This document shows positions 1-64,000 of a DNA stretch of 64,000 nucleotides, piece by piece (within the stretch, counting starts at the first letter, position 1; every line of letters starts with the position of its first letter). Source of the stretch: Thecaphora thlaspeos (taxonomy: Eukaryota; Basidiomycota; Ustilaginomycetes; Urocystidales; Glomosporiaceae); contig UWYS01000007.1 in assembly GCA_900291925.1 (NCBI GenBank), positions 124,001 through 188,000 of the forward strand, written 5' to 3'. The notes beneath the pieces are model-generated. The model searched no databases. It had not been told where the DNA came from and was given only the letters and a program-made list of their open reading frames with translations. Position numbers and translations under genes: made by a program.

Positions 1-810
1 GTGCATGGTGGCACCAAGAAGGTTGACTGGATCCACTTTGCCAAGTACTACACCAAGGTGTGCAAGGGCATCAGCAAGACATCAGTCTGCAAGGCCTTTT
101 CTGACGTTGGCCTCACCTTGCCTGCTGCAGCAGAGAAGGTCCTTGCCAAGCTGCCAGGCTTCAAGCCTTGCAATCAGACCCCTCTGCCAGTTGAGGGCCC
201 CTTTTTCAACACTCTGACCAACTCAGCTTGCTTTCATGACCTCCTGCAAGCCCTCAAGCAATGCAAAAACAACTGGACAAAGAACTTGATGGACCACAAG
301 CTGCAGAAGGTGGCTGAGGCCTGGCACTATGGCTGCAAGCTGCAAGACAAGCACAAGTGACACATGGCATCTCCCCTCAAGACAACATTTAAGCCAGGCA
401 ACTGGCGCTACATTTTGAAGGACACCATGATTGAAGGGGCCACAGGGAAGCACCTGACTGCTGAGTGCATCACTGCAGATGAGGAGGAAGAGAGACAAAT
501 GGCCCAGCAAGCAAAGAAGGCCACCAAGGCCAAGCACAGTGTGCAGAAGACCACCAAGAAGAAGTTGAGCAAGGCAGCAGGCAAGAAGAAGGCCATCAAC
601 ATTGCCCAACCACTGCCTCCAGCACCTGCTGAGCCTGTCAAGCTTGCCACCACTGCCTTGGCTTGCTCTCAATCCTGCTTTGGCCAGACCTCCATTTCAG
701 TGACCTGTACAGTGGCCATGGTGGACTGGTTGAGTGTTTCTGATGGCCTAAAGTATGCAGCAAGTGTCAAAATGGATTGCATTGCTTGTCCAGTGCTTGG
801 TACACAATAG
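1..810 (+). pseudogene. decayed transposon-like ORF fragment, 5' end outside window
   Basis: One reading frame runs from base 1 to the stop at 808-810, broken only by TGA at 358-360. The first part is aromatic- and Cys-containing with a Trp-Ile-His start; the second part is very Lys-rich (residues about 160-210), like a nuclear tail. Gene-sized DDE/pogo-type transposases have C-terminal regions of this general character, but no catalytic motif is visible here, so the family is a guess. Codon use is unlike every other gene in the window: almost no CpG (only at about 115 and 406) and many TG/CA dinucleotides. The TGA could be a former CGA. This suggests a methylated, decaying repeat copy cut by the window edge. 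Confidence 0.45.
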
Positions 811-1693
811 AGTCATCAATGATAATGGCAGTGATGGTGGTAGTGAGGGTGGTAGACAGTCTGCTTTTTTCGGCCAGATTCCTAGGGAGGCTGGATTCCT
901 AGGGAAATGCGTTTGTCACTTTCTTCCATCTTGTGTGGCTCTGTCACTCCAGAGTAGTCTCTCACATGAGCTTCTCAAAAAGGATTTTACTTGAGTTTCT
1001 AGTGTCTTGTCAGCGCATTTTCGAGGGGCGGCGCGGCTCAACTCGGGTGGCGACAGGAGCAGCCCGCGCTGGCAGCTTCCGCCCTCCCGAATTTCACCCG
1101 CGAAGTCATCCTGCGGCAACGCTCACCCCTTCATAAGTGGACACAGCGCTCGGCGCTTTACGCTACACAGCTCTAGCTACTCACACCCAACAAGCTCAAG
1201 TTTCAAGCAAGTAGAACTTCAAGTTCGAGCTCGTTCGATAACATATCGCGTAGTCATGGGTTACGACGCCAGCTAATTTCGCAGAGTGAGCTCCGTCGGT
1301 GGCAGCGTCCCAGCCGTGCGGCGACGGACCACCTACAGGACGCCTGCATATAAAACGGCTTGCTGGTGGGGCACAAGCAGCAAAAGATACTGCGACGAAC
1401 CGATCAATTCAGCCAGGCGGAACAGCAAAGGGCTCGACCTCAGCTTCCCTCTTATTGTCCCTTCTTCGCCCGCCTTCCCTTTCATCGTCACCCTCGCGCA
1501 ATGGTCCCGTCGTCAGCCCACATACGCCTCGCATCCTGTCCACCTACTCCATCCTCCGAAAACACCACCACCCTCCCTCTAGCTCCGGACTTCTTGCTGA
1601 TTTCCCGTCCCAACCTTCTTCGACCGAGCTACTCCTCTACCAACGCCTCAGCGCGCCACTCGCTCTGTAGCGTTCGGAGCATGGCGGAGCGTC
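811..1693. other. end of CpG-poor repeat, then intergenic DNA
   Basis: CpG stays rare up to about 1015 and then jumps to the level of the rest of the window, marking the likely edge of the repeat. A 12-bp direct repeat (gattcctaggga) lies at 877-888 and 894-905. From about 1020 to 1693 I see no gene; it is presumably the promoter and leader of the next gene. Confidence 0.4.
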
Positions 1694-4600
1694 ATGTCTC
1701 ACCGCAGCGCTCAGCCCCACGACGGAGAAGAGCGGCCGTGCTCGCGCGCAGGCTTCGCCGTTCAGAGCTACGACCATGAACACACTATCCGTACAGGGGC
1801 CGTAGCACTCGCCCTGGCCCAAGTGAGGCAGGCTCTCGGCGCCCTCCAAGCCGCCGAGCTGGCGCTGCTGACCGTCCACGGCCATCACGACAATGGGCTG
1901 GACCAACACCACCTCGATCCCTCGACGCCGCTACCTAGTCCCACCTTTGACCGCCACACCGCCTTACGGCTAGAGCCGGACGTCCAGCCTGCCGATGACT
2001 GCACCGAAGAGCGCGGTGTTGTAGGTCAGGAACGGAACGTGAATGGAGACCATGCGCCTGGGGATCTGTGGCGACACTCTTCGACCTATTACCTGCGCAG
2101 TCCGACTTTTGGCTGCCTGCCCCTGCACAAGTTTCGCGATCAAGGCAGAAAAATATCCACCAGAGCGTCTCTGCGGGACATACTCCATAGGACTGACGAC
2201 GAAGGTAAGTCGCCACCGGACCTGGCAACGGCGCAGTCTCGTTCGACGGCATTTTGTTCATCCCCTCGCGTCGTTATCGTGTATTTTTTTTTTCCCGCCG
2301 CGCAGAGGCCGCCGATGTTAGCTTTCTCAGCACTCGAGCTTCGACTGTGAGCAGCAACAGCAGTAGCAACAGTAGTAGCAGTAACAGCAACGACAGCAGT
2401 ATCTCTCCAGCCAGCCTCACGCACTCGCCGACACGGCCGCTGCGCGTCTCGCACCTCGAGCAGATCGTTGAGGAGGAGGGCAACGAGCCTTCGATCCGAG
2501 AAGAGGCGGCGTCCGAGGGGACACAGCGGATGTCCCACCATCAACATCAGCTCGACGGCAGCGAGCACGCCTCCCTTAGATCATCGGCGCTCAGCGAGAT
2601 CCTGGCCTCGTACTCGCAAGCGGCCCTCTCGGACGACTCGGACGCCAACGGACCCTTCAACCGCTTCTCAAACAGCAGCCAAGAAAGCGTGACGCCTCGC
2701 ACTCCACTGTACGATCAGCTCCGGACACTGTCGTTAAAATCAGGCTCAGCAATGGTCCATTCTACTCGGCCTCTCTCGGACGCGGTACAGCTGCAGTTGG
2801 CCCAGGGCAATGCCTACTCCACTTCGCTCACAAAAGAGCCGCTCCGCCGTGGCACCATACAGAAGGCCTACACCATAGCCCTCTCAGAATCAGCCCAAGA
2901 GGCTGTCACGCCGACATCTGGTCGCGGCGCCCGCCGTCTGTCGGGCCAGGAGATGGCCGGCGGACTCGACAGGGTTATGCAAGCGCACGAGGCTCCTGAC
3001 GCAACTCCTAGCCACATAGAGCTCCGCGTCGCCGACGCCCATCTCGGAGACTCGTTCGGCGACGTCTATCAGCCCACACACAATGGCTTGGCCGGCGTCG
3101 GAAGCGAGCGCGGATGCGACATGGGCGGCGACTCTCGACAGCAAGATGTTGCTAGCGCCCATGCTGTCACCTCACATCGCGTTTTCCCAGACAGTGTCTG
3201 CACGGCCGCTGCACCCGGCTTCGACCAGGACAAGTCGGCTGCCGCGGCTAGCGTATCTTCGAGCGATGACGACGACAAGCAGGAGCTGGTGGCCCGTCGC
3301 TCGACGGACGACAATTTCGCAGGGTTTTCTGCCAAAGAAACACGCCGTCCCAGGAACACGAACCCGGATGCGTTCGACAGCAGCTCTTCGAAGCAGGAGC
3401 AGACGCCAGACAGCTCTGCCAGCCTTGGCACGCTCGGAGACTGGTCCGTCGACAGCAAGATGTTTATGAACCCGCGCCAGGCTCCATCACCGCCGGTTCC
3501 AGGAACGAGGGAGGCGCCGATGCGCTTGGAAACGGTGGAAGCAGAAGGACCTGCACCGATGTACCTTCCGCGAGCCCATCTTCGCAGCTGCTCTGACCTG
3601 GGGCTTGAGCTCAAGAAGGCTATTTCCGGTTCAGCCAGGACGGCGAACGCGACACCGGACAACCCGCGTCGGCTCCGCCTGATGGGAGGCAGGTTCCGGC
3701 TGGGCCGCCCTTCCTCTAGTACGGGCAGCACGACCAGCAGCGGCTGCGGCGGAGGCGGCTTTGAGCCCTCGCACCGCCGCAGCAGGACGCATGCTGGCGA
3801 CATTTCCGACATATCGCAGCCGCTGCGGCAGTCCGACATGGGTGGATTCCGTCCGACGCATGACAAGCAGCTGCCGCCGAAGTCACTGGCGCTGCGCGAC
3901 ACGCAATTGGTCGTTGAGCTGACGCAGACGCTCCTGCAGGACAGCTGGACGCCGCCCGGAACGAACGCGGCGCCCCTGACTCGCCACGCGGCCGTCGCCG
4001 ACGCGCGTACAAGCAGGAGCCTCGCCAAGACCAGCCGGCTGTTCATGTGGAAGAGCAAGACAAAGAGCCACGAGTGTATAGAGGCGAATGCTCGCGCTGG
4101 CCAGGAGGTTCAGCGGTCCATTCCCAGTGGCGATACGTCTTTGCTCGTACCCACTGCTGCCACGGCGTCGACGCGTCGGGTCGGCAAGTTGTTCTCCGGC
4201 GTCGCCACGGGCACCCTGGAACGCGCCGATGCGAAGAGTAGCGTCGGACCGCGAGCGGAGGTCACGATCACCTGGCAGGCGCAGGGAAAAGATGGTCAGT
4301 CGGTGGCTCAAAAGGAGGACAGGACGGTCGATTACTCTCGACGGCGTTCAGTCCGCTCGCTGGACCGGGCTCGACCATCAGGTGAACGTCTACTACCGGG
4401 CCAGTCGCTGGACGACGGACGGCCGCATCGCGGTGGCATCAGGGATGCCGAGATGGGAGCACAGGAAAGCTCGCCGTTGCGCCCGCTCTCGCGCGTGGCG
4501 GACAGCTCTCTGCATCGGAGCTTCTCGCAGAGCTTTGCGTGTCGCGGTGCGACGGCGAAGAACGACGAGAACGCGGTGCGCTTCCGCAACATCGAGCCTT

Positions 4601-4719
4601 TGCTGTTGGCGGTTCGAAAGGAAAGCCCCGATGCGCCGAAGTCGGTGGCTAGCTCTACGCGGAGCTCATCCACCGGCCACCGCAGACAGCACAGCGTGCA
4701 CAACGGGCCTAGCTTCTAG
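1694..4719 (+). CDS. Ser-rich, mostly disordered protein of unknown function
   Basis: Proposed exons are 1694-2204 and 2306-4719 (974 residues). The intron has a GTAAGT donor and a pyrimidine-rich tract ending in CGCAG, and the phases agree (phase 1), which is why I join the upstream frame to the long downstream one. The N-terminal 170 residues contain a short Ala/Leu-rich helical stretch (about 36-60). The remainder is low complexity: a Ser/Asn run just after the splice site, many Ser/Arg/Pro segments, and a glycine run near residue 655. I recognise no domain. Phosphorylation-rich regulatory or scaffold proteins look like this. The start is uncertain, because upstream ATGs exist in other frames. 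The long minus-strand frame inside it (3069-4058) is a shadow. Confidence 0.6.
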
Positions 4720-5612
4720 GCGGATGGTCGGTAGGAGCACGGCGCTCCAGGGTTGCTCGAGTGCCGATAGCGGCAAAGCGCCAACTAACTTGATTTTTTC
4801 TATTTCCGATGCTACCTCTCTCTACATCTCGCTATCTGCGTCCCTGTTGCGGCGACGGACAGCCGCGATTAAGCCGCTCGTTGTTTTGTTTGTCTAGGCG
4901 TCGCCGCTTGTTGTGACGCTCAATCGCCTTCGTTTTGCCTCGACGTCGAGTTTTGTTGTTCTCCTTATCTTGTCTGCATCGACGAAATGTCGCCTCTTTG
5001 TGGTGGCTGCTTGGGCTGCGCTCGAGGGGGCGCGGAAGAGGGTTGGAGTGGCGCAACCGGCTTTGCGTGCCGAGTTGGCGTGCCGTTCCGAGGCGCCTGG
5101 CCTATTTGCCGTCCTTTAAGCCGGCGGGGCAGCGCGGCTAAAGGGCGGACCGAGACCGATCGGGTGAGCAGATGAGAAAGCTAAGGCGAAATTTTGGATT
5201 ATTCCCGCGGCGGCGTCCAACACGGCGAGCGAGCGAGCGAGGGAAGAATGTTTAGGCGCCGCCCCCCGATGCTGCCTCATCGTCTCTGCCGCTAGGGTTC
5301 AAGTTCCACCTCCTCCACCACCTCTCTCTCTCTCTCTTCTACCGACACACATCCCCTACAGTACGCCCACCAAGCTGCTTCCCTCGCTTTCCCTCTCTTC
5401 TTAGCCTCCTTCCTCCATACTCCCTCACCGCCAGTCTGCTGCTCATCACTCCTCTTGACCTTTCGCTTCCCTTCCACCACCTGCTTTTCTCCCTCCCCTC
5501 TTGCCTGTATGCCCCGCCGCCCCTGGTAGACGAAACATCTCAACCACCGCATCCATCCTATCATCCGGCAGGGCATCTGCAGCCACATCAACGCTTCTCA
5601 ATAACCCCATCG
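4720..5612. other. intergenic, pyrimidine-rich leader of MFS gene
   Basis: No gene is visible. The right half (about 5300-5480) is strongly C/T-rich, as expected for the promoter and 5' leader of the transporter gene that follows. Confidence 0.5.
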
Positions 5613-7475
5613 ATGCACGCAATTCGCTGTCACTCGTCAACGGCTTCCTTGTACGGCATGGAGGCGACGTCGCACAGCCAGCCACGCTCCGGCAACGCCA
5701 GCAGCTTCGCAGGCGCCACAATGACCGCCACCTCACGCTCCGACAACAGCGACTCGCACTTTTCCACAACACCAAATCCCGCGCTATCGTCGCATCTCCC
5801 TCACCACACCTATCCCACCACCGACCGCAACCTCGAGGCATCCTCTTCCGCGCACAATACCACAACGTCATCCACTTTAACATCACCCTCCTCGCCCACC
5901 GAGAAGCAGGCCAAGCATCGCCACAACGACGAACGCGGCGACGAAAAGCTGGTCACATGGCCGCCTGGTCCGCCCGAGGCAGATCCCGACAACCCGCTCG
6001 GCTGGTCGAGTAAGCGCAAGTGGCGTTCGGTCCTCCTCGTCTCGGCCTCCGCCTTCTGCGTCACCTGCTCATCATCCGTCATCAGCATGGCATACGGCGG
6101 CATCACCGCCGACTTTGACATCAGCAAGGTTGTCGCGATCCTCGGCCTCTCGCTCTTCGTCCTCGGCCTAGGCATCTCGCCCTTGTTCCTCGCACCCCTC
6201 AGCGAGTTCTACGGCCGACGTCCCATCTACCTCTGCTCCTACTCGGCTTTTTTCCTCCTCGGCTTCCCCGTCTCGTTCGCCAACAATGTGGCCGTCTTCC
6301 TCATCTTCCGCTTCCTCACCGGCTTCTGCGGCTCGGCGTTCCTTAGCGTCGCCGGCGGAACGGTCTCGGACATCTTTGACCAGCACGACATCTTCCTCCC
6401 CATGGCCGTCTATACCATCTCGCCCTTCATCGGCCCCTCGTGCGGCCCCCTCATCTCGGGCTTTATCAACCAGCACGTTCAGTGGCGCTGGACCTTCTGG
6501 ATGCTCAACATCTGGGCCGGCTTCACGCTCGTCGCCATCTATCTTTTTGCGCCCGAGACGTACGCGCCCATCATCCTGTCGAAGCGCGCGAGGAGGCTAA
6601 GGATCGCGACGGGCGACGACAAGCTCTATGCCCAGCACGAGCGCAACATCGGACAGAAGAGCGTCGCAAGGACCATTACCACCAGTTGCACCAAGCCATT
6701 CCTCTTGCTGATTCACGAGTACATGCTCACGCTGCTCTGCATCTGGTCGGCGCTGCTGCTGGGCTTGCTCTACCTGCTCTTTATCGCTTTCCGTGAGTTA
6801 TCCATGCTCTATTGTTGCCGGCTGAACTCGCTGAATATTGTCTTGCTGACGGCGATTCCCCCATGCCTTTCCTCGTCTCTATCCCTGACCACACCGCGCC
6901 AACCCGCGCCAACAGCCATCGTCTTCCGCCAGCACGGCTTCAGCCTCCAAGAGATCGGACTCTCGTTCTGCGGCCTGGGACTGGGCCAAGCGCTCGCTCT
7001 AGCCTCGATGCCCTACTGGGCACGCAAGTACTCGGCGGCACAGGAAGCCGCTGGCGGACACGCTCCTCCTGAAGCGCTTCTGCCCGTGGCCATGGTGGGG
7101 GCGGTACTTATGCCGATCGGGATGTTCTGGTTCGCCTTTACTTCGTACGCCTCTGTTCACTGGATCGTACCGATCCTAGCCGGTGTACCAATCGGCCTCA
7201 GCATCGGCTATACCTTTATTGGCATCTTTACGTTTACCGTGCATGCCTATCGACCTGTAGCGGCATCTGCTATGGCGGCAAATTCGGCCGTTAGGAGCGC
7301 ATGGGCAGCTGCGTTCCCCCTCTTCGCCGAGCAGATGTACAACGGTCTAGGAGTCGTCGGTGCCAGTGCACTTTTGGCAGGTTTGAACGTTCTGATGATC
7401 CCTTTGCCTTTTGTATTTTATAGATATGGAGCGAGGATTAGGTCTAGGAGTAGCTTTACCCTGTCCGAAAAATAA
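5613..7475 (+). CDS. MFS transporter, DHA1 drug/polyamine:H+ antiporter type
   Basis: Exons 5613-6792 and 6916-7475 give 579 residues. It is a 12-helix major facilitator protein predicted to export drugs or polyamines at the plasma membrane. Residues 1-135 are a Ser/Thr-rich cytosolic tail. The phrase DPDNPLGWS just before helix 1 and the loop 2-3 signature LSEFYGRRPIY (about residue 200) are typical of fungal DHA1 (Tpo/Flu1-like) carriers. The intron (GTGAGT...AACAG, 123 nt) is a multiple of three and has no stop, so the unspliced frame is also open; splicing restores the conserved FPIVF motif, which supports it. A second in-frame ATG lies at 5658. Substrate cannot be told from sequence. Confidence 0.88.
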   Translation: MHAIRCHSSTASLYGMEATSHSQPRSGNASSFAGATMTATSRSDNSDSHFSTTPNPALSSHLPHHTYPTTDRNLEASSSAHNTTTSSTLTSPSSPTEKQAKHRHNDERGDEKLVTWPPGPPEADPDNPLGWSSKRKWRSVLLVSASAFCVTCSSSVISMAYGGITADFDISKVVAILGLSLFVLGLGISPLFLAPLSEFYGRRPIYLCSYSAFFLLGFPVSFANNVAVFLIFRFLTGFCGSAFLSVAGGTVSDIFDQHDIFLPMAVYTISPFIGPSCGPLISGFINQHVQWRWTFWMLNIWAGFTLVAIYLFAPETYAPIILSKRARRLRIATGDDKLYAQHERNIGQKSVARTITTSCTKPFLLLIHEYMLTLLCIWSALLLGLLYLLFIAFRELSMLYCCRLNSLNIVLLTAIPPCLSSSLSLTTPRQPAPTAIVFRQHGFSLQEIGLSFCGLGLGQALALASMPYWARKYSAAQEAAGGHAPPEALLPVAMVGAVLMPIGMFWFAFTSYASVHWIVPILAGVPIGLSIGYTFIGIFTFTVHAYRPVAASAMAANSAVRSAWAAAFPLFAEQMYNGLGVVGASALLAGLNVLMIPLPFVFYRYGARIRSRSSFTLSEK

Positions 7476-9534
7476 TAACGCTTGGCGACGCCGATGCAGT
7501 TGGTGAATTTGTAAGATTAAATTTTTTTCGACCGTTGAGATTTGGTTCTCTACGTCCGTCCCACTTGTGTGTGTGTTTGTGTGGTCTGATGAGGTTGGAT
7601 CGGGTCAAATGATGTCGTTTCAAGGTAGATTGACTGTCTTGTTGACATGCCCAGTAGCATTTCTCTTGCGATGGACGACATCACCGCCTCGAGCACTGCG
7701 GCTGACAAAAAAAGTCAATCCATAGCTCTTTGAATATTGACGAAAATTTGTAATACGAGTGAATGAAGCAATGTGAGATACGGTGGTACTGAAATGACAC
7801 GGTGTTACTGTGACTGTTGAGACAATTGCTTCTCTGACAACTTCATTCGTCTCTGACAACCTCGCACATGTTTGCTCGATACCATCGTGTTCCTTCTTAT
7901 CCTACAAATGTTGTATTAGACATATATATTGTATGTTTATATACTGATTGCACATCCGTACCACCACATCCTGATGATGCAGCAATTGAACGGTAATGAC
8001 AGCGGATGACGCCGCCCGTCGACGGACAAAAAGGGAAAGTAAGAGAGAGCAGCAGAAGGAACTAGAAGCGCTTTGGAAGCAAGAGTGTCGATGTTAGGGA
8101 GGAATCATTGCGTGCTCCGAGCCGAGGCCGGCAGATCGAGCAATGCGTCACGTGCCAGCAGGCGACGTGGGCGTCTGAGGCGGTCGATCACGCTGCGGGT
8201 GGTGGCCTTGAACCGCCCGCCGACCTCTTTCTGCTGCATCCTCTCCTCCATCACCTCCTTCCCCCTGCCTCCGGCCGGCACCTGTAGACACCTGTTTTGC
8301 TGCCCGCCCACCTCCCTTCTCGCTCCTGTTGGTACGCTCGTCCGCTCGCCGTACGGCGGGCCGGGAGCCTCCGAGCTCAGAGGCCTCGCCCTTCTGCCCG
8401 CATTTCCCATGAATCTATGCCTGTTGTCCGTCCTGCCGCGCGAGAGACAAGCCTGGGACGCGTGATAGCGAGGCAAGAACGTAGGACGCCGAGACTGAGT
8501 AAGATTAAAGGACAAAGAGCAAGAAACTAAGCAAAGGGGAGGTGGGAGGGTGGGAAAAAATATTGCCTGAGTGAGGGACAGCAAGTAGAAAGTGCCGGGG
8601 AGCGGACACGGATCGGAGGACGGACGACGGAAAGGAGATTGCCGACATGAGGCAGAGAAAGCCTAGAGAAGAAATGAAAGAGGGATGAGTGAAAGGATGG
8701 ATAGAAAATTGCAAGGGAGTGGATACGGACCTGGTGGGTCAGGGCGAGACAAGTGGGCGATAAGGTAAAGTCGTCCGACGGAGGACGGATGAAAGGGATG
8801 GGATTACTTCCGACCTCCCATGTCTCTCAGAGCCGGATAGCACGCATAGTTCGGACAGCACAGCCACTTTAGCCACCTCAGCCACCTCTTCGTTTAGGCA
8901 GCTGCCCAGCTCACGGTGGGTCCTTGGCCCGGCGGCATGCTTGCTCGACATTCGACCCGCCCTAACCCTTTCTTCTCTCTTTCATCTCTCCCTTTGCAAT
9001 GTCCGGGCAGCCCCTTCCACCTTGCATCGAATTATTTCTGATGCCCGCCTCGTCAACCCGACAGCCGCACGCACGGAGGGAGGAGAGACTTGTCACGAAG
9101 GGAGAGAACTAGTTGCCGAACCACAGGTAGGGGTCGCTCGCGTGCTCCCAGCCTGGGCCGGAGGGGCCGGCTGGACGAGCGTCGCATGAAGAGCGAAGAG
9201 AAGCGTGCTAGCGAGTACAGGAGTGAGCGAGGGCATATAACATAGGACGGAGCAATACCGCATGAGGGAAATGAGTATGGCGAGAGAGGAGGGAGGGCAG
9301 AGCAAGAGCGAGAGCAAGAGCGAGAGCGAAGCGAAGGACAGGAGAGGGAGCTACCATGCTGGCAACCCACCTCGCCGGCTGCCAGCAGTGCGGCACGGCA
9401 CGACGGACTGACGACCCACACAGCCTTCTCGGCCCTGAACCACTGGTGAGGCTTCATCTGATGATCGGATGCCACGGCGAAGGCGGTGTCCCTCGGGGCG
9501 AGGGTTGACACGCTGGAGAGGGAGACGTCTGGCA
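7476..9534. other. intergenic, no gene recognised
   Basis: Two kilobases with only unsupported ORFs. 7480-8000 is AT-richer than the surroundings. A (GAGAGCAAGAGC)-type microsatellite lies at about 9300-9336. Nothing resembles a conserved protein or RNA. Confidence 0.5.
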
Positions 9535-9712
9535 TGTAGAAGATAGATGTCAAGGATGATGGATTCCAGCTCGACGATGGTGCCCAGGAGGTGGTCTAGG
9601 CCTGGGTGGTCTAGGCCTGGCGGTAGCAGCTCCGACGGCGAGTCGGCGACTCACCGCAGCCCGATCGGTCCGATCGCATCGGGCTCAGATCCGATGCGGC
9701 CGATCACCAACA
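9535..9712 (+). repeat. dispersed repeat, copy 1 (178 bp)
   Basis: Nearly identical to 23322-23485 in the same orientation. This copy has a tandem duplication of a 15-bp unit (ggtggtctaggcctg) that the other copy has once. Near its right end is a 7-bp stem (gcatcgg/ccgatgc) around an 8-base loop. No ORF. It ends 210 bp before the start of the small secreted protein gene. Confidence 0.85.
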
Positions 9713-9828
9713 CAAATAACCGGTCAAGCTGCAGGTTTGCCTCCCCCTTATTCTCGGACCTCTGTGCAGCCACGCCGCCGATGTCGAGAAGAGAGTGACG
9801 AGATCCGGGCGCTCGGTTCCAGAAGATG

Positions 9829-9834
9829 TATAAA
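9829..9834 (+). promoter_or_regulatory. TATA box of small secreted protein gene
   Basis: TATAAA, 89 bp before the ATG at 9923 and just downstream of the dispersed repeat. The spacing suits a short leader. Confidence 0.55.
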
Positions 9835-9922
9835 GGGAGGGCAAGAACTGCTCCACCTTTCCACTTCCTCGCACACATCAAAGTCCTTCCCGCAAACCAG
9901 CCTTCTGTCACTCCGCCACACG

Positions 9923-10469
9923 ATGCGCACCACCACCCTCTTCTTTGATGTCCTCCTTGCGCTCGTCATCATTGGCACCAACCCGGCGTACGCAAAGAAT
10001 TTCATCGCCAAGATTATCGGCAGCGCCTTCCATTACAACCCTTACAGGCAAGCCCGAAAACTCGCGGTTTACACCAAGGGCCTGTACAATCACCATGCTC
10101 AGAGAATGGCGAATCTGGCCAAGCCCTTCGCTTGCGTCCGCGTTAACGGCAACTATAGCATCGGCAAGAAGAACCAGTTCATCAAGGCGCACAACAACCA
10201 CTTGATCTACCAGTACGTCTTCCAGCGTCTGCTGGGCTTGAATACTTTCGCTGTAGACCAGCCGTGTGACGTGGAACTGACGACCAACTTGTCTGGTTCG
10301 CGGTCGTCATCGTTTCTGGAGCAGCCATCGCTACGACTGCGTGCTCCTCTTTGGCCAGGGGCAGACTCTGCAGCGCAATTCCAGAGGTACGGACGCATCG
10401 AGAATCGCCTACTTCAGCGGTCCGGACTACGTCTGCACCCAAAACGATTCGTTGATTACTTGTGGCTAG
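9923..10469 (+). CDS. small secreted protein, candidate effector
   Basis: Exons 9923-10212 and 10325-10469 give 144 residues. Residues 1-24 form a clear signal peptide (hydrophobic core DVLLALVIIG, cleavage after AYA). The mature part is basic and aromatic and has four cysteines: one near residue 72 (FACVRV), one after the splice (YDCVLLF), and two near the C-terminus (YVC and TCG), enough for two disulfides. The intron uses GTACGT, a CTGAC branch site 45 nt upstream and an AGCAG acceptor. Phase is consistent (phase 2), and splicing moves translation into a frame that ends naturally after the last cysteine, whereas the unspliced frame drifts into composition-biased sequence. I recognise no family. 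A TATA box and a dispersed repeat lie directly upstream. Secreted RNase-like or cerato-type folds are possible but not shown. Confidence 0.65.
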
Positions 10470-11428
10470 CTCGCGTAGCCCTACTAGCCGGCTGGCTGGA
10501 GGGATTGATCGACGCCTGCAGTTCATCCTCCTGGCGGCATCAACTTAGGTCCCACGTCCTCCCTAGCCCTCCGCCCGACGATATTGCGCTCAGCACTGCT
10601 ACGCACTCTCCCTGCTCCTATCTTAGTCCATCCGCTAGAATCCGCTTTCGTTAGCTGTCAGCTTGTCCCCATGTCACCTAGTCTTCCAAACTCCTCCCGA
10701 GCGCTTTGCACCTGTTGTCACGTAATCGGCAAGAGCAATTCGATCCTACCAATCATCTATATCGATGCGTCTGAGTCGTCAAACATGGACAGAGAGCCAG
10801 CCATTGGTCAGAGGTTCTCCTTGCCTAGTTACGGCCACATCGATGGGGATTGTCGGAGCCGAAACCGGAGCCCGTCTAAGTGCGGGTTGTCACCTTGGCT
10901 CTGTGACGGATGTCAAAATTGCAGAGCAAGCTGGGGCTATCGGACTTGGTCTGAGAGCTCTCGAGCGGTGGCGTAGGCGTCAAGTGTTGTCTGTGAGCCT
11001 TTGGCGCTTCGAATACCCGCCGGACTGGTATACAGCTCTCGCAAATACCTTGTTGTTGACGCAAAGGAGAGGTGAAAGAGGAGGCTGCAGACCGTCGTCC
11101 TCCCTTTTAGGTCTCTTCACCGTAACTCAACACCATCCCAAACCAACCCTGCGCGTCCACTTTTTCCCTTGAGTTAACAATTGACAGACAGCAAGATGCG
11201 CATGGCGACGCGGGACGACAGCGGACGTTCCTTGACATCCAGGGTGTGGAAAAAAAACATGGTTTGCTAAGTTTCACGAAAGGCTATCTACGATAAAACA
11301 GTAAGGACGATTAAAACACAGGAAAAGTATCTACGGAGCCTTTCAGGAAAAGGAGTTTACCAGCCAGAGGGGACCTGCCACGCTTCGCTCACACCTTCCT
11401 TGCATCCCAACCCTCCAGCGCTTGTCGC
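10470..11428. other. intergenic, no gene recognised
   Basis: 3' flank of the secreted protein gene and 3' flank of the convergent membrane protein gene. Only short unsupported ORFs. Confidence 0.5.
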
Positions 11429-13456
11429 CTAAGCAGAAGCCACCGCCGTCGCAGTCGCATCACCGTCATCGTTGTTCTCGTCTGCCTTCTTTCCGGGTGC
11501 GTGTGCAAAGAAGAGCAAGAACAACATCAACCACATGGGTAGTACGTAGACGAGGTTGAAGATGACTGGCGTCTGCGGCGTTCCCCTGCTAGCCATGGTG
11601 AGTTGGAGTTGTTCCCATGCGATACCCTTGGACTTGGGCCCGTACATTCCCTGCGGGGCCAACGAGAGACCGTTCGCCACACGTTCGTCGTCCGTCGTGG
11701 AACTCGACGATCCGCCCGAAAAGAAAGGGAGCAGGTCAGAGGACGAACCTGTACCTCCATTTTCCTCGGACAGACGTGCGGTGGCGTGGAGCGTCTGAAG
11801 GATACGGTAGACGCAAGCGATGAAGAGTAGGACGAGGAGCAGGAAGATGAACCCACCCGGGCCCCTCCTTCCGTTGTCGCCGCGCGCGACGGGGATGAGG
11901 AGGGCCGTACCGAGGATGAGGATCATTTCGATGATACTCGCCACGACGGGTGCGATCCTAACGACGCCCGGCGGCTGGATCGGAGGCAAATTTTGAGCCG
12001 TGTATCGGTTGCGTAGTGCGTCGTCCCACTGCTTCATCCACGAGGCATCGTATGCGGCCGCGACGAGGAAGAGGATGAAAACCACGACGTTGAGGACGCG
12101 CAGGACGGCGGCGGCGGTGGGGACACCCGTCGGTCGACCGCTCTGACCCGAGTAGAGAGCCAGCAGAGCGAGAAGCGGTTCCAAGAGGAGCGGTAGGAGG
12201 ATGGCGAGGATGATGCTCATGGCCATCATCAGGCCGGTCGTTGGCGTTTGGTCCGACAGCTTGGCGCGCATCCCAAAGCCGAACAGCATCAGTATCATGA
12301 ACACGACGATGGTGAACAGCACGCTACTGATCAGACTCGAGCGGCGGATCAACCTAATGAGCAGGAGCGGGATGAGGCAGATGGTAGCGAGGATCCATAC
12401 TACCGATGCGGCCAGATCGCCGTTCTTGTACGGGACACCGCCGACGATCGTATCGAGCCAGCCGAGGTCGGGCGAGTCCGGATTGTTGATGTTCGTAGGC
12501 GCCTCGCCGTTGCCGGAATCGCTGATGGCGCGAGACCTGTGGATGGCGACAGAGGTGTTGAGGTTCGAGTTGGGTCCAAAGTAGACATAGGACGACGTGG
12601 CGTGCGTCAAGGTGAGGTACGAGGTGAACTGCGGGAAGATATCGGCCTCGCTCGACGAGGCAGAGACGGCGTCCAGGTCGGACTGACGACGGTGCAGGTG
12701 GACGGATGCCGGCGCCGGCGTGGGTGTAGGTCCGGCTGCGGCGGTCAAAGCTGAAAGACGGCTGGGAGACGCGACGTCGTTCCGTCCCGTGGGCTTGACC
12801 ATGCGAGCCTCGAGAGAGGGCGTGGAGCCAGCCGAGTATGTAGCAGAGCAGATCTTGACGTTGCTGTCCTCGACTCCGGGGCAGCCGAGCGCTCCCGCTT
12901 CCCAGGTCCACACCACCTCTCCGCCCTTGGCCGACGGAGATGCTGCCGCCGCTGCAGTAGCGGAAGAAGACGGAGGCGAGTCTTGCTGCGATTTGTCGTC
13001 GACCGACCTATCACCTATCCAAGCACCGTCCCAGCCTGCGTAGATGTCATTCTCGTCATCGCTGATACTGGCATGACCGTTGCCAGCAAAAATTTCATCG
13101 ACACTGGCGCCGTGCGAACCGGCGCTCTTGCCACCGGTATGGGCAGCCTGGCCCTCATCGGCGGCATCGTCGCCGGAGTCTTCATAGACTTCGCCAGATT
13201 GTCCGACCGCCTGCGAGACAGCGTCCGAGTTGCCCAATCCGACAGTGAAGTAGCCCGCATCGACCGTAATGGGTCGGGGGAGGTCGACGTACTCGAACGG
13301 ATCTTGGTGACGTCGTTCGATGGCGAGCCGGTCGCCGTTGCTACCTGGGGGAGCAGCAGAGACGGCCTGGAGAGCGCAAAGAGCCGCTAACGAGGCAGTT
13401 GCCACGGTTGCGGCGCGGCAAATGCTGGAGCGGGGTTGGGGCAGTCGGGGCGACAT
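11429..13456 (-). CDS. signal peptide + ectodomain + seven-helix membrane protein, unknown function
   Basis: Intronless, 675 residues. Residues 1-35 are a signal peptide (Ala/Leu core ending VSAAP). Residues about 36-340 form a soluble Asp/Ser-rich region with conserved-looking hydrophobic patches (for example YLTLTHATSSYVYFG). The C-terminal half has seven hydrophobic segments, starting with VVWILATICLIPLLLI and ending with FNLVYVLPMWLMLFLLFF, separated by short charged loops. The layout is that of a fungal receptor-like protein. It lacks the CFEM and PTH11 signatures I know, and I cannot assign it to RTA1 or another named family. The start is the first ATG before the signal peptide. Confidence 0.75.
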   Translation of the reverse strand: MSPRLPQPRSSICRAATVATASLAALCALQAVSAAPPGSNGDRLAIERRHQDPFEYVDLPRPITVDAGYFTVGLGNSDAVSQAVGQSGEVYEDSGDDAADEGQAAHTGGKSAGSHGASVDEIFAGNGHASISDDENDIYAGWDGAWIGDRSVDDKSQQDSPPSSSATAAAAASPSAKGGEVVWTWEAGALGCPGVEDSNVKICSATYSAGSTPSLEARMVKPTGRNDVASPSRLSALTAAAGPTPTPAPASVHLHRRQSDLDAVSASSSEADIFPQFTSYLTLTHATSSYVYFGPNSNLNTSVAIHRSRAISDSGNGEAPTNINNPDSPDLGWLDTIVGGVPYKNGDLAASVVWILATICLIPLLLIRLIRRSSLISSVLFTIVVFMILMLFGFGMRAKLSDQTPTTGLMMAMSIILAILLPLLLEPLLALLALYSGQSGRPTGVPTAAAVLRVLNVVVFILFLVAAAYDASWMKQWDDALRNRYTAQNLPPIQPPGVVRIAPVVASIIEMILILGTALLIPVARGDNGRRGPGGFIFLLLVLLFIACVYRILQTLHATARLSEENGGTGSSSDLLPFFSGGSSSSTTDDERVANGLSLAPQGMYGPKSKGIAWEQLQLTMASRGTPQTPVIFNLVYVLPMWLMLFLLFFAHAPGKKADENNDDGDATATAVASA

Positions 13457-15180
13457 GGTTCGGAGCTTGTACAGGAGAGTGGCAAGGGGAAGGGAAAGGA
13501 GGAAACCAAGGACACGAGGTCAGCTTAAGAGCTCTTGCGATTGGTCTGCGTCGCTCATCCCTTGGCGGCCACCTCAGGTCGCTATATGGTTCCCATTCCA
13601 TCCACGTGTAAGTTTCTCAGACACTCACCAGATACCTCTGGACACACAGAACTAGGGATGGACCGGGGAAAGAAACGCTCAAAGAGCCTGGGCGCGAGTT
13701 GCGGCGCGGTAGCGAATGAACGCGTTGGGTGGCGTTGCGAGACAGGTGTCGGCGCGTAAAATGCACGAGGCGCTAGCACCCTCCGAGGATATAAAGCCAA
13801 GGTTGGTCGCTTGCTGGGCGTTCAAGCCGTGACCTTAGACCTTGCGACGGGCGAATGGGGGACAAAGTACCTGATTCTCCTTCCTCGTTGAGTTCCTCCG
13901 TACGTATGTTTTCCACCCCACCGATTGTTGGCCCTCCGTCGATCCTGATCCTCTCAAAGGTATGCTGTTCTACCTCCCAGAGGTCGTTCTTGTTGGGGCT
14001 CAAAGTGCTGATCAAAGCCTAAGATGTTGAAGTTGAAGTTGGGCCGGAAAGAGATTGGACGAGGTGGGAGAACCAGTAACCCACGTTTGTCCAAGTAAAA
14101 GGGGGGCGTTGCAAGCAACCGAAAACGAGGTGGCGAGAACGAAAAAGAAGAAGGACGATAACGAAGAACGGGAAGGTGAGATGGAAGAAGGGAAGAAAGA
14201 GGCAAAGGGGAGGTCAAGAGGTCCTTTTGGTTCTGCTTCCAGCCATTCATCACTTGTACATCGCCGGAGAGTTTACGAAAGGAGAAGAGACCTCCAAGTC
14301 TCGCTAGACGAGTAGAAGGGAGGAGGCTGATTCCAAGGGGGACGACGGACAGGGGGGTTGAGCGAGGCGTCTACCCTACGTACACATGGTACGTCAGTTG
14401 CGATGTTCGACGCTTCGATGCGGTGCGGTGTGCGGTTGCAGCGCCGGACACGGCAGGAAGGAGGTGGTGCGTACACTACACCTGAGGCCGTCAAGACGAG
14501 AATGGAGTAGGTCAACCGCTTCTCTTCTCGTCCGCTCTAGCCAAGGGTCCAGGATGACTGAATCGGTCCGGATTCTTGGTTCCGGAGAGCGAAGGAGAGA
14601 GATAGAAGGAGGCTCCGTAGCTCCTTGTGTCACTGGCGAAGCGGTCTTCCCGTGCAAGGCGGTTCGCAAGCGGACGAGTGAGATTACTGTACAGTACTAG
14701 CTCGGCGCTTGAGGGGCAGGATGACTGGGGGCGGTAGAGTTTCCCCTTTCCGGCTAGGAGCGTGGCACTCTGGTCGGGCTCACGTTGCTCTGCCCCGTCG
14801 ATCTTGCGACGATCCCCGCCCCGCACCGCACCGCAAATTATGGAAGGGCGACCCCGGAGACGTTGATATGGCTCGGGGAGCACTTCGGATGGTGCCTGTC
14901 TGTCGGATACGGCATCTCAGTTCCTCCGCACGCGTGCGGCTGTCCGCTTGCGCCCGACAGGCCGCAAGCTCCGAATTTTATATTTTCGATTGGCTCATCG
15001 CTATTCACGGCCATGATATTCATTAATACTTATTTTGCTCTTCACGCCGGTGGTCGGCCGTGCCAGGCCAGCCAACCCAACGATCCGCACGGGTATCTGC
15101 TCATTGCCACGACAGAAAGCCACCAACGCTGTGCATGCAAAAGACGACGGCAGCAGAGCCGGTGGGCAAGGGCCGTTTAG
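13457..15180. other. intergenic between two minus-strand genes
   Basis: 1.7 kb without a supported gene. A TTTATAT element on the minus strand (about 13787-13793) could be the TATA box of the gene ending at 11429. A palindromic TACTGTACAGTA lies at about 14687-14698. Confidence 0.45.
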
Positions 15181-17954
15181 CTACAGGCAGCCATGGCTAA
15201 GGTCGCGGATCATGCTATCACCGCTGATGGTGTTTGTGGTGGCCACCAAAAACCGTCTGTTCCTCGTCTGGCGACTCATGAACCGCAACGCCGCAATCTC
15301 TGTAAATGTCACGCCGCCCAGGAAGAAGACGAGCGTCGTGGTCACACCATCTCCGCCGGCAGAGCCGCTGCCAGAGGCACCGGCTGAGGTGATCGGTGCG
15401 GCAGCATGGCCGTTGGTCGTTATCCCAGTCGCCGTCGTTCTGCCGCCCTTCGCCGTGTCGGCAGGGTTGGTCTGCACCTCGTCAAACGTGGCGCCCACCA
15501 GACCCTGGACGACGTCTTCGAATCCTCGCCAGCCTGCGATCGAATGCGCACGCGGCTTGGTCGGCCCGGTGTGCGGCAAGGTGGGTGTGTCGAGGATAGC
15601 CTCCTTCTGCGCTACCGCCTGGACCAGCCGGATCGAGAGCGGCGCGTAGCCCGAGTAGACGTACGCCACGTCGGTCGGGTTGCGCTCATCGACGTCGTCG
15701 TTGATCAGCCGCAATGCTCGACGAACAGAAGAGAAGCGGCCCGTTCCACCGCCTTCGCCATGACTGCCGCCACCGCCGCCGCCGCCCGCCGCCGTATCCT
15801 TGTCCGCCTTGCCGCCGCCGCCGCCGAGCAGACCCGTCATCACCCCGCCGGCGCTCGACACCGCGCTCCCGCTGCTCCCGCTCGCTGCGCGGCTGAGTAA
15901 GCCGACCTTTTGCAGCGTCAGTAGCAGGGCAAGGTACTGGTAGCCATACGTTTGAAGGATCTCGCGTTTGACAAACTCGAGGTTCTTGGCTTTGATCCCG
16001 CCGCCGCCCGGGCCGACGATGCTGCTGAGGCACAGCAGCCGGAGCACTGCTACAAGGCTGCGCTCCTCGTTGACCATGTCCTCGATCCCGGCCTGTTGGG
16101 CGTTCATGTCGATGCCCGCGACGAGGTTCTGCTGAATCTCGAGCATCCGGTTGAACTCTTCGCGGCCCGTGAACTGCATAATCTTCTCCGTCAATCCGGT
16201 GTGAAGACGGAGCGAAGCGTGCTCATTCTGTAGCCCGCCAAGCTTGCCAACAAATGCACGGATCTGCGATACCGTCTTAGCCTGGTGGCGCCCCTCGTAG
16301 TCCTCGTTGAGACGCTTAGCGGCGCGGTGCAACTTCTCGCCCACCACGGCAAAGTTGAGGTCGCGAATCTCGGTGAAGAGGAGGTCGGTGGTGCTGTCAA
16401 GACGGTGCTTGCGCTTCTTTGGCGTTGATGTCATTTGGAGCGGCGTCCCGCTGCCCGAGGGCGCTGAGAGGTTGGGCTGGGTCGATTGGTTGTTCCCGGT
16501 CAGGAGCGCTGGGTCGACCTCGACATGGGCGTTGCGGATCCCGACCACCTCGTCGACGAGGCCCTCATAGGTCAGCTGGGTGCAGAGTGGCGTGGCGAGG
16601 TCGACGGAGCGATCGAGGATGATGAGGCTGTCGATCGACGTCGAGGGCGTCGTCAGCGAGGGGTTGCTCGGGTCTGAGGCGAGATGTTCGCGCCGCTGTC
16701 GGATCAGCAGGTCGGCGAGGCGGCGCGCGAGGTTGCCCTTGCCGATGATGCGCGGAAAGAGGCCGTAAGCGTGCTGCATCGACATGAGTGCCTGGGCGGA
16801 GCGGAAGATGCAGGTGTGGTCGCCGTCGGCAAAGATGCGCTTCCAGGCCGTGTCCTCCTCGAGACTGATAACGTCCCGCTCCAGCGGGACAAACTCGAGC
16901 CCAAAGTCGAGAAGCGAGATGTTGGAGAGGACCGACTCACGGTCGAGGAACTGGAGGCAGGGCTCGGTGCGGTGCGGGACAAAGGTGACGGTGTAGGTGT
17001 GCTGGAGCGGCGACGAGGGACGGACGGCGCGGTCTGTTCGGATGTGCTCTGCGGGCAAGCAGGCGGGCGGCCGGGCGATCGTGTTGGAAGGGTTGGACGA
17101 GGATCAAAGAGCGTCAATGATGCTGAACGGAAATGATCGCTGATGGCTTGAATTCGACAGAAGTGGACGGCGAGGAGAGGGAAAGAGAATAGCTGTCCCC
17201 TCTGACGATCTGGCTGCCCGTCCAAAGGCAGAATCCAGGCTCGCTGAGGGAGCAGGAGGCATGCAAGGGCAAGGACGAGTCGCCAGGGGTGGCCGGGGAC
17301 CTAGGCATCCGACTGTTTGCTCGATTTGTGGACCTTGACTGACCCTATCCTCGGTTGTGCGCTGTTGCATGCCGACAGGCGATGCAGCGAGGATCGGGCT
17401 AATTTGTCCCGAGCAGGGGAGGGAGCGAGGGGATGCAGGAGGAGGGGGTTGTTGGCTGACGCACCTGCAATGGCCGACATCCAGCGGATCTCTGGGCGGC
17501 AGATGTAGACGATGGAGCGGGTTGGAGCGTTGATGGACTTGAGGGCATGCGTGGCTGATGGCACGGCTGCGGCGGCGGCTGTGGCAGCTGCGGATGTGGA
17601 CGTCTTTGGGACGAAGGCTGGCGATGCGTTGTCGAGCCAGAACATTCTCTCTACGCCGTGTTGCTTGAGGCTGGCGACGTCTACGACGAGGCCGAGGGGA
17701 CCGGCGAGGGAAGGGTCGAGCATGAGAGTCTTTGGCTCTTTGATGGAGTCTAGGGTTGTGAGGAGGCCGCGCTTTGCAAGGTCTGTGAGGATGGAGGTGT
17801 CGAGGCCGTCCCACGGTGTGGGGAGGGGAGCATCTGCGGAGGCAGCAGCTGCTGCGTGTGGGTCGGGCGATGCGATGCGTGGCGAGGAGGAGGTGCTAGC
17901 GTGTTGGTAGGGGGCGGCGGATGCGGATGCCGACGAGGCGGCTGTTGCTGCCAT
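15181..17954 (-). CDS. VPS33: VPS33, Sec1/Munc18 subunit of HOPS/CORVET
   Basis: Exons 17954-17465 and 17048-15181 give 785 residues. Vps33 is the SM protein of the HOPS and CORVET tethers; it templates SNARE assembly at endosome and vacuole. The N-terminal exon carries the family signature LDPSLAGPLGLVVDVASLK and the following GVERMFWLDN. The second exon has IDSLIILDRSVDLATPLCTQ, typical of the SM core, and ends with the FTEIAALRFMS segment. Splice phases match (phase 1), joining IRWMSAIA to EHIRTD as in other Vps33 proteins. The single intron is long for this genome (416 nt). Ala-rich inserts near residue 130 and a Gly-rich insert (encoded about 15740-15830) make it longer than the usual 600-690 residues. 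It is divergent from cysteinyl-tRNA synthetase. Confidence 0.93.
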
Positions 17955-18350
17955 CGTCGCAGTAGGCCGAGGAGGCGGTGGTGGTGGTGGTGGTGGTGGC
18001 AGAGAAAGGGCTTCAGAGTACAGAGTGTGTGTGGAGGTGACGAGAAAAAGGCCGGCCAGCTCTAAGGGCGGGCGAGGGTCTGTGCTCGAGCGAGCGAGCG
18101 TGCGGCCAGCGTGACTCGGACGGGAGAGAAGGCCAGAGGGCGGGAGAGAGAGAGAGAGAGAGGAGAGCTGTGCTTTTTGGAAGGAAATCGAGGCGCGCTG
18201 CCTGCTGGCGGCGACATTTCCACCACCTTTCTCTCCCCTCGTCACCACCCACCACCCACCACACCCACACATCCTCCCCCTGACTCATCGGCCAACCAAG
18301 CCAAGCCAAGCCAAGCCAAGCCGTCTCAGTCGGCCCTCGCCCACCAGTGC
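17955..18350. promoter_or_regulatory. shared divergent promoter VPS33 / cysteinyl-tRNA synthetase
   Basis: 396 bp between two divergent start codons. It holds a (GGT) run at about 17970-18000, a (GA) run at 18144-18162 and a pentamer array of CCAAG at 18296-18322. No TATA box is evident. Confidence 0.55.
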
Positions 18351-21117
18351 ATGTCTCTGCGCAAATCTACCACTTCGACCCTCTCCACCCTGACTCGCTC
18401 CTGGTCCTACCGCACTCTCACTTCGTCTCGCCCTGCCCCCCACGTCTTACCATCCCCCTTCCGCTACCTCAGCCTACGCAGCACACACCACCACCACCGC
18501 ACCTGCGCAGCACTCAACATGGCCTCAACACCAACAGCACCACCACCAGCTACGCCAGCGGCGCCATCCTCGTCCACTCCCGCCTCCAAGGTCTCCCAGC
18601 CAGAGTGGCAGACACCTACAAAAGCCATCCAAGAGCCACAGCTCAAGGTCTACAATAGCCTCACGCGCACAAAGACGCCCTTCATACCCGTACACGGCCG
18701 CTCCGTCACATGGTACAACTGTGGCCCCACCGTGTACGATGCCAGCCACATGGGCCACGCCAGAAACTACGTCACCCAGGACATCATCCGCAGGATCCTC
18801 CGCGACTACCTCGCATACGACGTCCACTTTGTCATGAACATCACAGATATCGACGACAAGATCATCGTGCGCGCAAGGCAGTCCCACCTCTTAAAGACGT
18901 TCCGCGCGCAGCACCCGCACCTCACGCCACCCCTCCTCCAGACCGTCCAGGAGGCCTGGTCCGCCTACTTCGCAAAGAACCTCGAGCAGTTTGCACCGCC
19001 CCTTCCGCCCCAGGAGCAGCACGGCGGCATGGTCGCAGGGGCAGAGCGCGCACGCGCGGGCGAGGCCGGCTTCGAAGAGGTCGCACGCCTCAGGCACGAC
19101 GCCGCCTGGCTCAAGCAGGCATCGCACAGGGAGCCCAAGTTCCAGATGTGGTTCACCGCTCTGGAAAGGTCGAGAAGCGCCCAGATCGCAGCGGCCATGG
19201 CACTGGGCGCCGGTGATGCCTCGGCTGAGCAGGCGCGGCAGCTCATTGACGCATCAGAGGACGTCCTCAGCAGCCACCTCGACAAGGCGTCGGGCCACAG
19301 CGTCACTGACCCCGCCATCTTCCGCGACCTCGCCGCCTTCTGGGAGGCCGAGTTCTTCAACGACATGAAGCGCCTCCACGTCGAGCCCCCCACCACCCTC
19401 ACCCGCGTCAGCGAGTACGTTCCCGAGATTGTCGCCTTCGTCGAACGCATCGTTGCCAATGGCTACGGCTACGCCGAGGGCGCCGACGACGCCAAGAAGA
19501 ACGTCTGGTTTGACACACGCGCATTCGACGGCGCCAAGGCCGGCGCCGGCGCGGACTTTTGCCATAGCTATGCCAAGCTCCAGCCGTGGAGCAAGGGCAA
19601 CAAGGAGCTGCTGGAAGAGGGCGAGGGCTCGCTCTCGACGTCGGCCGCCGCAACGGTTGGCAAGCGCGCCGCCTCAGACTTTGCCCTGTGGAAGTCGTCG
19701 AAGCCTGGCGAGCCCGCCTGGCCATCGCCGTGGGGGCCCGGCCGCCCCGGCTGGCACATCGAATGCTCGGTCATGGCGAGCGAGGTGCTCGGGACTACGA
19801 TGGACGTCCACTCGGGCGGCGTCGACCTCATGTTCCCGCACCACGATAACGAGATCGCCCAGAGTGAGGCGCACCACGAGTGCGGCCAGTGGGTCAACTA
19901 CTTCCTCCACACGGGACACCTCCACATCGAGGGCCTCAAAATGTCCAAATCGCTCAAGAACTTCATCTCGATCGACGAGGCGCTCGAGCGCTTCACGGCG
20001 CGCCAGCTGCGCATGAGCTTCCTGCTCCAGACGTGGTCGTCGCGCATGGACTTTAAGCAGAGCGCGCTCGGCGAAGTCAAGAACGCCGAGAGCACGTTCA
20101 ACAACTTCTTTGCCGGTGTTCGCGCCAAGGCCTCGGAGCACCGGGCACGCGGACTCGCCTTCAGCGACGGCCAGCACCACTACGACGCGAGCGAAAAGGC
20201 GCTGATGGCGTCGCTCGAAGAGGCACAGCGTGCGTTCCGCGAGGCGATGTGCGACTCGTTCGACACGCCGAGGGGGATGGACGTGCTGCTCGACATCGTC
20301 GGCAAGGCCAACATCTACGAAAAGGGCCAGAAGGATCGGCGGGCCGAGGTGAATGTCGGTGTGCTCGAGGCCGTCGCGCGCTACGTTGGCGACATGCTCA
20401 AGATGCTCGGGCTCGGCGAAGGTGCCGCGGCCGACGACCAGTTGGGATGGGGTGACGCCGAATCGGCGGGGAGCGGTGGCGGCGCGGCGAACCACGATGA
20501 GGTACTGATGCCGTATCTGCGCGTGCTCGGTTCGTTTCGCGACAACCTGCGCCAGCTCGCGAGGAGCGGCGCCTCGGCCGCCGAGATCCTCAAGCTTGCC
20601 GACTCGCTGCGCGACAACGACCTGGTCGACCTTGGTGTCGCGCTTGAGGACCAGGAGGGTGAGTGGCAGCAGCCTGTTCCCTAATGAGGCGACCGACTGA
20701 CCGACTGTCTGACCACGGCCTGCCTGCCCTTTCTCATCTGTTTTATTACTCGCACACATAGACGGCAGGGCGCTCGTCAAGCTCGTCCCCGCCGTGCAGC
20801 TGCAAGCCGCCAAGGCGGAGAGGGAACAGCTGGCCGCCGACAAGCAAGCGCGCAAAGCAGCCGCGGCAGAGCAGGCGCGGCTGAAACGCATCGAGACGCT
20901 GGAAAAGGGACGGGTTGCGCCCGAGCAGCTCTTCCGACCGCCGCATGTAAAAGAGGGCGATTTTACCGAGTGGGACGAACGTGGTCTCCCCACCAAAGAT
21001 GGCGCCGGGAGCGAACTGGCCAAGAAGAAGAGGAAGAACCTGGAAAAGGATTGGAATAAGCAGGTCAAGTTGCACAAGGAGTTCCTGGATGCGAGGGAGA
21101 AGGGTGAAGTGCAGTAG
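18351..21117 (+). CDS. cysteinyl-tRNA synthetase, probable cytosolic and mitochondrial isoforms
   Basis: Exons 18351-20658 and 20762-21117 give 887 residues from the first ATG, or 831 from the in-frame ATG at 18519. It is a class I synthetase charging tRNA-Cys: NCGPTVYD supplies a zinc-ligand Cys, HMGH (residues 133-136) is the HIGH motif, IECS and PHHDNE carry further zinc ligands, and KMSKS starts at residue 530. Exon 2 encodes the eukaryotic lysine-rich C-terminal extension. The intron (GTGAGT...CATAG, 103 nt) is in phase and avoids an immediate stop. The first 56 residues are rich in Ser, Arg, Thr and Leu without acids, like a mitochondrial presequence. The first ATG has T at -3 (weak), the second has A at -3 and G at +4 (strong), and no ATG lies between, so leaky scanning could yield both isoforms. 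Confidence 0.95.
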
Positions 21118-21225
21118 AGCGGTGTAGACATGTTGTCCAAGCCGACGTAGAAAGGATTGCAAAAACAACAAATCAGGTATTTTTTCGAGAGCAACGATGA
21201 GAATGATGAGGGCGTCGATAGGATG

Positions 21226-23204
21226 TCAAGCGACGATACGGATTTTGGACAACTTGACGAGATCCTCTGGCGTTATAGCGGCTACCTGATCTATGAGAGC
21301 TGGAATGAAAGATCCCGGACCGTAGACATCTTGTCTGGCAGCTGCCTTTTCCGAAGCTATCGTCATGGAAAGTAGACTGTTGAGGTGGGAATAATGCAAA
21401 AGAGGAGGGAGTCAAGGGGGGATCGCATCGAACATCGAAAGCGGTGTGGCAGGATAAGGGGAGGGAGATACGTACGCAGTCAAAGCACCAACCAATAGAT
21501 CCTCATCGTGAGTAACCATGCTCTGTCCCAACCCCGTTGGTTTATCCTGTCGATCTGCTTTGCATGCAGAAAGTCCAACGGCCAACATGACGCCCAATGC
21601 ACATCCACTCCCTGTAATCTTTCCTAGTAGTTCATGTCCATTGTCGCAAAGAACCACCCTTTCTCCATCCGATAGGTAGTCAGTCTTACCACTCAGCAAA
21701 ACTAGACATCTCTCTTTCATCGCGAGACGACGGACAAGTGAGATCGGATCGGAAAGTGTTCCCGTACCCGAATCGACACCGCGGGAAGTCACTTCTGAGG
21801 AACCCGAGATGGAGGATAGTTCGCCTGCGTTTCCCTTGAGGAGGGTCACTTGCGTGTGGTTGAGAATCTCTGCGTAGGGGTGAGGGAGAAGGCAGGGATG
21901 AGTCAGGTCGCGTCTTCGACGGGAATGGAGACGTGCGAGGAAGAAGAGGGACGAGACGAACCGTTGACGACCTCTTTTCTGAACTTTGTCGCTCCGCATC
22001 CAACTGGATCCAGCACGACCGGTTTACCACCGCGGTTAGCAGCGTTGCCAGCCACTTTCATACCTTCCCTACTCGGCGGTCCTATGGTACCGATGTTCAA
22101 CACCAGCCCTCCCACGGCTCCGCTCAGTTCTTCCGCCTCTTTTGCCTCGTGGCTCATGATAGGGCTGGCGGAGAATGCAAGTGCGATGTTGGCAGAGAGT
22201 GTCGAGGAGACATGCGAGGTAATGGTCTGGATCAGAGGTGGACCGGTAGGGAGAGTGCGAAGTCGCCCCAGCAAGGTGGCGCAACGAGTGACGTAGGATG
22301 CTGAGTCGATCGGTGGAGAGATGGTAGGGGCGAAGGGGGCGGAAAGGTCGTTGGGACGGAGGGAGAGGGAGTGGAACAGACGTCGTTTAAAAGTCGCGAC
22401 AATCTCGCCCAGCTCCCTCGCTGCCACATCCGAATCGCGCCGCGCGACGATGGCAGAGATGACCGCTATACCATCCGGTGCGCTGCCTCTCGCCGTAGTG
22501 GCGCCGAACAGCGTGCGCGCTGCCGTCTGTTGGTTGAGACCGCCGATCAAGACACACGGCATCCTCCTTGACCCTTGTGCGTCGCTGTCGAGCACTTCGA
22601 CGATTTCTCTAGCTCCCCTCGTTCCGATGAGCTTGTCAGCTGTGATGTCCTTTTTCGATGCGGTGCCGTAGCATGGACCGACACCGGCGTAGTCTGCCGA
22701 AGATTGCTTGGCGGCGAGGGCCTGTGGGATGGACTTGACAGAGATGCCGAGGATTCGGTCTGGACCGAGGAGACGACGTGCTTGGGATATGGGAATGTCT
22801 TGTTGTCCGATGTGAAGACCGACGCGACGCGGGAGTGAGAGGGCGACGGCGAGATTGTCGTTGATCAACATTGTCACGCCGTACTGCAGGGGGAAAAGCG
22901 GTGGTAAGGAGTTGAGTCAGCACAGCGCCTCGACCATGAAGCTGAGGAGTGGGAGAGGGCAGAGGGCGGGACGTACACGATCGCAGATCTCGAGCGACCG
23001 CCTGGCAACCTCGAGGAACTCTGCGGTCTCTGCGTCCTTTTCGCGGATCTGTAGCATGGTGACGTGGCCATCTTTGAGGCAGAGTTCGAGGCTTTGGTAA
23101 TAATCGACGCCAGGTGGGAGCAGCTCGCGCCCCGTGACGAGGTAGAGAGAATAGTCGAGCTTGGACTTGTCGAGAGCGGGATCATCGGAGGTGTGTGATG
23201 ACAT
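21226..23204 (-). CDS. THI6: THI6, bifunctional thiamine-phosphate synthase / hydroxyethylthiazole kinase
   Basis: Four exons (23204-22977, 22883-21962, 21869-21476, 21376-21226) give 564 residues. It phosphorylates hydroxyethylthiazole and joins it with HMP-pyrophosphate to make thiamine monophosphate. The N-terminal ThiE half shows MLQIREKD, LINDNLAVAL, GLHIGQQD, GVGPCYGT and LIGGLNQ. The C-terminal ThiM half shows LNIGTIGP, VVLDPVGCGAT, LLKGNAGEL and GKITGSGCALG, and ends VYGPGSFIPALID. Each splice restores a conserved motif: ICDR/YGVTMLIND, VVN/EILNH and ALTA/LSMTIASE. The stop lies 108 bp from that of the convergent cysteinyl-tRNA synthetase, so the 3' UTRs probably overlap. A dispersed repeat begins 118 bp upstream of the start codon. 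I saw no thiamine riboswitch. Confidence 0.94.
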
Positions 23205-23321
23205 TGTGATGGGTGGTGCGAAGGCGGGAAGGGGAGCGGAAGGGTGGCGATGGTGATGGTGGTGGTGGTGGTGTTGAGGGAAGGACGGAGTTTGAGTGGG
23301 GGCGGCTGGAAGAGTTGTTCT

Positions 23322-23485
23322 TGTAGAAGATAGATGTCAAGGATGATTGGATTCCAGCTCGACGATGATGCCCAGGAGGTGGTCTAGGCCTGGTGGTAGC
23401 AGCTCCCACGGCGAGTCGGCGACTCACCGCAGCCCGATCCGTCCGATCGCATCGGGCTCAGATCCGATGCGGCCGATCGCCAACA
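23322..23485 (+). repeat. dispersed repeat, copy 2 (164 bp)
   Basis: Matches 9535-9712 almost base for base, with one 15-bp unit instead of two, one extra T and a few substitutions. It sits in the upstream region of THI6, reversed relative to that gene. It shares the gcatcgg/ccgatgc stem-loop. Confidence 0.85.
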
Positions 23486-23983
23486 GTTCTTGCATCGCGC
23501 TCGGACCAGGCGGCACCCACAGAACGCGGAAGGCCCAACGCCGATGCCCGATCGCGGCGTTTGCATTTGCAGCCGCGACTACGCATGGGCCAACGCTGGA
23601 CGCCCTTCCGCAGTTTTCTCTCTCTTCATCTTCCGCCCGGCTACCCACAGAGACCCTCGCTCTTCGCTCCCTGCCACTCGATTGCCCCTCGCTCGACATC
23701 CACCAGGAGGCCCCCAAGCACGGCGTTCGGGCTACCTTGCATGGCGTTGAGGCACGCCCAATCCTCTCAATCGTCGACCAGATAAACAAATCTCCTTGTG
23801 ACATCCTTCAAGTGGACAGGGTATAGGCGCGCACCGTCAAGAAAGCGTATGACTACGGTACAGACCCCACTCAGCTACGACCCCCTAGAGGCGCGAGAGG
23901 CGCGCTTTCGTTGGCGGGGCCAGGGTATTGTAGAGCGGCAAGGCGAGGTACGCCGAAACGATACACGGCGAGACTGGCGAGCC
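23486..23983. other. intergenic, no gene recognised
   Basis: Between the repeat and the stop codon of the TPX2-like gene. Several short ORFs overlap here, none with recognisable content. Confidence 0.45.
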
Positions 23984-26667
23984 TCAACGGGCCGATCGTC
24001 GCGTTCTTCCGGTGCTCGTCGCCTTGCTGCTCGACTGTTGAGCGCCGCCGGTGACGACGTAGCTTAGGTATTCGGGGAGCGGGTTGGCCTTGATGACGCT
24101 CCGCTTCCTAGCCTCGCGGTACTCCTCCTCCTCTCTCTCCTCCCTTTCTCTCCGCGCCTTTTCCCGCTCCGCCTCGATGATGGCCTCCTTCCTCTTGCGC
24201 TTGTCCTCCCACCGCTGCCTCTCTGCCACCCTCGCATCCACGCTCGACACGAACGGCACCGCCACCGTCTTGACTTTCTTCGTCAGTGAGATCGTCTTCT
24301 CGAGCGACGACGAAGCGACGCGTTTCTTCTTCTGCTTGTTGAGCTCGAGCTGGCGTGCCTCTTCGATCTCGGCCTGCAGACGATCCTCTTCCTCCCTCTC
24401 GAGCTCCAGCTTCCTTTGTCGCATCCAATCTGGGATCGGGTTGGCCTTATACGTCGACTTGCTCTTGCGCTCCGCCTCCTGCTTCTCCAGCCGGTTCTGG
24501 GCGATGGCGGCATGCTGGGCGCCCCGTGCATCGGTAGAGAGCCGGAAGGCGGCCGCTTCGAGCGAGGTGATGGGGACGAGCTCGCCGTTGGCCGTCTGAC
24601 GGAACTTGCCGCCTATCACCGTAGTGGGACCGGCAAGAGGGGCGACGAGCGACTTGCGGTAGCGCAGCACGCGGCCCGTAGCGGTGGTCGCGGCGGGAGC
24701 GGCGACAAGAGTGGTTGTCCTAACTTGGCCGACGGGAGCGGCGCCAGCGGCGGCGGCGGTGGAGGACGCGGAGGCCAAAGCAAACTTGCTTGCTGCGACC
24801 GGCTTGGCGGCCCGCGTGGACGAAGCAGCTGTCGACGCTTTCCGCACCTGAGCAACCGCGCTCTGAACTGCAGCCTCCTCCTTGACCGCGGCCATGACAG
24901 GAACCGTCATAGAGGACCGCGCTGCCTTCTTGACCGGAGCTCCCGCCTTCACCCACGCAGGCGCGGTTGTTGCAGCCGTTGCGGTAGCTACAGCTGCTGC
25001 GGGTGGAAGGTCCGCGTCCCTTAGGCTAAGGCGAGCCGATCTGTGTCTAGTCGTTCGAGAGCCCTCAGGAGTTGGGGCTGGCGGAGACGGTAGATAGGGT
25101 GCCTCGGCCTGGCGAAGGAGGTCAACCTCGTGCTCCGACGGCTGTGCTAATGGCGCCGCATCTTCTATGCGCGCCGCTTGTCTCTCCTCCGACTCATCTC
25201 TGGCCGGCCTCGCCACTGCAGGCAGACGAGCTCGCTTCGTCGGAGATGCGCTGAGCCGGGCAGCTGCGGCAGATCCTCTGCGAGTAGAAGAAGCCTGCTT
25301 CTGCGGTGAGGGCTGGGGCGAAGGCAGGCGGCGGGACACGGGCTGCGGTACTGACTCTGGGACTGCTTCAACGGCAGAGATTAAAGGGCTGGTCAGCACT
25401 GTCGTTTCGGACGCTGCTGCCGTCATGGTTGACGTCGACGTCGCCGTTAGCTCCTTTTTGCGAGTTGATGCAAGCCCAAGGCGCCTTCGCCGCTCCTCTC
25501 GCGACTCCTGCGATGCAACTAGAGAGACGCGCGAGCCTCGCTTCGTCGGCAACTTTGTGGTCGAAGCTGAGCCGTGGGCTGGCTCCTGGACAGTTGTCTT
25601 GCTTGCAACACGGTTAGAAGAGGTCGTCTAAGTGCAGCCAAGGGCGATGGGCGAGATGAAAAGCCAAGGGAGGCGTAAGCTCGCTGTTAGCCACCGGCGA
25701 AGAAGGAAAGAGGAAACGACAGTCTGTAGGGCTGCTCGACACTTACAACGGCATCCCCTACCCTCTCTCGCTTCGAACGTGCTCCTGATACGGCCTCGTG
25801 TTCCTCTAGAGCACGCTTCCTAGCCACAGACGCCGGCTTTACCTCCTTCGCGGCCTGCATCTCTGGGTATTGCGCTGCTGTATTATCATGGAAAGCTTTT
25901 GGCTCGGGCATGACCAGTGACGGTCTTGCCTTTCGTGGGCTTCTGCTCCTTCCCCTCGTCAGCTGGACGAAGGGAGTGATGTTTTCGATGTCCTCTGAGA
26001 TTTCCTGTAGGATGGTGAGCTTGGACTCGCGCGATCGAGACGGTCGAGTGGTGGGCGCGCTCTCTTTGACGCGTACGCTGCTACCGCTGCTGCTGCTGGC
26101 TGTGGTGCTGGCGCCGATGCCGTCGCTGGAGAAGGAGGAGGACGCTGCTGCACTCGAGTTGCTGAGCCTCGTACTCGTTCTTTTGGCCTTCTGCTCGAGC
26201 TCCATAGTCTCCCACGCGAGCCTTTCCAGCTGGCTGGTGTCGAGTTCGTCGAGGAAGCGACTGTCGTCTTCTACGACGGGCACCTCGGAGATCCTGCGCA
26301 GGTGGGTGGTGAAGGAAAAGTTTTTGAGAGGCGATGCTGCGAGCGGCGTTGGCTTTGTCTTCTTTGGCGATGCAGCTTTCGCGCTGGTCTTCTTGGCGGG
26401 CGATCTGGCAATGGCTGTAGAGACTTGTCCGAGGCTGGTGTCCATGAGCATGCTGAAGCTGTCGTCGGCGACGATGGCGGGCGGATCACGTAGCGAGGGC
26501 GAAGGCGGGACGGCTGGCGTCTTTCGACATGTGAGCTTTCGGACACTCTGGGGTGTGCGTCTAGCAGCTTCACTGGCCGAGGGCGAGTCGTGCTGCGCTG
26601 GCTCCTGCTGAGCGGCAAAGTAGCGGAGCGAGAGGTCGCCCGAGAAGGCCTGGGTCTTGGCGGGCAT
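23984..26667 (-). CDS. TPX2-like microtubule/spindle protein
   Basis: Exons 26667-25747 and 25627-23984 give 854 residues. The intron has GTAAGT and CTTAG and is phase 0, and the second exon begins right after an in-frame stop, which fixes the acceptor. The C-terminal part (about residues 696-820) has two KANP(I/L)P blocks (KANPIPDWM and KANPLPEYL). Between them is a highly charged coiled coil containing VAERQRWEDKRKRKEA and EEEEYREARKRSV. This is the arrangement of the TPX2 C-terminal module, which binds microtubules and activates nucleation in animals and plants. The N-terminal 700 residues are Ser/Ala-rich and disordered, with Lys/Arg clusters (RKRALEE, SKRERV) that could be nuclear signals. 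A different coiled-coil protein cannot be excluded. Confidence 0.62.
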
Positions 26668-27172
26668 GCTGTATTCCGGGCTGCTCGCTGTGCGGTCGGG
26701 TATGCGCGAATGGATAGGAGGCCTGCGGAAGGCGCGAGAGTGGAGAAGGGAGAGGTTGAGACGGGGATGGGAGGGGGTGCGGCCGAGTAGATGGAAGAAG
26801 CAAAGGAAAAGGAGAGAAGGTGGTGGCGAGAGAGCAACACTTTTGCAACGCAGCCAGCCACGCCGGCACAACAGCCGGCACAACACGCCTTTTCCCCGCG
26901 TCTCGCGCGGGCAGCTCGCATCCAAGGCACGTGCGGCGCGCCCGTTTCCACTCTTCTCTCACTGGCTGCCTCCGGCCTTCCGACCAACCTCCACCTCCAC
27001 CACCACCACCACCACCGCCTGCCGCTTTCTCATCCCCACCGCCCTCGTCCTCTCCCTCTTCGCCTCCAACCTATGGGCTCACGACAGGGAACAATGGCCC
27101 TCGCCGCTACATCTCGACCTCCTCCACGCTCTCCACGCCTCGCTGCCCTCTGAAACTACACACGCACCCACC
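26668..27172. promoter_or_regulatory. divergent promoter TPX2-like / F-box gene
   Basis: 505 bp between divergent starts. A CAC/CCA-rich run lies at about 26990-27025. The plus-strand frame is open through most of it (from 26657) but the sequence there is compositionally biased, so I treat it as leader. Confidence 0.45.
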
Positions 27173-29175
27173 ATGGTCGACCCCGTCATTACCCTGCTGC
27201 CGCAGGAGACGGCGCTTCACCTCCTCTCCTACCTCGACCCTTATACCCTCTCACAGATACGCTGCGTCTCTTCGCGCTGGAACCGCCTCATCTGCGACGA
27301 GCAGCTATGGAGGCGTGTCGCCATCCGCCTGGGCTACTGCAATGCCCCCGCCACCACTGCGGTGACGTCTGCCGCCGGAACGCTCCAGCAGACCCAGCCC
27401 CGGCCTCAGGGCTCAGCAGAGGCATCGTCGCTGCTCGAGCAGACGCTTGAGCGCTACAAAAATCAAAGCGTCAGCAGGTACTTTGACGCCTGCGACAGCT
27501 TCCAAGGTCTCTGCCGCTTGCTTTGGCAGCTCGAGTGCCACTGGACCGGCTTGCATTCACACCACCCTCTCCAGCGCCCGCCGTCGGGCAACAAACGGTC
27601 CGCCAAACAGACCTTTCTCAGGCCTTACCCATGCACGCACAGTGTGGTCCTGCCGAATGGCCAGTCTCCAGGATTCTGGCGCTTCAAGCTGGATCCGGTC
27701 GAAAAGACCATCATCTTCACGAGCATCGACGGCGCAGTCACCGTCGTCGATGCAGAAACTTCACAGGTCCTGTGGCACTTGCCGACCGACCGCACCCGCC
27801 TATACCCGCACCTCGAGTTCTCCTGCGGTTACATGATCTTTGATCGCATCGGTCTGGATCACTTCGAGGTGTGGAAAAGCGAGAGGATCGCCGCCGAGGA
27901 CGAAGCGCACGGCATTCCTTTCAAACGCGGCCAGTTTCGGCCCCACGCCCGTCTCTCCTCTCCTCGGCCTCTCCGCGCGTACCGCTTCCAGTACCCTGTG
28001 CTCGCAGCCGCCACGAGGGATGGCGCCGTCTCACTATGGCACGTCCCGGACCGCCGCCTCTTCCAGACGATCGACATCTCGGCCTCGGCCCACAGCACCG
28101 GCAACATCAACTACATCGACTTCGACGACGAGTACGTCTTCCTCATCGGTGACGGCGCCAAGAACATCACCGTCTTCTCGCGCGCCACTTCGCACAAGGT
28201 ATGGGACCTCGGCGAGCACTTTGAGCGGGGCCACGCCGGTCCGTCGACGTGGAAGGCAGTCGGCGGTCAGTGGCTGCGCGCTGGACCGACTTTCGGTTTG
28301 GTGGAGTGGGAGGCGGCTCCGCCCGGTGCCTGGCAGTCTTCCGCCTTGAACCGGATGAACGATGCGCAGGTCACGATGAAGCCGTACCAGTGCTGGAGCG
28401 CCGTCCATCCAGACGTCAAGACCAATACGCTGCTTGTACTCGGTCAAGGCTCGCTGCTGCTGCTGCGCGACTACAAGAAGTTCTTCCAAGACACCAGCAA
28501 GTGGCCCGAGGCGTTCGAGGAGCTGCTGTTCCGCCATCCTATGGCCGGAATCTTCGATGATGACGAGAGTGCAATGAGGGAGCTACTAGCGCAGGATCCG
28601 CTGGCCTGGAACAGCCGTGATCTGGTCTGGAACAACTCCCCAACGGCATTGCTTGCCGTCCACGACGGAAAGGCTTTCTGCTTCAACGTGAGTCGGTACG
28701 CTGCAAGGCAGGCGTGTCCTCCGCACTCGATGCGCAGCGGTGTGGGTCATTGGCTGACTGCAAAGACCTGCTTATCTCTCTGACCGCCGCTATGGGGACG
28801 AGACAGCTGCACACAATGCTATTCGATCTCGAGCGGCCGGGCAAAGTCGCAGCCGACACGACGGGAACTACAGCGGAGCCACCAGCACCGTGCTGCAGCG
28901 CATACATGAACGTCTCCAGGCTGTTGCCAGGAGCAATTCAGGAGCGGCTCTACAGGTCCAGCTGCGCCCAGATGGACGATACGAGAGCATTCTACGTTGA
29001 CGACAGCGACGAGCGCGAAACGGTGTTGTGCTCGCTGGATCTTGCCAGGATGAAACCGCTTAGCGATGCTGAGGATGATGAAAGTGAGGAGGAGATGGAC
29101 GTGGGCGAAGATGAGGACGAGAACAGGGAGGCAAGCGAGGGAGCGGGCGACGACGAGTGGACAGAGGAACCCTAG
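27173..29175 (+). CDS. F-box protein with beta-propeller-like C-terminal region
   Basis: Proposed exons 27173-28687 and 28738-29175 give 650 residues. Residues about 6-50 are an F-box (LLPQETALHLLSYLDPYTLS, then WNRLICDEQLWRRV), which recruits SKP1 in SCF ubiquitin ligases. The following region has WD-like repeats (VDAETSQVLWHLP; AATRDGAVSLWHVPDRRLF), probably a substrate-binding propeller. The C-terminus is strongly acidic (encoded about 29050-29160). The start was chosen because of its strong context (caccATGG) and its place just before the F-box. The intron is the weak point: donor GTGAGT is clear, but the only in-phase acceptor gives a 50-nt intron with no obvious branch site; the better-looking CAAAG at 28761-28765 is out of phase. 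Confidence 0.75.
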
Positions 29176-29756
29176 GTCAAGGCCCGCTCGCAGCTGATAG
29201 GGAAGATGTGTACGATGTCGCTTCGACGATGCGTGCGAGGGGAGCAGCGGGCGGACATAGCGACAGTTTCTCCGGGAGCAGGAGCGGCGGGCTCAAACGA
29301 CACCTTGCAAGGCAGATTTTTCTCTCAATCCCTGTAATTACGAGGCGCCCAGAGTGCGGACGGGGTTAGCATCGGGAATGCATCGAAGTCATCGAGCGTT
29401 GAGCGGACTTGAAGAGGGGAACGACGACGGTGTGGCATTTGCGGTGGTCGACATGGGTCTCGGGTAGATCCACGTCGATGGGAGAAGATGGCTGTGGCGG
29501 CGGCGTCTAAAGCGGCCTCCACACATCGGGCGGCCGCAGTTTGGGTGGGGCCCCGCGCTGGGCCTCTCCGGGCTGCCGGCAGTCGGGCAATTCCGGTCCG
29601 GCGCCATGCGGGCTATGTATCCTCGTCGGGCCTCGCCGCCCCTTTCCTCCATGCCTCCGTCATCTTCTCATTGATACGCAAGACCTGCATCCTCCTTCCT
29701 CGACACGACCGACGATCGACGCTCTTTCTCCCCTCAAGCCGCTCGATAGCACAGCG
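29176..29756. other. intergenic
   Basis: Terminator of the F-box gene and promoter of the hydrolase gene; no gene seen. Confidence 0.45.
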
Positions 29757-30861
29757 ATGACGGACCTCTTCCCCTCATTCGAGACGCACCGCGTCGCCCT
29801 CGCCCTCACCCCGGACCGTCAAGACAGCATCGAGATCTTCTGCCGCCGCTACGTCCCCAGGTCCAAGTCTGCCAAGCCTTCCAAGGCGCTTCTACTCGTC
29901 CACGGTCATCCGCAGACGCACCATATCTGGCACCGCGTTGCTGCCCAGCTGGTAGAGGCGCAAGAGAAGGAACAGTGCGAGATCGTCGTGGTCGATACGC
30001 GCGGCATGGGTCAGAGCTCCAAACCTCCCATCCACGACGCACAGGGAAGGTCCAACTACACGAAGAGGAGGTGCGGAGATGATCTGGTCGATGTCATGTC
30101 AGTCGACCTGGACACCAGAAGGTAGTGTTGCGCTGCCGTCCAAAGCTGATCTCTCGTTGAACCTTGCCGTACCATTCCGCATTGATAGGCGCCACTTTGG
30201 CCATGAATCCTTCTACGTCGTAGGGCACGACCGCGGTGGCCGCATCGTTCACCGCATGCTCGTCGATCATGGTCCCACAGTGATTCGCTCTGCGCTGATC
30301 CTCGACATAGCCCCGACGGTCGATATGTATCGCCTGGCCGACTCGCGCTTCGGGATGATGTACTGGCACTGGTACTTTCTCGCCCAACCTGCCCCACTGC
30401 CCGAAGAGATGCTCGTCGCCGCACCGGACACTTATTTTATGCGCTTCATCAAGCTGGGAGACTTCATCTCTAAGCCGTCCTCTACCGGCAGCGCCTCTCA
30501 CATCGACGACAAGGATGAAATGTTCCACCCCACCGCCCTGAATGCTTACAGGGGCAATGTTGCGACGATGGACTCGGCAGCGGCGATGTGTGAGGACTAC
30601 CGCGCTAGCGCACCGGGCGGTGAGGATGCGGCGGTGGACGAACAGGACAGAAAGGAAGGTAAGATGGTGAAGCAGCCGATTCACCTCATCTGGGGCGGCA
30701 AGGGCGTGATTGAAATGCTGTACGGCGGTGGCATCGATCTGTGGCAGCAGAGGTGCGAGCACAAGGTCGAGGCGAGGTCGGTCCCGTCTGGTCACTACGT
30801 GCCCGAGAAGGCGCCGGACGAGGTGGTCAAGGAGATCAGCAACGTGCTGAAGCACGAGTGA
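29757..30861 (+). CDS. alpha/beta hydrolase, haloacetate dehalogenase / epoxide hydrolase type
   Basis: Exons 29757-30097 and 30189-30861 give 337 residues. The oxyanion motif is HGHPQ. The nucleophile motif is GHDRGGR (Asp about 128), formed just after a phase 2 intron (GTCAGT...GATAG). The halide-site-like segment is MYWHWYFLAQPAP, and the catalytic His is in SGHYVPE. HDRGGR with YWHWYFLAQP is characteristic of the fluoroacetate/haloacetate dehalogenase branch; epoxide hydrolases share the fold, and the true substrate is unknown. It is intact, in contrast to the three broken genes downstream on the same strand. Confidence 0.85.
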
Positions 30862-31323
30862 ATAGCACGCACTCGACAGGAGGACAGGGCGCCGCCTCGT
30901 CTTTGGAGGATCTCGTTGGCTTGTATCGATGGTGCTTCTGACGGACGATGCTGGTCTTGTCCTGCGATAGCGAAAGTAAGCTTCTCTGGTGAAAGTATGA
31001 AGCAGAGTCTCGAGAGGTCTCGTGAAGTAGCGACGACGAACCAAAGTGACACCGCTCCTTGGCCTCTGACAACGCTTCGCACCTGTGCTTTCATGATCCC
31101 CTCACCGCTGCCTTACCTGCCTTGCATCGATGCCGTTGTGTCGCCAGCGCCGCGCCCCCGTCCATCTAGACAGATACCGAGGATGTGCTGCGGACTGTGA
31201 CTTTGCTGCACGCACGGACCCGTCCAGGAAGCTCGTATTGCTGTGTAGCTCCATTGTGTTTTTCGATCCTTCTTTCCTTGACACCATCATCGTTCTAACT
31301 TCTCGTTCGTTGTACCTCGCGTC
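30862..31323. other. intergenic
   Basis: 3' flank of the hydrolase gene and leader of the decarboxylase-like pseudogene; nothing else seen. Confidence 0.4.
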
Positions 31324-32694
31324 ATGTCGCCGCCGTCGCCCCCAGAGGGCATCGCTGTCGCCCTGCCGTACGAGTCGCTCTCCCTCTGTTCTCTACTCAT
31401 CCTGTGTCTCGAAAAGTAGTAGCCTACTGACCGATCCCCCTCCCTCCCCCTCCCCCTCCCCCTCCCCCTCCTCCATTGAACAGACCGTGGTCTACTCAAA
31501 GCCGAGAGCTGGCTCTTCCCCTTTTGGTCCTCTTCTGCCACCGTCAAGAAGCAACAACAGCAGCAACAGCAAGGCGGCAACGCTACGACATCGGATGCCG
31601 CAACTACCGCTCGACAGCTGGGTCTACCTCCCGGCTCCTTCCATCCGCTCGAAGCCCTCTACCCTGATCTGCAGCCAGATAAAGGAGGGGCGTTCATCGG
31701 AAGACTAGGAGCTTGGATACTCTACCGCTACACGGAAACGCCGGTTGGACCTTATGACGAACTCATCGTATGTACGCCCTACCCCCTCAGCCGGTCGGAG
31801 GAGCAACTGCATCGATGTTCACTCCTCAGCGGCCCTTCGTCGGGATTTGCTCATCTCTTTGTTTCCTTTGAAGTACGTAGCCGGCTTCTTCAAGAGTCCT
31901 GACGGCAAGAAGTTGACGCCGCGCATCACCAACATCTACGTCTCCAGCAAGGCTAGCGTATGGAATGGGAGGAGGAACTGGAGTGAGTAGCCTGCGTCGG
32001 TCGTAGTCGTCGGTGTCAAGAATCGTGTAGCTGAAGCTGATCTCGTGATGGGCAACGTTCCCTTCCTCGGCACAAGCACAGATATACCCAAGTGCGTCCA
32101 AGCTTCTTCATCCTGTCCGCGCTCCTTAGGGCAGGCTGACCTGACCCTCTTGCCACCTTGCTGGCTGCTCTTCTGTCTCTTGCAGGCACGTAGCCGACTT
32201 TACCTGGAGCCACGCACCTCACAGCTCGTCGTTGGAGGTCCAGACCGTCTCGATCCGACATGCCATAGGGTCTCCTCTTCACACCACCTCTCCTGACGGT
32301 GTGCCATTCTTTTCTGCCTCTGCAACCCTCTCTCCTCCCCTCGCTTCCGCTCGACACGAAGCTGAGAATCTTTCCGGCTCTCCCGCTTCTACAGGCGCCT
32401 CTGCTCGATTCCGCCTCTGCCTACACGTGCAACCTTTCCGACAGCGGCAAGGACGAGGTTGCAGCGAAAAGTCTGGCAGAAGCCTCCATAGGCACGACGC
32501 CGGAGCGGATTTAGAGAAGCGTAGCACCGACGTTTAAGGGCGCGACGTCGGTCGCTTACGCCAAGCCGCTTCTCGACGGTGGTAGATACGGAGATGCGGA
32601 AGGGTTCCCGACGGCCGAGGGGACTTGGCCGTTCAGGGTCAGGTTTAGGGAGGTCGTGGTCACCTTCCCTGAGCCGGTCGAGGAGAGGTTCTAG
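31324..32694 (+). pseudogene. acetoacetate decarboxylase-like gene, broken
   Basis: Exons 31324-31367, 31484-31767, 31874-31982, 32082-32091 and 32186-32694 all have good splice sites. Conserved family features appear in order: LPPW at the first junction, SWLFPFW, TPVGPYDELI/YVAGFFKS, RITNIYVSSKASVWNGRRNW, then NIPK from a 10-nt micro-exon, KHVADFTWSHAP, and a C-terminal TWPFRVRF...VTFPEP block ending at 32694. Three lesions break it: the frame shifts by one base near 31490-31500, shifts by one again near 32335, and TAG at 32512-32514 sits where the frame otherwise continues into RSVAPTFKG. The splice sites are still intact, so inactivation looks recent. Sequencing error is possible but would need three independent events. 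Confidence 0.72.
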
Positions 32695-33369
32695 GCGGCT
32701 GCTTGGGCAGTACCGCATTGGGCGAGGGACAAGGGTCGTCAAGATGCAATCGAGAGAGGATAGCGGTACGCTCAGCTCGCTACTGATTGGCAGCGGCCAG
32801 AGGGCGGGGTCAGTCGGCGATCTGCGCGAAGGGTCCTGTCCAAGCTCTTATCTCGCAGCTGTGGGTCACGGTAGCAAACCGCCGCTGCCGCCGCCGCCGC
32901 TGTTGCTGCTCTCCCTACGGCCCTATGCCAACCGACGGCTTTCGGCGGAGGCACTCGAGAATTCTTGTGTACGTCGGGAGCAGGGGAGCCTCACTGGCCG
33001 CACCAAGCCGGGGTACGGGCCCATGTGAGCGGTGCATGGTCGGAAGGCCTTGTTCCGACCCTCGGAGCTGGTTTGGTGTGTGCGCCTGGTCCAGAGGCTC
33101 GGCTGTCTATGCGGTGCAAGCAGGAACATCTCGACAAACTACGCTTCAATGGGCGCTACGGGGCATGACACCTGGAATGACAGTCGCTCAACATATACAT
33201 AGATGACCGTCAAGTGCAACGTCAACATCGCTCACCTGCCCCTTGTTTGTTTGTCCTCTCCATAATCATCCTCCTCTCCCTCGCCCCTGGTCCCACCCCT
33301 CCCTCTGCCGTCCCCATCCTTGTCCTCCGACGACCCGACTCGGCCCGACTGACTCAGCAAGAGCGTCTC
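32695..33369. other. intergenic
   Basis: No supported gene. Right part (about 33240-33330) is C/T-rich and probably the leader of the next gene. Confidence 0.4.
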
Positions 33370-35430
33370 ATGATGCTGTACACCGGGACCCTCTCGGCGC
33401 TCGGGCTGGCGGCCTCGCTCAGCAAGGGCAGCGGCCCTCAGATCAAGCTCACCGTCGGCCAGGGCCTGCTGCGAGGCCAGACCGACGGCCGTCTCGTCGT
33501 CCTCTTTTCGCCCGCCGGCAGCGACCCGCTCGACGACACCGACGTCACCGGCCCCAACGTCTTCTACGGCAAGAACGCCTATAACCTCACCAGCGGCGCC
33601 ACCGTCTCCCTCTCTGGCGGCTACGCGGCGCCCGAGACGGTCGACGTCGACGTCTTTGGACACCCGCACGCCAGCCTGGCAGATCTACCCGCCGGCGACT
33701 AACGCGTCCAGGCCTTCTTCACCGGCTACCAGTCCATCACGCGCAGCGACGGCTCCACAGTCAGCGTTCGCTTCCCCTGCGGCGATGGCGCGCCCCAGCT
33801 AGACGGTACCGGCGATCTCCCCACTCCCGTCAAGGACGTCACCATCAACGGTCGTGCCCAGACGATCGACCTCACCTTCGACACCACCGAGCTGAAGCTC
33901 GACGACCTCGACGGCAGCGAGATCGGCGGATGCAGCCAGACCAACTACAGGGACACCGAAACCATCAGATACGTCAAGATCCGCAGCGACGCCCTCAGCC
34001 GCTTCTGGAGGCGCGATGTCTTTGTCGACGCCACCGTCGTCCTGCCGACCGGCTACGATGCCGCGGACAGCAAGACGCGCTACCCTGTCATCTACGCCCA
34101 GGATCACTGGAACGGCCGCCGCGGCGCCTACGACTTCCCGGACGCCAAGTTCAGCGCCGAGTGGGACAAGGGCGTCATCGTCAATGGCACCGAGACGCGG
34201 CCTACGCCCAAGTTCATCCTCGTCACCTGGCGTCACGAGACGCCGCTGTACGACGACTCGTACGCCGTCAACACGGCCAACCTCGGTCCTTGGGGAGATG
34301 CGATCAACGACGAGCTCGTCCCGCACCTCGACGCCATGTTCAACACCATCGCCCAGCCGTACGCTCGCATCCAGGACGGCGGCTCGACGGGCGGCTGGGA
34401 GTCGATGGTATCCATTGTCTTCCGTCCGGACCTGTACGGCGCCACGTTTTCCTACTACCCGGACTCGCTCGACTTCCATCGCCACCAGGCCATCCACTTC
34501 CATCAAGGCGGCAACGCCTACGTACGCCCGGACGGGACCCCCATCGCTTCGATCCGCACCTACGAAGCCAACGGGACCGAGGAGGTGCTCGCCACCGTGG
34601 CGCAGGAGAACCACTGGGAGCTGACGTTCGGGACGTCTACGCGCTCGCGCCTCCAGTGGGACGTGTGGAATGCCGTCTTTGGCGTGCAGGGCGTCAACGG
34701 ATACCCGCTCGAGCCGTGGAACAAGGTCACTGGCGAAATCTACCCGGAGGCAGTGGAATACTGGAAGTCGTTCGATATGGCGGCCTACCTTGCCGCCAAC
34801 TGGAACGGTACGCGCAACCTCGGCGAGGCGCTGCGCGGTCGCATCCACGTCTCGGTGGAGACGCACGACGACTACTTCCTCAACGAAGGCGTGATGCAGT
34901 TCCAACAGCGCATCGAGGAGCTCGGCGGTAAGGACTGGGCCACCATCACGCTGATCCCCAACGCCAACCACGGAGGCCTCTACCAGCGTCGTCAGGTATG
35001 GAACTACCTCGAGCTGGTGGAAAAGTGGGTAAAAGACCACGCCCCCACCGGAGCGAGACCGCTGTCCAAGAGCATGACGACGACAAAGACGCGCGGCAAC
35101 CGCTTCGAGGAAGTCATCAAGCGCGGTGGACACGCGGCGGCGCTCGCGAGACAGTCCAAGCCAAAGATCCTCTCGACCTCGCCCTGGTCCGGCGTCAAGT
35201 CGGTCACGGTCTCGGCGAGCGTGGGACGGTGGGATCCCGGCGTCAAGCTCGAAGCGCAGTGGTCGCTCGACGGCCGCAAGAAGGGCAAGCCTTTCGCCGT
35301 CACGTCCGGGGAGAAGGTCCATTACAAACTCAAGGGAGCAGAGAGGAAGACGAATATCGCTCTCTCCGTCACCGGCGTCAAGGCTGGCTACAAGAAGGAG
35401 ACTCGTGCCACCCCGCCTCATAAGCTCTGA
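33370..35430 (+). pseudogene. secreted esterase-like gene with a premature stop
   Basis: An intronless frame of 687 codons, open throughout except for TAA at 33700-33702 (codon 111). The N-terminus MMLYTGTLSALGLAASLS may be a weak signal sequence. After the stop come RVQAFFTGY, RYPVIYAQDHWNG, GGSTGGWESM (esterase nucleophile elbow, GxSxGG) and NANHGGLYQRR, probably the catalytic His. The layout matches bacterial and fungal proteins annotated as putative secreted esterases. Related proteins usually have an aromatic residue in the PAGDY-xVQA context, so TAT or TAC to TAA is the likely change. Composition on both sides of the stop is the same. Readthrough or a cryptic short intron ending at CCAG (33710) are alternatives, but no good donor is visible. 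Confidence 0.72.
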
Positions 35431-35992
35431 TAAGGGACGAGGCCTGCGATCGCCCAGCTTCCCTGCTTCCATCCTCACACGCACGTCCTCGACGTGGACG
35501 CCACCACGCTCCTTTGCTTTCTTCGCCTTCAATCTGTGGACACTTCTTGCATAATCTTTCGTTGTCGCTCAAACCGAAGCAAACCCTGCTCTTTGAGCCG
35601 CACACCTAGACTGCGTGCGCGGGAAGGAGCCGTGACGGTCTGTGAAGTGCAGTAACAAAGGATTGCCGGCCACGCGTGCCGACGCCATGCAGAGCAACGC
35701 CAATGGCGCTGCGGTCGCCGAACGCTGGTCGTGTGCTGCCCCTATCTCCATGCTTCCTCCCACTTCGGTGGAGTGGTCCGCCGGTGGAGATGTATCTGGC
35801 AATCTTTGTTTGACCGCGTTGAAAGACATGGACGTGCAACTGCCTCGCTGGCGCTTGCCCTCCTCCGTACATGGTCGCAGCCCCGGTCCCAGATCCTAGG
35901 CATATATGCACCGCCTCTCGCAGCCCACAGCACGGCTTTCCCGTTCGATTTCCATCTCCTCCTTCCTATCGCTCACAGCAGCGAGGCACAAG
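35431..35992. other. intergenic, promoter of SGNH gene
   Basis: A catatatgc element at about 35900 may be the TATA box of the next gene. No ORF is supported. Confidence 0.4.
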
Positions 35993-37428
35993 ATGGCATT
36001 TTCGACGGTCCACAACGGCCGCAGCGGCGTCGCCACGTTGTTGTTGCTCTTCCTCTGCCTCGCTCACCTCGTCGCAGCAGCTTCTCCGAGTAACCGCGAT
36101 ACGACGACGACGATGAAGCAGCAACGAATTCAGCCACGCTGGCTCGGCAGCTGGTGCTCGATGCCTCTACAAGCGGACGCGGCCAGCCTTCCACCTCCGC
36201 CGTACAACGACACTTCCGTCAAGTTCCACAACACCACCATCCGACAAACGCTCAAGCTGAGTGCTGGCGGACGACACTTCAGACTCGCTTTGAGCAACGC
36301 TTTCGGCGGTAGCGATCTCCATATCACCTCAGCCACCGTCGCGAGGCCTTCAAACGTCGAGGGTACGGGGGGGGGGGGGCACGACGGCACAAAGACGGTC
36401 GGCGTTGCTAACTATCGATCCGGACACCGTGATGCCTATCAGGTTTGGCAAAGGGAACAGCGCTATCGTCTCCATGGGTGGGCTGGTCTGGTCTGACGCA
36501 GTCGATCTGGACGTCGATCTGGACGGTACGATTTCGGTCTCTCTCTACCTCGCCGAGGGACAGAGGAAATAAAATCACATCCCACCCTGGATCGCGCACC
36601 ACCTCCTTCCTCGGCATGGGCGATCAAACACTCGCTTCGAACCTAACGGCCTCGACCGCGGTGGACCACTGGTACTATCTCTCCAATGTCGACGTGATCA
36701 CCAACAGTGCCTTGCTTCTCGAGGCAGGTTCGATCGTCATCGTGGGCGACAGCCTGACGGACGGACACGGCAGCACGACAAACGAAAACAACCGATGGCC
36801 GGATATCTTTTATCGCCGTCGTACCACGGGAGGCTACCTCAACCAGGCGGCGGGAGGAAATCGAATCCTCAACGACGGTGTCGGACCCAGCCTTCTATCC
36901 CGCCTCGACCGAGACTTACTCGCTCAGACGGGAGTGAGATCAATGATCCTCTTCGAAGGTATCAACGACATCATAAAGGCCCACGCTACACTTGAGGCCC
37001 AGAAAGGGGTGACCTTGAAGCTGATCGAGGCGTACGAGCAGATCATTGATCGACTCCACGCGGCAAACCTCACCGTGATCGGAGCGACGACTACGCCGTT
37101 TGGCAAGAACAAGGCATTCGCCCACCCGTTGCGAGAGAAGACGAGGCAGAACGTCAACAACTGTATCAGGAACGGTGTGACGACAACGTCGTCGTCGTCG
37201 TTGTTCGATGCGGTCCTCGACTTTGACAGCGTCATCAAGGATCCCAAGGAAAAAGCCATCATCAGGGCAGAGTACGACTCGGGAGATGGACTGCACTTGA
37301 ACCCGGCGGGATACAAGGCTATCGCAGATTCGATCAATCTTTCTCCAAGTAGCTATAGAGTGTCCGGGCTGTTCGCCCACCATCCCCACCCGCCTTCGAT
37401 TCCTTCCAAGCAGCAGATGTCTGCGTAG
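35993..37428 (+). pseudogene. secreted SGNH/GDSL hydrolase, frameshifted twice
   Basis: Starts with a signal peptide (ATLLLLFLCLAHLVAAA). The family landmarks run through three frames. Frame 1: LGSWCSMPLQ, TTIRQTLKLS and RLALSNAFGGS. Frame 2: TIDPDTVMPIRFGKGN, GGLVWSDAVDLDV and SVSLYLAEGQ. Frame 3: SHPGSRTTSFLG, VGDSLTDGHGSTT (block I), EGINDI (block III) and DGLHLNPAGYKAIADSI (block V). The first shift lies at or shortly after a run of 13 G (36367-36379). The second lies at 36560-36575, just before TAA at 36570-36572. No GT-AG intron can repair either phase. Catalytic Ser, Asp and His motifs are intact, so decay is recent or the indels are homopolymer sequencing errors. Confidence 0.72.
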
Positions 37429-37952
37429 CACATGCGTAGGGCGTCCTCGTCTGGGATGATGGGCCGCCGCACCTGGTCCCTCCTCTTTTCTCTTCACCAC
37501 CACCTTCTCTCCACCGCCGCCGCCACCGGCGTGCACCTTTGTCTTAGCCCGTCTTGTCCCTCTCCGGTGTTTGCCGATCTTCGGCGTTCGATTGGCTCGC
37601 CGTCTTTCGGCGTGCCGCAAGCCCTCTCGAGCTCACGTTTCCCCTCCAGGGGCCTGGCCGTAATTGATCTTCCTACCTAGGCCAGTCCGTGCCGCGCTCG
37701 CTTTTCCGTGAGCGAACACAACTGACAGACGGACGAGGTTGTGCAAAGCTTCTGGCCCCTTCGCAGCAGCATGGACGACGGCATCAATGTCTGAGGAGCG
37801 CATGACACCTCTTCTCGTACACTCAGCTACAGACCCTTCCACAGATGTCGCAACGGAACGCAGCCGCAGACTCTCGGGTGAGGCGGACGATCGCGAACAG
37901 CACTTCCTTTCTCCGTTTTGAAGCTTTATACTATTGACCGCATGGAAGGCCG
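37429..37952. other. intergenic between convergent genes
   Basis: 3' flanks of the SGNH pseudogene and of nudC; nothing recognised. Confidence 0.4.
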
Positions 37953-38869
37953 TCAGGAGAACTTTGCGCCAGAGAAGTCGACGTCGGGATTCGCCGACTG
38001 CAACTTGGCGAGGGCCTGCGAACGGGAATGGTGCCAAAAGAGAATTCCAACGTCAGTTGAAGAACCGCCTCTGGCAGCGCCGCAGCTAGCTATGCAAGCG
38101 CGGGTCAGATGAGGCCGTTGCACAACTCACCTCCTGCTGCCGCTGCTCGTCAGAAGTGGGCTTGCCGAGCGCCTTTTGTCGGTTGTCAAACTGGATAGAC
38201 GGAGAGGCGTAGGCGAGGTTACGTCAGCGAGTGCTTCTGTAGCTTTGCGACCGGCTACAGGGAAGCGGCGTCGTCCGCTCGTTCACCATCATCTTCTCCA
38301 CCATGGCCCTTGTCTCGCCGTCGAGGTCGCTGAGCTTTGAATTTGTGGGGACAATCTTTGTCGTGTCGATCTTTGGGTGGTGGGTGACGACGTGGGGCCA
38401 CCACTCGTTCTTGTTGACCTTTTCCAAGTGGATCTGGACGAGCGAGGAATCCTCGATTGTCCAGGTGCTGTCCTCTTCCTTGATCTCCTTTGCCAGCTCG
38501 CCCTGGATGACAAAGCCGTCGGCAGCACCGAGACGATGCCCGATTGGTGCGTGAGGATGGTCAGCGACAGTGGACTGTGCGCCGCATCGGAGTGGATCCG
38601 GTGCAAGAGCGGACACGCGCCCGCCCACTCACCTCTAGGATGGCCTCTTTGCCCTTGAGGCTGACCCTGATCTTGTTCTTTTTGAGATCGATGGAGAGGT
38701 TGCGGCCCTTTGTGCCCTGGGGGACGGGAAGCGAGATTTCGACGTGGTCCAGCTCCTGCGACCACTTGTAGGCGAGGGCGGCCTGCTCCTTGTCCTGCTT
38801 TGCCATAGTCTCTGCGTCGTGTGCGGCTCGCTGCTCGGGCGTCATTGCGTCGTACTCTTGGGGCGTCAT
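37953..38869 (-). CDS. nudC: NudC, nuclear migration CS-domain protein
   Basis: Four phase-0 exons (38869-38633, 38502-38287, 38190-38131, 38015-37953) give 191 residues, the length of fungal NudC. It is a p23-like cochaperone needed for dynein/LIS1-dependent nuclear migration. The CS domain spans about residues 34-125 (YKWSQELDHVEISLPVP; KGKEAILEGELAKEIK; STWTIEDSSLVQIHLEKVN; EWWPHVV). The C-terminus reads LSDLDGETRAMVEKMM, FDNRQKALGKPTSDEQ and NPDVDFSGAKFS, each exon continuing the family pattern. The second intron uses a GTGAAC donor with a CTGAC branch. It is divergent from the PFK-2/FBPase-2 gene. Confidence 0.94.
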
Positions 38870-39712
38870 GGTGTCGCTGGTCGGGCCTTGTGGTGATGAG
38901 TCGGGTGGAGGAGATGGCTGCGTGGGCGATGGGAGAGAAGGAGAAGAGGAGGCTGCCTGCTAGGCCTATCGTCGGCTTTTTTCTTTTCTTTTCTTTTCTT
39001 TTCGCGAGAGCCAGGTGAAGAAATGGAAAGCGCGGAACGGAACTCGGGCGTCTGGCGTGCCGTGCGGGTGGGCACACTCTACACTCACGGGCCAGACCGT
39101 GGACGAGACCAACACGGACCGAGCGCGGAGGGTGGCAGGTGCGCAGGGTGGGGAGAGCCGGGGCAGGCAGACGGGCCAGTCCCGCACAACGCTGCGAGCC
39201 GCCTCATCAGGCGCTTGTCACGTAAGACAAAGGCAAGGCAAGGCAGGGCAAGGCAGGGCAAGGGAGCCGGACAAAGCCGAGGCAAGGCAAGCGCTGCTGT
39301 AAGTTAGCCGGAAGACAAGCGGGACCCTCGCTCCGCCCCCCCGCTGCTCTGCGTCTCCTTCCCCCGTTCTCTCTTCTCTTCTCTCTTGCATCACCTCGTC
39401 ACCGCGAGAGCCCGGTCGTGACCCGCCCTCGCCCTCGCCCTCATCGTCGCCCTGCCTCACCTTCAGCACCACCATCCATCCCCCCTGCTCCGACCCGGCT
39501 GCACCCGTCGTCCGCTCCTGCCCTGCCCTGCCCCGCCACGAGCCGCGCCTACGCCCACACTCCCTCCCGTCCCCGCTGTCAGAGCTCGTGCTGCTCTACC
39601 ACTCTTCCCCTCTCTTCCTCCGACCCCGATCCCATTGCTTTAGCGCCACTCTGCGGCCGTCTAGACAGCTCTTACACGACACGACACGACACGACCAAAC
39701 CCGCCCGTCGCG
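38870..39712. promoter_or_regulatory. divergent promoter nudC / PFK-2/FBPase-2
   Basis: 843 bp with several simple repeats: TTTTC units at about 38977-39003, AAGGC/AGGGC units at 39231-39264, a long C-rich stretch (about 39400-39650), and an ACACG array immediately before the start codon (about 39676-39700). Confidence 0.5.
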
Positions 39713-41917
39713 ATGTCGACACCTGCCCATGACACCACACTGCCGGCCGGCGAGAGCTCGGCCGCTCACCAACGCTCCGAGTCAAACCATTCGGACAGGC
39801 CCGGTCGCAATCACCACCGACACCCCAGCGGAGGTCCCGGCGTAGGGCCAGGAACCGCCTCGACCGCAGAAGCCTCCCAGACGAGCGCACAGCGCGCCGC
39901 GCAAAAGGCTTTGGAGCAAAAAGTCGCCGCACACGCAGCCCTCTCGCGCTCCTCGTCCGTCAAGAGCGCCGTCTTCTCCACCGCTTCGCCCAGACACCTC
40001 TCGCTCTCGTCGCATGGCCACTCCCGCCCCGCCCCATTCCCCCAGGTCTCCAACAGGGAGGCCTTCGACATCGCCGTGGCCTCGTCCAACCTCGCACAGT
40101 CCTCAGACGGTCTCCAGGCGCTCCTCCGAGACCATCCGGAGCTTGTGTCGAGCAGCTTGGCCGCCGCTGCAGGGCCGCAGCTCACCAGCTCGCAGATGAG
40201 CGCCACTGGCGGCTTCTCGACGCGCTCGGGGAGCAGGGGGGGCAGCAAGTCGGCCAGCATGCCCAGCACGCCCTTTGAGCGATCGGATCAGCACAACGAC
40301 GCTGGCTACCTCGCCATGGGCGGATCCTTGGCCAATTCTATCTACCGCGAACGCGCCACTCCTTCGGCCGATGCAGCGACCACCGGCACCGTCCTCCACG
40401 GCGCCCCCGAGGTGGGCGAGGGCGGTCACTCGGGCGGCGGCAGCAGCGGTCTCGGCGCCGCCCTCGGCCTCGGACAGGGGATGCGCACCGGCCTCACCAC
40501 GCCCAACCTCGGCGCCGCCGGGGCCAAGCCTGACTACTCGGGCGCCAAGATCGTCGTCTGTATGGTCGGCCTGCCGGCGAGGGGCAAGAGCTACGTCGCC
40601 AACCGCGTGCTCAAGTACCTACGATGGCTCGAGTACGACGTCAAGGTCTTCAACGTCGGCCAGCTGCGCCGCGCGCTTGCACGGACCAAGCTGCGGACGT
40701 CGGGCGTCAAGGAGGACCATACCCACAACTTTTTCGACCCGTCCAACCCGTCGGCCTACAAGCTGCGATCCCAGATGGCCGAGGAGTGCCTCGAGCAGCT
40801 CATCGGCTGGCTGAAGCGCGGCGGCAACGTCGGCATCCACGACGCCACAAACAGCACAAAAGCCCGGCGCAAGGAGATCGCTGACCGGATTGCAAAGGAG
40901 CCTGATCTCAAGCTCGTCTTCCTCGAGTCTATTTGCACTGATCCCGCGGTCATCGAGAAGAACATTGCCGTCAAGGTCAGCAGCGGTGATCCCGATTACG
41001 CCGGCATGACGCCCAAGGCGGCCAAGGCCGACTTCCTCGCGCGCATCAAGCACTACGAAGACGGCTACGAGCCCGTCAACGCCGACAGCACCGAGGCCCA
41101 CTACAGCTACGTCAAGGTGACCGACGTCGGCAAGTCGGTCGTGATCAACAAGACGCAGGGCTACCTCGAGTCGCGCATCGCCTTCTATCTGATGAACCTC
41201 CACCTGACGCCGCGCAACATCTTCTTCTCGCGGCACGGAGAGTCGCAGTTCAACGTCGAGGGCAAGATTGGCGGCGACTCGAACCTCTCGGAGCGCGGGA
41301 TGAAGTACGCCGAGGCGCTGCCGCAGCTGATCAAGGACAACATCGGCGACGCCCCGCTGACTGTGTGGCACAGTACGCTGAAGAGGACCGGACAGACGGC
41401 CTCGCAGCTGCCGTACCCGAAGCTGGCGTGGAAGTCGCTCGACGAGCTCGACGCCGGCGTGTGTGACGCGATGACCTACGAGGAGATCGAACAGTACTAC
41501 CCAGAGGACTACGCCAACCGCGACGAGGACAAGTTCAACTACCGATACCGCGGCGGAGAGTCGTACCGCGACGTCGTAGTCCGCCTCGAGCCGATCATCA
41601 TGGAGCTCGAGAGGCAGGAGAACATCCTCATCATCGGCCACCAGGCCATCATCCGATGCCTTTACGCTTACTTCCACGCGCTGAGCCAAGAGGATCTGCC
41701 GTACATCAAGATCCCCCTACACACGGTGATTCAGCTGACGCCAAAGGCGTACGGATGTGACGAGAAGCGCTTCCAGCTGCCCATCGAGGCGGTCGACACC
41801 CACCGCCCACGGCCGCCAAAGCCCGACATCGCCGACGATTTGCCGCCGAGTCCGCCGCTGGACCCGTTCGAGAGCGCCGCTACAAGCCAGCCGCCGAGCC
41901 AGGTTCGACGTGAGTAG
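39713..41917 (+). CDS. 6-phosphofructo-2-kinase / fructose-2,6-bisphosphatase
   Basis: Intronless, 734 residues. It makes and degrades fructose-2,6-bisphosphate, the switch between glycolysis and gluconeogenesis. Residues 1-275 are Ser/Gly-rich and disordered. The kinase domain carries the P-loop GLPARGKS from residue 286, then VFNVGQLRR, DHTHNFFDPSN and GIHDATNSTKARR. The phosphatase domain has the phospho-His motif RHGES from residue 507, LDELDAGVCDAMTYEEIE, and the second His in IIGHQAIIR (about residue 643). Both sets of catalytic residues are present, so it looks bifunctional. The long Ser-rich N-terminus is a plausible kinase target, as in yeast Pfk26/27. Confidence 0.95.
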   Translation: MSTPAHDTTLPAGESSAAHQRSESNHSDRPGRNHHRHPSGGPGVGPGTASTAEASQTSAQRAAQKALEQKVAAHAALSRSSSVKSAVFSTASPRHLSLSSHGHSRPAPFPQVSNREAFDIAVASSNLAQSSDGLQALLRDHPELVSSSLAAAAGPQLTSSQMSATGGFSTRSGSRGGSKSASMPSTPFERSDQHNDAGYLAMGGSLANSIYRERATPSADAATTGTVLHGAPEVGEGGHSGGGSSGLGAALGLGQGMRTGLTTPNLGAAGAKPDYSGAKIVVCMVGLPARGKSYVANRVLKYLRWLEYDVKVFNVGQLRRALARTKLRTSGVKEDHTHNFFDPSNPSAYKLRSQMAEECLEQLIGWLKRGGNVGIHDATNSTKARRKEIADRIAKEPDLKLVFLESICTDPAVIEKNIAVKVSSGDPDYAGMTPKAAKADFLARIKHYEDGYEPVNADSTEAHYSYVKVTDVGKSVVINKTQGYLESRIAFYLMNLHLTPRNIFFSRHGESQFNVEGKIGGDSNLSERGMKYAEALPQLIKDNIGDAPLTVWHSTLKRTGQTASQLPYPKLAWKSLDELDAGVCDAMTYEEIEQYYPEDYANRDEDKFNYRYRGGESYRDVVVRLEPIIMELERQENILIIGHQAIIRCLYAYFHALSQEDLPYIKIPLHTVIQLTPKAYGCDEKRFQLPIEAVDTHRPRPPKPDIADDLPPSPPLDPFESAATSQPPSQVRRE

Positions 41918-43262
41918 AGGAGGTGCGGCCAAAGTCCGCTGTGCTATGCTCGCGTTGATGTCACGCCCACGCGACCAATTGGCCGACCGAACGACGCTTC
42001 CACGAGGCTCGGGAGGAGCCCCCCGCTGGTCGCTTTACCTGGTTTCTCGTTCCGGCCCACGTTGCTTCCCTGCGGATGTTGTAGCTCCCGGGCAATCGGA
42101 GTAGGGGAAGCATCGCTGCTACCTGACGTCTTGCATCGATTAGACTCGCCGAGCAAGAACATTTCCGAGGTGCCTTTGAGTCGCCACAGATGCGGAAACG
42201 ACGGCGGAGTGCGAAGCAGACGCGGGAGGTACTGTAGGAGGACGACACGTCGAGACCGACCGAGGTTGGCCATCATAGCGATGGCCGGCGGGCCGGCGGG
42301 CCAAGGTAGGGGCTGTTGCTCGGTAGGAAACTCGGACAAACACCGGCACCGGCGGTGAAGAGGGCAGCGGCGGGCGAATGAGCCCGCTGCCTTGCTGGTT
42401 TCGGCGGTACGGTGCATGCTAAGATTTAATTTTATCACAGCTCAATCTCATTTACAGGTGCTCCTGCACGGCGACCAGGACAGTCAAGCTGGCAAGATGT
42501 TGGAGCGATGCGTGTGTCTGGGTAACTTAGGTGACGGTGTGCCGAGTGTGGGTCGATTTAGACAGGGAGAGGTGGTATGCAGTCAGAGTTGGCCCGCGCG
42601 TGTTGGATGAGAATTCGGTCGGGGAAACGGCCAACGCGGTCGCTTGGTCTCGGCCGCCGTCGTCGTCATCGTCGTCGTCGTCGTCGGTGGTGGGGTGGGG
42701 TTTGGAGGAAGAGGTTTGGGTGTTGATGTTTGCGCTGCGGTCTCTGCGAATGTGTCAGCGACACGCACGGTGACGAAGGATGCGACTTAGGCGGGGGGGA
42801 GGGACCCTTTTTCTCGTGGCTTCACGAGCGGAATGCTGGCAAAGGGTTCACGCATCGATCGAACGCTGGCTGATGGAGGCTGGCCCCGCCGAGAAGCCGT
42901 CCAAGGCCCGTCTGACCTTGACCGACGTACCAGATCGCTCGCTCCCTCGCTTGCCATTTCAAGCAGAAAGGACGACGGGCACGCGCACCCTGGTCGATGC
43001 CGCTGCCGCTGCCGCTGCCGAGCGCCGCCATTACGCATTCGTCGTCCTCGCAGACAGCGGTGGCGCAGGGTAGGGTATAAGAGTCGTCTGGTCCTGTCCC
43101 ACCAACTGACGACTTCCGTTCCTCAAGCTTGCTCCTCCCTCCCCATTCGCCCGTAGAAGCGCCAACAGGCCGGTACCCCAGCCCCTACCTTCTCGCTACC
43201 ACCAAGTAAGCAGCAGCTGCTGCTCAGGCCGCCACCCGCAACCCCCTCTCCTTCCAAGCATC
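41918..43262. other. intergenic, promoter of rhodopsin gene
   Basis: 1.3 kb without a supported gene. It contains a GTC triplet run at about 42655-42690 and GCTGCC repeats at about 43002-43020. Confidence 0.45.
43076..43081 (+). promoter_or_regulatory. TATA-like box of rhodopsin gene
   Basis: TATAAG, 182 bp before the start codon at 43263. Confidence 0.45.
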
Positions 43263-44467
43263 ATGGACGCGCTCGCCACCCTCGCCCGGCGCAACAATGC
43301 GCTCGCGCTCCACCCCCCCGTCGCCGACATCGACATCACCACTGGCGGCTCGAGCTGGCTGTGGGCCGTCTTTTCGGTCATGGCCGCTACGGGCCTCGGC
43401 TGCATGATCTGGGGCATGAAGATCAGCCGCGGTGAGCGTACCTTCCACTACCTGAGCGCCGCCATCCTCGCTACGGCGTCGATCGCCTACTTCTCCATGG
43501 CCTCGGACCTCGGCGCCACGCCGGTCCGCGTCGAGTTCCTTCGCGACTACGGTCTGCGTCCCGACGGTACCTACCCGACGCGCTCCATCTGGTACGCCCG
43601 CTACATCGACTGGACCATCACCACCCCGCTGCTGCTGCTCGAACTGCTCCTCGTCTCCGGCCTCCCGCTCTCGACCATCTTTGCCACCATCTTCTTTGAC
43701 CTGGTCATGATCATCACCGGTCTCATCGGTGCCCTGGTGCAGAGCAGCTACAAGTGGGGCTTCTTCACGTTCGGATGCGTCGCCATGTTCTATGTCTTTT
43801 GGGTCATCTGGGTGCCCGGCCTCAAGTCGGCCAGCCACCTCGGCGCCGACTTCCGCAAGTCCTACCTCGTCTCGGCCTCGATCCTCTGCACCCTCTGGTT
43901 CGTCTACCCCATCGCATGGGGTCTCGCTGACGGGTGAGTGACACATGCGCGCGTGCAGACACGCTGCACCGTGATGGCCGCAAAGGTATCGGTAGCCGCT
44001 ACGTCGACGACGACTAACCTGGACGCATCTCGTTTCTCTTTTCTTTTCCCCTCGGGGAGCTTTTTTTCTTTTTCTTTTTTCCAACGCTCAGTGGCAACTA
44101 CCTCTCGCCCACCAAGGAGATGATCATGTACGGAGTTCTCGACCTGCTGGCCAAGCCGGTGTTTGCGCTTGTGCACCTGTTCTCGCTGCGTCGCTGCGAC
44201 TACTCTTCGCTTCACCTGCGTTCGGGCAAGTTCTCGGACTACGACACCGACCTGGCCGGACCTACGCCTCGTTCGGTCGAGAGTGCCAAGAAGATGGAGG
44301 CCAACGGCATCCACACCGGTGTCATCCCCGGCCACAACGCCAACACCACCACCACCGGTACCACCGACCCGCACGGTATCATTGGTCACGAGAACTTTAA
44401 CAACGTTCACGGTAACTCGGGTCTCGAGGCTGCCCCCGCCATGAGGCAGACCCAGGCTACGCAGTAA
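43263..44467 (+). CDS. fungal microbial rhodopsin, probable light-driven proton pump
   Basis: Exons 43263-43933 and 44092-44467 give 348 residues. Seven-helix retinal protein of the fungal opsin group. Helix C reads RYIDWTITTPLLLLE: Asp116 corresponds to the bacteriorhodopsin proton acceptor Asp85 and Glu127 to the donor Asp96. Helix G, in exon 2, reads YGVLDLLAKPVF with Lys245 as the retinal Schiff-base lysine. Acceptor and donor carboxylates together favour pumping over sensing. The intron (GTGAGT, long T tract, CTCAG, 158 nt) is phase 2 and joins ADG to GNYLSP, as in other fungal rhodopsins. The C-terminal 90 residues are polar, with Asn/Thr/Gly repeats. Pumping itself is inferred, not shown. 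Confidence 0.93.
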
Positions 44468-44707
44468 ATGCCCACAAACCTCGCCCTCGCCATTTTCTGA
44501 GAGCGCTCAAGGGCCAAGCTTTGGAGACACTCGAAAAAGACATTTAGATGTAAAGAAGGTCCCGCTCCCATCTTTCTCGAAGGCTACCTTTCTCGCCCTC
44601 CCTCCAGCCTTCCCCTCCGACCATATCTCTCGCACCTCTCTCGCCTCCAATCACTATACCAGACGTTCGCCTCTTCCTCTTCCGCCCTTCAATCTTTCAA
44701 AGCCCCT

Positions 44708-44749
<42 letters not shown>

Positions 44750-45246
44750 CTGTATCGCAATTTTGCAAGTCAAATCTCCTGTATTCCTTTTTCTTTTCAC
44801 CCACCTTCTTCTATTTAACCAACCCCTTTTACTATCAAGTGACTCCATCAACCAAAATGAGACCCAAAGTGTCGTGCGGTTATCGCGTGAAGTTCGAGGT
44901 GATGGTCGAGGTCGGGCTGAAGATGTGTTGCTCAACGACTTTCCTTCCCCGAGACTTTGTACCGTAAGGCAGGAGAACTGCGCCGGTCCGCCCCGAACGT
45001 CCGTCGACAGCGGCCTTCCCCCTCGTCAGCATCGAGACACTTCCAGCGAGCGAGGTGAATAAAACTTTCAGCAACACTGCGCCAAGTCAACGTAACAAAG
45101 CATTGCACGACGGCTTGGCCTGCCCCCCGGTGTGGCAGTCCTCACGAGATGTAATTAAAAGGGGTCACGATGACCAACGGGACTACAATCACAAGATCCG
45201 GCCACCGAGGGGGGGGGGGGGGGAGGTTCCGACAGCGACGGCCATC
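44468..45246. other. intergenic between convergent genes
   Basis: 3' flanks of the rhodopsin and MCMBP-like genes. It holds the poly-T tract and a run of 15 G at 45209-45223; no gene. Confidence 0.45.
44710..44747. repeat. poly-T tract, 38 bases
   Basis: An uninterrupted run of 38 T, about 240 bp after the rhodopsin stop codon, much the longest homopolymer in the window. Confidence 0.95.
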
Positions 45247-48200
45247 TTACCTAGACAAAGACGACGTCTGCTGCTGCTTCTGTGTCGAAGTGCGACGACG
45301 CTCCGCAACCGTGGCATCCAGCTGTACTGCCCTCTTCCACGTCTCGACCGTCAGCGTCTTTTCGCCCATCGAAATGGCTAGCAGCCTGCAGCGCGCGCAA
45401 AGGAAAGAGCAAGAGCGAGTGACAAGCACGTCCAGTCAGCAAGGAAACTCATTCGCGAAACGGTACCACATCAGAATGACTCACCGGACAAGCGCCATGC
45501 GTCTCAACAGATCCTCCTGTCCCAGCTCGTTCTTATCATTCTTCCTCGCCTCTACAAACTCCTTCTGGATGTGCTCGCTAATCTCTTCCGGGATCTTGAA
45601 CTCTTTCGCCGTCTCGAGCGTCCGCGCAGAGAGGAGGAACCTGCGCCATCCTTGCAACTTCGTCTCCTCTTCCTCCTCCTTTGTCGCTTCCACTTCGCCG
45701 TAAAAGGCAAAGGCGTCCGTTGCGGTCGAGTCGAGAGGACACTGGATGTCAAAGGGTAGGAAGGACTTGCCCTGGCTGAGCAGGAGGATGTTGAGGTCTG
45801 TCTCGAACTCGAACTCCGAGTAGGGGAAAATGTAGGGTAGCTTGTGCGTCTCCAGGACCGAGGAGAGGGATTTGATGTTGCGAATGCCTGGTGCAACGAC
45901 GAGGCGAAGCGAGAAAAGCAGGCGAACGTCAGACCGAGGCAACAAGAACACTGTATAGCACAGCATCACATCACATCGCACCACAGAGCGACAACGCACC
46001 ATTCTCCTTGAGCTCTCCCTCTTTCATCGTTCCTTCGTTGACGACCAGCATGGTCCCGTTGACGAGCTGCAACCTTCCGGCCTCCAGCCCCGTCTCGCCT
46101 CCTGAGCTGCGCGGGCTGAAGCTCTTCTTGCAATGGTTGAGGTCCCTGAGGTCCATCGAGATGTCGACGACCGAGGGAAGCAGGTTCGAGAGAAGCTGCG
46201 AGATCTTTGTCGACACTGCGCCTGCTGCGGGCGGTAGCGGGAAGCTGGAAAGGTTGACCGTCAGAGCGCCGAGGGCGAGGCTGGCCCGTCGCGAGTGGCT
46301 GTGTCGATGCCAGAGGACGAGGTGGTCAAGACGTGACAAGCAGTCGCCTCCGTCAGCAATCAAGCTGGCGACATGGAATCCATGGCACACTCCACAACGA
46401 ACTCACATCCGGGCAACAGCGGCAAGCAAGACTAGCTCCGCGGCCACCTTGTCGCCACCCAGGCCGGTCGCGAGGTAATCGATCAGAGCAGACCTCTCAG
46501 CCTGGTCGCAAGGGCCAGACGGCCCCGCTGCGTTCAGGTCCATCGTGTCGAAAAAGAGGGCGTGAACGCAGGGAACAACAGGCGCGGAGCTCGCACCAGC
46601 TGGCCCTGTCGATCCCGTCTCCTGCCACTCGGCGTGAAAAAGGCTGTTGAGAATAGTCGAACGGGCTGTTGTCAGTCAGACGGGAACGGCCAAATAACGG
46701 TGACAGGGCAAGGGTCGTCCTTACTCACGAGGCGGTGTCGAGGATGCCGACTATTTCAACCATCTCGGTGGTCTTTAGCTTCTCGGCCGCGTCAACATCG
46801 TAGAACTTCGGGCGGCGAGCGAAAACAAAGCAGCGAATCTCCTGAGTCAGCTCAGCTGCTGCTCAACATCGCTGTTGAACCCTGTCGCGCGACCCGCCAC
46901 TCACCTTGACCAGACCGCCGACGTGTGACTCCTCAGGCAACGGAGCCTTCTGTGGCAAGGGGTCGTCGTACGCAAGAGCCTCGGAAGACGACTCAGACGT
47001 GGTGGCCTTCTCGGCCTGCGAGCTGCTGGCAGCTGGCTCGTCGCCCTTGTCCTGGACGCTGCTGCGCAACTCCGCCATGGCGGCCTCGATGCCGACCTCG
47101 AGCTCCCGCTTCATGCCGGCCATGGCCTCGTCACGGGTCCCGGGACGCTTGCCGAAGCAGTCTGTGCCCACGCGCACATTGTCGCTTCCGACCATGACCG
47201 CTACCTCGAGGTCGGCCGACATGCCCATGCTGAGCTCGAGGCCACCGGTGGGATCGTCGCCGTCTCCCTGACCAGCGGTCAGGAGCTGCGAGTAAGCCTC
47301 CTTGATGTGATCGGCCTTGCTTTCCTTGACCTCTGAGGAGGAGCGGAGCAGCGCGACGAGATTCTTGCGCGTCTGGATCAGCCTTTCGAAGTCCGGGTTG
47401 GCGTTGACGAGGTCGTTGACGCCCTTGGCCTCGTCCGCGGCGGAGGTGTTGGCGCTGTTGGCGGCGGCGCCGATGGTCATAACGCCCTTGAGGCGGAGGC
47501 TGGGGCATTTCGTGATGACGTGGACGGCGAGGTCCAGGAGCGGGCGGGAGGCGTCGTCAACGTTGTCGGCGTCGATGGGCGGCTGTCCGCTCTTTGCGTC
47601 TTCGCCGCTGGTGTTGACCTGCAGGTAGACCTGTAGCGGCTCGTCGCGCTTGGCTGCGTCGGGCGAGCTGAGCGCCTTTTGGAGAACGTTGGCTGCCTTG
47701 ACCGAGTCGAGCGTCTCGAGCAGGTAGAGGTTGGGAATGGAGGCGAGCAGCTTACCCTTGTTGCTCTGGAGACCGCCGACAAAGTGCCAGCGGATCTCTC
47801 GGGGCAAGACCTTGGCCTTGTCCACCAGCTCCTGGACGTAGTTCTCGCCGAAGTGGAGCTGTTTGGCGTGACGGTGTGCGGCAAGGATGGCCGAGGGCGG
47901 GTGGAGCTTGGAGACTGCGACGAGCCGCGGCTCCTTGCCGCTACCGCCGACCTTTTTGCCCTTTTCGACCGCTTCGCGTATCCTCTGCCGCACCTCTTCA
48001 ACCCTCTTTGGCGACTCGAGCTTGTCGAGCAAAGAGGTGGACGCCATCTTGCAGCTTAGCTCGTCGTCGGCCGTAGTACGGTCGCCGCCTCGCGAAGAGG
48101 ATGAGGCGGTGGAGGCGGAGTTTTCCTCGCTCCAGGCCTTGCGAAGCCACCTGCTTCGTCCCGGAACAGAGACGGCGTATACGACAGTCCTCTCGCCGAG

Positions 48201-48602
48201 CTTGGAGTTTTCGAGCTGGTCGAGGTCGTCGGACTCGTTGTGGGCGGCGGCAGTATTCTCTGCGCCAAAGAGGCCGCAGTGTGCCGTCTGGCTGTCGTTG
48301 CTGGAGGCGAGGAAGACCTCTGTGCCGAGCGCGGTGTCTTGTACCATGCACCTCCATCTGACGAGCCTGCCGGGGGTGGATGAGGTGCTACGGTCGTGCT
48401 GCTGGAGGAGGGGCTGTGCTACGGCCTCGGAGAGGAGGGGTACCTTTAAGCGGGCATCGGCGTGGGAAAAGATGGTGCGAAAGTGTTGCTGAACCTGACG
48501 AGCAAAGGCGGCGGGCGACTTGTCGTGAGCTTTTTCGAAGAGGGACTGAATGAGCTCGGATGGCTTGGTGAGAGCGTGGGTGAAGTCGGTGTCGGGGACC
48601 AT
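45247..48602 (-). CDS. MCM-binding protein with an internal PLP-homeostasis (YggS/PROSC) domain
   Basis: Six exons (48602-46905, 46805-46729, 46643-46407, 46298-46000, 45887-45485, 45385-45247) give 950 residues. MCM-binding protein (ETG1 in plants) handles MCM complexes in replication. Residues 1-185 match its N-terminus (VRWRCMVQD; ERTVVYAVSVPG; WLRKAW). Exons 2-6 match its C-terminal half (MVEIVGILDTAS; VPCVHALFFDTMDL; LALGALTVNLSSF; EFETDLNILLLSQGKSFLP; LVRLLAISMGEKTL). Between them, residues about 186-486 are a full YggS/PROSC barrel: RLVAVSKLHP with the PLP lysine (Lys232), LHFGENYVQEL, IRWHFVGGLQSNK, LELSMGMSADLEVA and VRVGTDCFGKR. Exon 1 is open across all of it, and all five splice phases agree. 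An in-frame ATG at 48761 would add a basic, presequence-like leader of 53 residues; the inner domain has its own well-placed ATG at 48047. Confidence 0.86.
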
Positions 48603-48761
48603 GTTGCGGCGGTTGACGTGGGAGCGCCTCGCCTCGCTGGGCGGTGGTGGGAGGTGCGCGAACGGTCGGGCGAGGAGGCGATGAGGGGTGGTTGTGAGGG
48701 CGACGCGTCGGAGTGGTGATGAGAGCAGTGGTAGTGGTGGTGTGGTGAGGGTGCTGTACAT

Positions 48762-51700
48762 GCTCCTGCTGGTGAGGGCGAGGAGGGGATGGTTGAGGCA
48801 AAAGCGTGGTGGCGCCGGTTGGCAAGGGGGATGACGGATGACGGATGATGGATGGCGGATAACGGATAACGGATGACGGTGCTTTGTCGCGCGCTTCTCC
48901 ACTTCTGCGCCGTTGTTCGGAAGCGAGCCTCTGCCAAGCCACAGCCAATGTAACGTAACAATCATAATCCACCCTCCACCGCCAGACAAACAACAAAACA
49001 AAAAAAGACGGCGAAATTCAGAGAAAAATCCAGCCGCTCCCGCGTCCACGCCACGGCGATGACCAACGACCTGTCGCAACGACCAAGCAGCATCCCTGCT
49101 GCATACCTACATCGCAATGTATGATCTCTCTCTCCAATTATACAGGACCCTCTCGCACGACAGAATATTTCCTCCAGTGCCACTACCCGCAGCTTACCCC
49201 ACGGCGCCCACTTGGCCCGCCCGTGTCTCGCCTCTCGAGGCCGGATGACCGATTCCGTCACACACTACCCCACATTTGCGACAATCGCTAGAGGCGATCC
49301 CATGTTTCATCCACGAAAAGCCCCGCCCGGCGAGGGTTGATCTTTGAACCGCTACCCGTGCCGGCTTTCATCGACGCGGACTAACTTGGCCTGGGCCAGC
49401 GCAAGACGATCAAGTTCTTTCTCAGCTCGAGGCGTCTCGACGCGTTGGGCAACGCAGCAACGCAACGACGACACCCTCGCACCAAGGCGGCCTGCACCAC
49501 CTTCTCTTTCGAGCCAAGAGGACCAGCAGCACCATGTCACGCATCCGCTTAGCTCAAACCTGGACGATCCTCGGCGATGGTCCAGAACATGCCTCTGTAT
49601 TGCACTTGTCCACCCCTCTCCTCATTTCTAGAACGTTCAGCCCGTGCGCATCCATCTCTTCGCCCAGAGAAGGACCCATGAGAGTGTATTGTACGCTGTG
49701 AGCTGATGACGACAATGGCAAGTGCCTCTACGTACAGACGCCAGCCGACTTGGGCGACCAACCACGAAAGGCCTCAGTCATGGAACCTTGCATCACGGTC
49801 TCCTCTTGCCCGGATCAAGATACCTGGAAAACGCAACGGAACAGCTCACCGGTCCTGATCTGGCAGCCTGTCGAGGAGTCCAAGGTTTGGTTGTTGCAGA
49901 AAGGACAGAGGGGGTTGCATGGCGACCCATCGCCATCTCCGCTGTTGCTGTACTGTCGTCCTTACATATGCCCATCCCCGGCCCCCCTTCCGCCTTTTCG
50001 TGCCCTCCTTGCTCCGGCTGCGCTCTTGTAAATAGCCGCTGCAAGCCGCGGTGTGACTGTACTGTACCACACTTCATCGCTGCACCGATGTCGTGGGTCA
50101 TCATAGAGCACGGTGGGCATAAGGACGAGTACAGTACTGTAGTAAGTACTGTCAAGCGGTGGAAGCGTCCGCGTGTTGAAGAATAAATCTGATATGTCGC
50201 GACGGACGGGCGGGCGAGCGCCAAGGGTCAGCTCGACGGACGACGTGTCGACACGCCTCCTGTATCGGCGCTAAACCTTGTCAGCTTGCCGCTAAGTTAT
50301 AGCGTGCACCCTTGAGAACGACCTGCCTGTTGTGGAACACCATCTCCACTCGTCGTGGCCGTTCCCTTCCACAGACGGCGTGAAGAAGGCGGCGCGTGTC
50401 CAGAGTGGACCGTCGCGTTGACGACCGCCCCACCTGTCGTCGTCCTGGACAGACGCGCCTCGTTCTCCGTCGAAACGTTTTCGAAGAACCCTCCCCGACT
50501 TCTGCGTCTCAGGACTTTCAGCAACAGCTCCATCTGCATCTTCCTCCAAAGATCCAGGTCTTACCCTTTTCGACGGTCTCGGCCATCTTTCATACGAAGT
50601 CTAGGGTGGGATTTGGTGCTGAGGAGTCGGGACATCGGTCAGCCGTTGTGATCGACCGCCAGATCAACGTCCACGAGAGAGGGCCCCGACGGTACGGTGC
50701 TCCACCACCAGCGAACAACACTTCCACACTAAAGGGCGCGCGCCTGCAGACCAAACAGCGGAGTCCGTAAATTAGAGACACCAACTCGCCGGCAACCAGC
50801 ACGGACAGGAGAGGGAAACAAACAGCATAGAATTGAAGAGAGGTTGCCGAACTTCGGGAGGAGTCGCTGCGAGCTCCCAGCCTAGGATGTAAGTATTGAA
50901 AGGATTGATAGGGAAGCTGCGGTTAGCCAACGACACAACTGATGTAGTCGTCTACTCACAAAGACTAGGTTGAAGTTGTCCAATTATTCTTGTTGCTATT
51001 CCGTGGATAAAGGACGTCTCTGTGGCAGGTTGGGTGTGCAGCACGGACAGCTGTCAAGAGGGTAAAGTAGGTGTTGACTTGAGTCAAGTTGAAGGGAAGC
51101 AAGAAGAGAAGAAGCCAAACCTCTTGGAAGTGGGATGAAGAGATGATGATTTGATGAGGAGAGAGACGTTGACTAAGCCTATGAGTCACTGACTATATAT
51201 ACAACTTGTCGTCCACCCAAGGTGGATCCTGGTACTCGTATAGCGTGGCCTTGCTATACGGAGAGTCAGGACTTTGTTGTCCACAACAGTCAGCTACGGG
51301 CCATACTTGACATCTATCTAAGGGGGAAGACAAAGGGAAGACGTGAGTGGCTACGGAGGGATGCCTTCTGTAGCCAATTGTTGGATTTTGCCGGTTCGGT
51401 CAAACTCGACGCCGACCCGTTGAAGTCCGATGCGTCCCCCTGCATATTGACTCCGGCTCCCGTGTCCCCGACAAGTCTCAACTCCCTTTCTATCGGGGTC
51501 GAGACGTCAGGTACGGGTCAGCGTCGATTCTGCAGGAACCGTTGGCATCCTGCTGTGGTCGTGCATGCTCCAGTGCGTTTAGTTGGAGGAATGTTTCAAC
51601 AGTAAGGGCCCGGCTGGACGAGCGCCGCGTGGTAGCGAGGCACGAGCGCAATGCGCGTGAGAACAAAGAAAGGAGCAAGTACATGACGACGAACGGACTG

Positions 51701-54700
51701 CGAAGGGGAGGAGGATGGGCAAAAAGAAAGACTACCGGTGTGTGGACGACGACGGCAGGGAGGAGAAGATGGTGGGAGAAGAGAAGGAGAGGCGACGAGA
51801 TCGTGGGAAGGTGGGCTGCCTCGTCGACAAACTGGCGTCCGGCGCGCACGTGATCGAGCGCCCGACACTCAATATTCATCCGTGTCGTCGTTCCTGCCGC
51901 CTTACGATGAGCTGGCATAAAGGCTCCCTGCTTGTGGCAGCTTGCGCTCGAAACAGCATCGAGAATGTGATTGTCGCTGCTCATTGTGGACATCGGCAGC
52001 CGACGGCAAGATCTCTCTACTCTGTACGTACTTAAATGCGTACCACCACGCTTCTGGGGCGTGATGCGATGTCTCTTGCTTCACCACATCGGGAAGGGTT
52101 GGAAGAGAAGGAAGAGCGAGAGCAAATATTCGATCCTCCTCCTTGCTCCTCGATACGCTGACTCGTTGACGACCTCATCGCGACGATATCCCCGAGAACT
52201 GGTCAGCTCTTGTGCTACTTGGAAGTGATTTATCAGGTATCCTCTACATACTGTACGTTGTTGCTCAGTCAGCCCATTCAACCAGTCCGTTGAGTCAAGC
52301 CATGAAACGGTCTCGCTCGACAGACCACGACGCCGACGTCGATTACAGCGCCCAGTACCTGCTTGCGGCTGTCGTCAGTACCGGGCGATGAATGTCGCTA
52401 TGTATGTCGTCGGAGAAGAGATAGTAGGACGTGTCTGATCGTCTGGCCTGCACCCTTGCATCCGAAAGCCTCGGCCTCGCTGGTCACAGTGAAGCCATGT
52501 CGACGTGGTCATGAGGTCAGGCGAGCCGATGAACTGGTACTGTACAGTACGGCCCACAGCTACGTGTGTCGCTGCGAAAAGACCCGTTGCCATCCGGTGT
52601 GCAGGTACGTTGCTCTGCTCGGGACCCATGCTTTTGTGGCCGAGTGAGCGGACGAGCGCCACCATCTTCGTCGGAGGGGGAGAGAGAGGGGGAATATGGG
52701 GAAAGGAGGGAGGGAGGCGGTGAGGTGGCGTCGGAACGGGTTCGGGAGCAAGGTACGGCAATATAATATCGGCCGGTTGCTCTTGACAGCCGTTGCTGCT
52801 TTGGCGTCGTCGCTGTCGCGTCTCTCACGTCGCTTGTACAGTATTGACAGAGTCGAGAGCCGCGAATCAAGGGTCCTCGTCGGCCAATTGGCGTGGGCCG
52901 TTTGCCTTTGACAGCGGGAGATGTCATCGGCTCTCGTTGCCGGGGCTTTGCTTTCTTCGGCTGGACCGTATCGCTTCTCGTCAAGCGTCTCTGGGCGATG
53001 GCCACGCTGTTGCAAACCCGTCGGATGGACCTTGGAGGGCTGACCAGCTCGTCAAGCCTACAGTAGCTCAACAAGACATCTAGATGATCGTTGCTGCCTG
53101 TTGTGTCGACGAAGGACAAGGAAGAGGAAGCGAGATGAGCCCGTACAGTACAGTATGTACCGTACCGCATCTCTTCTGCTAGCGCTTGAACCTCCTCCAC
53201 CATCGGGAAGCCCCTCGCAGCGTCTGCATAGCGCACGCGCGAGTTGACGGTGCTGAGTTTGAGTGCCGGTGGCAGCAGGAAACTGGAACAGTGAGACAGG
53301 ACTAGGTTTGCTCCGGGGCTTCTTGTTGCTTCGCTGAAGGGACAGCGTGGTCGAGCGGAGCAGCACCACCACCATGATTACTACTCGTGCGATCTAGCCT
53401 CATCTGCCCTTTGTGAAAGCGCAATGTCGACGACGTGACTTTGCCCTGCTCAACGTGGCTCTATCTGACCGCCTCCATCTAGTCTGAGAAAGCGGTGGTG
53501 GTGGTGGCGGCGGCGATCAACCTGAACATTGGGTTTGCGGTCTAAGTCGCGGCCAACTTCCAACCTCTGTGCAGAAGCGCATGAGCGTGCTGTCACGATC
53601 TTACCAACGCTGTAGGATGATGATATCAGACTGGGAATAACGGGCCTATACATACTGTACAGTACAAGCTCTGGATCAATGGGCGGCGGCGGCTGAAATG
53701 GCGGGTGATGAGGAGGGGTAGCGGGGATGAGGAAGCGCAGGACGTGACAGGATGGGCGCCAAAGCCGCGCAGCGCGCACAGCTGCCGACGGGCCCACAAG
53801 CCATCTCAGCCGTCCAAGTGGAACGATGGGTGGGCAAGCAGCTACATAGACCACGACCACTTCGGCCGTGACCGTCCCCCCTCGTTTCCGGGTGAGGCGG
53901 TGAAGCAACGCCAAGAAGCCCCCCCCCCTTTTCCCCTAAGCGTGTTGTACTGCGTTCGATCTTCCAAGCTGGTGCTTGATGGTAGGAGGCCCAGGAAGCC
54001 TTCTATCTTTGGGTTTTGTTTTTGCTTTCGAAACGCTCGTGCCGGCTTCCCTTCCTTGCGGCGGACGCACGGACGCACGGACGCACAGACGAACGAACGG
54101 ATGGACGATCATGCTGGCCCTACGTGGGTACTGTAGGCTGATATTGCCTTTTTCCAGGGGCGATGCCGCATACACCGCGCTGATCGCATCCGACGGCGGC
54201 AGCCCTCTTCTCTGTCCCTCTCCCCTCTCTCTCCTTGTCCCCCTCCCCTTCTGTAGGGTCTTGCTACTTGGCTCTGTCCGTACCAGGTCGACGTGATGGA
54301 GGGCCCCTCCGTTTCGTCGGTGACAGAGCGGCTGTCCCATCCGTTCTGTCCCAGTGCCCGTCCCTCTGGAAAGCAGTAATCGTAGGTAGTGTGAACGCAG
54401 CGTGGGATGGGGCGTCGGCTACCTCGGACAGATATGAACGCAAGGGTGCGCGCGCACAGCGATCCGGCTGCCTCGGCCCACGCCGTGCTCTCGTATGGCG
54501 AGGACGCGACGAGACGGCCTCCTCCCTGCCCGATGGGACGGCCGTCTGCCATTTACTACAGTCGTGTGCAGATCAATAGAGACGCGAGGAAAAAAGTCAA
54601 GATCACTACCTCCACTTACCTTGGCACCGGTAAGGGGTACGGTAGTCGAGCAAGGCGCCCAAGGTAAGTGGAGGTAGTGATCTTGGCGATCACTCAAGAT

Positions 54701-56341
54701 CACTACTCCTAGGGTCCCTCTCAGCCTTTCTTTTTTCCTCGCGTCTCAATTCATCTGCACACGACTGTAGACTTGGATTCAAGATTTGGCTGTACCCCAC
54801 GACAAGGCAGCTGGTGGGACAACTACAGTACACATACAGAGTATGGTACATACAGACGGCCGCGGTCTACGCGCTGTCAGGTCAAACTTTATCCTCTACA
54901 GAACCTGGATATTTCAAGCTAGGGGCGAAGAGGCCGTACTGTAGCTACGTGTCCTAAGGGAAATCAGTCTGCCCACCCAACCCCTTGAATGCCCCTCGAC
55001 GAGTACCCCTGGCTTCTGGCGATGGCCGGCTTTGGGAGCCTCTCGCCGTTGGCCATCGGGATCGCCGTCCGGAACAATCGAACAAAGACAGCCCCTTGAT
55101 CCATGTCCTCTCCCCTGTACTGTAGCGTCGACAGACCGTACGCCTCGAGATGGCGCTCCGGCGCCAAATATCGAGTAAGCTTGTCGACGACGCTAACCCA
55201 CCCACCCCAGAGTGGTCTCACCACTTTACTTGGTAGTTACATGCTTCACGGCATCCTGCGCGAGACCCTGAATATTCACCTATCCTACATACCTAAGTAA
55301 GTGTTTCCGCCTTGTCCTCTGCGATATCGTGCATCGATACTCTTTTTGCGCCTTCTGTCCGTGCCGTCGACGGCTCGCCTCGTCAAAGCCGCCGCCGTCG
55401 TTCACCCCTTACCATCCCTCGTGAGGCATGTGTCCCTCCTGCCCCCGATCTTGCCGCCTGCTCTCCAGCCCCTTCCTGCCCGTCTGTCGGTTTGCCCTCC
55501 CTTGCCTGGCCTCCCGTTCATCCGCATCCCCCTCCGCTGTTGGACATCGCCATACTCGCCGTATGTACCGCGACTTGCAGCAGCAACGGTTTTCATGCTT
55601 CCTCCTGCTCCTGCCCTCTTTGCTTTTGCCCTGCCTTTCCCATCATCCCCTGCCGCCCAAGCTTTCGCCCAGACCCATCCCAACCCGTCCGCTCCCAGAC
55701 GCCGCACCGACGGCGCTTTGATACTGGCCCGTTGAGCCCTCCGCCGCCGCTGGTCGCATCTCCATCGCATTCCGCCATATAACACTGACTCCGGCCTGTG
55801 TTGTCACCGACAAAGGTCCCCCCTCACTTTTGCCGCTCCTTTCCCCCAACCTCGACACCAGCGTCCCCATCCCCCTCTCCCCCCCATCTCGTTCCCCCAT
55901 CCCCGCCCCTCCCCCTCCCCACTACCAGGATCATCTTTATCTCTTCCGCCACCGCCGCGTCGAAGAGAACACCTTAACACGAACGCTAAGGGAGACCAAA
56001 TACGGCCATCTTGTCGCTTTCTACCACCGCTCCGACCTCTGACCTCATCTGGCACTACCTTTCGTCCCAGCCCTTCTATTCCGCCTATTGTCTTGACGGC
56101 ATTTATTCGACGACTTCCACTTGATATCGAGGCCTTATTTGCCCTTAACCCCGCCCTTGCTCGCCTTGACTGCCGCATTGAATCTTAGAGCCTACCTAGT
56201 CGACGTAGCTTTGGCTGAGTTGCCAGCATCCATTACCTCTTCCGCCCGCCCTCTGCCTTTCCTGAGAGCCGGCTGAACCTCGACGAGAATCCCGCCCCGC
56301 AACCCTCGCGCACAGCAGTCACGCGTCGCTCGACCGTGGAC
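48762..56341. other. gene-poor tract with short palindromes and simple repeats
   Basis: 7.6 kb in which no ORF looks like a conserved protein. It contains about a dozen TACTGTA/TACAGTA heptamers between about 50050 and 55125, several as longer palindromes. Other features are a small perfect inverted repeat (cgtatagc/gctatacg) at about 51238-51261, a GGACGCAC minisatellite at about 54060-54092 and the foldback element at 54556-54770. From about 55300 to 56341 the strand is pyrimidine-rich and is probably the long 5' leader of the TEA-domain gene. A TATATATA element lies near 51193 without a convincing gene after it. Confidence 0.5.
54556..54770. repeat. foldback element, 215 bp imperfect palindrome
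   Basis: The ends are perfect 18-bp inverted repeats (ctacagtcgtgtgcagat at 54556-54573; its complement at 54753-54770), continuing with few mismatches through gagacgcgaggaaaaaag. An inner pair follows (caagatcactacctccactt and its complement), meeting near 54630-54660. The right arm carries about 44 extra bases, including a second small hairpin built on tagtgatcttg. No ORF. It could be a MITE-like or foldback transposon, or a hairpin RNA source. Confidence 0.8.
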
Positions 56342-59300
56342 ATGCAGACTGCCCATCAGACGAATTGGCCGACCGGAGGAAGACAAGCCCTCTTCCCCTC
56401 GCCCACTTACTCGGAGTCGACCCAGTCGTCCGGTTCGAACCTCTGCACGCCCGACAACAGCAGCATGATGACGCTGCCGCACGACAAGCGCAGCAGGGAA
56501 GCGATCAGTGCCGCCAACGCCGCCTTCTTCTCGGCCACCGAGCGCGACGAGTTCAATGCCGTCTTTGGCAACGCCGGCGCCGGTGAAGCGGATCCGGAGC
56601 AGGGCAAGGGCGATGCCTCGCTCGACTTTGGGGCGATCAACGCCGGCGACTTGGTGGGCATGATCCACAATTCGTCGTTCACGTTCCTCGGGAAGCGCCA
56701 GGCGTCCAACAACACCGGCTCGAGGATGCAGCCGCTGGTGGATGCGGCCAACCGACGTCACAGCATCCAGCCGGTCCTCACGTCGTCTGGGTTGTCGTCG
56801 AGCCTGGTCTTCCCGTCAGCGGGAGCGTCGGGACAGATGGAATTGAGCGGTGGCGGGCCGTCGCACAACGTCACGGTCGGCGGTGCCGGGAGCATGAGCC
56901 TGTCCGCCGAGTCGTCGGGCGCCTGCGGACCATCGTCGTCGGGCTACAGCTTTGCCAACCTTGCGACGCACCAGAGCAATGAATACCTCATGTCGCCTCC
57001 GCGCCTCACGGTGAGCCTGTCGATGCAAGGCACGCCGACGCCGACACCTGCGGGCGCGACGGCGGATGCCTCGTCGGCGGAGGACAATAAGAGGCGGAGG
57101 ACGTCGGAGGTCGAGGCTACGCCGGACCGCAACGCCTCGGCGCATCAGCACATGCTCGGACAGACGCCGTCGCACCTCCAGCAGGCGGGACAGCACCAGC
57201 AGCAGCAGCCGCCGCCCAACTTTAGCCAGTACCAGCAGCACGTGATGCACTCGACGGGGTCGAGCAGCTTCTCGATGGGAGAAAACCAGCAGACGCCGCC
57301 ATCGGCGACTGCGGGAACGCAGTCGGTGCAGAGCAGCGTGTCGTCGATGCGTGTGCGGAAGCTGTCGCTGACGGCGGGGGGAGGAGGAGGAGGCGGGGCA
57401 GGGTCGGGCTCGGAGATTGCCGACCTGACGGCGGAGCTTTCGTTGCCGACGCACTTTGATGCGGACTGTGCGCTGCCAAAAAGCGCGCCGGCCCGAGCGG
57501 CAGGCGACGCGATGCAGCGCGTGCAGAGCCAGTTGAAATCCAACACGCCCAGCAAGCTCTCGCACCCCAACTCAGCCAACGCCACCCAATCCACGCCCAA
57601 CAGCCTCCACGCCAGCGCTGACAAGAACAAGACCCAGGACGTCTGGCCCGACGACGTCGAGGTCGCTTTCTGGGAAGGTGAGCAGCGGCGACAGCCTGCA
57701 CACATACACACGTCCTCGCGAGCTTTCGGCCCCTCTTTGCTCACACTTTTCTCCCTCCCCCATCTCCACCTCGCAATCATCCGACCCGCACCTTGCCCCT
57801 CTCCATCGACCGACCGACCACCCATCCCACCGCCCGCCCGCCCGCAGCACTGCGCCTCATCCCCAAGCTCGGCCGACGCAAGGTGCTCGTCCACGGCAAA
57901 CCGTGCGGACGCAACGAGCTCATCGCCGACTACATCGAGCGCAAGACGAACAAGACGCGCACGCGCAAGCAGGTCTCGAGCCACATCCAGGTGCTTAAGA
58001 ACATCAAGAAGGGCGATTCCGAGTTCCAGCAGCTCATCGCCGAGCCCACGTCCGAAGAAGACTTCTACATCCCCGCTGGCGGCATGATGTACGCCCAGAC
58101 CCTGGCAGGATACGGCTACGGCGGCCTCGGCGGGCCCTACCCGCTGCTCAGCATGGAGAGCGTCGGCCTGATGTCGCCCTACACGCCCGGCATGGGCTCG
58201 CACTCCCTCGCCAGCCCCATCACGCCCGGCGCCCCGCCCATGTCGGCCACCGGTTCCATCACCTCGGCGCTCAACGACCTCCACTTCCCGCACCCGCCCA
58301 ACGCCAAGGACCAGATGGCCAACACGCCCTGCCCCATCCTCCCCGCCAGCTTCTCGATGTGGGTCCACTGCTCCAACAGCGACGACAAGCACGTCTACAC
58401 CAGCCTCGACCGCAGCGCCATGTCGCCCTATGCCAACGGCCAGGGCGCCCTCTCCCGCTTCCCGCTTGACTCGGTGCGCGTCGGCCACTTCCGCTTCCCG
58501 CGCCTCGCCGAGATGTACCACCACATGCCGTGCCAGTTCCTCCACATTCACGTCCCGCTTTCCATCCCGCGCCATGACATCGTGATGCCGCGCTACGACC
58601 ACTTCAGCACGCAGCTCTCTCTCACCAGCGCCCAGGACTTACGCCTCACCTCGGTCACCTCGGTCTACTCGCACGGCAAGCGCGTCCTCTCCCTGGTCGA
58701 GCCGCTCGATGCCCCGCGCCGCGTCTCGGGCCGCGGCGCCCCCGACGGTCCCAGCGCCGCCCCCAGCTCCGTCGCCACCGGCGTCAAAAGCGAGGACGAC
58801 AAGCGAGCGGAGAAGGAGTCGATGGATCACTCTGCCTCTGCCGCCGCCAAGGACGATGCTACCGCCAGCATCAGCCCGGCCACCGCTTCGCCGAGCGAGC
58901 CGCCCTCGCCCGCGACGCCGATGGAGCCGTCCAACAGCTGCGACGGCTCGACGCGTCACCGCTGGTGCCACCAAGCACCCTTTGCGACCGACTTCTGGGC
59001 CGACTTCCTCAGCCGTAACCACCCCGTCAACGTCTACAACGACCGCAATGGCATGCAGTCGTTTGGCAAGGAGCCGAGCGAGCGCGCCGCGCTGGGCATG
59101 GCCGTCTCAGGCGTCACCATCATCCAGGAGCTCGTCGTCGCGTCCGAGGACAGCAGCAGCGGAAACGGCCAGAGGAGCGGTGGTCAGGGCTCGCCGGGCG
59201 AACGCGAGTCGAACCCCAACGGGGGACCGACCCTGCTGCCGGACTCGGGCTCCATGCTCAGCCCGGGAAGCAAGGTCGGCGACGTCGTCCTCGTTATCGC

Positions 59301-60441
59301 CTGGGACCTCGAGTGCGTTGAGGCTCTGGGGACCAACCCCGGCACGCCCACCGTCTCGATGCTGACGGCCAGCACCGGCGCGAGCCCGTCTCCCCTAGGT
59401 CGCCAGGTCGGTCTACCGGCTCCGTTCCATGGCCAGCCCTTCTACGGGATGCAGAACCAGCACCCGGCGGGCATAGCGATGAATGGTCAGCCTCAGCAGC
59501 ACCCGCAGCACCCGCATCACCCGCACCACCACGCGCAAGCGCACGCACACCAGCTACCGCAGTCGTTTCAGATGCAGCAGAGCCATTCGCAGCACGACTT
59601 CCGCTCGATGACGCCGCCCGCTCCGCCGGCACTGATGCAGACGCAGCCGTCGCCACAGCCCAACAATCAGCAGAAGTCGCAGGGACTGCAGCCGCTGCAC
59701 TTTGACGGCTCGATGCCGTTCGGCAACAACGGCGGCAACCACGGCCTCCAGCCGCCTACTCTGCTGTGCAAGCGCGGCCTGTCGGTCAACAAGCCGCTGA
59801 GTGTCTCGATTCCGCCGGCGCCGACCTACCTGAACCCGAACAAGATCCCCAACAGCGCCATGATCAACATGGGCGGTGGCTCGCAGCAGCAGCAGCATTC
59901 GCCGATGCACAGCCCTTCGCCGGCGGCGTGGGGACTGATGCAGCAGCGGGCGTTGTTGACGCCGATCACGCCCAACTTCCAGATGCAGGGAGCCACGCTC
60001 AACGAGCCGCCGCCGATCATGTCGGGCGACGAGGCTAGGCAGCAAAAGGAGCGTCTCGCTCGCCACTGGGCAGCCGAGGCGGCCAACCACGGCGGCACGC
60101 TCAGCTCGCTCCAGTCGCCGCTCGACATGACGTTCGGACCGGGTGTCCACGGTAACGGCGGCGTCCACATGTCGACCACCTCTGCGCTGGGAATGACCGG
60201 TATGCACCTCTCCGTCAGCGGCCAGGATGGCAGCGGCGGGCTACTATCGCCTGCCTCTTTCGACTTTGGCAACAAGGAAGGGGGAGACGCTAGCGTCGGT
60301 GTGGATGGACAGCAGATGATGATGCTCAACGACCAGTCAACACAAGAGTACATCGACGGTCTACTTGCTTCCATCGGCGTCAACCACGGCGGACCTACGG
60401 CGCACGACTTTACGAACGCCACCAATTTCTTCTCTACCTGA
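56342..60441 (+). CDS. TEA/ATTS-domain transcription factor (AbaA/Tec1/TEAD family)
   Basis: Exons 56342-57677 and 57848-60441 give 1309 residues. The TEA DNA-binding domain spans about residues 433-510 and is built across the intron: [12 protein letters not shown] in exon 1, then [33 protein letters not shown] and [14 protein letters not shown] in exon 2. It binds CATTCC/T-type sites and in fungi controls conidiation (AbaA) or filamentation (Tec1). The intron (GTGAGC...CGCAG, 170 nt) is phase 1. The N-terminal 430 residues are Ser/Gln/Gly-rich. A YAP/vestigial-type co-activator region may lie after the TEA domain ([34 protein letters not shown]). The C-terminus is rich in Gln, His and Met. 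A pyrimidine-rich leader of about 1 kb precedes it. Confidence 0.93.
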
Positions 60442-61031
60442 GACGGCGCGCGCGCGCATTCGAACGATGACCGCTCTCTTCCTCCATCTCCGTATCCTTT
60501 TCTTTGGCCTATCGTTCTATCGTCATAGACTTATCGCAAACGTCACCCGGATCTATATCATCACGTGTCCCATCTCCGTCTCACGATCAAATTAGGCCTC
60601 TTACATGCTTGGCCCTATCGTTTTTTTTCTCTCTCCTTGTCAATCTCGTACTTCCGTTCGTGCTCGGTCTACTGTATCAACTTTCTTTTCGCAGTCATTC
60701 CTAATATCCGGTATAAATCTCCTCTTCCTTTCCCCCCCTCCCCATCGCCCCCTTTTTTTTCTATACACTGCTTTCTTGCACTCTTCCCCCCTTTCCATCC
60801 CTTGTCTCCCTCACGATATTCTTGTCTGTACGATCCGATCCGATCCGATCCGAACCGCGTTACTGTATTTCTATTTCTGTTTCTTCCGTCTTCTGTCGAG
60901 GAAAACAAATTGATCCATTCCCTCTTTCTTTCTTGAACGATCGAAGTGACAAGTCGGGGAGAAGGCAGGCGGACGATGCGAATGTATGATTGTGTGCCAA
61001 GAGGGACGAGCTACTGACGCTATGGATACAA

Positions 61032-61067
<36 letters not shown>

Positions 61068-61197
61068 AGATGGCCGGAGGTAGAACATAAATGGTCCATG
61101 TGTGAGAGAGAGAAGCGCCGAAAGGTCTCTGACCGACGACGTGAAAGAGAAACATGTACAATCCACCAAAATCGCCGAGCCTCGATACGCTGGCGGG
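60442..61197. other. intergenic between convergent genes
   Basis: 3' flanks of the TEA gene and the LEA-2-like gene. C/T-rich to about 60940, with a run of five GATCC-type pentamers at about 60833-60852; no gene. Confidence 0.45.
61034..61064. repeat. (GA)n microsatellite
   Basis: About 15 uninterrupted GA units. Confidence 0.9.
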
Positions 61198-62728
61198 CTA
61201 GAGGGTATCGTGTACATCCGCCACGGATCGCCTCGCCGCCGTCTGGAGGATCGAGGTGCGCTTCACAAATTCATCGGCTACAGCCGCTACTACCTCGACT
61301 GGTGACCTATCCTCCTCCTCGTCACGACGCGAGAGACCGGTGACGCCGCCGAGGTTGTTTCCCAGGGCGGACTGGACAGAGGCGCCAGTGAGCGGACAGG
61401 GGAACGAGACGGCCTGTGAGAAGCTGACAGGGATCGTGATGCTTAGCACCGAGACGTCGACGTCGATGTCTAGATCGAACTGTGGAGTACGAGAAAAAAG
61501 GAGGGAGAGGTGCAAGCAAGGAGGGCGTCAGCGGCGGTGCTCGAACGACTGCCAGCGGACATGACGAGGTGGCCGAGATAAGGGACGTTTGATGAACGTA
61601 CGCTGAGGTCGCCGGTGCCCGTGCTGCTGGGGCTGGTGAGGCCGGACAGGGTGAGGCCGCACTTTGAGGCGATGTCCTTGATGATGCTGAGGTCGGTGTC
61701 CTTGCTCGAATCGTACGAGATGGTAAAGGGGAAGGTGACCGTTGTGTTGGCGTGCGGGACAATCTTCTGGTCCCTGATCTCGCCCGAGCCGACGGTAGCG
61801 CTCTTGTTGTTTGCGTCGTAGGCCTGTTGGGGCGAGGGGGAGGAAGGTGAGAGATAGGGGCAGGAATAGCGCGAATGTCAGCCTTCGCATCGACTCGATC
61901 GTGGGAGGGTTTGCTCGGACCAGCATGGCGCTTGATCTGGGAGAGGCAACACACCTGGGCAGCGAGCTTCTTGATGGTGGCCAAGATGGAGTTGGGGTTG
62001 GAGATGGAGATGTCGACCTTGACGTCGAAGCTGAATGCGCCGTTTGTGTAGGTGACGGCCTGCGATGCTACGCCGACTCCGCTGATGGCGACGTTGGGTG
62101 GGCGCACAAACTGTCGCAGGGCAGAGGGGGTGAGGGAGGAGAGAGGATGGAAGGGCGCTTGATCAGTGAGTCGACACGGGATCGAGGAGACTTGCCACAC
62201 AGGGCAAGGGCGTGGAGCGGTGCTTACCATGACAATGAGACAGACGATGGAGAGGATAAAGATGAGTGCGACGATGAGGATGCAGAAGAGGACGCGAAAG
62301 ATCTTTGCGGGGATGCTCCTCTGCTGGAAGGACCTCTTGTCGTCCCTCGTCCAGATGCTGTTCCCCCTGGCGCCAGAGTAAGGGTCGCCCTTTTCGGCGG
62401 CCATGTTGCTGTTGATGTAGGCTGGGCCCGTTTGTAGGGCGATGGGGTAGGGCTGTGCCGAGGGAACGGGAGGGTAGCGACCGTCGAGAGAGTCGTCGCG
62501 GTCGGAACTGTGGTCGTCTGGTTCGGCGGCGGCGGCGGCGGCGGCGGCGAGACGGGTAGAGGGTCGGCGATGGATCAAATCTAGGCTGGCCGAGTCGGAG
62601 TAGGAATGGTAGTGGTGTGATGGCGAGTCGGGGCGGTCTTCTGAGTGGTGAGGATGGTAGGGTTGGGAGTGTTGGTGGTGTCCGCTAGAGGATTGGACGG
62701 AGGAGTTGCCGGCAAAGGGGTAGGACAT
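61198..62728 (-). CDS. single-pass membrane protein with LEA-2-like domain
   Basis: Four phase-0 exons (62728-62228, 62110-61955, 61823-61602, 61479-61198) give 386 residues. Residues 1-140 are a disordered His/Ser/Tyr/Pro-rich cytosolic tail. Residues about 143-167 form one transmembrane helix (VLFCILIVALIFILSIVCLIV). The luminal part has beta-rich LEA-2 (NDR1/HIN1-like) character: VAISGVGV, FSFDVKVDISISNPNSILATIKK, TTVTFPFTISYD, then FDLDIDVDVSVLSITIPVSFS. Such proteins in fungi sit in vacuolar or plasma membrane, and yeast Tag1 is a relative by architecture. Splice sites are GTAAGC, GTGTGT and GTACGT with standard acceptors. The exact role is unknown. Confidence 0.82.
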
Positions 62729-64000
62729 GGCGGACGGACGGTTTGGCGGAGCGAGGGGAGCGGCAACAAGAGAAAGAGGTCGAGAGGCAGTAAGCAGCGA
62801 GAGCTGAGCGGATCGGCGCGCGGTGTGCGATGTGCGGCGTGGAGGCGAGAGGACGTGAGCCAACGGACGGTCAACAGATAGGGTAGAGGCAGATGCCAGA
62901 GCGAGGCGAGGCGCTGCCCAAGGTGGACAAGGCGAGCAGAGCAGCTCCTGGCGAGCCAAACGACGGAATTTCTTTGCGGTACAGCGTCGATGCTCACAGC
63001 CAGCTGGCCGAGGTGACATCACTAAGACTAACACTAACTTACGCCGAGCGCGCACACGCATGGCGGATGAGCCGATGCCCAAAAAACGGTGCAGCGCCGA
63101 CACAGAGGAGCAGCCAGGCAGCGGCACAGCCCCGTCCTTACGTAGCTCCCGTAGGACCCTGAAGCTTGCGTCAACGGCACCCCAACAAACGGCAAAATGC
63201 AAAACAAGGCGGCGCTTCCGCCTCTTGCTGTCCGTCGCTGTGATCATGCTGACGGCCAACAGAGAGAGAGCGTACTGTAGCGTGCAAGACAAGGAGCGAG
63301 AGAGTTGAGTGTGACAGAGGACGTGGCTGTGGCAGCAGCTGCTTGCGCCGTGCCAAGCTGCACTGCATTGCACCGCCTTTCCAGCAATAGTTGGGCCCTT
63401 TTCCCCACCTTGCGAGACTAATCACTTGGGCCCTCTTCTCTCTTGGTCGCCGATGACGCTCAAGGTCGCCGCAACCACAGCACCATCGAGCTTCCATCGC
63501 CCTCTTCCCCCCTCCTCTCTGCACCACCTCCCAGACGACACCGCTTCTTATGCATCCTGACAGGCTTCGCGATAGACGATATCGAATCTCTTAGACCTCA
63601 CACTTCCCCCCAGGTGTGGGGTGTGGGGTAGGGTCGAGCGTTGTCGCATGAATATAAAAGTCATTTTGCCCCTCTTACCGCCAGCCCGTGTCCAGTCTGC
63701 TGCTGCAACGCGCCCGATTTCATCCTCCGACACCCCGATCTAGCCGTTGCTCGCTCGGTAGCCATCTCAACACACGCTAGTCCTCCCTCGCTCCATGCCT
63801 TCAATTGTTGCAGTCACGACGACAGCGATGCATCGATTCCAACGAGTGCAACAACAGACTACTCTCGTGAGATGACCATCGTTGCTGCCACCTGTTCAAA
63901 GCTACACGCTACTTCTTGTTCTTGTTCTTGTTCTTGTTCTGCTTCTTGTTACCGCCTCCGTTCGCTTTTCCTCAGCCAGCCGCCGCCGTAGCTTTGTCAC
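62729..64000. other. promoter of LEA-2-like gene and unassigned right end
   Basis: No supported gene. TATAAA at 63653-63658 (+) and a CTTGTT repeat at about 63911-63938 suggest the promoter and leader of a plus-strand gene that starts beyond or near the window edge. Short ATG frames at 63641, 63795 and 63871 are not convincing. Confidence 0.4.

Follow-up and report, generated by a model that had tools for sequence, protein, structure and literature searches.

A PROSC domain within an MCMBP gene

The window analysed here, a 64,000-nt stretch of a Thecaphora thlaspeos contig, carries on its minus strand a six-exon gene (48602-45247) whose predicted product of 950 aa (103.0 kDa) combines MCM-binding protein (MCMBP) with PROSC/YggS (PLPBP, COG0325). 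Exon 1 (46905-48602) contains the MCMBP N-half, a first linker, the whole PROSC/YggS barrel, a second linker and, at its end, 22 residues with which MCMBP resumes, as judged from the open frame, the family matches and alignment to 18 orthologues. This bears out the uninterrupted arrangement proposed in the initial annotation. From its ATG at 48602 to the donor at 46904 the exon spans 566 codons, within a stop-to-stop frame of 747 codons (46863-49106, minus strand); in random sequence of the same base composition, 566 codons would be open in one frame by chance with p ~2e-8. GC3 lies between 0.76 and 0.85 throughout the gene; by composition, the insert is therefore not foreign.

The rest of MCMBP lies on five further exons, again as first proposed. 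Exon 2 (46729-46805) is followed by exons 3 (46407-46643), 4 (46000-46298) and 5 (45485-45887), which encode the MCMBP C-half, and by exon 6 with the stop codon (45247-45385). Exons 3 to 6 are placed by the gene model and splice sites, exons 4 and 5 also by MCM_bind matches in the genome. A longer exon 2 starting at 46841, which would give a 962-aa protein, was dropped: its 12 additional residues are absent from the orthologues, which, together with the splice sites, puts the acceptor at 46806 and the protein at 950 aa.

Other frames in the window match known families. A microbial rhodopsin gene on the other strand (43110-44467, plus; Bac_rhodopsin, 110.8 bits in 43110-43937) terminates past the 3′ end of the fusion gene. 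An opsin and the MCMBP-PROSC protein are joined in one annotated protein of Testicularia cyperi (P0010), so this neighbourhood may be conserved. Thiamine-phosphate synthase and hydroxyethylthiazole kinase (TMP-TENI and HK) share one frame at 21903-22916 (minus strand), a fusion known in fungi. Further frames match MFS_1 (5256-7475), Sec1 (15181-17103), tRNA-synt_1e (18066-20684; cysteinyl-tRNA synthetase type), 6PF2K with His_Phos_1 (39665-41917) and TEA/ATTS (57682-60441).

The PROSC domain occupies aa 196-512 (47067-48017, minus strand). It matches TIGR00044 with 155.3 bits (NCBIfam cut-off 106.25), yeast YBL036C (1b54) with an E-value of 8.1e-39 and E. coli YggS with 2.1e-22, and is 62% identical to a stand-alone Tilletiaria PROSC; the Ala_racemase_N match to the fusion protein reaches 32.9 bits (Pfam cut-off 24.1). 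The motifs FGENY, WHFVG, QSNK, LSMGMS and VRVGT are present, and the domain is a fold-type III TIM barrel. Lys232 (codon at 47907-47909, minus strand) aligns with Lys36 of YggS, described as the PLP-binding residue in the available text of PMC9601805, and is the predicted Schiff-base lysine. The family members described in the available text of PMC9605639 are single-domain proteins. Here PROSC is instead nested in MCMBP, so we assign the domain alone, and not the whole protein, to PLPBP/COG0325. That text also states that the family has no known enzymatic activity, which makes the earlier label of an inserted enzyme too strong. A Pfam scan at E 0.1 found no Hint/intein splicing domain in the insert; it returned MCM_bind, Ala_racemase_N and one sub-cut-off match outside the insert, and nothing else.

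On either side of PROSC, the protein belongs to the MCMBP family (MCM_bind, PF09739; 312.2 bits in two stretches, Pfam cut-off 25.6). The N-half (aa 1-155; 48138-48602, minus strand) aligns with the stand-alone MCMBP of Ceraceosorus, Tilletiaria and Rhodosporidiobolus, and its MCM_bind match in the genome lies at C7:171997-172389 (window 47997-48389). Alignments with orthologues and stand-alone MCMBP identify linker 1 (aa 156-195; 48018-48137, minus strand) as native MCMBP linker up to the junction, including the position of a methionine that is a candidate start. Linker 2 (aa 513-544; 46971-47066, minus strand) is poorly conserved, and MCMBP resumes at aa 545-566 (YDDPLPQKAPLPEESHVGGLVK; 46905-46970, minus strand), again by alignment with stand-alone MCMBP. 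The latter sample is small, as the C-half search, whose length limit excluded full-length fusions, gave four proteins (from Ceraceosorus guamensis, C. bombacis, Tilletiaria and Rhodosporidiobolus). Across 17 full-length fusions, mean pairwise identity is 0.83 in PROSC, 0.47 in linker 1 and 0.30 in the linker 2 region (aa 513-548). PROSC is thus the most strongly conserved stretch and the linkers the least; MCMBP, too, is well conserved. These results agree with the proposal of an in-frame insertion into the variable linker of MCMBP. The linker of about 80 codons reported to follow the barrel holds if the barrel ends near 47140; the alignment, however, extends PROSC to ~47067, leaving 32 linker residues and 22 resumed MCMBP residues before exon 1 ends.

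Neither half appears to have a second copy. In the 20.59-Mb, 32-contig genome, searches with PF01168, TIGR00044 and a stand-alone PROSC query, of which the best candidates were scored, found no second PROSC, including the stand-alone gene that the initial annotation had suggested looking for, and MCM_bind found no second MCMBP. Within the limits of the assembly and these searches, this gene carries the organism's sole MCMBP and its sole PROSC.

The same insertion in other smuts

A whole-protein search, which scored 7989 candidates sharing most words, yielded 50 proteins: 18 MCMBP-PROSC, 11 twinfilin-like-PROSC, 4 MTHFR-PROSC, 13 ARMT1-PROSC and 4 others. The 18 MCMBP-PROSC protein clusters (P0001-P0018, of which P0017 and P0018 end early) carry the insertion at the identical place, so the fusion is not unique to the window, and the search of relatives proposed earlier has a positive answer. 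Eleven carriers are named: Thecaphora frezii, Kalmanozyma brasiliensis, Ustilago trichophora, U. loliicola, Sporisorium reilianum, S. graminicola, S. scitamineum, Pseudozyma hubeiensis, Testicularia cyperi, Melanopsichium pennsylvanicum and Violaceomyces palustris. U. maydis is not named among the fusion matches. The closest relative, T. frezii, shares 68% identity overall and 84% within PROSC. These proteins are deposited under the name of either half, yet as far as could be seen they are undescribed; among the literature matches listed, we found no description of an MCMBP-PROSC fusion or a related one.

This distribution bears directly on whether the fusion could be an artefact of assembly or annotation. 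Gene-model mergers do occur in this neighbourhood, as the opsin-containing Testicularia record P0010 attests. However, 18 clusters from separate records share the internal insertion and its junctions, which excludes the assembly error joining two loci that had been named as a possible refutation, and in the window the fusion lies within one open exon. We therefore regard an artefact of either kind as extremely improbable.

The structure model of P0001 is poor outside PROSC (mean pLDDT 69.3, pTM 0.51). Stretches of low confidence, lying within 123-246 and 577-685, extend into MCMBP on both sides, so the model does not demonstrate that MCMBP reassembles around the insert. Foldseek comparison of this model, whose MCMBP regions are of middling to low confidence, with MCM chains gave a best E-value of 9.9e-8 and TM-scores by target of 0.29-0.53, mostly 0.3-0.4. 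A stand-alone MCMBP query matched no solved structure up to E 10. One match list was filled by PROSC-like chains and bears on PROSC rather than on the MCMBP part.

One gene might nevertheless give two proteins, if alternative splicing, internal initiation or proteolysis set PROSC apart from MCMBP. The low-confidence linkers in the P0001 model could be cut, and the window has a methionine at aa 186 (context AAGATGGCG) between the MCMBP N-half and PROSC. Against internal initiation, 13 of 19 fusions lack any methionine from MCMBP-N to the PLP lysine; in the remaining six it stands at scattered positions. We rejected Met186 (48047) as an internal PROSC start, as it aligns with the Ceraceosorus MCMBP linker and is not conserved as a PROSC start. 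As to splicing, all five introns begin GTGNGT, whereas none of the four GT dinucleotides in aa 150-200 does, and exon 1 upstream of PROSC has no GTRNG. Judged by consensus only, a donor before the insert is absent, so that a nested gene removed as an intron was discarded and the splicing-out of 48047 to ~47140, raised in the initial annotation as a refuting outcome, appears disfavoured.

Among the relatives, P0017 reads through MCMBP-N, PROSC and the linker in one frame, then seemingly into an intron at the point of intron 1 in the window (LVK-VS). Five smut clusters (P0004, P0007, P0012, P0014 and P0016; 951-983 aa, from a source without gene names) argue against two products, as they seemingly encode the whole fusion in one frame. 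In Malassezia, several proteins from sources of this kind continue beyond the region matching ARMT1 and become unrelated in sequence, all at a single point, from which we infer that these five are plain reading frames and that the fusion would be intronless there. Taken together, we consider separate PROSC and MCMBP products improbable.

The fusion gene may also extend upstream. A possible in-frame N-terminal extension (MYSTLTTPPL...; 48603-48761, minus strand) is arginine-rich and presequence-like, a weak signal when taken alone, and has comparable counterparts in P0001, P0010, P0012 and P0017. An upstream start could add a mitochondrial presequence, with a long form taking PROSC to mitochondria and a short form bringing MCMBP together with PROSC to both nucleus and cytosol. 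Consistent with this, the extensions before the MVPDT-type start in those four clusters contain arginine and are acid-free, that of the window has one acidic residue, and similar extensions are seen by eye in the twinfilin fusions P0020 and P0032 and in the free PROSC proteins P0060, P0062, P0063 and P0078. The available text of PMC10463200 places PLPHP in both the cytosol and mitochondria. On the other hand, 513 of 5000 base shuffles of the window extension were as R-rich and acid-poor; the other 14 of the 19 fusions are recorded from the canonical methionine and are uninformative; and the inspected N-termini of Tilletia (3 rows) and Malassezia (8 rows) show no clear presequence. By itself, then, the presequence in the window is no better than base composition predicts, and the lead comes only via the relatives. 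We hold dual localisation to be possible, if somewhat doubtful. It could apply equally to a single bifunctional protein.

In P0020, P0032, P0060, P0062, P0063 and P0078, several of the extensions precede a second methionine, suggesting dual-start PROSC genes.

Repeated capture of PROSC by unrelated hosts

Three other hosts carry orthologous PROSC domains. In Malassezia the domain sits within the ARMT1/DUF89 fold; in the Sympodiomycopsis/Jaminaea group it precedes the tail of a twinfilin-like protein; and in Tilletia it follows MTHFR, at the C-terminus. PF01168 reports no PROSC in Tilletia P0021, whose assignment rests on 57% identity to the window; that of P0025 is supported by a match to 1ct5 (E 3.7e-34). 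PROSC is free-standing in Exobasidium, Tilletiaria and Ceraceosorus. In four further proteins (P0047-P0050) the PROSC-like match is accompanied by an adenylation/reductase enzyme, a mitochondrial carrier, an acetamidase-formamidase and an SRP54-like protein; these four may be gene-model mergers.

Two side observations concern the host families. The T. thlaspeos genome has a second ARMT1-like gene on contig C19 (L009 601-3003) with a long low-complexity insertion, which does not lie at the Malassezia PROSC site. P0172 of Rhodosporidiobolus ruineniae (600 aa) is a PROSC-less MCMBP with a C-terminal ribosomal protein S30 (85 bits, residues 537-594), either a fusion or a gene-model merger.

We built a maximum-likelihood tree from 85 PROSC domains, those of the window and of 84 of 172 fetched proteins: 19 from MCMBP (including the window), 16 from ARMT1, 11 from twinfilin-like proteins, 4 from MTHFR, 19 free ones from Ustilaginomycotina (labelled free by length and Pfam) and 16 outgroup sequences. 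The MCMBP (99/91), ARMT1 (100/99) and MTHFR (100/100) domains are each set apart from all others by a single branch. The twinfilin-like clade (100/98) also includes two proteins annotated as partial, P0052 (Microstroma) and P0069 (Jaminaea rosea), both possibly pieces of fusion proteins. Free PROSC domains, including those of Exobasidium, Tilletiaria and Ceraceosorus, lie between the fused clades; in the drawing, which is rooted at the midpoint only, the ARMT1 clade groups with the outgroup (96/83). Because the hosts are unrelated and each has one clade, with free PROSC between them, at least four captures of PROSC within Ustilaginomycotina are needed. With 7989 candidates scored and the PROSC listing comprising the best 120 of 7925 proteins, we do not claim that such capture is rarer outside this group.

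The initial annotation had suggested that the fusion physically couples vitamin B6 homeostasis to MCM handling. On this reading MCMBP would respond to whether the barrel holds PLP, and MCM2-7 assembly would be linked to vitamin B6 or amino-acid status. The fusion is retained in 18 of the 18 orthologous clusters found, and the insert lies between MCMBP parts on which, according to the available text of PMC9018068, MCM3 binding depends in human cells. Yet sister lineages carry the orthologous PROSC on ARMT1, twinfilin-like proteins and MTHFR, so that its partner looks interchangeable, and Exobasidium, Tilletiaria and Ceraceosorus have it free. The linkers, moreover, vary across the fusions in both length (25-41 and 20-36 residues) and sequence. 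Specific coupling is thus unsupported, and we judge it unlikely; the fused PROSC domain rather suggests an autonomous tethered barrel.

We consider it probable that the gene encodes a single bifunctional protein of ~103 kDa in which an autonomous PROSC sits in MCMBP, as one of at least four captures and without a specific functional link. PROSC would fold independently and bind PLP through Lys232, buffering or delivering it as its free-standing relatives are thought to do, while the two MCMBP parts would still assemble around the barrel and act on nascent MCM subunits, with flexible linkers allowing both jobs without communication. The fusion most likely has a single origin, with a PROSC copy inserted into MCMBP in an ancestor of the Ustilaginomycetes. 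That copy was perhaps intronless and cDNA-derived: the fused PROSC part is intronless, and fragments of free PROSC proteins suggest introns there. The free PROSC gene would then have been lost, locking MCMBP and PROSC together. Since this is one of at least four captures in the subphylum, what PROSC gains from the host gene would be its expression and carriage, and no specific functional link.

That a single subphylum holds four captures nonetheless looks more than accidental, and there may be a shared reason for fusing PROSC. More tentatively, PROSC may be a serially captured obligate passenger whose own locus was exchanged at least four times for an in-frame position within or next to unrelated housekeeping hosts, in one case within a catalytic fold, with something shared favouring fusion; dosage, dual targeting via the host N-terminus or a capture-prone gene could each be that cause.

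Significance and comparison with known systems

The fusion unites two conserved, separately studied housekeeping functions across a fungal class that includes the Ustilago, Sporisorium and Thecaphora smuts, among others. With both in one polypeptide, deleting or tagging MCMBP in these fungi would also affect B6 homeostasis, and automatic database names, each covering only one of the two halves, can mislead. That unrelated hosts have captured PROSC repeatedly also offers a natural experiment: it bears on how a domain can be moved into a foreign protein and on whether PROSC depends on a particular partner.

Compared with PLPBP/PROSC/YggS/YBL036C (COG0325, TIGR00044), the inserted domain shares the whole barrel, the PLP lysine and the LSMGMS and VRVGT-FG motifs, and differs in being nested within another protein. 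With the MCMBP family (PF09739), which includes S. pombe Mcb1 and plant ETG1, the protein shares both conserved parts, here split by ~317 PROSC residues. Among the sister fusions, each with an orthologous PROSC in a host-specific clade, PROSC lies before the tail of the twinfilin-like proteins and at the C-terminus of the Tilletia MTHFR proteins; in Malassezia ARMT1, unlike in MCMBP, the insert lies inside a catalytic fold. Domain-insertion proteins in general place a foldable domain in a surface linker or loop of the host. In contrast to that general pattern, here a single fungal subphylum shows one orthologous domain in four or more unrelated hosts.
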